Shown in pieces: positions 1-64,000 of a stretch of 64,000 nt of DNA. The translations under genes and the position numbers were made by a program. How positions within the stretch are numbered: the first letter of the stretch is position 1; every line of letters begins with the position of its first letter. The notes under the pieces are model-generated. The model did not search any database. It worked only from the letters and a program-made list of their open reading frames with translations, and had not been told where the DNA came from. This DNA comes from Acholoe squamosa. Lineage: Eukaryota > Annelida > Polychaeta > Phyllodocida > Polynoidae. The stretch spans positions 66,081,247 to 66,145,246 of the forward strand of contig OX439049.1 in the NCBI GenBank assembly GCA_949317995.1, written 5' to 3'.

Positions 1-3000
1 GATCTAGTGCTGGTAGTAGACTGACTGTATTGGTGCATCATGATGAACTGCTGGTAGTAGACTGACTGTATTGGTGCATCATGATCTAGTGCTGGTAGTA
101 GACTGACTGTATTGGTGCATCATTATCTAGTGCTGGTAGTAGACTGACTGTATTGGTACATCATGATGAACTGCTGGTAGTAGACTGACTGTATTGATGC
201 ATCATGATCTAGTGCTGGTAGTAGACTGACTGTATTGGTGCATCATTATCTAGTGCTGGTAGTAGACTGACTGTATTGGTGCATCATGATGAACTGCCGG
301 TAGTAGACTGACTGTATTGGTGCATCATGATCTAGTGCTGGTAGTAGACTGACTGTATTGGAGCATCATGATCGAGTGCTGGTAGTAGACTGACTGTATT
401 GGTGCATCATGATGAACTGCTGGTAGTAGACTTACTTTATTGGTACATCATGATCTAGTGCTGGTAGTAGACTGACTGTATTGGTGCATCATGATGAACT
501 GCTGGTAGTAGACTGACTGTATTGGTGCATCATGATCTAGTGCTGGTAGTAGACTGACTGTATTGGTGCATCATGATGAACTGCTGGTAGTAGACTGAAT
601 GTATTGGTGCATCATGATGAACTGCTGGTAGTAGACTGACTGTATTGGTGCATCATGATGAACTGCTGGTAGTAGACTGACTGTATTGGTGCATCATGAT
701 CTAGTGCTGGTAGTAGACTGACTGTATTGGTGCATCATGATGAACTGCTGGTAGTAGACTGACTGTATTGGTACATCATGATCTAGTGCTGGTAGTAGAC
801 TGACTGTATCGGTGCATCATGATCTAGTACTGGTAGTAGACTGACTGTATTGGTGCATCATGATGAACTGCTGGTAGTAGACTGACTGTATTGGTACATC
901 ATGATCTAGTGCTGGTAGTAGACTGACTGTATTGGTGCATCATGATCTAGTGCTGGTAGTAGACTGGCTGTATTGGTGCATCATGATCTAGTGCTGGTAG
1001 TAGACGGACTGTATTGGTGCATCATGATCTAGTGCTGGTAGTAGACTGACTGTATTGGTGCATCATGATCTAGTGCTGGTAGTAGACTGACTGTATCGGT
1101 GCATCATGATCTAGTGCTGGTAGTAGACTGACTGTATCGGTGCATCATGATCTAGTGCTGGTAGTAGACTGACTGTATTGGTGCATCATGATGAACTGCT
1201 GGTAGTAGACTGACTGTATTGGTGCATCATGATCTAGTGCTGGTAGTAGACTGACTGTATTGGTGCATCATGATCTAGTGCTGGTAGTAGACTGACTGTA
1301 TTGGTGCATCATGATGAACTGCTGGTAGTAGACTGACTGTATTGGTGCATCATGATCTAGTGCTGGTAGTAGACTTACTGTATTGGTGCATCATGATGAA
1401 CTGCTGGTAGCAGACTGACTGTATTGGTGCATCATGATCTAGTGCTGGTAGTAGACTGACTGTATTGGTGCATCATGATCTAGTGCTGGTAGTAGACTGA
1501 CTGTATTGGTGCATCATTATCTAGTGCTGGTAGTAGACTGACTGTATTGGTACATCATGATGAACTGCTGGTAGTAGACTGACTGTATTGATGCATCATG
1601 ATCTAGTGCTGGTAGTAGACTGACTGTATTGGTGCATCATTATCTAGTGCTGGTAGTAGACTGACTGTATTGGTGCATCATGATCTAGTGCTGGTAGTAG
1701 ACTGACTGTATCGGTGCATCATGATCTAGTGCTGGTAGTAGACTGACTGTATCGGTGCATCATGATCTAGTGCTGGTAGTAGACTGACTGTATTGGTGCA
1801 TCATGATCTAGTGCTGGTAGTTGACTGACTGTATTGGTGCATCATGATGAACTGCTGGTAGTCGACTGACTGTATTGGTGCATCATGATCTAGTGCTGGT
1901 AGTAGACTGACTGTATTGGTGCATCATGATCTAGTACTGGTAGTAGACTGACTGTATTGGTGCATCATGATGAACTGCTGGTAGTAGACTGACTGTATTG
2001 ATGCATCATGATCTAGTGCTGGTAGTAGACTGACTGTATTGGTGCATCATTATCTAGTGCTGGTAGTAGACTGACTGTATTGGTGCATCATGATCTAGTG
2101 CTGGTAGTAGACTGACTGTATCGGTGCATCATGATCTATTGCTGGTAGTAGACTGACTGTATCGGTGCATCATGATCTAGTGCTGGTAGTAGACTGACTG
2201 TATCGGTGTATCATGATCTAGTGCTGGTAGTAGACTGACTGTATTGGTGCATCATGATGAACTGCTGGTAGTAGACTGACTGTATTGGTGCATCATGATC
2301 TAGTGCTGGTAGTAGACTGACTGTATTTGTGCATCATGATCTAGTGCTGGTAGTAGACTGACTGTATTGGTGCATCATGATGAACTGCTGGTAGTAGACT
2401 GACTGTATTGGTGCATCATGATCTAGTGCTGGTAGTAGACTGACTGTATTGGTGCATCATGATCTAGTGCTGGTAGTAGACTGACTGTATTGGTGCATCA
2501 TGATGAACTGCTGGTAGTAGACTGACTGTATTGGTGCATCATTATCTAGTGCTGGTAGTAGACTGACTGTATTGGTGCATCATGATGAACTGCTGGTAGT
2601 AGACTGACTGTATTGGTGCATCATGATCTAGTGCTGGTAGTAGACTGACTGTATTGGTGCATCATGATCTAGTGCTGGTAGTAGACTGACTGTATTTGTG
2701 CATCTTGATGAACTGCTGGTAGTAGACTGACTGTTTTGGTGCATCATGATCTAGTGCTGGTAGTAGACTGACTGTATTGGTGCATCATGATCTAGTGCTG
2801 GTAGTAGACTGACTGTATTGGTGCATCATGATGAACTGCTGGTAGTAGACTGGCTGTATTGGTGCATCATGATCTAGTGCTGGTAGTAGACTGACTGTAT
2901 TGGTGCATCATGATCTAGTGCTGGTAGTAGACTGACTGTATTGGTGCATCATGATGAACTGCTGGTAGTAGACTGACTGTATTGGTGCATCATGATGAAC

Positions 3001-6000
3001 TGCTGGTAGTAAACTGACTGTATTGGTGCATCATGATGAACTGCCGGTAGTAGACTGACTGTATTGGTGCATCATGATCTAATGCTGGTAGTAGACTGAC
3101 TGTATTGGTGCATCATGATCTAGTGCTGGTAGTAGACTGACTGTATTGGTACATCATGATCTAGTGCTGGTAGTAGACTGACTGTATTGGTGCATCATGA
3201 TGAACTGCTGGTAGCAGACTGACTGTATTGGCGCATCATGATCTAGTGCTGGTAGTAGACTGACTGTATTGGTGCATCATGATCTAGTACTGATAGTAGA
3301 CTGACTGTATTGGTGCATCATGATCTAGTGCTGGTAGTAGACTGACTGTATTGGTGCATCATGATGAACTGCTGGTAGCAGACTGACTGTATTGGTGCAT
3401 CATGATCTAGTACTGGTAGTAGACTGACTGTATTGGTGCATCATGATGAACTGCTGGTAGCAGACTGACTGTATTGGCGCATCATGATCTAGTGCTGGTA
3501 GTAGACAGACTGTATTGGTGCATCATGATCTAGTACTGGTAGTAGACTGACTGTATTGGTGCATCATGATGAACTGCTGGTAGTAGACTGACTGTATTGG
3601 TGCATCATGATCTAGTGCTGGTAGTAGACTGACTGTATCGGTGCATCATGATGAACTGCTGGTAGTAGACTGACTGTATCGGTGCATCATGATGAACTGC
3701 TGGTAGCAGACTGACTGTATTGGTGCATCATGATCTAGTGCTGGTAGTAGACTGACTGTATTGGTGCATCATGATGAACTGCTGGTAGTAGACTGACTGT
3801 ATTGGTGCATCATGATCTAGTACTGGTAGTAGACTGACTGTATTGGTGCATCATGATCTAGTGCTGGTAGTAGACTGACTGTATTGGTGCATCATTATCT
3901 AGTACTGGTAGTAGACTGACTGTATTGGTGCATCATGATCTAGTGCTGGTAGTAGACTGACTGTATTGGTGCATCATGATCTAGTGCTGGTAGTAGACTG
4001 ACTGTATTGGTGCATCATGATGAACTGCCGGTAGTAGACTGACTGTATTGGTGGATCATGATGAACTGCCGGTAGTAGACTGACTGTATTGGTGCATCAT
4101 GATCTAGTACTGGTAGTAGACTGACTGTATTGGTGCATCATGATGAACTGCTGGTAGTAGACTGACTGTATTGGTGCATCATGATCTAGTACTGGTAGTA
4201 GACTGACTGTATTGGTGGATCATGATGAACTGCCGGTAGTAGACTGACTGTATTGGTGCATCATGATCTAGTACTGGTAGTAGACTGACTGTATTGGTGC
4301 ATCATGATGAACTGCTGGTAGTAGACTGACTGTATTGGTGCATCATGATCTAGTGCTGGTAGTAGACTGACTGTATTGGTGCATCATGATCTAGTGCTGG
4401 TGGTAGACTGACTGTATTGGTGCATCATGATGAACTGCTGGTAGTAGACTGACTGTATCGGTGCATCATGATGAACTGCTGGTAGTAGACTGACTGTATT
4501 GGTGCATCATGATCTAGTGCTGGTAGTAGACTGACTGTATTGGTGCATCATGATCTAGTGCTGGTAGTAGACTGACTGTATTGGTGCATCATGATCTAGT
4601 GCTGGTAGTAGACTGACTGTATTGGTGCATCATGATGAACTGCTGGTAGTAGACTGACTGTATTGGTGCATCATGATCTAGTGCTGGTAGTAGACTGACT
4701 GTATTGGTGCATCATGATGAACTGCTGGTAGTAGACGGACTGTATTGGAGCATCATGATCTAGTGCTGGTAGTAGACTGACTGTATTTGTGCATCATGAT
4801 CTAGTGCTGGTAGTAGACTGACTGTATTGGTGCATCATGATGAACTGCTGGTAGTAGACTGACTGTATTGGTGCATCATGATGAACTGCTGGTAGTAAAC
4901 TGACTGTATTGGTGCATCATGATGAACTGCCGGTAGTAGACTGACTGTATTGGTGCATCATGATCTAATGCTGGTAGTAGACTGACTGTATTGGTGCATC
5001 ATGATCTAGTGCTGGTAGTAGACTGACTGTATTGGTACATCATGATCTAGTGCTGGTAGTAGACTGACTGTATTGGTGCATCATGATGAACTGCTGGTAG
5101 CAGACTGACTGTATTGGCGCATCATGATCTAGTGCTGGTAGTAGACTGACTGTATTGGTGCATCATGATCTAGTACTGATAGTAGACTGACTGTATTGGT
5201 GCATCATGATCTAGTGCTGGTAGTAGACTGACTGTATTGGTGCATCATGATGAACTGCTGGTAGCAGACTGACTGTATTGGTGCATCATGATCTAGTACT
5301 GGTAGTAGACTGACTGTATTGGTGCATCATGATGAACTGCTGGTAGCAGACTGACTGTATTGGCGCATCATGATCTAGTGCTGGTAGTAGACAGACTGTA
5401 TTGGTGCATCATGATCTAGTACTGGTAGTAGACTGACTGTATTGGTGCATCATGATGAACTGCTGGTAGTAGACTGACTGTATTGGTGCATCATGATCTA
5501 GTGCTGGTAGTAGACTGACTGTATCGGTGCATCATGATGAACTGCTGGTAGTAGACTGACTGTATCGGTGCATCATGATGAACTGCTGGTAGCAGACTGA
5601 CTGTATTGGTGCATCATGATCTAGTGCTGGTAGTAGACTGACTGTATTGGTGCATCATGATGAACTGCTGGTAGTAGACTGACTGTATTGGTGCATCATG
5701 ATCTAGTACTGGTAGTAGACTGACTGTATTGGTGCATCATGATCTAGTGCTGGTAGTAGACTGACTGTATTGGTGCATCATTATCTAGTACTGGTAGTAG
5801 ACTGACTGTATTGGTGCATCATGATCTAGTGCTGGTAGTAGACTGACTGTATTGGTGCATCATGATCTAGTGCTGGTAGTAGACTGACTGTATTGGTGCA
5901 TCATGATGAACTGCCGGTAGTAGACTGACTGTATTGGTGGATCATGATGAACTGCCGGTAGTAGACTGACTGTATTGGTGCATCATGATCTAGTACTGGT

Positions 6001-9000
6001 AGTAGACTGACTGTATTGGTGCATCATGATGAACTGCTGGTAGTAGACTGACTGTATTGGTGCATCATGATCTAGTACTGGTAGTAGACTGACTGTATTG
6101 GTGGATCATGATGAACTGCCGGTAGTAGACTGACTGTATTGGTGCATCATGATCTTGTACTGGTAGTAGACTGACTGTATTGGTGCATCATGATGAACTG
6201 CTGGTAGAAGACTGACTGTATTGGTGCATCATGATCTAGTGCTGGTAGTAGACTGACTGTATTTGTGCATCATGATCTAGTGCTGGTAGTAGACTGACTG
6301 TATTGGTGCATCATGATGAACTGCCGGTAGTAGACTGACTGTATTGGTGGATCATGATGAACTGCCGGTAGTAGACTGACTGTATTGGTGCATCATGATC
6401 TAGTACTGGTAGTAGACTGACTGTATTGGTGCATCATGATGAACTGCTGGTAGTAGACTGACTGTATTGGTGCATCATGATGAACTGCTGGTAGTAGACT
6501 GACTGTATTGGTGCATCATGATCTAGTGCTGGTAGTAGACTGACTGTATTTGTGCATCATGATCTAGTGCTGGTAGTAGACTGACTGTATTGGTGCATCA
6601 TGATGAACTGCTGGTAGTAGACTGACTGTATTGGTGCATCATGATGAACTGCTGGTAGTAAACTGACTGTATTGGTGCATCATGATGAACTGCCGGTAGT
6701 AGACTGACTGTATTGGTGCATCATGATCTAATGCTGGTAGTAGACTGACTGTATTGGTGCATCATGATCTAGTGCTGGTAGTAGACTGACTGTATTGGTA
6801 CATCATGATCTAGTGCTGGTAGTAGACTGACTGTATTGGTGCATCATGATGAACTGCTGGTAGCAGACTGACTGTATTGGCGCATCATGATCTAGTGCTG
6901 GTAGTAGACTGACTGTATTGGTGCATCATGATCTAGTACTGATAGTAGACTGACTGTATTGGTGCATCATGATCTAGTGCTGGTAGTAGACTGACTGTAT
7001 TGGTGCATCATGATGAACTGCTGGCAGCAGACTGACTGTATTGGTGCATCATGATCTAGTACTGGTAGTAGACTGACTGTATTGGTGCATCATGATGAAC
7101 TGCTGGTAGCAGACTGACTGTATTGGCGCATCATGATCTAGTGCTGGTAGTAGACAGACTATATTGGTGCATCATGATCTAGTACTGGTAGTAGACTGAC
7201 TGTATTGGTGCATCATGATGAACTGCTGGTAGTAGACTGACTGTATTGGTGCATCATGATCTAGTGCTGGTAGTAGACTGACTGTATCGGTGCATCATGA
7301 TGAACTGCTGGTAGTAGACTGACTGTATCGGTGCATCATGATGAACTGCTGGTAGCAGACTGACTGTATTGGTGCATCATGATCTAGTGCTGGTAGTAGA
7401 CTGACTGTATTGGTGCATCATGATGAACTGCTGGTAGTAGACTGACTGTATTGGTGCATCATGATCTAGTACTGGTAGTAGACTGACTGTATTGGTGCAT
7501 CATGATCTAGTGCTGGTAGTAGACTGACTGTATTGGTGCATCATTATCTAGTACTGGTAGTAGACTGACTGTATTGGTGCATCATGATCTAGTGCTGGTA
7601 GTAGACTGACTGTATTGGTGCATCATGATCTAGTGCTGGTAGTAGACTGACTGTATTGGTGCATCATGATGAACTGCCGGTAGTAGACTGACTGTATTGG
7701 TGGATCATGATGAACTGCCGGTAGTAGACTGACTGTATTGGTGCATCATGATCTAGTACTGGTAGTAGACTGACTGTATTGGTGCATCATGATGAACTGC
7801 TGGTAGTAGACTGACTGTATTGGTGCATCATGATCTAGTACTGGTAGTAGACTGACTGTATTGGTGGATCATGATGAACTGCCGGTAGTAGACTGACTGT
7901 ATTGGTGCATCATGATCTTGTACTGGTAGTAGACTGACTGTATTGGTGCATCATGATGAACTGCTGGTAGTAGACTGACTGTATTGGTGCATCATGATCT
8001 AGTGCTGGTAGTAGACTGACTGTATTTGTGCATCATGATCTAGTGCTGGTAGTAGACTGACTGTATTGGTGCATCATGATGAACTGCCGGTAGTAGACTG
8101 ACTGTATTGGTGGATCATGATGAACTGCTGGTAGTAGACTGACTGTATTGGTGCATCATGATGAACTGCTGGTAGTAGACTGACTGTATTGGTGCATCAT
8201 GATCTAGTGCTGGTAGCAGACTGACTGTATTGGCGCATCATGATCTAGTGCTGGTAGTAGACTGACTGTATTGGTGCATCATGATCTAGTGCTGGTAGTA
8301 GACTGACTGTATTGGTGCATCATGATGAACTGCTGGTAGTAGACTGACTGTATTGGTGCATCATGATCTAGTGCTGGTAGCAGACTGACTGTATTGGCGC
8401 ATCATGATCTAGTGCTGGTAGTAGACTGACTGTATTGGTGCATCATGATCTAGTACTGGTAGTAGACTGACTGTATTGGTGCATCATGATCTAGTGCTGG
8501 TAGTAGACTGACTGTATTGGTGCATCATGATGAACTGCCGGTAGTAGACTGACTGTATTGGTGCATCATGATGAACTGCCGGTAGTAGACTGACTGTATT
8601 GGTGCATCATGATCTAGTGCTGGTAGCAGACTGACTGTATTGGTGCATAATGATCTAGTGCTGGTAGTAGACTGACTGTATTGGTGCATCATGATCTAGT
8701 GCTGGTAGTAGACTGACTGTATTGGTGCATCATGATCTAGTGCTGGTAGTAGACTGACTGTATTGGTGGATCATGATGAAATGCTGGTAGTAGACTGACT
8801 GTATTGGTGCATCATGATGAACTGCTGGTAGTAGACTGACTGTATTGGTGCATCATGATCTAGTGCTGGTAGCAGACTGACTGTATTGGTGCATCATGAT
8901 CTAGTGCTGGTAGTAGACTGACTGTATTGGTGCATCATGATCTAGTGCTGGTAGTAGACTGACTGTATTGGTGCATCATGATCTAGTGCTGGTAGTAGAC

Positions 9001-11931
9001 TGACTGTATTGGTGGATCATGATGAACTGCTGGTAGTAGACTGACTGTATTGGTGCATCATGATGAACTGCTGGTAGTAGACTGACTGTATTGGTGCATC
9101 ATGATGAACTGCTGGTAGTAGACTGACTGTATTGGTGCATCATGATCTAGTGCTGGTAGCAGACTGACTGTATTGGTGCATCATGATCTAGTGCTGGTAG
9201 TAGACTGACTGTATTGGTGCATCATGATCTAGTGCTGGTAGTAGACTGACTGTATTGGTGCATCATGATCTAGTGCTGGTAGTAGACTGACTGTATTGGT
9301 GCATCATGATCTAGTGCTGGTAGTAGACTTACTGTATTGGTGCATCATGATTGAGTGCTGGTAGTAGACTGACTGTATTGGTGCATCATGATGAACTGCT
9401 GGTAGTAAACTGACTGTATTGGTGCATCATGATCTAGTGCTGGTAGTAGACTTACTGTATTGGTGCATCATGATCGAGTGCTGGTAGTAGACTGACTGTA
9501 TTTGTGCATCATGATGAACTGCTGGTAGTAGACTGACTGTATTGGTACATCATGATCTAGTGCTGGTAGTAGACTGACTGTATCGGTGCATCATGATGAA
9601 CTGCTGGTAGTAGACTGACTGTATTGGTGCATCATGATCTAGTGCTGGTAGTAGACTGACTGTATTGGTGCATCATGATCTAGTGCTGGTAGTAGACTGA
9701 CTGTATTGGTGCATCATGATCTAGTGCTGGTAGCAGACTGACTGTATTGGTGCATCATGATCTAGTGCTGGTAGTAGACTGACTGTATTGGTGCATCATG
9801 ATCTAGTGCTGGTAGTAGACTGACTGTATTGGTGCATCATGATCTAGTGCTGGTAGTAGACTGACTGTATTGGTGGATCATGATGAACTGCTGGTAGTAG
9901 ACTGACTGTATTGGTGCATCATGATGAACTGCTGGTAGTAGACTGACTGTATTGGTGCATCATGATGAACTGCTGGTAGTAGACTGACTGTATTGGTGCG
10001 TCATGATCTAGTGCTGGTAGCAGACTGACTGTATTGGTGCATCATGATCTAGTGCTGGTAGTAGACTGACTGTATTGGTGCATCATGATCTAGTGCTGGT
10101 AGTAGACTGACTGTATTGGTGCATCATGATCTAGTGCTGGTAGTAGACTGACTGTATTGGTGCATCATGATCTAGTGCTGGTAGTAGACTGACTGTATTG
10201 GTGGATCATGATGAACTGCTGGTAGTAGACTGACTGTATTGGTGCATCATGATGAACTGCTGGTAGTAGACTGACTGTATTGGTGCATCATGATGAACTG
10301 CTGGTAGTAGACTGACTGTATTGGTGCATCATGATCTAGTGCTGGTAGCAGACTGACTGTATTGGTGCATCATGATCTAGTGCTGGTAGTAGACTGACTG
10401 TATTGGTGCATCATGATCTAGTGCTGGTAGTAGACTGACTGTATTGGTGCATCATGATCTAGTGCTGGTAGTAGACTGACTGTATTGGTGCATCATGATC
10501 TAGTGCTGGTAGTAGACTTACTGTATTGGTGCATCATGATCGAGTGCTGGTAGTAGACTGACTGTATTGGTGCATCATGATGAACTGCTGGTAGTAAACT
10601 GACTGTATTGGTGCATCATGATCTAGTGCTGGTAGTAGACTTACTGTATTGGTGCATCATGATCGAGTGCTGGTAGTAGACTGACTGTATTTGTGCATCA
10701 TGATGAACTGCTGGTAGTAGACTGACTGTATTGGTACATCATGATCTAGTGCTGGTAGTAGACTGACTGTATCGGTGCATCATGATGAACTGCTGGTAGT
10801 AGACTGACTGTATTGGTGCATCATGATCTAGTGCTGGTAGTAGACTGACTGTATTGGTGCATCATGATCTAGTGCTGGTAGTAGACTGACTGTATTGGTG
10901 GATCATGATGAACTGCTGGTAGTAGACTGACTGTATTGGTGCATCATGATGAACTGCTGGTAGTAGACTGACTGTATTGGTGCATCATGATGAACTGCTG
11001 GTAGTAGACTGACTGTATTGGTGCATCATGATCTAGTGCTGGTAGCAGACTGACTGTATTGGTGCATCATGATCTAGTGCTGGTAGTAGACTGACTGTAT
11101 TGGTGCATCATGATCTAGTGCTGGTAGTAGACTGACTGTATTGGTGCATCATGATCTAGTGCTGGTAGTAGACTGACTGTATTGGTGGATCATGATGAAC
11201 TGCTGGTAGTAGACTGACTGTATTGGTGCATCATGATGAACTGCTGGTAGTAGACTGACTGTATTGGTGCATCATGATGAACTGCTGGTAGTAGACTGAC
11301 TGTATTGGTGCGTCATGATCTAGTGCTGGTAGCAGACTGACTGTATTGGTGCATCATGATCTAGTGCTGGTAGTAGACTGACTGTATTGGTGCATCATGA
11401 TCTAGTGCTGGTAGTAGACTGACTGTATTGGTGCATCATGATCTAGTGCTGGTAGTAGACTGACTGTATTGGTGCATCATGATCTAGTGCTGGTAGTAGA
11501 CTTACTGTATTGGTGCATCATGATCGAGTGCTGGTAGTAGACTGACTGTATTGGTGCATCATGATGAACTGCTGGTAGTAAACTGACTGTATTGGTGCAT
11601 CATGATCTAGTGCTGGTAGTAGACTTACTGTATTGGTGCATCATGATCGAGTGCTGGTAGTAGACTGACTGTATTTGTGCATCATGATGAACTGCTGGTA
11701 GTAGACTGACTGTATTGGTACATCATGATCTAGTGCTGGTAGTAGACTGACTGTATCGGTGCATCATGATGAACTGCTGGTAGTAGACTGACTGTATTGG
11801 TGCATCATGATCTAGTGCTGGTAGTAGACTGACTGTATTGGTGCATCATGATCGAGTGCTGGTAGTAGACTGACTGTATTGGTGCATCATGATGAACTGC
11901 TGGTAGTAGACTGACTGTATTGGTGCATCAT
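1..11931. repeat. 41-bp satellite array, 291 units
   Basis: The stretch is a head-to-tail array of a 41-bp unit. The unit has two common 5' variants, beginning GATCTAGTGCTGG or GATGAACTGCTGG, followed by TAGTAGACTGACTG and TATTGGTGCATCATGAT. Unit starts at 1 and 11891 differ by exactly 290 x 41, so there is no net length change over 12 kb. Rare variants recur at exact multiples of 41: the GTAAAC variant at 3009, 4895 and 6658 (46 and 43 units apart) and at 9405, 10594 and 11578 (29 and 24 units apart). This shows higher-order repeats. No reading frame stays open, so it is not coding. The left end is outside the window. Confidence 0.97.
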
Positions 11932-12008
11932 GATGCACTAATGGAGTGCTGGTAACATCGGCAAGAATAGTATAGGTTCCCTAGGATATATTACTCCATA
12001 GAGTCCTA

Positions 12009-13098
12009 TAGTGCAAGCCACCCCCCTCTACCCCCCCTTAAAAGTAGGCTACCTTTTGGGTTCAGTACTGAGTCCTATGTAAGATAAGGGGGTTTATGGA
12101 GATGTCAGGAATCTTTATCAGAGTGATATCAAATGGAAACAAGGGGCCACCTATACCAAAAAATCCTGCTGAATCCAAAATTTGTGGTCTTGATTCTCAA
12201 AATTTGGCCAAAGGTACCTAAAAAGGAGGTTTGATGATGAGAATATTTTAAAAATGTAAAAATGTTATATTGAAAATGATTGGAACTTTTTAAAGATGCA
12301 ACATGCTAATCAAAGTCAGTACCTCAATCTACATATCCCAATGTTTGCCTATCTCAACCTGACAAGTACCCTACCTGTGTATGGCTCTACCTCTCCCACA
12401 TACTGCCTATCCCTTAGTCTGCCTATCACTCATACTACCTATCCCCTGAAACATCTAGAGTTTAATTAGGTTTTCCCTCACATGGCTTAAAGGATTAAAG
12501 TTTACCCCTCACCTTTGTACCTAATTTTCTCTGTACATTCTTACCATTAGTCTACCTATCCTCAATCTGCCTATCATTCACTTTGCCTATCCCTCATGGG
12601 ATTTGCCTATCCTTTAAGCCATTTGAGAGAAAACCTAATTAAACTCTAGATGTTTCAAGGCATAGGGAGTATGAGTGATAGGTAGACTAAGGGATAGGCG
12701 GTATGTGGGAGATGCAGAGCCATACACAGGTAGAGTACTTGTCAGGTTGAGATAGGCACACATTAGGATATGTAGATTCAGGCATTGACTTTGATTAGCA
12801 TGTTGCATCTATAAAAAGTTCCAATCATTTTCAATATAACTTTTGTACATTTTTAAGATATTCTTATCATCAAACCTCCTTTTTAGGTACTTTTGGTCAA
12901 ATTTTGAGAATCAAGATCACAAATTTTGGATTCAGCAGGATTTTTTGGTATAGGTGGCCCCTTGTTTCCATTTGATATCACTCTGATAAAGATTCCTGAC
13001 ATCTCTATAACCCCCCTTATCCTACATAGGACTCAATACTAAACACAAAAGGGAGCCTACTTTGAAGGGGGGGTAGAGGGGGGGGGGCTGTTACACTG
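12009..13098. mobile_element. 1.1-kb fold-back element with ~480-bp inverted arms
   Basis: Sequence from about 12020 to 12497 reappears inverted at about 12608 to 13087, with a loop of roughly 110 bp. The arms diverge by substitutions and small indels. The outer ends are C-rich on the left and G-rich on the right, and the outermost bases can be read as imperfect TAGTG/CACTG termini, which recall hAT ends. No ORF or transposase is seen and I could not find a convincing target-site duplication. A non-autonomous fold-back transposon is the likeliest reading; a simple inverted duplication is the alternative. Confidence 0.8.
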
Positions 13099-13362
13099 TG
13101 TCCATAGGTAAAGCTCTGAGTTTCACCTCCTATCTATTGAAGCTTCTTGACATCAGTGTACCATGACAAGGAAAGTACAAGAATCCTTTTTTCACTTACT
13201 ATAGACAATCACCTCCTTGGTGTATAGAATCATGGCTTGATTCATTATATAGAATATCAGTGTTTATACCACGATTTCTGGGTTACACAGTGCTTTTTGG
13301 TGGCTATTCCCATCCACATATCTGTCGATATTGCACACCCTGTAGGCTGTAACATCAAGTTT

Positions 13363-13433
13363 GTAAGGCGTGCGGTTATCCATGGATAACCCGCACCCAG
13401 TGCCGTTATCCATGGATAACCAGCACACCTTAC
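13363..13433. repeat. Short palindromic element with two TTATCCATGGATAA cores
   Basis: The outer arms GTAAGGCGTGC and GCACACCTTAC are inverted. Inside are two copies of the perfect palindrome GTTATCCATGGATAAC about 32 bp apart. It has no coding capacity. It could be a small fold-back MITE or a pair of dimeric protein-binding sites. Confidence 0.7.
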
Positions 13434-13487
13434 ATGTCCTTCCATGTCATATGTTACATGTTAAAACCCACGAAATATTCCAGGCCA

Positions 13488-13553
13488 GGGTAGGGATCGA
13501 ACCTGCAGTCTCACATCCTAAATCCAACTCCCTATGCACTGCGCCACAGGGAC
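13488..13553 (-). repeat. tRNA-derived SINE head (pol III A and B boxes)
   Basis: On the minus strand there is an A-box-like TGGCGCAGTGC (13537-13547) and a perfect B box GGTTCGATCCC (13493-13503) at tRNA spacing. The acceptor stem does not pair well, so this is a tRNA-derived SINE or a tRNA pseudogene and not a working tRNA gene. Confidence 0.65.
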
Positions 13554-13691
13554 TGACGAGATACGCTTGGTTCGAACCACATCTGGATATATATACAAAG
13601 CCCTGGAAGGAGCCGACTGCGGGCTGACTGCTACCATAACTGCGGGACGCATTCAAACATAGCCAAGCCGACACGGCCGCTGAAGGAGGAG

Positions 13692-13765
13692 ACACGGTGG
13701 TCTAGCGGTTAGTGCATTGCGCTCAGCCGTCGAAGGTAGGCGGGTCGAATCCCGGCCCGGACGCG
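13692..13765 (+). repeat. tRNA-like SINE head
   Basis: TGGTCTAGCGG (13698-13708) matches the A box and GGGTCGAATCCC (13742-13753) matches a B box. The arm between them is irregular, and T-rich, GC-rich repeat copies follow directly, which fits a SINE or tRNA-derived repeat. It lies in the opposite orientation to the SINE head 140 bp upstream. Confidence 0.6.
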
Positions 13766-14110
13766 TCTTTTTTTCGTCGTGTGCGCTGTTGCTGTCCGCT
13801 GCCGGGCAAGGAGGTGTATTATAAACAAACATAACAGCGAGACGCATCTTTTTTTTTCGCCGTGTGCGCTATATCTGTCCGCTCCCGGACGAGGAGGTGT
13901 ATTATACACAAACATAACTGCTAGACGCCTCTTTTTTTCGCCGTGTGCACTGTCGCAGTCCGCTGCCGGGCGAGGAGATGTATTTAGTACACAAACATAA
14001 CAGCGAGATGCATTGAAATCTTTAGCTGTGTGCCGCTGCCTGTCCGGGCCGAGACGGCCGCTGTCGCTGTCTGCTGCCGGGCGAGGAGGTGTATGTACCT
14101 GTACACACAC
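13766..14110. repeat. ~80-bp tandem repeat, three full copies and a partial
   Basis: Three successive copies each have a run of T, then CGCCGTGTGC, then CCGGGCGAGGAGGTGTAT and CACAAACATAAC. A fourth, partial copy follows near 14035-14100. The ORFs here are read through the repeat and do not look like real proteins. Confidence 0.75.
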
Positions 14111-14211
14111 TATGGTTGGCTTCGAGTCCCGGGGAGGGGGAATAATTTTTGTTTTCAACTTGAATTTATTGGTATTTTATTGATTATTTATTGGTTTTGT
14201 GGTATAAAATA

Positions 14212-14333
14212 AGTAGTCAATGGACAATTCATGACTCGTGTGTGTTAGCAAAGGCTAATAACACTTGGCCTACGGCCTCGTGTTATTAGCCTTCACTAAC
14301 ACACACTCCTCATGAATTATCCATTGGTTACTT
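14212..14333. repeat. Hairpin (fold-back MITE-like) element
   Basis: Arms of about 58 bp are inverted about a GGCCTACGGCC centre. The left arm contains GTGTGTTAGC and GGCTAATAACAC, and the right arm holds their complements with a few mismatches. It has no coding capacity. Similar compact hairpins occur elsewhere in the window. Confidence 0.75.
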
Positions 14334-14477
14334 GTTCAATACATGTATGTGTGAAAAGTGTGGACCCTGCTGACACTAGAGAATCACTCAGACAACCCTG
14401 GCCTAATAAGGTATAATTATAGAGTATCAGTGTATGTCTGAATGTTCACATACACTGACCTTAATTCTACACACTAG

Positions 14478-14548
14478 ATCAGAGTAGATGATGAATCACA
14501 CAATAGCAGCAGCTGCTGCAGCCCTGTCGGCCATTTGTACTTACCAAG
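14478..14548 (+). CDS. WASHC2 exon E1 (first recognised in window)
   Basis: The acceptor ACACTAG precedes 14478 and the donor AAG|GTCATG follows 14548. The donor is weak beyond GT. The 71 nt read open in one frame and include a run of Ser and Cys codons. The exon ends in phase 2, which matches the single leading base of E2, and that match is the main support. Protein similarity cannot be judged at this length. Confidence 0.4.
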
Positions 14549-14959
14549 GTCATGGTCACTCGCATGTCACAGGTCAAGGCCATGATATACAGATTTACAC
14601 CTGGACTGTGGACTTGTATATTAAACTTGAAATATTTGTATTTAATTCATTTGTAATTGAAATGTGAAAGGTTGGGGTTACTTTCTATGCTACTTTTGCA
14701 CAAGATGGTTGGGTATGCAAGGGGGTAGAAACCTTAATGCACATGCCTATGGAATACAGTTATCCAGAAGGGCGTCTTACAGGCTTTTAAAAAAACCTTC
14801 CCAAAACCTAATCAAAAAGGTACATTCATATTAATAGGCATAATCTTTGAACTAAGAACGAAAGAAACATACTTCTAAAACTGAGAAATTCGTCTAAATG
14901 TAGATGCCTATGATACACAACCACCTTGTGCAATGATAGTGTAAAGGTCTGCAGAAAAT

Positions 14960-15030
14960 GGAGTTTCGGAGAATCGAACTCTGGCCTACACATATGCAGA
15001 TGGGCGTTTTACCACTAGACCACAGCCCTT
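14960..15030 (-). repeat. tRNA-derived SINE head in a WASHC2 intron
   Basis: Read on the minus strand there is a perfect A box TGGTCTAGTGG (15012-15022) and a B box GAGTTCGATTCTC (14969-14981). The acceptor arms do not pair, so it is not a functional tRNA. The SINE body would lie at lower coordinates. Confidence 0.65.
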
Positions 15031-15076
15031 AGCCATATCCACCGTCCACCTACACCTGGACCGGTATGATACCGAC

Positions 15077-15149
15077 AGGGGAACTAGTGATTGCCCGGCA
15101 ACCCGCCCCTACAGGTTGACCAACCGGGCACGGGAAATCACGTTCCCCT
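15077..15149. repeat. Short inverted-repeat element
   Basis: AGGGGAAC ... GTGAT ... GCCCGG on the left is mirrored by CCGGGC ... ATCAC ... GTTCCCCT on the right, giving an imperfect hairpin of about 73 bp. It lies directly upstream of the 21-bp array. Confidence 0.55.
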
Positions 15150-15164
15150 ACACTAGGTACACTA

Positions 15165-15632
15165 GGTAACAATGATCCATTTTGTCACCAGTGGTAACAA
15201 TGACCCAGTTTGTCGTAACAATGACCCAGTTTGTAGGAACAATGACCCATTTAGTGGGAACAATAACCCAGTTAGTGGGAACAGTGACCTAGTTTGTAAA
15301 CTCTGGGAACAATGACCCAGATTGTGGTTCCCATGATCCAGTTTGTAACCTCTGGTAATGATGACCCAGTTTGTGGTAACCATGATCGAGTTTGTAACCT
15401 CTGGTAACAATGACCCAGTTTGTGGTAACAATGACCCAGATTGTGGTAACAATGACCCAGATTGTGGTAACAATGACCCAGTTTGTAACCTGTTAACAAT
15501 GAACCAGTTAGTAAGAACTCTATGGTAACAATGATCCATTTTGTAGCCAGTGGCAACAATGACCCAGTTTGTCGCCAGTGGTAACAATGACCCAGTTTGT
15601 GGTAACAATGACCCAGTTTGTACCATGATTTT
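15165..15632. repeat. 21-bp minisatellite (GTAACAATGACCCAGTTTGTG)
   Basis: About 20 copies of a 21-bp unit, some lengthened by a CCTCTG-containing insert, lie between E1 and E2 of WASHC2. Because 21 is divisible by 3, long repetitive ORFs appear on the minus strand; they are not genes. The unit contains TTTGTG|GTAACA, which resembles a splice donor. Confidence 0.93.
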
Positions 15633-15646
15633 GCCTTCATCCACAG

Positions 15647-15746
15647 TCCATCTAAGTGTGGAGTGCTGCATGCAAGAGGTAGACAACTGTTTACTGATGA
15701 CAGTGATGAAGACGCACAAACAACGACACAACCAAACTCCAATCAG
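15647..15746 (+). CDS. WASHC2 exon E2
   Basis: The acceptor CATCCACAG precedes it and the donor CAG|GTATCT follows. The exon is 100 nt, entering with one base of a split codon and leaving in phase 0. It encodes GRQLFTDDSDEDAQTTT, an acidic segment with an LF motif next to Asp/Glu residues. That is the character expected of the repeated LF-type motifs in the WASHC2 tail that bind retromer VPS35. The exon follows the 21-bp array by about 15 bp. Confidence 0.7.
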
Positions 15747-16432
15747 GTATCTTATAAATTATTCTACACATGTATGTGAGACCCCCGTGGCCATGGCCAT
15801 TACTTTACTGGTATAGCGTATTTAAAGGCAGTAGACACAATCTATCTAATTCAAAATTGGTCAATAATTTCTCTTAGTAACTTCCAGGAGTGTTAGTTTG
15901 ATACTTAGGTAACATTTAGAAAAGATGAAAGGTTTGGAGGTCTTAACTATAGCCGCCTATGAGAAATCGTATTTTTCTATATTAAATTTCACAGAAAAGA
16001 ATTGTCAAACAATTTTTCAACCAAAATTCATATATGTATGACCATCAGAAACATTTTGGAACAAGTAGTAGTAGTAGTAGGTGACAGGTAAAATGAATAT
16101 TTCCTGAATAAAATAAAACCATTAGTGATTCCTTAAGTATAGGAGTCTATGGGTATGGGAAATAAGAAATCAAGTGATAAGAATGAGTAGAATGCCAATG
16201 TATCACACCTAAAGTGTTGGTAAAGATGTGTTATGTCATGTAAGTTAGGAATGTAAGGAGATTTTGTCACATTCATCAGTTTCATTTTTTTGCCACCAGG
16301 TGCCGTTTGTATAGATCATAACTACTACCTTTAAGAGGAAAGGTGCATTAGCCTTAAGTGTAGGCTTTATCAAAGCAGCATGCTTAACTTAAAGGTTTTG
16401 ATAATACTCTGATGAATGCTTATTATCTTCAG

Positions 16433-16742
16433 CTGGAAAACAAGACCAAACCACAAGAAGATGGTGCCATGCTTAAAGTTAACGACCAGGAACCCAGCAG
16501 TAAAACCAACCCTGAGGTAGTGGATGATTGCCAATCTGTGGATAGAGGACCGCTGCCATTAGACACAACCCCTGATGATGATGCCTTGATTGGATGTGCA
16601 GTGGATGATCCGGCTGTCCAGAGACTGTCGTCAGCAAGTGAAGAGTTGAAGCCCTTCCCACTGACCACCCAGAGATCTATGTCACAGACGATGACTGACA
16701 CGGGGCCTAACACACAGCTTACAGACAAGGTGCCGGTTAAAG
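16433..16742 (+). CDS. WASHC2 exon E3
   Basis: The acceptor TTATCTTCAG gives an open frame starting LENKTKPQEDG, in phase with E2. It encodes about 100 residues of acidic, Ser/Thr/Pro-rich, probably disordered protein, as expected for the WASHC2 tail. The 3' boundary is ambiguous. GTTAAAG|GTAACT at 16742 leaves phase 1, which would create a stop in E4. AAG|GTGCCG at 16729 leaves phase 0 and fits E4. The whole boundary is then copied about nine times in the 60-bp array that begins inside the exon, so one or more repeat-borne mini-exons are also possible. Confidence 0.68.
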
Positions 16743-17249
16743 GTAACTTCATTCACATAAACTAAAGTTACACACAGCTTACAGACAAGGTGCCGGTTAA
16801 AGGTAACTTCATTCACATAAACTAAAGTTACACACAGCTTAAAGGCAAGGTGCCGGTTAAAGGTAACTTCATTCACATAAACTAAAGTTACACACAGCTT
16901 ACAGACAAGGTGCCGGTTAAAGGTAACTTCATTCACATAGACTAAAGTTACACACAGCTTAAAGGCAAGGTGCCGGTTAAAGGTAACTTCATTCACATAA
17001 ACTAAAGTTACACACAGCTTACAGACAAGGTGCCGGTTAAAGGTAACTTCATTCACATAGACTAAAGTTACACACAGCTAAAAGACAAGGTGCCGGTTAA
17101 AGGTAACTTCATTCACATAGACTAAAGTTACACACAGCTTAAAGGCAAGGTGCCGGTTAAAGGTAACTTCATTCACATAAACTAAAGTTCGAACAGCTTA
17201 CAGACAAGGTGCCGGTTAAAGGTAACTTCATTCACATAGACTAAAGTTA
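16711..17249 (+). repeat. 60-bp minisatellite duplicating the E3 exon/intron boundary
   Basis: About nine copies of a 60-bp unit start inside exon E3. Each carries CACACAGCTTACAGACAAGG, TGCCGGTTAAAG and the donor-like GTAACTTCATTCACATA. Most differ by one to three bases (ACAGACAAG or AAAGGCAAG; ATAAAC or ATAGAC), and one copy near 17190 is disturbed. Every unit therefore carries a CACACAG acceptor-like site and an AAAG|GTAACT donor-like site. Confidence 0.95.
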
Positions 17250-17811
17250 ATGACAAGGTCCAAGTAACTATTATTTTGTGTCAAATAGTTCAGCAGAGAA
17301 GGTTAAAATCCTCCTAAAGTGTCCAACAGGGTGCTATCCTTTCATGTATTGATGTTTATTCCTTTAAGCCAAGCAAGGGAATTTTTTAAATGTTGTCTGA
17401 ATAGTTTTAGGTGCTGTCCCATGCATACCTCCCACTTCATGAAATAAATCTTTTGTATATTGAGGAGCCACAATTAGCGCATCTAGCACGGATCTATTTG
17501 GCTGTGGCAGTGATAATACGGATCTAATGTCTGAGACACCAAACCTACTCTCCACACCAGCAGAAAAGGTATGAGGCCATGTTACTGTATCAACATTGTA
17601 ACTGCAAAATAAAAAATACCAAAACAAAAGCATATAAGATGCACCCTGCCCAAATGAACATCCTGTAATTCATGCTGGGGGCCTACCTGCCCGACTCCAT
17701 ACAGCATGTATATGATAATTATGATCATTGAGCAAACTACTTTGTGCCTGAGTCATCCGTGGTCAAAGTGTCAACATTTGACCTTTATTTAACTCTTGTT
17801 TAATCCTGTAG

Positions 17812-17880
17812 ATGGATCCAAAGGTGGAAGTAAAAGGAGCAACAACATCGGAATCATCTACTGACAAATCTCTTACCACC
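17812..17880 (+). CDS. WASHC2 exon E4
   Basis: The acceptor TAATCCTGTAG and the consensus donor ACC|GTAAGT bound 69 nt (23 codons, phase 0 at both ends). It reads MDPKVEVKGATTSESSTDKS then LTT. The last part of the exon plus the donor is repeated immediately downstream, first as near-exact copies and then as the 38-bp array. It is low-complexity Ser/Thr-rich protein, consistent with the disordered WASHC2 tail. Confidence 0.62.
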
Positions 17881-17904
17881 GTAAGTACATAACACTATAA
17901 ACAA

Positions 17905-19790
17905 TATCGGAATCATCTACCGACAAATCTTTTACCACCGTGAGTACATAACACTATAAACAATATCAGAATCATCTACTGATGAATCTGTCACCATGGT
18001 AACTGTACATGATATTCTTATAAATCTGTCACCATGGTAACTGTAAATAATGCTATATACCAATAAAACTGTCACCATGGTAACTGTTCATGATGCTATA
18101 TACTGATAAATCTGTCACCATGGTAGCTGTACATAATATACTAATAAATCTGTTTCCATGGTAACTGTATATAATGTACTGGTAAATCTGTCACCATGGT
18201 AACTGTAAATAATACTATATACCAATAAAACTGTCGTCATGGTATCTGAACATAATGCTATACCTTGATAAATATGTTACCATGGTAACTGTACATAACA
18301 TACTTATAAATCTGTCACCATGGTAACTGCCCAAAAAAAAACAGGTATCAAAATGCATGGTGAGAAACATACAACATAATGCTGCTCAGACTGAGGGTTG
18401 TTGTTCTTCCTACTGAAGTAGGTGATCTGGCTATCAAAGGACACACACACAAGGTGGCACTGTTGTGCCTATAGTGGCTCCCTCTAGTTTCTCTCTCAAC
18501 ACTCGGATCTATTATAATTGATCCTACACATAAATCTGCCACCATGGTAAATGTACATAATGTACTGATAAATCTGTCACCATGGTAACTGTAAGTAATA
18601 TACTGATAAATCTGACACCATGGTAACTGTACATAATGTACTGATAACTCTGTCACCATGGTAACTGTACATAATATACTGATAAATCTGATACCATGGT
18701 AACTGTACATAATATACTGATAAATCTGATACCATGGTAACTGTACATAATATACTGATAAATCTGTCACCATGGTAACTGTAGATAATGTACTGATAAA
18801 TATGTCACCATGGTAACTGTATATAATGTACTGATGAATCTGTCACCATGGTTACTGTACATAATATACTGATAAATCTGTCACCATGGTAACTGTATAT
18901 AATGTACTGATAAATCTGTCACCATGGTAACTGTACATAATATACTGATAAATCTGTCACCATGGTAACTGTACATAATGTACTGATAACTCTGTCACCA
19001 TGGTAACTGTATATAATGTACTGATAAATCTGTCCCCATAGTAACTGTACATAATGTACTGATAAATCTGTCACCATGGTAATTGGGAATAATGTACTGA
19101 TAAATCTGTCACCATGGTAACTGTACATAATGTACTGATAAATCTGTCACCATGGTAATTGTACATAATGTACTGATAAATCTGTCACCATGGTAACTGT
19201 ATATAATGTACTGATAAATCTGTCACCATGGTAACTGTATATGATATACTGATAAATCTGTCACCATGGTAACTGTACATAATATACTAATAAATCTGTC
19301 ACCATGGTAACTGTACATAATGTACTGATAACTCTGTCACCATGGTAAGTGTACATAATATACTAATAAATCTGCCACCATGGTAACTGTATATAATGTA
19401 CTGATAAATCTGTCACCATGGTAACTGTATATGATATACTGATAAATCTGTCACCATGGTAACTGTATATGATATACTGATAAATCTGTCACCACGGTAA
19501 GTGTAAGTAATATACTGATCAATCTGTCACCATGGTAAGTGTAAGTAATAAACTGATCAATCTGTCACCACGGTAAGTGTAAGTAATATACTAATAAATC
19601 TGTCACCACGGTAAGTGTAAGTAATATACTGATCAATCTGTCACCACGGTAAGTGTAAGTAATATACTGATCAATCTGTCACCACGGTAAGTGTAAGTAA
19701 TATACTGATCAATCTGTCACCATGGTAACCGTACATAATATACCCATAAATCTGTCACCATGGTAGCTGTGCATGCTGCTACATACTGAT
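17905..19790 (+). repeat. ~38-bp minisatellite derived from the E4 3' end and donor
   Basis: The intron after E4 is filled by units of about 38 bp: GATAAATCTGTCACCATG followed by GTAACTGTACATAATGTACT. The first copy (about 17908-17965) still matches E4 closely, with GACAAATCTTTTACCACC then GTGAGTACATAACAC, and later copies drift to ACCATG|GTAACT. One interruption (about 18330-18530) carries unrelated sequence. Near 19490-19720 several units carry GTAAGTGTAAGTAATA. Confidence 0.93.
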
Positions 19791-19888
19791 AAATCTCTCA
19801 ACACTGTGCTGGACCATGATGAAAGATGCAGATCGATTGAGTTTAAGTCCTTGTTTGGTTGACCTGAATGTAAGTTCTCAATTTCTAG

Positions 19889-19951
19889 ATGCTTCATCCA
19901 GATGCTAAACCAACCCTCCATGCACGGCACACAGCTATAGGGAAGCTACAG
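19889..19951 (+). CDS. WASHC2 exon E5
   Basis: The acceptor CAATTTCTAG and the donor CAG|GTAAGA bound 63 nt, phase 0 at both ends. It reads MLHPDAKPTLHARHTAIGK then LQ. The HTAIGKLQ end joins E6 to give GKLQASLRIDP, which matches the conserved stretch of the WASHC2/FAM21 tail as I remember it. This is one of the two strongest identification points for the gene. Confidence 0.85.
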
Positions 19952-19997
19952 GTAAGATACAACCGCTTTAACAATCATTCACCAACACCTACAATCT

Positions 19998-21315
19998 AAG
20001 TCATGATGCAGGACTGGTGAGTTACTCACTGACACTGAGTTATGATGCAGTACTGGTGAGTTACTCACCAACACTGAGTCATGATGCAGTACTGGTGAGT
20101 TACTCACCAACACTGAGTCATGATGCAGTACTGGTGAGTTACTCACTAACACTGCATCATGATGCAGTACTGGTGAGTTACTCACTAACACTAAGTCATG
20201 ATGCAGTACTGGTGAGTAACTCACCAACACTGAGTCATGATGCAGTACTGGTGAGTTACTCACTAACACTGCATCATGATGCAGTACTGGTGAGTTACTC
20301 ACTAACACTAAGTCATGATGCAGTACTGGTGAGTTACTCACTAACACTGAGTCATGATGCAGTACTGGTGAGTTACTCACTAACACTGAGTCATGATGCA
20401 GTACTGGTGAGTTACTCACTAACACTGATTAATGATGCAGTACTGGTGAGTTACTCACTGACACTGAGTTATGATGCAGTACTGGTGAGTTACTCACTAA
20501 CACTGAGTCATGATGCAGTACTGGTGAGTTACTCACTAATACTGAGTCATGATGCATTACTGGTGAGTTACTCACTAACACTGAGTCATGATGCAGTACT
20601 GGTGAGTTACTCACTAACACTGAGTCATGATGCAGTACTGGCGAGTTACTCACTAACACTGATTAATGATGCAGTACTGGTGAGTTACTCACTAACACTG
20701 AGTCATGATGCAGTACTGGTGAGTTACTCACTAACACTGAGTCATGATGCAGTACTGGTGAGTTACTCACTAACACTGAGTCATGATGCAGTACTGGCGA
20801 GTTACTCACTAACACTGATTAATGATGCAGTACTGGTGAGTTACTCACTAACACTGAGTCATGATGCAGTACTGGTGAGTTACTCACTAACACTGAGTCA
20901 TGATGCAGTACTGGTGAGTTACTCACTAACACTGAGTCATGATGCAGTACTGGCGAGTTACTCACTAACACTGATTAATGATGCAGTACTGGTGAGTTAC
21001 TCACTAACACTGATTAATGATGCAGTACTGGTGAGTTACTCACTAACACTAAGTTATGATGCAGTACTGGTGAGTTACTCACTAACACTGAGTCATGATG
21101 CAGTACTGGTGAGTTACTCACTAACACTGCATCATGATGCAGTACTGGTGAGTTACTCACTAACACTAAGTTATGATGCAGTACTGGTGAGTTACTCACT
21201 AACACTGAGTCATGATGCAGTACTGGTGAGTTACTCACTAACACTGCATCATGATGCAGTACTGGTGAGTTACTCACTAACACTAAGTCATGATGCAGTA
21301 CTGGTGAGTTACTCA
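19998..21315 (+). repeat. 39-bp minisatellite, ~34 units
   Basis: The 39-bp unit is GATGCAGTACTGGTGAGTT followed by ACTCACTAACACTGAGTCAT. The first GATGCAG at 20005 and the last at 21292 are exactly 33 x 39 apart. Since 39 is 13 codons, a 439-codon frame is open on the plus strand (20017-21336) and shorter ones on the minus; these are artefacts of the period. Each unit carries TACTG|GTGAGTTAC, similar to the E5 donor CTACAG|GTAAGATAC. Confidence 0.96.
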
Positions 21316-21477
21316 GTTAACCAGGTTAGTGCATAATGATGGAGAAACCCTGAGGTGACTACATGACTGTTACAGCAGTGACAGTATGATGTGTAAATAT
21401 CCATCATGCTGACCCTGCATGGCTGATACCACTGCCTCCCTGTGTAACAATCCTTCACATTCCATGTCTCTGTTTAG

Positions 21478-21603
21478 GCTAGCCTGAGAATTGACCCGAC
21501 CACCCTGCTCCCTGGAGCCACCCCACCCACCAAGGTACCACAGCCTCTGCCAGCCGGGTTTGATGAACCTGTCAAACTGATCCCACTGTCCACATTACAG
21601 AAG
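21478..21603 (+). CDS. WASHC2 exon E6
   Basis: The acceptor TCTCTGTTTAG and the donor AAG|GTCAGT bound 126 nt (42 codons, phase 0). It encodes ASLRIDPTTLLPGATPPTK, then a Pro-rich stretch and FDEPVKLIPLSTLQK. The IDP-LLPG and FDEP elements are those I recall from the conserved WASHC2 C-terminal region. The last residues (LSTLQK) start a motif that continues into E7 and fits the spacing of the capping-protein-interacting (CPI) motif. Confidence 0.88.
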
Positions 21604-21867
21604 GTCAGTACTCTGAGATAGTACCAAATAGATGGATAACAATTCATTTAATGTTGATTAAATGTGATGGCCATTAAATTCGGCATATATCAACTTGCAG
21701 GAAGCTGAGGTCTCATCTTTGATACAGATGGGGACGAGTCCTGATGCTGTTCTTAGTCACAGTGTTCTAAAGTATAAAAATCTGACATGATCTTACCTAT
21801 GTCCCTTTTTCAAACCCTGAACTCACTGTGCTATAAAAGAGTAACTTCTGACTTTCTCTTTGTGCAG

Positions 21868-22801
21868 GACAGGGTCAAAGGTCACAGTGGCAGGAGGCCC
21901 CCAACCCGCAAGTCCTGTCTTGTATCGGCTGATGTCACTGAGTCTGTAGATGTGGTTTCACCGGTGGTGTCAGATGTGCCACCCTCTGTGTCGGGTGATG
22001 CCATAATGACATGTGTGTCAGCTAAAGCATCTACAGCAGCCACACTAACTATAGCGGCCACTGCCAGGACACCAGCTACTCTACCTTCACCAGCCACTGC
22101 CACACTGCCAACATTATCAGCTACTCCAACCTTTCCGACCACTGCCTGTGTCATGGCTGCCCCTCCACCTATCACATCCAGGATATCAACGCCAGCCTCA
22201 CCAATATCTACAAACGATGAGACAACCTCTCAGTCTAACTCCATGCTATCTAGTGTCGAGGCACCTTTATGTGTCAAAGGACTGTCACTTAGTGATGCCA
22301 AATCACTACTGGCCTCAAGATCCCCGGTTGCTTCATGGTCACCAATCAGTAACACTTTTACTGATGCCGGTGCAAAACCCAAACACCACAAGAAGGTACA
22401 AAGAACCTCAGATATCTCTAGTGATGCTGCTACAAAGGCCAACCCTTATGATATCAAGGTACAATGTGCCTCAGATGTCGCCATTGATGGTGATACAAAA
22501 CCCAGGCTGCTCGACAAGGTACATGGTACCTCACACAACGGAGAAGATGACACACTGCCTAATGACACTAACACAACACAATTCAACATCATAGAAGAGG
22601 GTAATAATGACTTATTTGGATCCACAGCTCTAGCACTGCCTTCCTCCTCATCTGAGTCTGGTAGACTGAACCTAGAGAACCCAGAGAACAAGGACCAATA
22701 TGACAAGTGTCCTACATCAGCATTACTGACAGGTCCTTGTGATTTTGGTGCAGATGTTCAAGCTGATACTTCACAAGTACCAAGCCATGCCCCAGAAACA
22801 G
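21868..22801 (+). CDS. WASHC2 exon E7 (long tail exon)
   Basis: The acceptor CTCTTTGTGCAG and the donor ACAG|GTGAGT bound 934 nt (311 codons plus one base). It opens with DRVKGHSGRRPPTRKSC. With LSTLQK from E6 this fits the CPI consensus LxHxTxxRPK-6x-P in spacing: L, then RVK, six residues, then P, with substitutions at the His, Thr and first Pro positions. CPI motifs recruit actin capping protein to WASH. The rest is long and Ser/Thr/Ala/Pro-rich, with repeated KVQ/KVH-(R/C/G)TS-type segments and an EEGNNDLFGS LF motif of retromer-binding character. Its large size is normal for a disordered tail exon. Confidence 0.87.
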
Positions 22802-23130
22802 GTGAGTCAGGATGTAATTAGTTGGAGTTATATTATTCAGACCAATAGGTGACAGGAAGAAGGGCCTAATCCATAGTTATTAGGTGTCAGAATTATCAGG
22901 ATTTTCTTTTTTATTGTCCATGTTTCTATAGTTCATGGGAAAGAAGGGCTCAGCCTACCTCTTGGAAGGATATAATCGGTGCGACATAAAACCGGGGTGG
23001 GGGGAGGGGGTGGTCCTGAAGTGTATTCATTTACATATCAGGCACAGATCTCTTCCATTGAATAAGCTGCAATAATTTACTAATGTAGTTTAATAAATTT
23101 GCAAAATCTTCCATTGTCTTCCCTTCTCAG

Positions 23131-23255
23131 TGTCAAATCGGCTGCATCACAATGATGACTCCTATAGTCAAGAGAAGAATGCTTCACCTACCGTTTTAGG
23201 TGAGGACTATGTATTATCAGCAACTACCAAGACAATACCAACATCACCCAGTGAG
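23131..23255 (+). CDS. WASHC2 exon E8
   Basis: The acceptor CCCTTCTCAG and the donor GAG|GTAGGT bound 125 nt. Entering in phase 1 it completes a codon with E7 and stays open, reading VSNRLHHNDDSYSQEKN and ending in TIPTSPSE. The protein is polar and disordered. The preceding intron (22802-23130) contains no array, unlike most of its neighbours. Confidence 0.78.
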
Positions 23256-23639
23256 GTAGGTCATGTGGTTGATACATGATATATTCTGCATTGAGAGAAG
23301 GTTATAGAATACATTCGATTTTTGATTTTAATACAACAAACAGCTACGCCGTTTTCATCACGAATTTTCATCTGATGTGTACATAAAGGATATAACATAT
23401 ATACAATAGAATTTAATTTTCAACTGAGGTTTTACAAATGTTAGCGATTTCATCCTACATTTATGGTAGTAATAGTTTTAAAGTCTTGTCTAGCCTTGTA
23501 GTTGTTCAAATAAAGAAGGAAGGAGAGGGAAGAGAAAGGGGTTTCTAGGTATATATAAATCAGTGCTAGTTAAAGGCAGGTGTGTATATGCGGTCAATAT
23601 TAAATAAATGAATTAATAAATTACTGAAATACTGAGCAG

Positions 23640-23990
23640 GATTGATAATGTGGATGGTGCTGGTGCACTAGACCTCAGGAAGAATGAAATGGAGACTTGA
23701 TTTTGCTTTTGTTTGGTGGGCAGTGCTAGTGCACTGGACCTGTTATCAGGCACTCACAGTGATGATATTTTCAGGTCTCGTCCCTCTGCTGTTTCAAGAG
23801 AGTGAGTGGGTGATGGATTGAGTAGTGCTGGTGCACTAGACTTTGTTGTCTTAACAGTAATATGGCATAGGCATAGCAGTGCTTATGCACTGGACTTATG
23901 TATCAAAGTAAGTGCCACGGCAGTGGACTAGTGTGGCTGGTGTTTTAATGGGATGCTTTAAGTGGCGAGCAGTGCTTATGGACTGGACTG
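23640..23990. repeat. Degenerate dispersed repeat in WASHC2 intron
   Basis: Copies of a CAGTGCTNNTGCACTGGACT-like motif recur at irregular 60-100-bp spacing (about 23657, 23722, 23825, 23876, 23970). The copy GTAGTGCTGGTGCACTAGAC resembles part of the 41-bp satellite unit (TAGTGCTGGTAGTAGACT). It may be an old, decayed relative of the satellite. Confidence 0.45.
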
Positions 23991-24198
23991 GCAGGTCACA
24001 TCATTACCTTATATAGCAGGTCTTTTAACTATTGTAAAGTCAATTTTAGAAATGGCAGTTTTAACGCTCTCCTTTTTCTCCAGTTTTTGTGTCTGATGGT
24101 TGAGGGAATTCCAAAGAATCAGACATAAAGCATTAGCCCAACATTCCAACACAATAATCCCCTGTATAGACAATACTTTCTTACATGAGACTTTCTTA

Positions 24199-24275
24199 TA
24201 TGTGGATTAACATGGTAAAAGGTATGCCCACGCACCCCCTCGCGGGCGTACCTTTTACCGTGTTGATCCACATAT
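24199..24275. repeat. Hairpin element
   Basis: TATGTGGATTAACATGGTAA and AAGGTATGCCC are mirrored by GGGCGTACCTTTTACCG and TGTTGATCCACATA about a CACGCACCCCCTCGC loop. It has arms of about 32 bp with few mismatches, lies in the intron before E9 and has no coding capacity. Confidence 0.75.
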
Positions 24276-24368
24276 ATTTTAAAATTACATGACACTTTCT
24301 TACATTACATGAAAATTCATGACAGTTTCTGATACAGGGTTAGGGTTAACATATATTTCTCTCAGCAG

Positions 24369-24609
24369 GATGAACAACAACATGAACACTTTACATCTAC
24401 ACAGCTCTCTGCAACTACAAACCACCCAGACCAGGCACACAAACTAGGCCTGGCGGTGAGTGGTAGTACCCTTATGGACCACCCACACCAGGCACACAAA
24501 CCAGGCCTGGCGGTGAGTGGTAGTCCCCCCATGGACCTGCAACCTGTCAAACCATTAAGAAGGAAGGGCAAGAAAAAGGAGGCGAAAAGTGTACCTCAGG
24601 ATGATGAAG
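24369..24609 (+). CDS. WASHC2 exon E9 with an internal duplication
   Basis: The acceptor TCTCTCAGCAG and the donor GAAG|GTGTGT bound 241 nt, phase 0 in and phase 1 out. A 66-bp in-frame direct repeat encodes QAHKLGLAVSGS and then QAHKPGLAVSGS. Each copy contains CTGGCG|GTGAGT, a donor-like sequence stronger than the one at the exon end, so alternative 5' splice sites are plausible. They would shift the frame into E10. A basic stretch, RRKGKKKEAK, follows. The 25-bp array begins about 40 bp after the exon. Confidence 0.8.
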
Positions 24610-24641
24610 GTGTGTGTCTGTCCCTTAACTCCAGGCCACAT

Positions 24642-26152
24642 TGTGCATCATGACGCTTGGTGCATCTCTGCATCATGACCCATGGTGCATCTCTGCATCA
24701 TGACCCATGGTGCATCTCTGCATCATGACATATGGTGCATCTCTGCATCATGACCCATGGTGCATCCATGCATCATGACCCTTGGTGCATCTCTGCATCA
24801 TGACCCATGGTGCATCCATGCATCATGACCCTTGGTGCATCTCTGCATCATGACCCATGGTGCATCTCTGCATCATGACCCTTGGTGCATCTCTGCATCA
24901 TGACCCATGGTGCATCTCTGCATCATGACCCTTGGTGCATCCATGCATCATGACCCTTGGTGCATCCATGCATCATGACCCATGGTGCATCCATGCATCA
25001 TGACCCATGGTGCATCTCTGCATCATGACCCATGGTGCATCCATGCATCATGACCCATGGTGCATCCATGCATCATGACCCTTGGTGCATCTCTGCATCA
25101 TGACCCATGGTGCATCTCTGCATCATGACCCATGGTGCATCCATGCATCATGACCCTTGGTGCATCTCTGCATCATGACCCTTGGTGCATCCATGCATCA
25201 TGACCCATGGTGCATCTCTGCATCATGACCCTTGGTGCATCTCTGCATCATGACCCTTGGTGCATCCATGCATCATGACCCTTGGTGCATCCATGCATCA
25301 TGACCCATGGTGCATCCATGCATCATGACCCTTGGTGCATCTCTGCATCATGACCCATGGTGCATCTCTGCATCATGACCCATGGTGCATCCATGCATCA
25401 TGACCCATGGTGCATCCATGCATCATGACCCATGGTGCATCCATGCATCATGACCCTTGGTGCATCTCTGCATCATGACCCTTGGTGCATCCATGCATCA
25501 TGACCCTTGGTGCATCTCTGCATCATGACCCATGGTGCATCCATGCATCATGACCCTTGGTGCATCTCTGCATCATGACCCATGGTGCATCTCTGCATCA
25601 TGACCCATGCTGCATCCATGCATCATGACCCTTGGTGCATCTCTGCATCATGACCCATGGTGCATCTCTGCATCATGACCCATGGTGCATCCATGCATCA
25701 TGACCCATGGTGCATCCATGCATCATGACCCTTGGTGCATCTCTGCATCATGACGCTTGGTGCATCTCTGCATCATGACCCATGGTGCATCTCTGCATCA
25801 TGACCCATGGTGCATCTCTGCATCATGACCCATGGTGCATCTCTGCATCATGACCCTTGGTGCATCTCTGCATCATGACCCTTGGTGCATCTCTGCATCA
25901 TGACCCATGGTGCATCCATGCATCATGACCCATGGTGCATCCATGCATCATGACCCATGGTGCATCTCTGCATCATGACCCATGGTGCATCTCTGCATCA
26001 TGACCCTTGGTGCATCTCTGCATCATGACCCTTGGTGCATCTCTGCATCATGACCCATGGTGCATCCATGCATCATGACCCATGGTGCATCCATGCATCA
26101 TGACCCATGGTGCATCTCTGCATCATGACCCTTGGTGCATCTCTGCATCCCT
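24642..26152. repeat. 25-bp minisatellite, ~60 units
   Basis: The unit is TGCATCTCTGCATCATGACC plus CATGG or CTTGG, with CTCTG or CCATG in the variable middle. TGCATCTCTG at 24661 and at 26111 are exactly 58 x 25 apart, so no net indel has accumulated. It fills most of the intron between WASHC2 E9 and E10. It shares GCATCATGA with the 41-bp satellite. Confidence 0.97.
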
Positions 26153-26357
26153 TTGGTGCATGATGCATGGATGCACCATTGTACATGATTGCAGTGTTAC
26201 TTGGTTTGGGTCCATAACCTTGATATGATATTATGTCAATGTAAATTCAATGATTCCATAACCTTGTTATGCCATATGGTATCATTGTCAATGTAATGCA
26301 ATGACTCCAGTTACCTGTAATGCTGTATGCCAGTCTTTTTTGATGATATATTTGTAG

Positions 26358-26485
26358 ATAAGATTTCTGCTGCGGTGCGGTTAAAACTGAGGGAGAGTTC
26401 ATCACATGACCAGAAGCCAGCAGCTACAAACAGTGACAACAGCAGGGACAGATTTAACGATCCACTCGATGTCATGGAAGATTGA
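26358..26485 (+). CDS. WASHC2 terminal exon E10 and stop codon
   Basis: The acceptor ATATTTGTAG precedes the exon. With the phase-1 base from E9 it reads DKISAAVRLKLRESSSHDQK and ends FNDPLDVMED with TGA at 26483-26485. The DPLD-containing acidic end is in keeping with WASHC2 C termini. Only a short 3' UTR follows before AATAAA. Confidence 0.82.
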
Positions 26486-26600
26486 TTATTGTTGTAGGCT
26501 TTTATAGTAGACATAGATTTTTACAACCTTCTTTTTTTTTTATTAAGGTTTAAAATTGCTTTATTGTCTGATCACAATTTATAAAAATGTGGAGGCAGAC

Positions 26601-26606
26601 AATAAA
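26601..26606 (+). terminator. AATAAA poly(A) signal of WASHC2
   Basis: The hexamer lies 116 bp after the stop codon on the coding strand, which is a sensible 3' UTR length. The cleavage site itself cannot be read from sequence. Confidence 0.6.
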
Positions 26607-26609
26607 ATG

Positions 26610-28358
26610 ACTCCTTATACATTCTTAGAACTCCATAATCAATTTGTCAACACAAAAATGAGATCAAATGAATTTAAAAAAAGTGATGAAATATAACATA
26701 CATGTAAACTATGTACACATGTAAGATAATATTACGTACAAGTATTATCATTATTAAACAAATTTTGAATAAGGGTGTATAATGATCACATTTGACTAAT
26801 AATATAAGAACAGAGATAGCAACATGTAGATGTTAATGAAAGGGATATCCACACTACATATGTTTTTTGGTAAACATATTTTTCTATCAGCCACTGAGGT
26901 TGAGGGAAAGCCACTGTTTGCTTCCTTGTAACTTAGACCTGTCATATAGAAGTGGCTGCTTAGTGTTGTCAATGACCTTATTCATGTAGTCAATTACTCA
27001 GTCAACAGATTAAGATCTGGTAATTTTTTTAAAAAAATATTTCAAAGGCCCTTGATTTTAGGTCAGTAAGAGATAGCAAATGTACCTAATTTGTATAAAG
27101 ATAGAAAACATGAATGTTGTCTGTAGATAAAGAGCTTCTCACCATGTATTCCCATTTACCATGATGACCTTTGATTATTGACTAATCACAGTTCATGTGC
27201 TCTGTTCTGATAATTATGGTATGCCTAGGTCCTTCAACTTGGCCAGTACTTTCTTATCAAACAGCATGTATAAATATGTTCCTTGGGTAAGATCGTAAGG
27301 ACCGGGGTTGAGTCTTATTGATCCTGGATGGGGCGACTGAGGCCACAGTTCTCTGAAGTCTCAGCCAGGGCTCGGCTGATCTGGGTTCTTTGCTGGATTG
27401 TTAAGATAGTGTAAGTATCAGAGGTAATTCAGTTGTATAGAAGGCAATCTGTGGTGGCTGTCAGGTAACTTTTGGTTCCTTTGGCAAGAGATAACACATG
27501 GCTGCAGTAATGGTTACTTAGACTCCGTAGATGGTGTCACTCTTGGTTGCTGGGCAATAAACTTAGAAAACTGAAGTTCCTGGGTTGTGTTCTTCTTCCA
27601 AATATGTGAGACATAGTCGTATATTCGATATACTCATTGGGACCTGGAAGTATAGGCATCTGCTTTAACAAGATTATTATGCTTAACCATTTTTTCAATT
27701 AAGGACTTAAGTATCATTTAACTATTTCGGCAATCCTACATCCATCAGTTTTGATATCCCAGGTGATCATTATATCCCCATGGGTACTTACTATACCACC
27801 ATCTACTGGGAACATTCCCCACACATTTAGATAAATTCAATATAAGCATGTGGGCATATGAATTGAAATTAATATTGCCTCTGAGGTATTCAATAGTTTA
27901 ACAGATATTTGTGGTAATTGTGCTTGTTGCGATATGGTTTGCTGTGGTCCTTGGACTTGGTCAGTACGTTCTTATTATACAGCATATATGAATATATTGT
28001 GGTGGTAAGACCGAGAGGACAGGGAAACGTACCAAAAGCATTACCACACCGAATTTCCAGATGCATAACAGCGTTATGATACCTCTTTGTGCTGATGCCC
28101 AACATTACTGGGATAATTTCACTATCCCAACTAGAACCAAAATTATTAAAGATTATTGACCCTGAAAATGTGCCATGTATTGGAGGAAAAGCCCCATAGG
28201 AGGCTTCCCATACATGGACCCCCTCCTGCAGTGGGGTGGTAGGCCAGGGCAGTGGAGAACTATTTATATAGCTATATCACAGGGTGGTTACCTGTGGGTT
28301 AACATTTTCTACAAACACTTGCAAAGCCACAAACAATTTTTATATAAGGTGAAAGCTT
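26610..28358. other. AT-rich intergenic stretch, no convincing gene
   Basis: No ORF with recognisable protein or consistent splice phases is seen. Two segments, about 27225-27310 and 27935-28030, resemble each other: both have a GTCCTT-ACTTGG-CAGTAC core and an ACAGCAT-TAT-AATAT core. They are a diverged duplication that could be remnants of a minus-strand exon pair or of a repeat. Confidence 0.5.
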
Positions 28359-28359
28359 T

Positions 28360-28418
<59 letters not shown>
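28359..28418. repeat. (TA)n microsatellite
   Basis: About 60 bp of pure alternating TA. It directly abuts the MITE on its right, which suggests either a preferred insertion site or expansion next to the element. Confidence 0.97.
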
Positions 28419-28420
<2 letters not shown>

Positions 28421-28421
28421 A

Positions 28422-28568
28422 CAGGGGCGTAGGAAAAGGGGGGGCCAGGGGGCCTGGGCTCCCCCAATAATGAAGAGGTTCCCTATATAAGCCTATATAA
28501 AAATAAAGCGGGCCCCCCAACCGAGACCCCTGGGCCACCCCAATAAAAATTTGCTTCCTACGCCCCTG
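28422..28568. mobile_element. 147-bp MITE with CAGGGGCG terminal inverted repeats
   Basis: The terminal repeats CAGGGGCGTAGGAA and TTCCTACGCCCCTG are perfect over 14 bp. The interior is GC-rich and partly self-complementary (GGGGGGCC ... GGCCCCCC). CAGGGGCG termini are typical of hAT-superfamily MITEs. No clean 8-bp target duplication can be recognised because both flanks are A/T simple sequence. Confidence 0.8.
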
Positions 28569-28569
28569 T

Positions 28570-29300
28570 TTTCTATTCTTACTATATTTTATAGCTCAGT
28601 TTTGGTTAAATTCTCCTCAAGAGCAAGTATACTGAAATGATGCCAGAGACCTTATCTCATTGGCAAAAATGATTATGATAACCCATTACATCATATAGAA
28701 ACCCCAGGTGACAGGATTTGAAGGGAATATCTGTGAGGGTGGTACAAAAAGTGGCCCATGTGGGAGTACCACTAGTACACTGGATATGGTCCAAATGCAC
28801 ACGAGTGGGGAGTGTGGTAATGCTAGCACTATGTATGAAAGCATAGAGTGAACTCTAGACTATTGATTACTCCCAAACCCCACTCCTCCGTCCATTGAAT
28901 TAATATCAGAGTGCTAACTGATATGGCCTCCACACCAACAGCACTAATCGCTTTCAATGGTGCTCACATTCCAATCTCGCTATCACGGGTGTAGCTTATA
29001 CACAGGGTTTTACAGCACTTTTATGGCATTCCTTTTATGTTATAAATGGATAGGCCTGTTTCTGTGGCACAGTGGTGGATATACAGTTATTCTGAATATC
29101 CTGCTTTGGTCAAGCTGTGGTTGTAACCTTAGACCCCAGCTATAGCGTCATAGTGATAGTCTAGGTTCTAGAAACTAGGTTCTAGAAACAAAGTAAGGCT
29201 CTACCTGGTTTGACCAATTCTATTTCACTGCCCCCCACCACATAAGCTGAAAAGGTGATGAAAAGTCACTTTTTGCAAATCTAATGAAAGTACCAATGTA
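28570..29300. other. Intergenic stretch without recognised features
   Basis: I see no gene, array or mobile-element termini in this 730-bp stretch. It is ordinary AT-rich sequence with a short direct repeat TAGGTTCTAGAAAC near 29162-29190. Confidence 0.6.
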
Positions 29301-29301
29301 G

Positions 29302-29383
29302 TGCAGGTTGTCATGATGCACCAATACAGTGCAGGTTGTCATGATGCACCAATACAGTGCTGCACTGTTTTGGTGCATCATGA
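29302..29383. repeat. Inverted fragment of the 41-bp satellite core
   Basis: TCATGATGCACCAATACAGT occurs here, the exact complement of ACTGTATTGGTGCATCATGA from the satellite at the window start. It is part of a 28-bp unit repeated about twice and then followed by its own inverse (29339-29360 against 29361-29383, 21 of 22 positions), giving a hairpin. Position 29302 is about 17 kb from the end of the main satellite. Confidence 0.88.
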
Positions 29384-29462
29384 TGCCCTTGCTCTGTGTG
29401 TGTGTGAACATGACAGATCCATGATATCACACAGATACGCGCTAGACCACTTGTACAAGAAT

Positions 29463-30432
29463 GTGACCATGACGGGCCCCTGTAGCCTGAACCCACCCTG
29501 CACCCACCTCCATTACTCTTATATACCACCATCATAACGGGTCCCTGTAGCCTGAACCCACCCTGCACCCACCTCCATTACTCTTATATACCACCATCAT
29601 GACGGGCCCCTGTAGCCTGAACCCACCCTGCACCCACCTCCATTACTCTTATATATCAACATCATGACGGGCCCCTGTAGCCTGAACCCACCCTGCACCC
29701 ACCTCCATTACTCTTATATACCAACATCATGAGGGGTCCCTGTAGCCTGAACCCACCCTGCAACCACCCCATTACTCTTATATACTAACATCATAATGGG
29801 CACCTGTAGCTTGAACCTACCCTGCACCCACCTCCATTACTCTTATATACCAACATCATGACGGGCCCCTGTAGCCTGAACCCACCCTGCACCCACCTCC
29901 ATTACTCTTATATACCACCATCATGAGGGGTCCCTGTAGCCTGAACCCACCCTGCACCCACCTTCATTACTCTTATATAACAACATCATGACAAGTCCCT
30001 GTAGCCTGAACCCACCCTGCACCCACCTCCATTACTCTTATATACCGACATCATGAGGGGTCCCTGTAGCCTGAACCCACCCTGCACCCACCTCCATTAC
30101 TCTTATATACCAACATCATGAGGGGTCCCTGTAGCCTGAACCCACCCTGCACCCACCTCCATTACTCTTATATACCAACATCATGACGGGCCCCTGTAGC
30201 CTGAACCCACCCTGCACCCACCTCCATTACTCTTATATACCACCATCATGAGGGGTCCCTGTAGCCTGAACCCACCCTGCACCCACCTTCATTACTCTTA
30301 TATAACAACATCATGACGGGCCCCTGTAGCCTGAACCCACCTTCACACACCTCCATTACTCTTATATATCAACATCATGACGGGCCCCTGTAGCCTGAAA
30401 CCACCCTGCACCCACCTCCATTACTCATTTAT
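29463..30432. repeat. 65-bp minisatellite, left block (~15 units)
   Basis: The 65-bp unit is CATCATGACGGGCCCCTGTA, GCCTGAACCCACCCTGCACC, CACCTCCATTACTCTTATAT, then ACCAC. Successive CATCAT positions, for example 29530 and 29595, are 65 bp apart. Variants include GAGGGGTCCC and GACGGGCCCC. It is interrupted on the right by about 1 kb of unrelated DNA. Confidence 0.95.
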
Positions 30433-30635
30433 ACCACTATTCTGGCACTTCCGGTGGTTTTATATGCGATATATACGTGGTATATTCTGCATATACCACC
30501 CTTGTGCATTTTTGAAATTTTTGGTATATAATTTTTCGGGGTCAAGTTGGACTTAGAATATTTTTGGAGACGCTGGCGGACATAGAAATTTAGCCTCGCC
30601 ATTGTTTCAATGTGAAAAATCATCCAAACTCGTAT

Positions 30636-30695
30636 CAGGATTAAACCCCGCCCGCAGTGGTGGTAGGCGAAGGCCTTAGCCATTGCGCCACACTG
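30636..30695 (-). repeat. tRNA-derived SINE head
   Basis: On the minus strand TGGCGCAATGG (30680-30690) is a perfect A box, followed by CTAAGGCCTTCGCC and a degraded B box GGGGTTTAATCC (30638-30649), where the central CG is lost. It is a tRNA-derived SINE or pseudogene rather than a working tRNA. Confidence 0.6.
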
Positions 30696-31333
30696 AACGG
30701 TGATGAAATCAAATGCGAATATAAATAAGACCTTGACCGGAGAGGTACCGAATGTTCACACTCACTTTTCATATGGAATCCAACCATGACATGTTATAAT
30801 ATTAAAATCTCAAGAAGTATTCGATCCATAGACGAGGAATGCGTGCTAATTTTCTCCATTTTCTTCGATATAAATAAGAATCCATTGATTTTCCCATGGT
30901 AAGCGAGTCGCGGTCCGGCCATTCCCACCCGCCTCCTTGTTCGGCGAAAGTGTGTCAGTGGCCCGGATGTAGATATAGGTCATCCGCTCGCCGTACGAGG
31001 AAGACGCCGAAAATTTCGGACCCGTTTGGAAAATCAATGGATTCTCCTTTACTTTGAATATATTGGACATAATACGTATGGAGGGATCATCTAGACTATC
31101 TAAGGATATGTATGTTTTATTTTGAAGACGTGTCATGGTTGGATTCTATACGAAAAGTGACTGTATACACAGCGGTACCTCTCCCGGCAAGGAACAAAAA
31201 CAATGGCTTCGCGCAGAGCGGACACGGGCCGTGTCGCTGGCACTTACAAAATGTCTTCTCCTGGCTATATTCTTTGGATTTGAGGTAAGAAATTGATACA
31301 AAATGGAGGAAATCGTGGTATAAACCTATTAGT

Positions 31334-31437
31334 TGATGGCTGTCGGGGCCCACGGGCTGTATATGCTGTATATACCCTCGCCGCTTCGCGGCTCAGGTAT
31401 ATACAGCATATACAGCCCGAGGGCCCCGACAGCCATC
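31334..31437. repeat. 42-bp-arm hairpin element
   Basis: The left arm begins GATGGCTGTCGGGGCCC and ends GCTGTATATACC. The right arm is its inverse with a single mismatch in 42 positions. The loop is CTCGCCGCTTCGCGGCTCA. Such high arm identity implies recent insertion or active arm homogenisation. Confidence 0.85.
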
Positions 31438-31449
31438 ATCTATTAGCTT

Positions 31450-33222
31450 AATATACCAACATCATGAGGGGTCCCTGTAGCCTGAACCCACCCTGCACCC
31501 ACCTCTATTACTCTTATATACCAACATCATGACGGGCCCCTGTAGCCTGAACCCACCCTGCACCCACCTCTATTACTCTTATATACCAACATCATGACGG
31601 GCCCCTGTAGCCTGAACCCACCCTGCACCCACCTCCATTACTCTTATATATCAACATCATGACGGGCCCTTGTAGCCTGAACCCACCCTGCACCCACCTC
31701 TATTACTCTTATATACCACCGTCATGACGGGCCCCTGTAGCCTGAACCCACCCTGCACCCACCTCCATTACTCTTATATACCACCATCATGAGGGGTCCC
31801 TGTAGCCTGAACCCACCCTGCTCCCACCTCCATTACTCTTATATACCAACATCATGACGGGCCCCTGTAGCCTGAAACCACCCTGCACCCACCTCCATTA
31901 CTCTTATATACCACCGTCATGACAGGCCCCTGTAGCCTGAACCCACCCTGCACCCACCTCCATTACTCTTATATACCACCATCATGAGGGGCCCCTGTAG
32001 CCTGAACCCACCCTGCACCCACCTCCATTACTCTTATATACCACCATCATGAGGGGCCCCTGTAGCCTGAACCCACCCTGCACCCACCTCCATTACTCTT
32101 ATATACCACCATCATGAGGGGCCCCTGTAGCCTGAACCCACCCTGCACCCACCCCCATTACTCTTATATACCAACATCATGAGGGGTCCCTGTAGCCTGA
32201 ACCCACCCAGCACCCACCTCCATTACTCTAATATATCACCATCATGAGGGGTCCCTCTAGCCTGAAACCACCCTGCACCCACCTCCATTACTCTTATATA
32301 CCAACATCATGACGGGCCCCTGTAGCCTGAACCCACCCTGCACCCACCCCCATTACTCTTATATACCACCATCATGAGGGGTCCCTCTAGCCTGAACCCA
32401 CCCTGCACCCACCTCCATTACTCTTATATACCAACATCATGACGGGCCCCTGTAGCCTGAACCCACCCTGCACCCACCCTATTACTCTTATATACCAACA
32501 TCATGACGGGTCCCTGTAGCCTGAAACCACCCTGCACCCACCCCCATTACTCTCATATACCACCATCATGACGGGCCCCTGTAGCCTGAACCCACCCTGC
32601 ACCCACCTCCATTACTCTTCTATACCACCATCATGAGGGGTCCCTGTAGCCTGAACCCACCCTGCACCCACCTCCATTACTCTTATATATCACCATCATG
32701 ACGGGCCCCTGTAGCCTGAACCCACCCTGCTCCCACCTCCATTACTCTTATATACCACCATCATGAGGGGTCCCTGTAGCCTGAACCCACCCTGCACCCA
32801 CCTCCATTACTCTTATATACCAACATCATGACGGGCCCCTGTAGCCTGAACCCACCCTGCACCCACCCCCATTACTCTTATATACCACCATCATGAGGGG
32901 TCCCTGTAGCCTGAACCCACCCTGCACCCACCTCCATTACTCTTATATACCAACATCATGACGGGCCCCTGTAGCCTGAACCCACCCTGCACCCACCTCC
33001 ATTACTCTTATATACCACCATCATGAGGGGTCCCTGTAGCCTGAACCCACCCTGCTCCCACCTCCATTACTCTTATATACCAACATCATGAGGGGCCCCT
33101 GTAGCCTGAACCCACCCTGCACCCACCCCCATTACTCTTATATACCAACATCATGACGGGCCCCTGTAGCCTGAACCCACCCTGCACCCACCTCCATTAC
33201 TCTTATATACCACCATCATGAG
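31450..33222. repeat. 65-bp minisatellite, right block (~27 units)
   Basis: This is the same 65-bp unit and the same variants (GACGGGCCCC, GAGGGGTCCC, GAGGGGCCCC; CACC or AACATCATG) as the block at 29463-30432, in the same orientation. It was therefore one array before the 1-kb insertion. It ends abruptly at GAGGGGCC before unrelated sequence. Confidence 0.95.
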
Positions 33223-33474
33223 GGGCCTTCTTTCTGCTGCTGGTTCCTCATACAACCAAACAGACAGTAGGTACAGCAGTGTATGGATACAAACATTTAT
33301 AATAATAATGGTGACCTTCAATGAGCGGCCTAATGTTTCCTTCAGTAACTAGATTTATGTTGGGACCTGCTCACATGAGGTGCTCTCACTGCCATGAATA
33401 AGTGTCTTCTGGCAGAGTCTTAGTTTAACAAGTCCATAGATTGTACAGACCATTTTATATACCATTTATATAGC

Positions 33475-33742
33475 ATTAATTTTATATACCATTTTATATA
33501 GCATACAAAAACCTCATTTTATGTAGCATTCAAAAACTTCATTTTATATAGCATACAAAAACTTCATTTTATGTAGCATTCAAAAACTTCATTTCATATA
33601 GCATTCAAAAACTTCATTTTATATAGCATTCAAAAACTTCATTTTATATAGCATTCAAAAACTTCATTTTATATACCATTCAAAAATTTCATTTCATATA
33701 GCGTTCAAAAACTTCATTTCATATACCATTCAAAAACTTCTT
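33475..33742. repeat. 25-bp AT-rich minisatellite, ~10 units
   Basis: The unit ATTTTATATAGCATTCAAAA plus ACTTC recurs with AGCATAC, ACCATTC and ATTTCATA variants. It is shared with no other array in the window and no gene is attached to it. Confidence 0.9.
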
Positions 33743-36187
33743 TAATGCGACATGGCAGTCACATGAACACCAAAGGGTAGTGGTTCGATATCTAATTAAT
33801 CTACTTTGAATCAAAACCAGACTAGGTATCTTGGATCAATGCGATTAGCATGTATTTATTCAGGTATCATTACATGCAGTTTGAGATTGTTATCCATGCA
33901 GCTGTGCAGGTAGCTCATTAAAAGTGGTTTTACCCCGACGGTGGTCAGAGTCTGACTTATTCCTTACCCGGCCTCTATGTAGAGACCCGAGTCAGACAAC
34001 CAGTGCTGCCACCACCCTGCAGCAGCGAGAGATCGAAGCGTGGGGGTGTAACAAACTTCATGTTTGAATGTGAATTTCATGTCCCAGACGTGAAAAACTT
34101 TATGGTTTGCCCCTGAGTGGTAACCGCACCAATCAAACCACCATCTTGACTAAGAGGTTTATGCTATATGACATATTACGAGCCCCTATCAAAGGTTGCA
34201 CTTTTTTATCTCAAATTCTTAGATTAAATTTTTGATTAAATTTAATTCCTAGGATGAACCAAACCACATACATTGAGTCTTTTTCACGTTTATGCTCATA
34301 CTTTTATTGCCACAAAATTTGTTTGATACGTTAAATCCATCTGGAGATATTTTTCAGCTAATCTCGCATTGGCATTACTGGCATACAATCACGTGCAAGA
34401 ACTAAGTCAGTATAATCGCCAAGCTAAGAGGTGGTGTAGAGAGCCCAGTGTGTAACACTAGTCATTTTCCTATTGCTGCCATCTATCAGAACTCTAGTAA
34501 ATTATTTACTGCCTTGTCTCATGAATAAAATCCTCCAGTCTCTAAAATCTAACGGAAATTTTTATATGCAAGTATTCTGATTTATGAGTATTATTTGTAA
34601 GGCTTTCATAATTTTACAGCATCCGTTTATTCTAAACCAATTTCCAACACTGCACCCTCTGTGGGTGCTGCCTTGAGTCCAATTGACTACTGCCAGTGCC
34701 TGCCAAGCTAGTGTTGTGGCCCTACACCACTAAAATCAACATGTTGACATGGCCATTTCTTAAAATTGGCATGGGACATGGCTATGCTACTGACATGTGG
34801 CAGGGCCATGTTTTTAATTTGACATGTGAAATGGGACTTAGTGACAAAAAAATAGAGCATATTACTTATTTTATTAGGGGGTATAAAGGAAAGGGAAGGT
34901 GTCTTTTTTTTTATACATAGAGAGGTCACAAAAAGAAGTTTTTGGGGTATATAAGATGAATGCCTGCCTTTATGGTAGCAGATGTATTACAGATTTTGTC
35001 AGAATAAGTTTACTCAAAATATAGAGTACTGAATTTATAATGAAAATAGGTATTTCACTGGATAGGGCCATGATCTAGACAAAAAAGGGAATCCACATAA
35101 TCATACTAGTACTCTTTTTGGATTAGCTATGCTGATGAAACTGGGAATTGCTTTTGATATGGGACATGTGCATTTCATAAAATCCTATGTATGACATTGG
35201 GACCCCCTATCAAGGGCCCCAGTGTAACCTAAGTGGTGAGCCGGCAGCTTGGGACCTATGCAGCTAATTGTAGCCATAGCCATGTGCTTTGAGGACCGCA
35301 GTCATGTTGACACAGAGGAGAAGGGTCGAGGCGTTCGTGGTATGGCCGAGGGATCAATGCTGATTTGTAAGGCCACCCCCTATTGGTCCTCCCCATGTGG
35401 GCCAATGTTGATCCCCAAGTCAACTTACTACACTTCCAAGCATAGTTAAGGACTGGTACCTAGCCAGACCTAGCTGGGGTGGAAGGGGGTGGAGGGAACA
35501 AGCTAAGGTTGTGTAGTTAGCGTTCGAGGTCAGCCCCACCCACAATGCACTGCATATGGTTAGAAAACTGCTGCCCGAACGCCTCGGGTTACTTTTACCC
35601 ACAGGGGAGAGAGGGTACATGGTCAGTGGCAGACCCTGGACATATACCATGAACAACACAAAGAATCTGGTAGCAGACTAGTTATGCGCCCGTGCATACA
35701 ATACTATATAAGCAGCATATAGGAAAATGTTAGCATTACTAATTTTTAGAATTAATCATTAATGAAGATAAATAAAAGAGGGCCTAAAACTGGCTCTTGA
35801 GCTACAAAAAGGAATTTCGTTCTTTTACTTGACTGAATATTATAAACTGTTGTTTTCATCTACTAGCTAGATTAGATAAAGCATAAAGAAACCAATGTTA
35901 GATAGCTTTTTCAGTAATATTCCATGAGGATTGCTGTTAAGTGCCACAATAATATATCCCCTGTCACATTTATAGTATATATAGATTCCATTGTAGATAT
36001 ACTTTGATGCAGTAATGTCAAGACAAATACAATATTTTTGTAATGACAGTGCATGGAAACAGGGATTAAAATGCACCAGTAGGAATTTTTTCGGTTTTAT
36101 ATCATGGTTGATACATCTGGTCTGGTTAACTCCGTGTCACTCATTCTCATGAAAATAGTCCTCTTATTATCACAGGAAGGATGCTTT
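33743..36187. other. 2.4-kb stretch without a recognised gene
   Basis: Both strands were read. The ORFs (for example 34696-34920 and 35249-35449) have no recognisable domain, codon pattern or splice context. A short imperfect hairpin lies near 33935-33990 (AGTCTGAC with GAGTCAGAC). Nothing else could be supported. Confidence 0.5.
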
Positions 36188-36295
36188 GTCATAACAGATA
36201 TCGTATTTCACTTTGTCATAACAGATATCGTATTTCACTTTGTCATAACAGATATCGTATTTCACTTTGTCATAACAGATAACGTATTTCACTTT
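36188..36295. repeat. 27-bp tandem repeat, four copies
   Basis: GTCATAACAGATATCGTATT followed by TCACTTT is repeated four times, the last copy with AACG in place of ATCG. The in-frame period (9 codons) produces the repetitive ORF at 36104-36415, which I do not consider a gene. It lies just beyond the 3' end of the first PGRP gene. Confidence 0.93.
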
Positions 36296-36482
36296 GAGGT
36301 ATTTTTCCGTATTTTTTTTTCAGAGGCTAATGTATCAAAAATGGGTTGGTATATAGTCATTGAATTTGGAGAATGCATCACCCACATTATCCTTCTGATG
36401 TTTTCAATAGTATAAGACTTCTGGCATCTGTTATGATATTGGGAGCATCTTCATATAGCTCTCACGGCTACACTATACACAT

Positions 36483-36725
36483 TTAAGGAAAAATGTTCTG
36501 GAGATAAACTACCCAAAGCATGTTCAACATGATGATAACATTTTGGAGTAATATGCAGGTAATTGATTTTTGCACTCCTGAGTCCACTACCGGGTCAGGT
36601 GTCATGTCCTCTGGGACCCCATAGTGAGGCCAGGTTTTGATTATGTTGTAAAGGTTCTCCCCAGGGGAGGCTGTTTCTCGCACATCTCTGTGGCCACCTA
36701 TGATGTAATCATCTGTCAGCCAGTC
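36483..36725 (-). CDS. PGRP gene 1, terminal exon (C1)
   Basis: The minus-strand acceptor (CAG before GACTGG) opens DWLTDDYIIGGHRDV, then RETASPGENLYNIIKTWP, which is the end of a PGRP (amidase_2-like) domain. It contains the second zinc-ligand His in GHRDV, but the Cys normally found in the TxCPG motif is Ser (TASPG). After the domain comes a tail ending in a strongly hydrophobic stretch (ITCILLQNVIIMLNMLWVV) before the stop at 36483. It could be a membrane anchor or intronic read-through. The exon is 243 nt, in phase with B1. Confidence 0.8.
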   Translation of the reverse strand, partial: DWLTDDYIIGGHRDVRETASPGENLYNIIKTWPHYGVPEDMTPDPVVDSGVQKSITCILLQNVIIMLNMLWVVYLQNIFP

Positions 36726-36993
36726 CTGGAAATATTAAGGACAGTCCCGACTAGATACAAAGAGCACTTCCTCTAGTAATTTGTTCTCTAGATATGCCTT
36801 TGCTTATGATATTAATGTACTCCAATGAAATTATCAATCTTTATTTCCTACATTATTAGGATCATATTTTTAATTTTTTATATCTTAAATGTATCTTTTA
36901 TGTTATATTGATGCAATGCGATGCTAATATGCTATTGAAATGTAACCCAAATAAATAGAATATGTTTATAGTCCTATTAAGGCCCATACTTAC

Positions 36994-37193
36994 ACCTGCA
37001 TGGTCCAGGAAGTTTTTGACGGCATTGAGAGAGAGGTTATTTGGGACTGCTGTTTCAAAATTACCAATGAAGGCAATGCCATAAGACTTGGAGTTGTATC
37101 CGTATGTATGAGCGCCAGTCCTGTTCCAGCCACGTCCCTCGTACATCCGTCCATCCTGTCCAACCAAGAAGCTGTAGCCGATATCATCCCATC
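36994..37193 (-). CDS. PGRP gene 1, middle exon (B1)
   Basis: 200 nt on the minus strand, between acceptor TTTAG and donor GTAAGT. Entering with two bases of a split codon it reads WDDIGYSFLVGQDGRMYEGR, then GWNRTGAHTYGYNSKSYGIA and FIGNFETAVPNNLSLNAV. This is the diagnostic central part of a PGRP domain (WxDIGYxFLVGxDGxxYEGRGW and GAHTxGYN). The Tyr of DIGY, one of the amidase active-site positions, is present. The intron to C1 is only 268 bp. Confidence 0.9.
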
Positions 37194-38009
37194 CTAAAGT
37201 GGTACAAAGTAGACAAAGACAGCCTGTAAACACATGCATACTTTCTGTAAATGGTCAAGTCCCACAAAATGGGGTCACACAGTGAGGTATCACACTTGCT
37301 CCATGTTTCCATTTCATGTACTTTTACTTTTGGGATCAACTACCAGATAAAAAATGTTTTAATAAGCTCTTCGTACTAGGAATCAGATGGGCAAGGTAGA
37401 ATTAATTCCCTTGAAAACTGCAATGGGAGAAACTATATAACATGTGGCAGGTATGGTTCCAGGGTGCATGTCAGGTTCTGTGACCGATTTAACCCTATTT
37501 AGGTTGTGGTACCTTTTGTTTTCTTTTTTTTTATTTGGTAAAGCAAAGTGGACATTCATTTTTATGATATCCTTCTCGTTTGCGCCATAAATAGATATCT
37601 CCATTGGCATGCACTGTATACTAGCAGTTAAATTAATGAAAATTCAGAAGAGGCCTATAAATTATATCACAAAGAGCATCATAATTAATTGTCAGGAATA
37701 AACATCGCTTGATGTCTTTACCGCATAATTATGCCTAGATTACTGCAGACTTCACTAGGTGGTGCCCATCATTCCATCAATGGGGTGTTATGGGTGATCT
37801 AAGGCACACTTATCTCACTATGGGGTTAGGGGGATTTGTCCGGTCAATTTTATACTAATTTATTTATTATTTAATTGTTAATCTAGTTAGGCATTCGTTT
37901 TATCAACATAGAGAACAGGGAAAATGTAAATTAGTTTGTTACTTTAGGGATAAGGTCATCAGGGGGTAGGGGGTCCCTCGTCTTAGTCATCAGGGGGTAG
38001 GGGGTCCCT

Positions 38010-39590
38010 CGGGGAGGAATTGAAGAGTCTCTTGAAAGATCTGACAGTCTTGGCTTGCTGGACACATGGTTTTAGAGAGTTCCAGAGCCTACCTCCCCGA
38101 TATAGAGGTGCTCTTTTGTATTTTTATTTTTGCAGCCTCAGCAGTCGGCTCAAGGCCTACTTTGGTCACTTAACCATCATGATTCCTAATTGTAGCAAAC
38201 GTCTTTCTACACGGGGTTGCACTTCGGATTCAGTAGTGCGAGTTTTCACGCTATACTTTTTGGTGCAGGTCCTGAGTGCTCTATTTGTAGCTGATCAATC
38301 CTAGTTTTTAAAACACCATCAACTGGAAAACTATAATAATCTAGGTACGGTAGAATGGTCTGTTTGTACACTAATACGAACATCTGTTTGTCCATCAGGT
38401 ACCTCAGATTATTGAGCCTGAACACTTTGAGCCTTACCTTTTGTTCTGTCGCTATAAGGAACAAATCACTTTTAAGTTTACAATCTATTTTTACACCTAA
38501 GTATGATTATTTCTTTATGGGAATGGAGGGGGTCCCCCTGATGGTTATACTCATGTCTTCACACACTTTTAGTGCCTGTTTTTCCCGGTACCACACAAAT
38601 TGGGTCTTTTTGGTATTAATTAACATACCATTCTTATAACATCAGTTGACCAGTCAGCTGGTAACTTATGACTGGCTACCTCAGGGTCATTGTCTGACGC
38701 GGTCATGACTATGTCGTCTGCATATAGTAACATTTTATTATTTTGAGCTCAGCTGGTAATGTCGTTGATAAACAGAATGAAGAGCAGGCCTTGGGGCCCC
38801 AAGACTGATCCTTGGGGCACCCCAAACAGGAGCTCTTTTTCATCTATTTTTATGCTATTGTAAGGGGTTGTGGCCTTACGGACCTGGGGGTTCGGGTCTT
38901 ACGATTCGGAAAGAAAGAGTAAGACAGTGTTTCAAGTGTATGCCAACGGTTAGATTTATTACTTAATGCACACTCACGGCTGCCGGATAGTATAGAAGGG
39001 GCAGCTAATAATGATTAATGGTGGTCTACATTCTGCGGAGGCCAGAAGGGCCTCTGACGTAGTGGCTGAGCCCTGGGCTTTATATAAGGACCCAGGTGTT
39101 CGTCGTCAGATGTCCCCACAGACCCGGATCGGTGCTGCCACCTATCCGGAACCTGAGGAACGTCCGACGACTCGACTCACCCGCCACGTCAGACGGTACC
39201 CAACTCTATGGTTAAACAATACGTACCTCTACACTATTCAATAGTACACTGTCGTTCAGGAACTGGCAATCCATTTTAGGACATTTTTTTGGTTACCTTA
39301 ATTACATATAGTGGTGCATCACTTTCTCAGTTAGTTTCCCAGTTGTTGGGAGGAGGCTAATGAGCCTCCAGTTTGTGACTTGGTTTAATGCACCGCTCTT
39401 TGGTATTGGGACAACTGTGGCGCTACCCCATGCTTCAGGGAACAGTCCCTGTGTGATGTTTTTGTTGATCACGTCACAGATATGTGGAATGAGATATAGG
39501 AAGGCATCTTTACTATGATAGGGTCCCATATCAGTTATGGGTAAGTGATTTCCCAAATTAAATATATGGGAAAAGAATAAATATGACATG
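38010..39590 (-). pseudogene. Decayed non-LTR retrotransposon (LINE) RT fragment
   Basis: The minus-strand translation gives VVPIPKSGALNQVTNWRL and ISLLPTTGKLTEK (39302-39400), then GVPQGSVLGP and LYADDIVM (about 38690-38820), then C-terminal RT/thumb sequence with VYKQTILPYLDYY (38246-38464). These are LINE reverse-transcriptase motifs in order. The palm segment with the first catalytic Asp is missing, in-frame stops occur (after NDITS) and the frame changes. A solo LTR interrupts it. It lies inside the intron of PGRP gene 1, in the same orientation. Confidence 0.85.
38859..39233 (-). mobile_element. Solo LTR of the Ty3/Gypsy family, 375 bp
   Basis: Its complement matches the LTR at 53044-53417 along its length, beginning TGTAGAGGTACGT and ending TTACA, with moderate divergence (for example GGTTGTGGCCTTACGGACC here). 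It is flanked by CTAT on both sides (38855-38858 and 39234-39237), a 4-bp target duplication. No internal region remains, so it arose by LTR-LTR recombination. It sits within the decayed LINE and is therefore younger than it. Confidence 0.9.
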
Positions 39591-41343
39591 TATAAAAGAA
39601 AGTCTGACCCTGTCTGACAAAATGAATTGGCTGTTATGGTACATTTGAATACCTTTAAGTCTTCCTTTTACAGATCCTGCATCTATTTGTATATTGGGCC
39701 GACTTAATTCGATTTTTGAATGATTTTGAGTATTCTCTAACTTCCTCAAAATTTAGTGAAACTCTTAGTGTCCCAGGAATTGCTCTCTAAAAGGTAAAAT
39801 AATATACATTTTGGTGAAAATCAACTTTGTTCATTTTTCAATGATCCAAGTAGTAGTTATTGGAGTGATTTAACTCCCCCTAGGGCCTAAAATGAGGTTT
39901 ATTGGATCTCTCTAGATCTGCATTGATTGATAAGCGATCAGATTGATGCCGCGGCTGTAGGTTACCCCAACCAGGGTGCATAAATTTGATTTTGAAATTC
40001 AAATGGGAAGTGCATGGTAGCATGGTACCCATAGACACATTATGAAAAAGTTGGTGGACATAATATGCATAGAAGTGTGTTTAGAAGGTCGAGTTTGTGA
40101 CTTTATTCTCCACTACAGAAATTTATATTGGGTGCCCATAGTTAGGTAAAAACAACCATTCGTTTGTTCATGAGGCTGATGATACATATTGTAAAAGCGG
40201 AAGTGTCACTGTGTATTTTATTCTATGTGTTAGGATGAGGAGGAGGTGGATTGAGGAGAGATGGATGTCGATAGTGGGGAGGAGGAGGTGGAGGTAGAGG
40301 AGAGGGAGAGGGAGGAGGTGGATCCAGCCTTAGAGTCTTGCTAAGAGGAGGAAGTTCAACAGAGCACTTAAGATAACGCCACCAGGTGCGCCGCCTCCTC
40401 CAGGAGTGGAACGCAAGGCACCCAAAGGTAAAAAGATAAAAGCCAGATTTTGCACCAGGGATGCTAAGACCGTAGTGGCAGACCAAATATGTGTGGACGA
40501 TGTGAAAGAAAGCCAAGCCACGCCGGAGCAGAAAAAGGAGTTAGGGAGCTCCTTTCGGGGCAAGTTGTATATGGTTGCCATGGAATGTTGTCTAAATATT
40601 TTTTTACAATATGCACTTTATTTCATTGCACTTCATTCATACTTTCTGATTAGAAGACCACTTTAATAATTATATATCTCAGCAATTACAGTAGATAAAT
40701 AAATCTTGCTCTTTCTGATCTACTGTCTTAGCTTACACACTGTACTCTATCATCTACAGGAAGATGAAATTTCGTGGCGTGAGCAGCGTAACTTTGTTGT
40801 AATAAAATCAAATCAAAATCAAACACCGTCACCATTTCCCTTCTAATTAGAATATTCACACCATTCCCACAGGCTTCAAGAGTTAAATAAGTAAATATCA
40901 CAACTCAAGATCTGCTCTGAAATACTCTGGAAAGCGAAGAGGAAGCATTTCAAGAGAATTCTTTCTTTAAAAGCTTTATGGAGCAAAATTTGCAATTTTT
41001 TTTAGATTTGATTTAGGATTTAGAACATTTTCTGTTTCCTAACAGAAACCAACCAAACAATAAAATTTAAGTGTTTCTCTTGTTTGTTTCGTTTTTGTTC
41101 TAAAGAAATGTACGCTTATTAAGAATTCTTGTTATCTGCATTAAAAAATTGCTTGGACCCACTACGTCAGTCTGACCCATTTTCTGCTAATCTTACTGAT
41201 TTTCATATAGGAAATGCGTGAAAACACTGTGTGATTAGCAAAAAATGGAGCAAACCAATGCAGTTGAACCAGCCCTTCAATTTGAAAAATCCTCTGAAAT
41301 AGAACAGTAGCAAATTGACTGGAGCCGTAAAAGGTTGACTTAC

Positions 41344-41517
41344 CCCTGTCCTCAACATGGAAGCGCTGGACTTCCCTGACTGCACTGCTACAATTAGATA
41401 GTGAGAAGCATACAGGAGGATCGGCAGTATGCTGAATGAAGACTTGGCCAAGTTTACCGCTTATGTAGCTGCCCCCTCTTGGATAGACAGAACCCCACTC
41501 GCTTCTGGTCACCAGAA
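41344..41517 (-). CDS. PGRP gene 1, first recognised domain exon (A1)
   Basis: 174 nt on the minus strand between the acceptor CACCCCAG and a GTAAGT donor. It reads LVTRSEWGSVYPRGGSYISG, then KLGQVFIQHTADPPVCFS and SAVREVQRFHVEDRG, the N-terminal half of a PGRP domain. The first zinc-ligand position, His in the usual HHT motif, is Gln (FIQHTA). Unlike the A exons of gene 2 it has no preceding domain end, so it starts the first or only domain. The exon with start codon and signal peptide should lie upstream (41518-43673) but I could not identify it. The predicted protein is a single-domain, non-catalytic recognition PGRP. Confidence 0.85.
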
Positions 41518-43673
41518 CTGGGGTGTTTGGTGGAAAAAAAAGATGAAGGTTATTGTAAACAGAGTCATTCATATGTATTTAACAGCATGTTCAATTATTT
41601 CAGCAGCAGATTTAGGTTTTTTAAAAATATCTTTTAACCAGGTACATTTGCCGTTTAGGCCTGTAATTTGTTCAATACAACCAGGAACTTAATGCTAATT
41701 AACAACATTAATTTATTGTTGGCAATATCATATATTCACTTCAACATTTTGCAGTAATGGAAATACACTGTAACTATCCATGTTCCAAACTGTGAATTTC
41801 CTAGCTACTGTTTCCTGATGCCAATATAGAGGACCTTGAATGGAGAGAAATACTGGCAGATTTCAGAAGAGGATAGCAAAGTGAGTTTACAATAGAGTCA
41901 CAATTTCCCAGTCTCTATGTTATCAGTCATCACACTTGTGGCTATGTCTCACCACTGTAGTGGAAATATTAGTGTAATTTTCTTGCCCGGTTTCTGACTG
42001 GCAGTTTCCTGACTGGTATCTCACCGGAGATGAAGGAGCACAAATCAGCTGTATTCCAAAACAAATTGACAGAACAGGTATTTCTGCATGAACCTCTATA
42101 AGGCTGTAATTGGGTATTAGGCCTATCTCTCCAAGAGATGAAGGTTTCTGACCAGATGTTTCTGACCAGCTGTAACATTAGCTACAGTATGATAAACAGT
42201 ATGTTTTTAGCGAACAATTCGTAAATGAAAGTGCCTAAGACCTATTTCTCTGACAAGATTACTTAAGTAACAGGGACAGCTATGCCATAGGGTATTTGAT
42301 TTTTCTATCAACATAAATGAAGTTTTTTGACCAGTGTGAATGGCCAGAGTTAAATATGCTTACTGTTTTTATCTAGTTTTATTCTTAACCTGTCCTTGTT
42401 ACACTATACTAAAAAAAGGCATTATTGGTTCGCTGGTTATAAAATCAAAATTATTGACTGTTTCAGCCTATAGTACTCTTGGGGTACCAGATGAAGCAAA
42501 ATTTTCCGGCTAAGAAAAAAGTTAACTCAATCTTTTTTCTGTATTTCTATTAGATTTTATATTTTCAGGCCTTCACATGTCCTTATAAGTCCCATCAGAT
42601 TTAATTTTGCTGTAGAATTGAATGGGATTTAACAGAAAAGTGATGATTAACACACATAATCTCACATAAGGCCTAGCAGCACAATGCAGAGAACCTAATG
42701 GAAAACCGCTATTGTTGTCTGTCAATACAAACTATGAAAATAAGGATTTCCCTAAGCGTTGATGGGCAAATAATGTACAATACCATAAAGGCCTAAGATA
42801 TGATGTCAATGTTAAAAGAAATGCCCGAGATATTTGAATCTAAACTTGTGAAGTGGACTCCAAGACAATCTGCTTGGCAAGTAATGTTGCTAGTCATTTT
42901 TGGCGCACCATCTTGTTACTTAGCAACGTCATATAACTAGTCAACGTCACGTCACTAAGCAACGTCATTAAGGGCTGCTAGTACGACTGTTAATGGCCTT
43001 ACTTTGGTGTGGAAACAGGCCACGATTCGCCGTGAAACAGGCCACAAATAGCCGTGAAAACAGACCGTGATTTACCATGAAAAGGGGCAACACTTTGTAG
43101 GGAAAACATTTCCGTGAAAACATGCCACAATTTGTCACAATTTGCCGTAACAATAGCACACAATCTTCCGTAAAAATGGCCAATATTTGCCAACTAGATA
43201 GTAAAACATGTACAAGGTTACTATTACACTACACGCTAGTGGCAAAGCCACTAGTTGATAGAAAAATGTGGAGTTTACTGTATTTTTTTTTTCATTAATG
43301 TAATAAAAACTTGAAATAACATGCTATGGCTATTTGGGGAAATGGTACTTAATGACTGACAGCCATTCCGAAACCTCTAGTTAGAAACTCTTTCAATTTT
43401 TTTTTCTCAAAATTTTAACAAGGGCTTAATATTTTCTGTAGGAAATTTAACACAAAAATCAGAAATTTGTTTTAGTGGCGTGTCTAGAGGTAGATTAACA
43501 GTCATGTAAAGACAAAATTCATGATTTACTTCACACCTATACTGTTATTTGTCACGCTGAGTCTGTTCCTGGGTAAATAAATGACCCTCTTTCAGGCAGT
43601 ATTATTACTAAAATCATAAAAGTAATAGGAAATGGTGAAAATGCTGGCCATGAGATATACTCCCAAAAGCAGG
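41518..43673. other. Region between the two PGRP genes
   Basis: This must hold the 5' end of PGRP gene 1 and the 3' UTR of gene 2 if both are intact. I found no convincing signal-peptide exon. At about 43020-43185 there is a weak, degenerate repeat of CCGTGAAAACA-type segments. A small inverted repeat CTAGTGGCAAAGCCACTAG is at 43232-43250. Confidence 0.5.
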
Positions 43674-43871
43674 TTAAACGTAATCATTATGAAATGACAT
43701 AAAGGGGGTCGTTTTCTGCAACCCTGAGCCCACACCTGGGTCAGATTTTATATCCTCTGGAGAACTATAGCGAGGCCAGGTTTTGATTATGTTGTAGAGG
43801 ACATCCCCAGGGCAGATGGTTGCACGCACATCTTTGTGGGCACGTATGATGTAATCGTCTGTCAGCCAATC
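43674..43871 (-). CDS. PGRP gene 2, terminal exon (C2) with intact zinc ligands
   Basis: 198 nt including the stop. It reads DWLTDDYIIRAHKDV, then RATICPGDVLYNIIKTWP. Both C-terminal zinc ligands of catalytic PGRPs are present, the His of AHKDV and the Cys of TICPG (codon 43812-43814), as is the Thr two residues before the Cys. This contrasts with every other domain in the window, where the Cys is Ser. The tail after the domain (PEDIKSDPGVGSGLQKTT) is short and polar, without the hydrophobic end seen in gene 1. Confidence 0.88.
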   Translation of the reverse strand, partial: DWLTDDYIIRAHKDVRATICPGDVLYNIIKTWPRYSSPEDIKSDPGVGSGLQKTTPFMSFHNDYV

Positions 43872-44549
43872 CTGTAAACACAAAAGGCAGTCCTGATTAG
43901 GTTCATATAACACTTTGGGGAATTTAGGAATTTTCACTCTAGAAATCAGTTTAATTGTTGTACCAGAAGTCAATGCACTCCAATGATACCATCAATGTTA
44001 TATATCTTAAATACATCGATTATTGTATCTTGATGTAATGCTGATGTCATATCTAGCTATGGGGTTTCTATAGCCATTATAGGAACATAGTGATAACATG
44101 AATTTGGTGATTTGGAGCGTATCAGTGTGGTCCAGTACATAACTCGACTGCTTTTATTTCATCATTATATTGTACATTATATTACATATGTCATTCATTA
44201 TCGCCCACTATGCTATAGTAGCCTATAATATATATGCAGCAGTACCACATCCTACCGCTAGGTGTGGTACAGTCAATGGTCACTATGTATATATACAGCC
44301 AGGTGGGAGGCACTGCCTACTACCTACTTGCTGAGTTACCAACTAACCAGCATGGTGTTTACTTGTTATATTAATGCACTCTTATGAAACTATCAATCTT
44401 ATTTTCTTGTAATATTAACTTGAATGCATCTTTCAATCTTATCTCAACTTGATACTGATATACACTTCTCTACTATTGAAATGGAACCCAAATGTTTATA
44501 AACATACTGAACAGAATATGTCCATAGTCCTATTAAGGCCTATACTTAC

Positions 44550-44749
44550 ACCTGCATTATCCAGGAAGTTCTTGACGGCATTGAGAGAGAGGTCATTTGG
44601 GACTGCTGTTTCAAAATCACCAATGAAGGCAATGCCATAAGACTTGGAGTTGTATCCGTATGTATGAGCGCCAGTCCTGTTCCAGCCACGTCCCTCATAC
44701 ACTCGTCCATCCTGTCCAACCAGGAAACTGTAGCCAATATCATTCCATC
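44550..44749 (-). CDS. PGRP gene 2, B2 exon of the last domain
   Basis: 200 nt between TTTAG and GTAAGT, same phase as the other B exons. It reads WNDIGYSFLVGQDGRVYEGR, then GWNRTGAHTYGYN. The DIGY tyrosine is kept. WNDIGY replaces the WDDIGY of the other copies. The following intron (43872-44549) keeps the empty site AGTCCTATTAAGG at about 44526-44538, where other copies carry LTR sequence. Confidence 0.9.
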
Positions 44750-45586
44750 CTAAAGTGGTACAAAGTCGACAAAGTCAGACTGTAAACACATGCATACTTT
44801 CTGTAAATGGTCAAGTCTCACGAAATGGGGTCACACTGTGTGGTACCATATATGCTCTATATTCTCATTTCCTGTATATTTAGTTTTGATATCAACTACC
44901 AGATAAAAATGTCTTAAGAAGCTATCAAAAAAAAAAAAATCAGATGGACAAGGTAGATTTCATTTGAAAACTTCAATAAGAGAAATTATATGTGACAGGT
45001 ATGGTTCCAGGTGGCAGGCAAGGTTCTGTGACCTATTTTACCCTTTTTAGTTTGCTGTATATATTAGCTGCCTCTAGATATTAATTGGTTTTTAGTTGAT
45101 TTCCCATATCAAATGTATGGAGAAACATATATGGTATTATGTGTGGCCCCATTTTGTTAGACTTGACAAAACAGGAGGGAAGCTTGTGGAGAAAACACAT
45201 CCTTACCCAGCTAGCACACACCATGCAATTTACATCACTTTTACATTTTTACCCAAACTCTACTGCAACTCTTAGATTTTGAGTTGGGTCCTTACCTCTT
45301 TCTTATATGGCATTCATTAGGAAAAAAAACTTGATTCTACTTAAATTTGCTCTGAAATATTTCGGTAAAGGAAAATTAATCATTTCAAAAGAAACTTTGC
45401 TTTAAAACTTTTATGGAGCAACATTTAATTCTATAGATTCGAGTTTGGATTTAGAAGATATAACCAGTGAATCATTTTCTAATTCTTAACAGAAACCAAC
45501 CTAACAAATCGCAAAGTGTTTCTCTCATCTGTTTGGTTTCTCTTTGAATGTAGACTTATCATGGACTCTTGTTATCAATGTTAAAA

Positions 45587-45658
45587 CAAGAAAAATGTGG
45601 CAAGGACCACGGGTAGGAGTTTTCACTCCTATCCGCGGTCCAAACCACATTTTTCTTG
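45587..45658. repeat. Hairpin element in PGRP gene 2 intron
   Basis: CAAGAAAAATGTGG and GGACCACGGGTAGGAGT are mirrored by ACTCCTATCCGCGGTCC and CCACATTTTTCTTG about a TTTC turn. The arms are about 34 bp with a few mismatches. The rest of the 2.2-kb intron (44750-46979) is G/C-run-rich and has no supported gene; the open frame 45544-46029 runs through the hairpin. Confidence 0.8.
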
Positions 45659-46979
45659 AGATCCCGGGGGGAATGGCAAAATGTGTGAATGAATGCACCC
45701 TTTCAACCCCGGGCTTTCAACCTAGGGGACTACTATATCATTACTGGGGGGGGGGCACAAAAAAAATAACCCATCATGGTAAGAAAAGCCTAGTACAGAT
45801 AGCTGTAATGGGAAAGGAGAGATTCCAGAACCATGCAAAGGGTGGGGCTGAAAACTGTTGGAGGTTGCCCCAGAGTCTGCACACGAAAATCCACCAATCC
45901 ACCCCTAGGAAGTGGTCATTATTTAGGCCTATCAACAGGGGGTTGGTGGGTTTAAGGAGGGGGGATGAGCGCAAAAAATTCAGACCCCTCCTGATGGGGG
46001 GGAGTGTAAAATATTTTGACCCCTCTTGAGAGGGGGTAAAACATTACCCCAATTTCCCCCAAAAAAGCCAGCACGCTACTATAGATTAAAGAGGGACGCG
46101 AATATTCTCCTTGCCTCCAGCACAGGGGGTGCAAACATTTTTTGACTGCCACCGAAGAGTGGGGCATAAGAAATTTCTGTGTGTCCGAGCAAAACCACCC
46201 TCCTCTCCTCTAGAGTAATGACGACTCCCCTAGAGTAAGCCACATTTTCTTGAGCATTGTCTGTTGGAAGGGGGGGGTACAGGCACACAATACAATTTGG
46301 CACAGTCAGTGCAGGAACTGGGAATTACATCTACAGAGAAATCGGTGCCGACTTCTGCCTATCACCACTGCTAAGATAGTAGTAAATAGAGAAAACTAAT
46401 ATAGACCCCTAAATACGGGAGGCTTAGTAGAGCTACAATATTTGCATGCCTCTTTTTATTCGTGTGGACGGTAACTATGGAACGTAGCCATTCTGCAAGG
46501 TAACTTTTCACGTGCACACGGACCATGCCATATTGTAGGCGACAAGTCATTATCATTGTCAATATGCCAATTTGATAATACCAATTTCAAAGTGAGGACC
46601 ATGAAGAACAGACAACCACTCACACTCGTACCCCTCATATCATACTCTGTGGGGGCATCGCAGTGCCAACTTCGTTACATGTCTTTTCGGCTCAACACGC
46701 TGTTCCATGGAAATGGTGTGGAGCATACAGATATGTCATGAAAATGAAGAGGCCACTGTGTGATGTCACAACTGATGTCACAGCCACTGCATGACAACTG
46801 ACATCACAGCGCCCATGGACGAAAACAAAACCATAAGAGAGTTGCAAAGGTCGCTACACTCCCGGCCGCTTACGCAGCTAGCAACTCTAAAAAAATTGCT
46901 TTACTTGAAAAACGTCCTCAGAGTGACCCCTTCTATGAAACAGTAGTAAAAAAACTGGCCCTATTAAGGGTTGACTTAC

Positions 46980-47289
46980 CTCTTTTCTCTACATGGTAAC
47001 GCTGGAAACCCTTAACTTCACTGCTACATGCAGATAGTGTGTAGCATGCAGGAGTAGCAGTATGGTGAATGAAGACTTGACCAAGTTTACCGCTTATGTA
47101 GCCGCCCCCTCTTTGATACACAGAACCCCACTCACTTCTTTTCACCAAAACTGAGGTGCCTGGTTTCTTGTCCCCTGGGACCCCATAGCGAGGCCAGGTT
47201 TTGATTATGTTGTAAAGGTTCTCTCCAGGGGAGGCTGTTTCTCGCACATCTCTGTGGCCACGTATGACGTAATCATCTGTCAGCCAGTC
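46980..47289 (-). CDS. PGRP gene 2, A2 exon: end of one domain, start of the last
   Basis: 310 nt between CAG|GACTGG and a GTAAGT donor. The first half ends the preceding domain (HRDVRETASPGENLYNIIK, with Ser at the zinc-Cys position). After a short linker, SVLVKRSEWGSVYQRGG begins the last domain, with GQVFIHHTATPACYTLS. The zinc-ligand His is present here (CAC at 47065-47067), whereas other copies have Gln. With C2 this makes the last domain complete for His, Tyr, His, Thr and Cys. It is one codon shorter than the other A exons and visibly diverged from them. Confidence 0.9.
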
Positions 47290-47379
47290 CTGGAGATATT
47301 AAGTACTGTCTTGATTAGGTACATAGAGCACTTTCTTTAGTAATTTGTTCTCTAAATATGCTTTTACTATTAGTTACTA

Positions 47380-47493
47380 TGAGTGTTTCTATAATAAACT
47401 ATCCGTTGGCATACACTTGAATCACCGCCTTGCTCCTTCTTTCCCGAATAGTAAGGCCCGAACCACCATGTCCGTAAGACTAAAACCATTACA
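47380..47493 (+). mobile_element. 114-bp LTR tail in unit 1
   Basis: Matches the last 114 bp of the Gypsy LTR at 53304-53417 without indels (TGAGTGTTTCTATAATAAAC to CCATTACA). It is followed by CTATTAAGG, the right flank of the insertion site. The left part of the LTR is missing and joins directly to intron sequence. It lies antisense to the PGRP gene and keeps the LTR AATAAA. Confidence 0.92.
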
Positions 47494-47513
47494 CTATTAA
47501 GGCCTATACTCAC

Positions 47514-47713
47514 ACCTGCATTGTCCAGAAAGTTCTTGACAGCATTGAGAGAGAGGTCATTTGGGACTGCTGTTTCAAAATTACCAATGAAGGCAATGCC
47601 ATAAGACTTGGAGTTGTATCCGTATGTATGAGCACCAGTCCTGTTCCAGCCACGTCCCTCGTACATCCGTCCATCCTGTCCAACCAAGAAGCTGTAGCCG
47701 ATATCATCCCATC
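47514..47713 (-). CDS. PGRP gene 2, B3 exon
   Basis: 200 nt between TTTAG and GTGAGT. It reads WDDIGYSFLVGQDGRMYEGR, then GWNRTGAHTYGYN and SKSYGIAFIGNFETAVPNDL, the central PGRP core with the DIGY tyrosine. With A3 it forms the third complete domain counted from the window edge. The donor differs from the GTAAGT of B1 and B2 but is canonical. Confidence 0.9.
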
Positions 47714-48805
47714 CTAAAGTGGTACAAAGTAGACAAAGACAGCCTGTAAACACATGCATACTTTCTGAAAATGAGTAAGTAGAGTAATAGATGTTTAACG
47801 CCATTTCGACAGCTATGGTAATATTCATTGCGAGAACTGAGTGAGTGAGTAATAGATGTTTAACGCCATTTCAACAGCTAAGGTCATATTCATGGTGAGA
47901 ACTACATTACACAATTTTACAGGGGAATGTGTCAGTGTCCACGCATATGTGCACCACACACATCCCGAGGGGATAGGAAAGAGGAGAAATAGACCCTTTT
48001 AAGTGGGCTAGGGAAGCCTGCTTTCTGTAAATGGTCAAATCCCACAAAATGAGGTCACACAGTGGAGTATCACACATGCTCCATATTTCCATTTCGTGTA
48101 CTTTTAGTTTTGGGATCAACTACCAGATAAAGAATGTCTTAATAAGCTCTTCATACTAGGAATCAGATGGGCAAGGTAGAATTCATTCCCTTGAAAACTA
48201 CAATGAGAGAAATAATATAACATATATGGCAGGTATGGTTTATGGGTGCAGCTTTCTGATCAACTAGCCAAACTGAATTTGTCACCATTTTCCTTCTAAT
48301 TAGAATATTCAAACACTTTTTAAGAGTTCCTGGTAAATAATACAACCAAAATATGTTCTGAAGTACACTGGAGAGGGAAGAGTTACGCATTTCAAGGGAA
48401 ACCTTTCTTTCAAATCTGTATGAGCAACATTTACAGATTTTATAGATTTGAGTTTGGATTTGGAACATGTAATCAATGGAACATTTTCTGTTTCCTAACA
48501 GAAAGCCATAAAAAAAGTCTTTCTTTTGTTTGTTTGGTTTCTGTTCTAAAATAAATGTACACTTAGTAAGAATACTTATTATCAGTATTGATAAAATTGC
48601 TTTAAGGTCTGCTTCCATTGCATCAGTCTGGTCTATTTTCTGTTAGTCCAACAGATTTTTACATGTGTGGAAAAAAACTTTCTGATTGACAAAAAATGGA
48701 GCAAACCAATGCAGTTGAACTGGCCAATTCATTTAAAAAATCCCCAGAGTACTCCATTGATTAGAACAGCAGTAAATTGACTTGGGCCAAAAAAGGTTGA
48801 CTTAC

Positions 48806-49118
48806 CCCTGTCCTCGACATGGAAGCGCTGGACTTCCCTGACTGCACTGCTACAATTAGATAGTGAGAAGCATACAGGAGGATCGGCAGTATGCTGAATG
48901 AAGACTTGGCCAAGTTTACCGCTTATGAAGCTGCCCCCTCTTGGATAGATAGAACCCCACTCGCTTCTGGTAACCAGAGCTGAGGTATCTGGTTTCTCAT
49001 CCCCTGGGACCCCATAGCGAGGACAGGTTTTGATTATGTTGTAAAGGTTCTCTCCAGGGGAGGCTGTTTCTCGCACATCTCTGTGGCCACGTATGACGTA
49101 ATCATCTGTCAGCCAGTC
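48806..49118 (-). CDS. PGRP gene 2, A3 exon
   Basis: 313 nt. The first half closes one domain (RGHRDVRETASPGENLYN) and the second opens the next (SALVTRSEWGSIYPRGG, GQVFIQHTADPPVCFS). Zinc positions are His to Gln and Cys to Ser. A change specific to this copy turns KTWPRYG into KTCPRYG near the domain end, which may weaken folding of that domain or simply be tolerated. Confidence 0.9.
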
Positions 49119-49208
49119 CTGGAGATATTAAGTACTGTCTTGATTAGGTACATAGAGCACTTTCTTTAGTAATTTGTTCTCTAAATATGCTTTTACTATT
49201 AGTTACTA

Positions 49209-49322
49209 TGAGTGTTTCTATAATAAACTATCCGTTGGCATACACTTGAATCACCGCCTTGCTCCTTCTTTCCCGAATAGTAAGGCCAGAACCACCATGT
49301 CCGTAAGACTAAAACCATTACA
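49209..49322 (+). mobile_element. 114-bp LTR tail in unit 2
   Basis: Same truncated LTR 3' end at the same site and with the same left junction (TTACTATTAGTTACTA) as in units 1 and 3. The shared breakpoint shows that the truncation happened before the units were amplified. Confidence 0.92.
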
Positions 49323-49342
49323 CTATTAAGGCCTATACTCAC

Positions 49343-49542
49343 ACCTGCATTGTCCAGAAAGTTCTTGACAGCATTGAGAGAGAGGTCATTTGGGACTGCT
49401 GTTTCAAAATTACCAATGAAGGCAATGCCATAAGACTTGGAGTTGTATCCGTATGTATGAGCACCAGTCCTGTTCCAGCCACGTCCCTCGTACATCCGTC
49501 CATCCTGTCCAACCAAGAAGCTGTAGCCGATATCATCCCATC
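49343..49542 (-). CDS. PGRP gene 2, B4 exon
   Basis: 200-nt central PGRP exon identical in protein to B3 and B5 (GYSFLVGQDGRMYEGRGW). The TTTAG acceptor and GTGAGT donor are kept. It pairs with exon A4 upstream (higher coordinates) to form a non-catalytic domain. Confidence 0.9.
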
Positions 49543-50634
49543 CTAAAGTGGTACAAAGTAGACAAAGACAGCCTGTAAACACATGCATACTTTCTGAAAA
49601 TGAGTAAGTAGAGTAATAGATGTTTAACGCCATTTCGACAGCTATGGTAATATTCATTGCGAGAACTGAGTGAGTGAGTAATAGATGTTTAACGCCATTT
49701 CAACAGCTAAGGTCATATTCATGGTGAGAACTACATTACACAATTTTACAGGGGAATGTGTCAGTGTCCACGCATATGTGCACCACACACATCCCGAGGG
49801 GATAGGAAAGAGGAGAAATAGACCCTTTTAAGTGGGCTAGGGAAGCCTGCTTTCTGTAAATGGTCAAATCCCACAAAATGAGGTCACACAGTGGAGTATC
49901 ACACATGCTCCATATTTCCATTTCATGTACTTTTAGTTTTGGGATCAACTACCAGATAAAGAATGTCTTAATAAGCTCTTCATACTAGGAATCAGATGGG
50001 CAAGGTAGAATTCATTCCCTTGAAAACTACAATGAGAGAAATAATATAACATATATGGCAGGTATGGTTTATGGGTGCAGCTTTCTGATCAACTAGCCAA
50101 ACTGAATTTGTCACCATTTTCCTTCTAATTAGAATATTCAAACACTTTCTAAGAGTTCCTGGTGAATAATACAACCAAAATATGTTCTGAAGTACACTGG
50201 AGAGGGAAGAGTTACGCATTTCAAGGGAAACCTTTCTTTCAAATCTGTATGAGCAACATTTACAGATTTTATAGATTTGAGTTTGGATTTGGAACATGTA
50301 ATCAATGGAACATTTTCTGTTTCCTAACAGAAAGCCATAAAAAAAGTCTTTCTTTTGTTTGTTTGGTTTCTGTTCTAAAATAAATGTACACTTAGTAAGA
50401 ATACTTATTATCAGTATTGATAAAATTGCTTTAAGGTCTGCTTTCATTGCATCAGTCTGGTCTATTTTCTGTTAGTCCAACAGATTTTTACATGTGTGGA
50501 AAAAAACTTTCTGATTGACAAAAAATGGAGCAAACCAATGCAGTTGAACTGGCCAATTCATTTAAAAAATCCCCAGAGTACTCCATTGATTAGAACAGCA
50601 GTAAATTGACTTGGGCCAAAAAAGGTTGACTTAC

Positions 50635-50947
50635 CCCTGTCCTCGACATGGAAGCGCTGGACTTCCCTGACTGCACTGCTACAATTAGATAGTGAGAAGC
50701 ATACAGGAGGATCGGCAGTATGCTGAATGAAGACTTGGCCAAGTTTACCGCTTATGAAGCTGCCCCCTCTTGGATAGATAGAACCCCACTCGCTTCTGGT
50801 AACCAGAGCTGAGGTATCTTGTTTCTCATCCCCTGGGACCCCATAGCGAGGCCAGGTTTTGATTATGTTGTAAAGGTTCTCTCCAGGGGAGGCTGTTTCT
50901 CGCACATCTCTGTGGCCACGTATGACGTAATCATCTGTCAGCCAGTC
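50635..50947 (-). CDS. PGRP gene 2, A4 exon
   Basis: 313 nt with the same architecture as A3. The linker reads GDEKQDTSALVTRSEWGS, where the other copies have GDEKPDTS, a Pro to Gln change. Zinc positions are Gln (FIQHTA) and Ser (TASPG). The splice phases keep the chain of domains in frame. Confidence 0.9.
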
Positions 50948-51037
50948 CTGGAGATATTAAGTACTGTCTTGATTAGGTACATAGAGCACTTTCTTTAGTA
51001 ATTTGTTCTCTAAATATGCTTTTACTATTAGTTACTA

Positions 51038-51151
51038 TGAGTGTTTCTATAATAAACTATCCGTTGGCATACACTTGAATCACTGCCTTGCTCCTTCTTT
51101 CCCGAATAGTAAGGCCCGAACCACCATGTCCGTAAGACTAAAACCATTACA
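51038..51151 (+). mobile_element. 114-bp LTR tail in unit 3
   Basis: Third copy of the truncated LTR end, flanked on the right by CTATTAAGGCC. The A5-proximal intron, 1.8 kb away, carries the full-length element at the equivalent site. Confidence 0.92.
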
Positions 51152-51171
51152 CTATTAAGGCCTATACTCAC

Positions 51172-51371
51172 ACCTGCATTGTCCAGAAAGTTCTTGACAG
51201 CATTGAGAGAGAGGTCATTTGGGACTGCTGTTTCAAAATTACCAATGAAGGCAATGCCATAAGACTTGGAGTTGTATCCGTATGTATGAGCACCAGTCCT
51301 GTTCCAGCCACGTCCCTCGTACATCCGTCCATCCTGTCCAACCAAGAAGCTGTAGCCGATATCATCCCATC
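51172..51371 (-). CDS. PGRP gene 2, B5 exon
   Basis: 200-nt central PGRP exon, with YEGRGWNRTGAHTYGYN. It completes the first whole domain visible in the window, together with A5. Sequence and boundaries match B3 and B4. Confidence 0.9.
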
Positions 51372-52463
51372 CTAAAGTGGTACAAAGTAGACAAAGACAG
51401 CCTGTAAACACATGCATACTTTCTGAAAATGAGTAAGTAGAGTAATAGATGTTTAACGCCATTTCGACAGCTATGGTAATATTCATTGCGAGAACTGAGT
51501 GAGTGAGTAATAGATGTTTAACGCCATTTCAACAGCTAAGGTCATATTCATGGTGAGAACTACATTACACAATTTTACAGGGGAATGTGTCAGTGTCCAC
51601 GCATATGTGCACCACACACATCCCGAGGGGATAGGAAAGAGGAGAAATAGACCCTTTTAAGTGGGCTAGGGAAGCCTGCTTTCTGTAAATGGTCAAATCC
51701 CACAAAATGAGGTCACACAGTGGAGTATCACACATGCTCCATATTTCCATTTCATGTACTTTTAGTTTTGGGATCAACTACCAGATAAAGAATGTCTTAA
51801 TAAGCTCTTCATACTAGGAATCAGATGGGCAAGGTAGAATTCATTCCCTTGAAAACTACAATGAGAGAAATAATATAACATATATGGCAGGTATGGTTTA
51901 TGGGTGCAGCTTTCTGATCAACTAGCCAAACTGAATTTGTCACCATTTTCCTTCTAATTAGAATATTCAAACACTTTTTAAGAGTTCCTGGTAAATAATA
52001 CAACCAAAATATGTTCTGAAGTACACTGGAGAGGGAAGAGTTACGCATTTCAAGGGAAACCTTTCTTTCAAATCTGTATGAGCAACATTTACAGATTTTA
52101 TAGATTTGAGTTTGGATTTGGAACATGTAATCAATGGAACATTTTCTGTTTCCTAACAGAAAGCCATAAAAAAAGTCTTTCTTTTGTTTGTTTGGTTTCT
52201 GTTCTAAAATAAATGTACACTTAGTAAGAATACTTATTATCAGTATTGATAAAATTGCTTTAAGGTCTGCTTCCATTGCATCAGTCTGGTCTATTTTCTG
52301 TTAGTCCAACAGATTTTTACATGTGTGGAAAAAAACTTTCTGATTGACAAAAAATGGAGCAAACCAATGCAGTTGAACTGGCCAATTAATTTGAAAAATC
52401 CCCAGAGTACTCCATTGATTAGAACAGCAGTAAATTGACTTGGGCCAAAAAAGGTTGACTTAC

Positions 52464-52776
52464 CCCTGTCCTCGACATGGAAGCGCTGGACTTCCCTGAC
52501 TGCACTGCTACAATTAGATAGTGAGAAGCATACAGGAGGATCGGCAGTATGCTGAATGAAGACTTGGCCAAGTTTACCGCTTATGAAGCTGCCCCCTCTT
52601 GGATAGATAGAACCCCACTCGCTTCTGGTAACCAGAGCTGAGGTATCTGGTTTCTCATCCCCTGGGACCCCATAGCGAGGCCAGGTTTTGATTATGTTGT
52701 AAAGGTTCTCTCCAGGGGAGGCTGTTTCTCGCACATCTCTGTGGCCACGTATGACGTAATCATCTGTCAGCCAGTC
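52464..52776 (-). CDS. PGRP gene 2, A5 exon (most 5' exon in window)
   Basis: 313 nt between CTCCAG|GACTGG and CAGGG|GTAAGT. It begins with the end of a further domain (DWLTDDYVIRGHRDV, TASPG), so at least one more B exon exists upstream on the minus strand, beyond the retroelements at 53044 onwards. The second half opens the next domain (SALVTRSEWGSIYPRGG, FIQHTADPP). The gene therefore encodes at least four complete domains plus part of a fifth. Signal peptide and start are outside the window. Confidence 0.9.
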
Positions 52777-53043
52777 CTGGAGATATTAAGTACTGTCTTG
52801 ATTAGGTACATAGAGCACTTTCTTTAGTAATTTGTTCTCTAAATATGCTTTTACTATTATATTGGTTATTAATGCCAATCAGGATTGATTCTCACAATGT
52901 TAGGATCTTCGTTATATCTTAAATACCTGATGTATACTGCGCTTTATGTCATCTCAACTTGATACTGATATACACTCCTCTACTATTGAAATGGAACTTA
53001 AATGTTTAAAAACATACTGAACAGAATATGTCCACAGTCCTAT

Positions 53044-53417
53044 TGTAGAGGTACGTTGATACATAACCATAGCGTTGGGTACCGTCTGGTGTGGCGGGTG
53101 AGTCGAGTCGTCGGATGTTCCTCAGGTTCCGGATAGGTGGCAGCACCAATCCGGGTCTGTGGGGACATCTGACGGCGAACACCTAGGTTCTTATATAAAG
53201 ACCGGGGCTCAGCCGCTACGTCAGAGGCCCTTCTGGCCTCCGATCATGTAAGACCTTTTTCTAATATCTAATAGCTGCCCTATCACCAACTACCGGGTAG
53301 CCGTGAGTGTTTCTATAATAAACTATCCGTTGGCATTCACTTGAATCACCGCCTTGCTCCTTCTTTCCCGAATAGTAAGGCCCGAACCACCAGGTCCGTA
53401 AGACTAAAACCATTACA
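53044..53417 (+). repeat. 5' LTR of the Gypsy element, 374 bp
   Basis: Begins TGTAGAGGTACG and ends CCATTACA (TG...CA ends). It has a TATA box TTATATAAAG (53191-53200) and AATAAA (53317-53322), giving the expected promoter and polyadenylation order. It matches the solo LTR at 38859-39233 and the three 114-bp tails. Confidence 0.93.
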
Positions 53418-53418
53418 C

Positions 53419-53434
53419 TGGTGCCGTGACCAGT
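53419..53434 (+). promoter_or_regulatory. Primer-binding-like site
   Basis: TGGTGCCGTGACCAG starts one base after the LTR. TGG-initial sequence complementary to a tRNA 3' end at this place is the usual minus-strand primer-binding site. I cannot assign the primer tRNA from the sequence alone. Confidence 0.6.
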
Positions 53435-56376
53435 TAATTCTGGTGTATAGCCTGGACGTTATAACGTCCGAACGGCTAGTACATGGGTTAGATAGCCTCG
53501 CGGAAGCTAACCCTGAAGGGCAATCGGTTGCCCAGGAGAATGGCAATGGGTCATTGTTGATCCATACCCATTCGAACTCCCGAGATGCAGACTCTGCATC
53601 TTGGAGAGATCCTGAACCTCACTATAAAATGGATAGTGAGGAGAACATACCAGACTCTGTACGGAGGGAACAATCCATACAGAGACAGGGTAATTTGATG
53701 AGTCAACAATCACTTGTTGATGAATTAAGTAATTCGATGTTCGAAGTTGGTGGTAGCACTAACCCAGAACATCCGGCACCTATGCCAAAGAGGATTACGT
53801 TTGGAAAACTACCATACAGTATACCCAGACCCAGACTACCGATATTAGATTACAGCGCCATAGACGGCGACGTAACCTAGGCGGTACCAGAAGGTGAGGA
53901 ATTTAAACAACCGGATGTCCTGTTGTTAAACGAAACCTATGTTACTTTGAACAAGAATCTGAATACCTTGATCAAAGCGAAGGATGAAGTAATTAATGAA
54001 AAATTACATCTAGAAGAAGACTTAATCGGTATGCGAAATGAATTCGAAACCAGAAAGAGTGAGTACATGAAAGAATTAGAAAGTGAAGCAATAAAACTTT
54101 AGGAAATGAGAAAGTCATTCAATAAAGAATATGACAATAGACACACTCGTATCCAGACATACATGGATACGAATGATCAATTAAGTCTTGATAAGGCAAA
54201 TTACGAATCCGAAATAAGCCGATATCAAAGCGAATTGGAGGAATTGAAACTTCAGTGCAGCAAACAAGCTGAAGACAATGAAACTATCCGGGTGGGCATT
54301 ATAGCTTATGATAAACAACTGGAAGAGGATAGACAGAAACTCACGAATGAGCTTCAGGAATTGCAAACTACTGCAATAACCCTAGATAAATATGTAGAAG
54401 CCGCACAATTGACTATAGGTACTATAGATCCAAATGTGGTCTCTACAATGTTGGCAAAATCATCCCAAGATGTAACTCCCACCAGATTCAACCCATTCGT
54501 TGCCGATGGGGCTGATAAAAATGTAGTATCTGGAATCTATAAGAAACCGGATAACACCGCGGCCAGCGGAATGAGTATCCAAAATAGTAATTGCCCACAA
54601 GGGACTACTAATAAAGGATCTACGAACAGTGCATCTACACCTCAAGCTCCGGTGCTTGATACTGTAGGCCCTGCACCACCGATACCGGATTTGAGTCATA
54701 AGATTAAAGCGACTCACGTCAGTGCAACTAGTGTATATAATACTACACCAGTAGCTCAACCGCAAGTACCGGGACCACCGAGAAATATACTAACTCCACC
54801 ATCGTATTTTTCTCAACCCGGTCATAGCACACCAGCAGGTGCAAGATTGCCTAACCCGCCTTCAGGTCAGAGCAATGTTCCTAATGATGGACGATTCCCT
54901 AGACCGAATCCCCCACAACCTAATGTGACAGGTGGTACGTATCTATCAAGAACAACTCCCTATGGATATAGGAATAACTATAATCCGACAGGAGGAAGTA
55001 ACTACCAATATGGTAATACATATAACCAGGGATGGAATCAAAATAATTCCTACCCCAGGTATGTACTTCCGGAACAACTGGAAATGCAAGTTATGGAGTG
55101 GGATATCCTAATGGTGCTTCCGGGAACTACCCCAATGGTGGTCTCCCTGGAGGTAATCCCCCAGGTGGTCCTGGAGGATCCGGATCCGGAGGATCAGGAT
55201 CGGGAGGAGATGGCAGGAAGCCAAACAGGAGAACTTCCATGCCTGCAGGGATGCAAAACATCTTTGATAGAAGCCAATGTATCCAAAATCTGGGCATTGA
55301 CTGCTACCGGAAAGGAGCAGATGGCATGGAAGTCATGAACTGGAGCATGCGAGAAGCAGATAGACTACGAGGATGTAATAATCCGGCACGTAGGCAAGCA
55401 AGGATACCCCCTCCATATGATTCGAATGATCCATGGAAGGATAGGTATCAGGCTTTTGTCGATGAAGTCAACTGTAGTGGTTGGACAAAAGAAGAAGCTC
55501 TGCCTTATCTGATCTGTTGGTTGAATAAAGGTGGAAAAGTAGCCCTCAATCAATGGAGAGCAGCATATGGAATATACGGCACCTATGATCAATTGGTCGA
55601 GTGTGCCGCGTACCTGTTTGGTTCGATCGTTAGAGAAGACCCATGGGTAAGCTTTAAGAAGAGGACACAGAAACCTAAAGAATCTCATAAAGTCTTTGGT
55701 TTGGAGCTACAGGACTTGCTATCGAAAGCACGTCCAAATTGGGCTCATGATGATGACTGCTATCTGCAAGAATCCGGATCACAAGCAAGTAGTTTGGGAT
55801 TCTTGGAAGGATGACACATCCTTCAGTGACCTCTTCATATCAATCGATGGACACAATATGAAGAAAAGGTTGGTGGGTCTAGGACCTAACCCGGTACGAG
55901 CAGCTCCTTTGCAATACAGAGGCTCCCCTGCTCAGGTATATGAAACTTTCCAATTAGCTCCGGTTGATTTACAGGAGGCTGATCAGGAAGAGGAATATGT
56001 CTCTGATGAAAATGGAGAGTATATTGGATCAGTCAAGGTAGCTGGAAAGTATTACTGACAGAAACGGTATAGGAAAGTACATCCGAAAGGAAGGGGAGGG
56101 TCCGTTGCTAATAAAATGGCTTCCGGACCAATTCAAGGTTGTAATGTGACCCCTACGGTCACTCCTACCATAGCAGCCGCTGCTGTTCTGACTAATATGA
56201 TGGAGACATTGATAGCCGGATTGACAGAGGCTTTGAAAAGACCTAGAGTTGATAAATCTCAAAGGAGATGTTTCAGATGCCAGAAATTAGGACACTACGC
56301 GTCCGAATGTATGGCTGAGAAGCCTGTCCCCCATAGACAGGAAGGTGTCTCTGGTATAATAGCAGAGGAAAACTAA
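53435..56376 (+). pseudogene. Gypsy gag region, broken
   Basis: One frame runs from within the LTR to 55338, with in-frame TAG codons at 53878-53880 and 54100-54102. It is Glu/Lys-rich and coiled-coil-like around 53960-54420, then Pro/Gly/Asn-rich. The capsid-like part (WSMREADRLRG, WLNKGGKVALNQWRAAYG) continues in another frame at 55098-55814, then returns to the first frame from about 55696. A TGA follows at 56056. The nucleocapsid end (56116-56376) has the CCHC zinc knuckle CFRCQKLGHYASEC. Several independent breaks mean no intact Gag is made here. Confidence 0.88.
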
Positions 56377-56412
56377 GGAGGGGTCCCCCTATGGGCAGAG
56401 AAGGGGATCCCA

Positions 56413-58554
56413 GTGACAAATCTTGCCATAATATCACCATCCGTAACGATAGTTCGCATGAAGTCGCCTAACACCGAGGTGGTTGTAGACACCCGGAAGG
56501 TTAGGGAAGCTGATATGACAGGTGCCCAGGGAGCACAGGGGAAACCCGATATCGAGGTAGGCAGCTATGATTTAGCCAGGGTTGGTAGTGCCCACCTACC
56601 CCCGGGTCATCCTTGTTCGGAATACCTCAAAGGATGTGGATCGACTCCAGGTGTGAACAATGACGTTCCAATCGTCACGGACACGCCCTCTGTTCTAAAC
56701 GGAAGGCGGTGGTATGTTTGCCTCACTGTTAACGGAAGATCTGCCGAATTTCTTATGGATACGGGTGCTAGCCACTCCTGTATCTCCAAGAGGTTCTATG
56801 ACCTTATTCCGAATGAACATGATACTCTCAAATTGGGAGGAAGTTTTCAAACGGCCGATGGCAGTACTATGCAAACGTATGGAAGAACTTGTGTGAAGTT
56901 GCAATTGGATGGAATGCATGACTATGTCATGAGCGCCACCGTTGCGGATATAGCGGATGAGGGGATACTCGGGTTGGATTTCACATCCCTGTATGGGGTG
57001 GTTTTAGAACCACAATCAGGAGAGTTGAGTGTGAAATACCCGTATCCTGTAAAGGTTAGGTGTGTACTGAGACAAGTAAGCAGTATGGCTAGTGTAGCAC
57101 ACACTGTGCGAATTCCCGCAGGTGTAGCCTGTGATGTGCTCGTAAGAAGCGATCCCGCAATGCACAATAAGGCTGCAGTGATAGAACCGGATGTAGTTAC
57201 TTTGTCAAGTATCGGATTAACTTCTGTAGACACTATAGTAGCAAATGCATCCTGGTCGGTAGTACCTGTTTCCAATACTGGAAACACTATTATCTACCTG
57301 AAAAAGGGACAAGTTTTTGGAAACGTGACTCTTTCGGAAACTGTAATGGATAGTAAGTTAAACTTACAGAAGGTAACAGAAGACGATGAAATTTCGGATG
57401 ACTTGCTTAAGTTGTATGAAGAAACTTCATTAGAAGATCCGGAACACCGGAAAGAGTTTTATGATATGCTCTGTCAGTATAGGACTGCCTTTGCCAAACC
57501 TGGTGAAAAACTAGGTACGACAAATAAGGTAGTACACAAAATAGATACTGGAGATGCGGAACCCTTGAAAATACCGTATAGGCGGTTACCTTTAGCGAAA
57601 AAGAGAGTAGCTGAAGAGGAAATAAACAAGATGTTGGAACAGGATGTAATAGTCCCATCCAATAGCCCATGGAGTAGTCCTGTATGTATGGTAACAAAAA
57701 AAGATGGTACTATACGCTTTTGCATAGACTACAGGACGTTGAATGGAGTAACGAAAAAGAATTTATATCCATTACCGAGGATAGATGAATCCATTGACTC
57801 CTTAGGAGGTAACAGTTGGTTTTGCACCCAAGACTTGCAATCAGGATATTGGCAAGTGGGAATGAATCCATCAGATATGGAAAAGACAGCATTTTCGAGT
57901 CATATTGGACTATTCCAATATAATGTAATGCCGTTTGGTTTGTGCAATGCACCAGCTACATTTGAAGCAATGATGGAAACTATATTAAGTAATCTATTGT
58001 GGAAAAGATGTCTTGTATATCTTGACAATGTAATAGTCTTCGGAAAAACATTCGAAGAGTGTTTTAACAATCTCAAATTGGTATTAGAACGTATCATTTC
58101 CAATGGTCTCAAATTGAAACCCAAGAAATGCCACATGTTTAGAAAGTCCATAAATTATTTGGGCCGCATCATTAGTGATGAAGGAATAAAAGCGGATCCC
58201 GATAAAATCGAGTCAGTAACGAATTGGAATAGACCTAAAACATCCTTTTTAGGATTCTGTTCCTATTACAGGGAATTTATTCCGAATTATTCTAGAGTCA
58301 GTTACCCATTACAAGTAATAGCTAACTGGACTCCAGTAAGTACCAAGGAAAAATTTCCTTGGACGCATGAACAGGAATCTACTTTTCAAAAGCTAAAAGA
58401 TCTGTTCACGAGTACTCCCGTATTGCAATATCCGAATGAAACGGATCATTTTAAATACTGGATACAGATGCTAGTAATGACAGCATTGGTGCAGCTCTCT
58501 CGCAAGTCCAAAATGGGAGAGAGGTACCCATTGCCTTTGCCAGCAATACACTGA
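56413..58554 (+). pseudogene. Gypsy pol: protease and reverse transcriptase
   Basis: An open frame of 713 codons contains the aspartic protease motif FLMDTGASHSC (DTGAS at 56758-56772). RT follows, with RFCIDYRTLNGVTKKNLYPL, FCTQDLQSGYWQV and MPFGLCNAPATFEAMM. The catalytic box reads YLDN (58018-58029): the second Asp of YLDD is Asn (AAT at 58027-58029), which should abolish polymerisation. After the RT thumb and connection a frameshift near 58455 takes the frame out of RNase H, so the last ~30 codons are out of frame. Confidence 0.92.
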
Positions 58555-58735
58555 GTAGAACTCAGCGGAATTACTGCACAACCAAAAGAGAATTGTTGGC
58601 AGTAGTTGTGTATACAAAGAAGTTCAAACATTTTCTGTGGGGAACGAACTTTACTTTATGTACGGATCATTCCTCTTTAAGATGGTTATTGAACTTCCGA
58701 AGGTATGCTAGGTCGATGGCTGGCCCACTTATCTG
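58450..58735 (+). pseudogene. Gypsy RNase H segment in a shifted frame
   Basis: In a different frame from both flanking pol ORFs this stretch encodes RNase H-like motifs (LDTDASNDSIGAALS, then CTDHSSLRWLL). It connects to pol by frameshifts near 58455 and 58705. No start codon or complete ORF of its own supports translation, so it is read as a damaged part of pol. Confidence 0.8.
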
Positions 58736-60297
58736 AGTATGGGCTCGAACATCACCAGATTCAGCATAGACCCGGAGTTAAGCATTTAAATGCTGACGCT
58801 TTGTCTCGAATACCAATTCGGAAATGTGATTATCCGGATTGTACTGATTGTGGAGCTCATAGGGCGGTGTTAGCAGGGATTCGAAGACCATTCGAACCCC
58901 TAGTTGCCAGTATACTGGATTGGTCTATGGATCACATACGGCGTTTCCAGGAAGCTGACTCAATAACTGCACAGCTACTGCAATTAGTACCAAAGGGTAT
59001 ACGTCCAGTTAGACCAGAGGTCTCTCTGGAAAATCGAGAAATGAGAAGGTTTCTTGCTCAATGGATGGAGCTTGAAGTCCGGAAAGGCGTGTTATACCGT
59101 TGGAAGCCATGTAATAATGGTGAGAAAATCATGCAAGTGGTGATACCACATGCACTGAGACATGACATTATGTATTTCTGTCATGGACATCGGACCAGTG
59201 GTCATTTCGGGAGAAAACGCTCATTAGCACGACTCTCCAAGAAGTACTATTGGCCTGGCAAGACACGAGACTTGCAAAGATGGGTAACCACGTGTCCGGA
59301 CTGTTGTAAAAACAAACCCGGACCCGGGATGGGCAAGCTTCCACTATCCCAAGAACTTTTCGGAGTTAGATTCGCAAGAATCGGGGTAGATATCATTAGT
59401 GGATTGAATACAACCGCTAATGATAATACCTGTATGATGGTAGTGTGTGACTACTATACGAAATACACCAAAGTATTTCCACTACCGGACCATAAAGCAG
59501 TCACTTGTGCCGAAACCTTTGTAAAAGGTTGGGTACTGGCTTTCGGTGTACCATTAATGCTACACAGTGACCAGGGCAGAGAATTCGAATCGAATCTCTG
59601 GCAAGGTATGTGCGAATACTTAGCTATATGCAAGACTAGAACCAATCCGTATAGGCCACAAAGCGATGGATTGGTAGAAAGGTTCGTGTTCATGGCCGGA
59701 GCCTGCGATGTTACAGCGCGGCGCTATATTCATGGGAAACGTGACATCTACTTCCCTCACATTGATGCTGCCACTTGTAGGGCGGTAGTCTCAGTCAGGC
59801 TAAGCCGGATGTTACAGGTCTTGAATAAACAACATCCTGAAACCAAATATGTTATTTGTACAATATTCGGCATGGACCTTCAGAAATTCAACCACAAGAG
59901 CTTGCCAGATCCCAATCAGCCTGCATTGAATAGGAGCATCAAACTCCTAAAGGGAGATGTGCAATATCTCAACACCATCTACAAAATGCCCACCATCAAG
60001 CTGCACACTGTATTCCACAAAAACAGGTGGAATCGGGGCAAGAAAGGGAGAAAGGTTGGCAAAGCCCCGAAATTCTCATGCCAATATGGCCCTAAAAAAA
60101 TGAGAGATGGCCTACATGCCACAGATGATGTTAAGAAGGAACTAGCAGCACGTATTGCCCAGGTAGTCAAGAAAATCCTGCCGCCTGAGAAGGTTGAGAA
60201 TGTTGCTGGAGCTGATGATGTAATGGCAGATGAAGAAGATGATGAGTATGAATGGGATGAGGTGACTGCTCAGATAAATAAAATATGCTTAGGCTGA
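58705..60297 (+). pseudogene. Chimeric ORF: Gypsy integrase fused to LINE ORF1 end
   Basis: The 530-codon frame starts with the end of RNase H (HRPGVKHLNADALSR). It continues with the integrase HHCC zinc domain (HGHRTSGHFGRK ... CPDCC) and the DDE core: GVDIISG, HSDQGREFES and VERF, so all three acidic residues are present. Immediately after VERF (59685) the Gypsy similarity stops and about 200 codons of unrelated protein follow in the same frame to the stop at 60297. That part belongs to the LINE. The fusion is an accident of insertion, although the frame is open throughout. Confidence 0.85.
59687..60297 (+). pseudogene. LINE ORF1 remnant with SGNH-hydrolase-like end
   Basis: About 200 codons. 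Near the end RDGLHATDDVKKELAARI resembles block V (DxxH) of SGNH/GDSL hydrolase domains, which occur in ORF1 of several CR1/L2-type LINEs. It is followed by a very acidic tail (ADEEDDEYEWDE). Upstream blocks are partly missing because of the 5' truncation. The match rests on one motif plus context and could be another ORF1 type. Confidence 0.5.
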
Positions 60298-61522
60298 GCA
60301 TTTGTCCATAAGATTATAACACAGGTTCATTGACTGACTGGTTGTCTTGGGAGCAATTCGTGAGGATTGCACCTAATACACCTTTTCTATAATTGACAAA
60401 GCCAAGGGATACCTGACTGGTTGTCTTGGGAGCAATTCGTGAGGATTGCACCTACTATGACTACTATGACTATTATGACCACTTGATAAGTTCATAGAAT
60501 ATCTGAACTTTCTAAAAAGGACCTGTTATTCTACCCTAGGCAACATGTTGCAATTTATGCACATAGCACATCCAAATTTGAGAGTAGAACTTTCGATAAA
60601 AGAAATGCATGCTTCACTCATTGTAAGCTTAGTCAAGCTGGTGTTGGTACATTGATGATTATACAAAGGGTGGTCTATGTTCTTGGTCGCTTAGTGTTAA
60701 GTAATGCATGGTTACATATATTTACTCGTGTACTACTTCTGTATTATTTTTGTCTACAGTTTTTTGTCACTTGAATGGCATGATACAATGAAATGCTAAT
60801 TAAATCGCTGATTGGTTCATAATTGAAAAATGTGTCACTGCTATTGATGTATTGTAATTTTTGTTCTATTCTATTTGTAGGTAAGAACATTACTACTGGT
60901 GACGGTGGAATGATTACAGTGGGTGCATTGTGGTGTCTCAGGGAGCTACGAATACATAGATAAGATCTATGACCAAACTAGTACAAGGTCCGGTAACACT
61001 GGGTGAGCTAACTAACCCTTTATTAGTAGTAACTTATTAATTAATTTATCAATATTAATCCCTAACTTTTCATGTGATTCTACATGACTAAGAAAATATT
61101 CTATACTAGAATCAAAATAACCAAGGGCTTAAAACCTTTTTGAACCTCTAACTTTAACTTTATTTCCCTCCTCCTTTAGGTGCTTATTTGCAATTTATTT
61201 AACTAATTTACTGATTTGATAATATGCAATAATATATAGAAATTAAAGTTAAAAACCCAGAGTTTACTTACTCATTGACACAACACAATATTGCATATGC
61301 GTGGTTTTTTATCTTTTGTCACGGAGCTGAGATTATCTTATAAGTAACTTGGTATTAGCTCCCTCTCTCGTTGTATTCCACCCACAGAACATTAAGTTGG
61401 TTATTTCTGTTGGTGAATATCTGAGCCTCTGGCTAGAATTTAGCCAGGGGCTCCTTTATTTTTAATTTATAATTCTTTATTTTTTGTATATAAATTATTG
61501 TCTACTTGTATTTGTTTGTGTA
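60298..61522 (+). other. LINE inter-ORF region
   Basis: There is no ORF. A ~40-bp segment (CTGACTGGTTGTCTTGGGAG and on to GGATTGCACCTA) occurs twice, at 60334 and 60413, 79 bp apart. The rest is AT-rich. It could include part of the ORF1 3' end or a translation-reinitiation region, but nothing specific is visible. Confidence 0.5.
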
Positions 61523-64000
61523 ATGGCAACAACTACATTATTAAACGATTTTCTAAATATGAAGGGCTTGAAAATGGTACATCTAAATACGCGAAGCATG
61601 TTTAACAAAAGGCAGGAAATATTTGACCATTTAGATGGTGCTGATATAGTTGGAATGAGTGAAACTTGGTTACATGAAGACTATGATGATGACTTAATAA
61701 ACTGGGAAGGCATGAATTTGTTCAGGCTGGACCGAAAAAGAAAGAAAGGAGGAGGTTTAGTAGTTTACATTCGAGATGACATTAATCTTGATGTTAAGAT
61801 ACGCAATGACATTAGTTGTAGTAACAAGGATATTGAATGTCTAGTATTAGATCTAGTCTTGAAGACACATACTTTACAATTGGTCACTCTATATAGACCT
61901 CCTTCTGGCAAGATAGATAAGTTTTTTCTATATTTGTCTCGTGTTATGGAAATTGCAGATAAAGAAGGGCTTGAACAATGGATTATGGGGGACATAAATA
62001 TAAATACCTTGCGTGAAAAACTACCTAGTACTGTAAAGCTAATCGATGCTTGCCGATTTAACGGCTATCATAAACTCATTAATCAGTGCACTAGACCCTA
62101 TAAGATTATTGTATCATGTTTAGATAATATATTGACTAATTACAATGAGTCTATTACATCTGGTGTCTTGAATTTTTTAGTAAGTGATCATCTGCCTGTG
62201 TTTGCTGTAAAAACAAGAGAGAAGGTTGACTATATCAAAAGGAAAGTTTGGGTGAGAAAGTACAAAGGTTATGATGAAGAAACTTTCAAAGAGTGGCTAA
62301 TAATGGCAGACTGGGATGTTTTTTATGAACTGCATGACCCTGATGGTGCTTGGTCATTCATTGAAAACTTGATAATTAAATACTTAGATGAGTACTGTCC
62401 TTGGTCTGAAATTGAGATTGTGGACAGAAGAAATAAATGGATGACACATGACATCTTGTCAATGATAAATGAACGTGAGGACAATGTGGAAATGTTTTCG
62501 AAAATTAAAGATGATTATTATCTCAATAAAGCCAGGCAGCTACGTTGTAGAATTAATAAGGCTATCAGGTACTCAAAGGCCAACCAGGTCAAGTCTGCAC
62601 TGGAGGATGCTAAGTCTGACCCAAAGCGATTCTGGAGAGTTTTAAATGGAGTTTTGAAACCAGAGGTGCAAATTGCCCCTGCAGAATTGATAGGTGATGA
62701 TGGTTTTATCAAGTCAGAGTATGAATCTGTAAATTATTTAAATGATTATTTCTCAAATATTGGTGCTAAACTGTCTTCAGTTTTCACAGATAATGGTTAT
62801 CCTGAGCGTGTATTAATGACTGAACCTGTTGATCCAGCTGAAATTCCTGTGCAAGTTGAAAAAGGCTTTGTTGAGATGCTCATAAAAGAAATAAATGTTA
62901 ACAAAACTTCCGGAATTGATGGTATTAGATGTGATATTTTGAAAACAGCACTGTTATTTTTGTTAGATCCTGTTACTAGGTTGTACGAACTGAGCTTCAC
63001 CAGTGGCATATTTCCTGAAAAATGGAAAAGGGCAAGGGTGAATCCAATACCCAAGCCCGGTAATATAAAGTTAATCACCAATTGGCGGCCGATATCACTA
63101 TTACCTGTACCTTCCAAAATTGCGGAAAAAATAATGTATTGCCATCTAAATGAAATTCTAAATAAGAAAAATGTTATTTCTGCAAAACAATTTGGTTATC
63201 GATCAGGACTGGGGACTGCAGATGCAGTCTTCAGACTCCTGAGTGATATCTATGAAAATAGAGATAGAGGCAATTTGACTGGAGTTTGTTATCTTGACCT
63301 ACGTAAGGCGTTTGATTGTGTTAATCACGCCTATCTTGTTGAAATTTTAGGACAACTTGGTTTACATGACACAACACTCAATTGGCTAATGAGTTACTTA
63401 ACTGGGAGAAGCCAGTATACTAAAATTGGTTCCTTTGTTTCTAATGAAGCCCCAGTACGATTTGGTGTCCCGCAAGGGTCTGTATTGGGACCGCTCTTGT
63501 TCATACTATATATAAATGATGTCAGTGATGTTCTTGCTGATTGTAAACATTATCTTTATGCAGACGACTTGGTAATATACAGCACAAACAACAAAATTGA
63601 AACTATAACCAATAGGTTACAAACGGCATTAAATCGATTACAATCCTGGTTTGTAACCAAGAGGCTTACTGCTAACACGGATAAATCCAAAGTTGTGTGG
63701 TATGGTTCATGCAAAAAGTTACCAAAGTCCAGGGGCCAAAAACTATATTTGTATAACAAAGAACTTGAAACCCTGAATAACTACTGTTACTTAGGACTAA
63801 AGTTAGACAGTCTATTGAGTTTTGAACCTGCGCTAAAGGATTTAAATAGTAAAATTAACCACCGTCTTTTTAGATTCAGTAAATTCAGAAACATGTTATC
63901 TGAAAAAGTTGCTGTAACAGTCTATAAAACCACCATTATGTCTGTTTTTGATTACGCTTGTTTTGCCTACGAGGGGGCTAATGAAGGCCTGTTAAAAAAG
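61523..64000 (+). CDS. LINE ORF2: endonuclease and reverse transcriptase (open, partial)
   Basis: ATG at 61523 opens 826 codons without a stop to the window edge. The N-terminal endonuclease has HLNTRSM, the catalytic Glu in GMSETWL, YRPPSGK, MGDIN, LDNILTN and SDHLPVF, i.e. all APE-type motifs. The RT has KTSGIDGIRCDILK, IPKPGNIK ... NWRPISLLPVPSK, QFGYRSGLGTADAV, YLDLRKAFDCVNH (first catalytic Asp), FGVPQGSVLGPLLFILYIND and LYADDLVIYS. All three catalytic Asp residues are present. The open frame with intact motifs suggests a young, possibly recently active copy, although its ORF1 is truncated here. Confidence 0.93.
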   Translation, partial: MATTTLLNDFLNMKGLKMVHLNTRSMFNKRQEIFDHLDGADIVGMSETWLHEDYDDDLINWEGMNLFRLDRKRKKGGGLVVYIRDDINLDVKIRNDISCSNKDIECLVLDLVLKTHTLQLVTLYRPPSGKIDKFFLYLSRVMEIADKEGLEQWIMGDININTLREKLPSTVKLIDACRFNGYHKLINQCTRPYKIIVSCLDNILTNYNESITSGVLNFLVSDHLPVFAVKTREKVDYIKRKVWVRKYKGYDEETFKEWLIMADWDVFYELHDPDGAWSFIENLIIKYLDEYCPWSEIEIVDRRNKWMTHDILSMINEREDNVEMFSKIKDDYYLNKARQLRCRINKAIRYSKANQVKSALEDAKSDPKRFWRVLNGVLKPEVQIAPAELIGDDGFIKSEYESVNYLNDYFSNIGAKLSSVFTDNGYPERVLMTEPVDPAEIPVQVEKGFVEMLIKEINVNKTSGIDGIRCDILKTALLFLLDPVTRLYELSFTSGIFPEKWKRARVNPIPKPGNIKLITNWRPISLLPVPSKIAEKIMYCHLNEILNKKNVISAKQFGYRSGLGTADAVFRLLSDIYENRDRGNLTGVCYLDLRKAFDCVNHAYLVEILGQLGLHDTTLNWLMSYLTGRSQYTKIGSFVSNEAPVRFGVPQGSVLGPLLFILYINDVSDVLADCKHYLYADDLVIYSTNNKIETITNRLQTALNRLQSWFVTKRLTANTDKSKVVWYGSCKKLPKSRGQKLYLYNKELETLNNYCYLGLKLDSLLSFEPALKDLNSKINHRLFRFSKFRNMLSEKVAVTVYKTTIMSVFDYACFAYEGANEGLLKK

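Follow-up and report, generated by a model that had tools for sequence, protein, structure and literature searches.

A predicted PGRP gene combining four zinc-site-dead domains with one intact amidase-type domain

PGRPs are usually divided into sensors and enzymes. Amidase residues are lost in mammalian PGLYRP3/PGLYRP4 and Drosophila PGRP-LF, and no intact amidase site is known in either domain of these proteins, which have tandem PGRP domains like the locus described here, but two only. They are named as two-domain PGRPs in the available text of PMC5381652, which also describes genes with 2, 3, 5 and 6 PGRP domains in the damselfly Calopteryx splendens. The damselfly genes resemble the present locus in that five or six domains lie in one predicted gene, are lineage-specific and end in the most divergent domain. 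They are, however, given there as single-exon genes with divergent domains, whereas here the gene is multi-exon, with four near-identical zinc-site-dead ('dead') domains and one intact domain. The term amidase has no occurrence in the main text of that paper.

In amphioxus BbtPGRP3 (PDB 4z8i), a binding module is N-terminal to one catalytic PGRP domain, as here, but the module is a chitin-binding domain and not a set of dead PGRP domains (PMC4610682, accessible part). The insect PGRP-LC locus has three alternatively spliced PGRP domain exon sets, and several sets are present here too; its main isoforms carry one PGRP domain each, whereas here the last exon (C) of one domain is fused to the first (A) of the next (PMC2715215, accessible part). 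Annelid PGRPs, probably from the phylum of the invertebrate host itself, are known from Olavius algarvensis and Ridgeia piscesae, and for some of them amidase activity is predicted; the accessible portions of PMC5117596 and PMC3372519 describe them as secreted or membrane proteins and make no mention of a multi-domain form. A search of the open-licence literature found no poly-PGRP with four dead domains and one intact domain. Multi-domain PGRPs are already known, and it is the four-dead-plus-one-intact form that appears, from this search, to be new. A reading of the sequence alone had called the architecture unusual; this stands, but poly-PGRPs as such were already published, as the damselfly genes show (PMC5381652, in part). 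If the gene model holds, it extends multi-domain PGRPs past the damselfly.

The window (the whole 64,000-nt stretch analysed) and the adjoining part of the same contig contain what is modelled as a five-domain PGRP gene, D1-D5, on the minus strand (Table 1). Its 11 exons have agreeing splice phases and form a single open frame of 2,630 nt without internal stop or frameshift; donors are GTAAGT or GTGAGT. The exon pattern is not due to chance, because 11 phase-matched exons in one frame go together with matches to Amidase_2 and to PGRPs in the PDB. Every B exon ends and every C exon starts in phase 0, and in D1-D4 the C exon and the following A are one exon. The single frame and the fused exons make it likely that two or more PGRP domains are carried in one transcript. 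How did the fusion arise? The sequence around CCAG is compatible with exact (retro-type) intron loss or with a join within the A-exon acceptor. Only the last quarter of D1 lies inside the window; A1, B1 and a candidate signal-peptide exon are 15-26 kb past its edge.

Table 1. Features of the PGRP array. Minus-strand exons start at the higher coordinate; the stop of C5 ends at 43674.
Feature	Position	Strand	Remarks
Candidate signal-peptide exon	window-equivalent 89525-89441	-	same contig, past 64000
Exon A1 (D1)	window-equivalent 80309-80127	-	same contig, past 64000
Exon B1 (D1)	window-equivalent 79325-79126	-	same contig, past 64000
B1-C1 intron, in-window part	52777..64000	.	gag-pol-like frames on + strand, about 53.3-58.6 kb
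Three 1829-bp cassettes in a row, each made of C+A exon, intron, B exon and intron	47290..52776	-	pairwise differences at 8, 7 and 5 positions
Fused exon C1+A2	52464..52776	-	313 nt; end of dead D1 (GHRDV, TASPG), start of dead D2 (SEWG, FIQHTA); acceptor CTCCAG/GAC, donor AGGG/GTAAGT; phase 0 in, phase 1 out
Exon B2, dead D2 (DIGY ... GRGW)	51172..51371	-	200 nt; phase 1 in, phase 0 out
Fused exon C2+A3	50635..50947	-	TASPG / FIQHTA
Exon B3, dead D3	49343..49542	-	
Fused exon C3+A4	48806..49118	-	TASPG / FIQHTA; Trp-to-Cys change in C3 (KTCPRYG)
Exon B4, dead D4	47514..47713	-	
Fused exon C4+A5	46980..47289	-	310 nt; dead D4 ends here (TASPG) and intact D5 begins (FIHHTA)
Exon B5, D5	44550..44749	-	NDIGY, EGRGW
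Exon C5, D5	43674..43871	-	AHKDV, TICPG; in-frame stop; possible phase-1 donor CCAG/GTGTGG ahead of tail
Exon A6, dead D6	41344..41517	-	FIQHTA; acceptor CCCCAG/TTCTGG, phase 1; start assigned by hand
Exon B6, dead D6	36994..37193	-	
Exon C6, dead D6	36483..36725	-	TASPG; hydrophobic C-terminal tail and stop; end assigned by hand from the translation

The domains belong to the PGRP/Amidase_2 superfamily. D2 and D5, the two scanned as single domains (the others are near-copies), match across the whole domain both Pfam PF01510 (Amidase_2; 5e-13 and 6.8e-16, respectively) and solved PGRPs, which are the best PDB matches (D2 7.2e-40; D5 8.9e-43, to 4z8i). Nothing in NCBIfam matched, with E values allowed up to 1. 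The full His-Tyr-His-Thr-Cys amidase set is present in D5 (FIHHTA, DIGY, AHKDV, TICPG), in agreement with the sequence-only reading, which had placed all amidase-type positions in the last domain of the array. That reading had also reported that in each earlier complete domain Gln replaces the first zinc His and Ser the zinc Cys, and FIQHTA/DIGY/GHRDV/TASPG was indeed found in D2-D4, the three dead domains complete within the window. D1 likewise has QHTA and TASPG, and both substitutions are present in five of five dead domains when a further domain, D6, is counted with D1-D4, which leaves the catalytic set incomplete. Roles of the catalytic residues in PGRP amidases are described in PMC4610682 and PMC6206172, as far as the accessible text goes. 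With residues mapped through 4z8i in the D5 alignment, in the numbering of PMC4610682 (offset of 28, calculated by hand), D5 His32 corresponds to BbtPGRP3 His121, Tyr67 to Tyr156, and the His and Cys of HKDVRATIC to His230 and Cys238. The C238S mutant of BbtPGRP3, which has the same substitution that D1-D4 carry naturally, wholly lost amidase activity on E. coli peptidoglycan (PMC4610682, accessible part).

Have the dead domains kept a binding role? They retain the family sequence pattern, the conserved Cys pair, Tyr, second His and Thr. Trp is an accepted equivalent of Tyr at the Gly-Tyr/Trp position of DAP-type PGRPs. All six domains have the DAP-type (group II) combination of Gly-Trp/Tyr and Arg, as judged from the alignment: BbtPGRP3 Gly150, Tyr151 and Arg170 align to the Gly-Trp that precedes DIGY and to the EGRGW Arg in six of six. 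The accessible text of PMC4610682 gives Gly-Tyr for the first pair. Binding thus seems to be retained, because the groove and the DAP-linked Gly-Trp and Arg are conserved in the dead domains. Sensing and binding are not distinguishable by sequence, and binding is favoured given the conserved groove residues. Three departures were also seen: D5 has Ala, not Gly, ahead of its second zinc His, D3 is without a Trp present in the other domains, and all domains are two residues shorter, before DDY, than the PDB PGRPs aligned.

The two zinc-site losses lie on different exons and had been said always to go together. They do co-occur in all dead domains, but not through repeated co-loss. Independent co-loss was rejected, as the dead domains are near-identical and the His-to-Gln and Cys-to-Ser changes are both derived and common to the dead group (MAFFT alignment with two outgroups per exon, these being paralogous exons from contigs C3 and C7 for A, and from C7 and C15, the latter at 15.5 Mb, for B and C). 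The losses go together because one dead ancestor was duplicated, each residue having been lost once. D2-D4 are copies of the 1829-bp two-exon cassette, and the dead part multiplied recently as this in-frame unit. No difference separates the exons A2-A4 over the 171 nt compared, or B1-B4 over 198 nt. Could the near-identical units be an assembly artefact, the real gene having fewer dead domains? Differences at just 5-8 of 1829 positions and the identical exons would fit this, but the three units have distinct difference patterns, and D1, D5 and D6 can clearly be told apart as copies, so that an array would remain in any case; an artefact is very improbable. Homogenisation among dead copies is likely, since only 4 of 171 sites distinguish A2 from A6, whereas alignment of the D6 and D2 introns between A and B gives three blocks with identities of 72% (554 columns, adjoining A), 91% (230) and 98% (60, adjoining B).

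In favour of constraint, the differences between D1 and D6 are 10 synonymous and 10 nonsynonymous, against an expected synonymous share of 22% (p=0.006); D4 against D6 by itself does not reach significance (p=0.06). In the comparison of D4 with D5, 3 nonsynonymous and 9 synonymous differences fall in the groove exon B, versus 38 and 20 in A and C together (Fisher p=0.02), but this contrast does not hold with D6 (p=0.19). When D6 is compared with D1-D4, the C exons have dN/dS of 1.0-1.75. Gene conversion between D5 and dead domains as the cause of exon B conservation is not favoured, as exon B has a dS (0.18-0.24) only moderately lower than A and C (0.34-0.42) but a dN five to nine times lower.

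The B1-C1 intron is 26 kb long and holds transposons; its gag-pol-like frames we take to be Ty3-like. Self-comparison, which a satellite otherwise dominates, kept matches of at least 60 columns from window position 35000 onward and revealed a 693-bp LTR-like direct repeat pair in this intron. The two copies of the pair are 100% identical, a sign of recent insertion, and together with the Trp-to-Cys change in D3 they are compatible with a broken gene, in which the insertion severed D1 and the signal peptide and D2-D6 are decaying. Such decay is improbable: D1-D5 are without stop or frameshift, D1 and D6 have fewer nonsynonymous differences than expected, and introns of about 26 kb do occur in large genomes. 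The candidate signal-peptide exon (MVSGLLLTQCLVTALCVLGQSG..), which has a phase-1 donor, was picked on hydrophobicity and that donor; seven other candidates within a neighbouring tandem repeat equal its donor score.

At the 3' end, is D5 the last domain? The proposed dead string before one amidase is supported as a gene model, but D5 may not end it, because dead D6 follows, 2.2 kb downstream, with compatible splice phases. The array proper has five domains, with D1 partly in the window; D6, of a neighbouring gene model, may be spliced after D5. The C5 internal donor would then join A6, perhaps as an alternative isoform, giving six domains with the amidase fifth and a dead domain last. Donor and acceptor are both phase 1, the join (...SDPVLVTRSEWG) resembles the fused-exon linker, and searches for a signal-peptide exon of D6's own gave only weak candidates (two in one search, three in another), none convincing. 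Yet C5 carries a stop in frame, and over 114 nt the ends of C5 and C6 are 69% alike; as each reads to a stop, both look like terminal exons. A6 and its 5' flank also resemble the first-domain A1 and flank (81.7% over a 496-column block including the exon). Splicing to D6 is rather doubtful, and D6 is, weakly, more likely to be a separate paralogue next to the array than its final domain. AATAAA/ATTAAA sites after C5 (42605, 42383 and 41717) are too common to be decisive.

What might such a protein do? We lean slightly towards a secreted five-domain PGRP that would act as a multivalent peptidoglycan binder, holding one amidase on its substrate. The four dead domains would be the anchor, with avidity on the polymer, D5 would trim or scavenge peptidoglycan where the protein docks, and secretion would proceed via the candidate signal-peptide exon. 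The amphioxus protein is counted in favour by analogy: its binding module ahead of the amidase raises activity on Lys-type peptidoglycan about five-fold (PMC4610682, accessible part). Counting against it are the transposon-bearing 26-kb intron, the D5 Ala, the D3 Trp loss, the D4/D6 and exon B tests that fell short, the C-exon ratios, the two-residue shortfall, the signal-peptide exon picked on hydrophobicity and a donor, and the chance that D5 is not the final domain.

Alternative splicing could yield mostly one- or two-domain isoforms, not a five-domain protein, as in Anopheles PGRP-LC, where isoforms each have one of three PGRP domains (PMC2715215, accessible part). Phase-0 B ends and C starts would make in-frame cassette skipping feasible, but the C+A fusions in D1-D4 join domains head to tail unless an entire fused exon is skipped, and this alternative is unlikely. 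For the five-domain binder, unequal crossing-over or cassette skipping could change dead-domain number, and hence avidity, with the frame intact. A bolder version, rather doubtful and offered tentatively, is a peptidoglycan amidase of tunable avidity, its valency set by cassette copy number, homogenised and expanded by unequal crossing-over and polymorphic between individuals, ahead of a single conserved catalytic domain. A chain in which several dead copies precede an intact one would offer a natural experiment on whether amidase-less PGRP domains serve as avidity modules, and its domain number may vary with cassette copy number. Adjacent dead and live copies permit a direct comparison of catalysis lost with binding retained.

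The PGRP exons lie on the minus strand of contig C15 (the window is 66081247-66145246) in a genome of 1.48 Gb and 63 contigs. Three parts code for one domain: A, with SEWG and the first zinc His; B (200 nt), with DIGY and the groove; and C, with the second His and the Cys. The exons have standard splice sites and concordant phases (A out, 1; B in, 1, and out, 0; C in, 0), and A1 and A6, the A exons of the first and sixth domains, are also entered in phase 1. At the D1/D2, D2/D3, D3/D4 and D4/D5 joins, a single exon holds C and the A of the following domain. This fused exon has 313 nt (310 nt in C4A5); since 313 nt and the 200-nt B exon make 513 nt, gain or skipping of a cassette keeps the frame.

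A protein search of the genome, with at least 22 matches, finds the remaining A and B exons of D1 upstream; the 52776 exon supplies the C part of this domain. The spliced D1-D5 frame, taken without the candidate signal-peptide exon, is 2,630 nt (876 residues and a stop, no internal stops), and its first residue needs a G from the preceding exon for completion. Among the 12 candidates listed at 80.3-124 kb, this exon most resembles a signal peptide; seven others listed tie its donor score but sit in tandem repeat. The B1-C1 intron, 26.3 kb long, contains plus-strand gag-pol-like frames, presumably Ty3-like. It also holds a 693-bp direct repeat pair, 100% identical (window equivalents 65393-66085 and 72715-73407), which resembles the LTRs of a recently inserted element.

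PGRP exons in and around the locus and elsewhere in the genome (C3, C7 and C15 are contigs)
Feature	Position	Strand	Remarks
Candidate signal-peptide exon MVSGLLLTQCLVTALCVLGQSGIHVTAD	equal to window 89525-89441	-	donor ATG|GTAAGT, phase 1
A1 exon	equal to window 80309-80127	-	genome protein search
B1 exon	equal to window 79325-79126	-	genome protein search
A6	41517-41344	-	dead domain D6
B6	37193-36994	-	dead domain D6
C6	36725-36483	-	dead domain D6
Paralogous PGRP exons	C7:47660734 on		HHTA, DIGY, TSCPG
Paralogous PGRP exons	C15:15534543		DIGY, TSCPG
Paralogous A-like exon	C3:43835464-43835637		HHTA present, SEWG altered

The sequence-only reading gave a complete amidase set to the last domain, D5, and Gln and Ser to every other complete domain. 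Both points hold. A HMMER alignment of D5 with 4z8i, the amphioxus BbtPGRP3 structure (offset of 28 counted by hand), places D5 positions 32 and 67 at chain positions 93 and 128, i.e. His121 and Tyr156, and the His and Cys of HKDVRATIC at His230 and Cys238. Gly150 and Tyr151 align with Gly and Trp before NDIGY, Arg170 with the Arg of EGRGW, and Cys128 and Cys134 with the two A-exon Cys. According to PMC4610682, His121, His230 and Cys238 are the zinc ligands with Tyr156 at the site, Cys128-Cys134 is a disulfide, C238S abolishes amidase activity totally, and Gly-Tyr-Arg is a DAP-type feature. By sequence, then, D5 has every catalytic residue. In D2-D4, and likewise in D1 and D6, Gln replaces the first His and Ser the Cys; the Tyr, the second His, Thr and Gly-Trp/Arg are retained. 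Other PGRP exons of the genome keep the ancestral letters where visible; for the A-like exon on C3, no B or C partner is seen at its locus or among the at least 22 matches listed. At window 49023, the C part of exon C3A4 has Cys (KTCPRYG) where other domains have Trp.

Why do the two losses go together, on different exons? The reported co-occurrence is there. Polarisation against paralogues assigns six changes to the dead group (His to Gln, one inserted residue, Tyr to Phe, Val to Met, Cys to Ser and Asp to Glu) and six to D5. Each zinc residue was thus lost just once and the dead copies arose afterwards, which explains the pairing. Per exon, dS is 0-0.11 between dead domains and 0.18-0.42 between D5 and dead domains. 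The three cassette units (starts 52776, 50947 and 49118) have exactly 1829 bp each and differ pairwise at 8, 7 and 5 positions, with 1, 2 and 1 of these in exons. A2-A4 are identical over 171 nt, and B1-B4 over 198 nt despite the 28 kb between B1 and B2. An interspersed repeat of ~380 bp occurs at window 53041-53417 and 38859-39236 and in the extension at 78731-79105 (two copies 97.6% alike); a 116-bp piece of it lies ~18 bp after the cassette B exons.

D1 versus D6 has 10 synonymous and 10 nonsynonymous differences, an excess of synonymous ones over the expected fraction of 0.22 (p=0.006); the counts are 7 and 10 for D4 versus D6 (p=0.06, not significant by itself) and 4 and 3 for A1 versus A2 (p=0.05). 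These sequence tests are supportive, not conclusive, because counts are small and copies exchange sequence. Between D4 and D5 the synonymous/nonsynonymous counts are 9/3 in exon B and 20/38 in A+C (Fisher p=0.02); D1-D5 also gives p=0.02, a contrast dependent on the D4-D5 result, and D6-D5 gives 7/5 against 18/36 (p=0.19). In the C exon, D6 versus D1-D4 has dN/dS of 1.0-1.75 with few changes.

Does D6 belong to the same transcript? A phase-1 donor within C5 is compatible with splicing into A6, and a search around the locus for a D6 signal-peptide exon found none convincing. However, the C5 and C6 ends are 69% alike over 114 nt and each runs to a stop, and exon A6 and its 5' flank are similar to A1 and the flank there (81.7% over a 496-column block including the exon). 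These likenesses and the tail features favour two genes, D1-D5 and D6, over a joint transcript, though both readings are kept. The last residues of the C6 tail (window 36483-36600), ITCILLQNVIIMLNMLWVVYL, are hydrophobic and may form a membrane anchor; the C5 tail resembles that of C6 but is shifted out of register.

The dead domains might bind DAP-type peptidoglycan multivalently and so would keep the D5 amidase on it. BbtPGRP3 is a precedent: according to the same paper, a binding module boosts its amidase ~five-fold on Lys-type peptidoglycan (PMC4610682). Agglutination, or sequestering of peptidoglycan fragments, is an alternative role for the chain. The architecture had been called unusual. 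Poly-PGRPs as such are already known; the form with four dead domains and one intact, and a comparable cassette expansion, were not found in the portions of open-licence papers searched.

Elsewhere in the window, a 41-bp satellite fills 1-11934 (~291 copies, 93% match), and further arrays lie at 17973-19800, 19999-21315, 24644-26149, 29468-30436 and 31451-33227. On the mitochondrial contig, C63 (15,641 bp), the identified protein genes share one strand and run cox1-(cox2)-cox3-(nad6)-cob-atp6-nad5-(nad4L)-nad4-nad1-nad3-(nad2). This arrangement is the annelid ground pattern and makes an annelid host probable. Nine of ten scanned frames match a family, 8 by the gene-naming model, nad4 and nad5 via terminal-domain models; the nad2 frame matches a shared antiporter model only and the nad6 candidate matched none in that scan. 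Outside these ten, cox2 and nad4L are named from position and by eye. A long simple repeat (C63 extract 4400-4870, alternating Met-Tyr in translation) sits in what is probably the control region.
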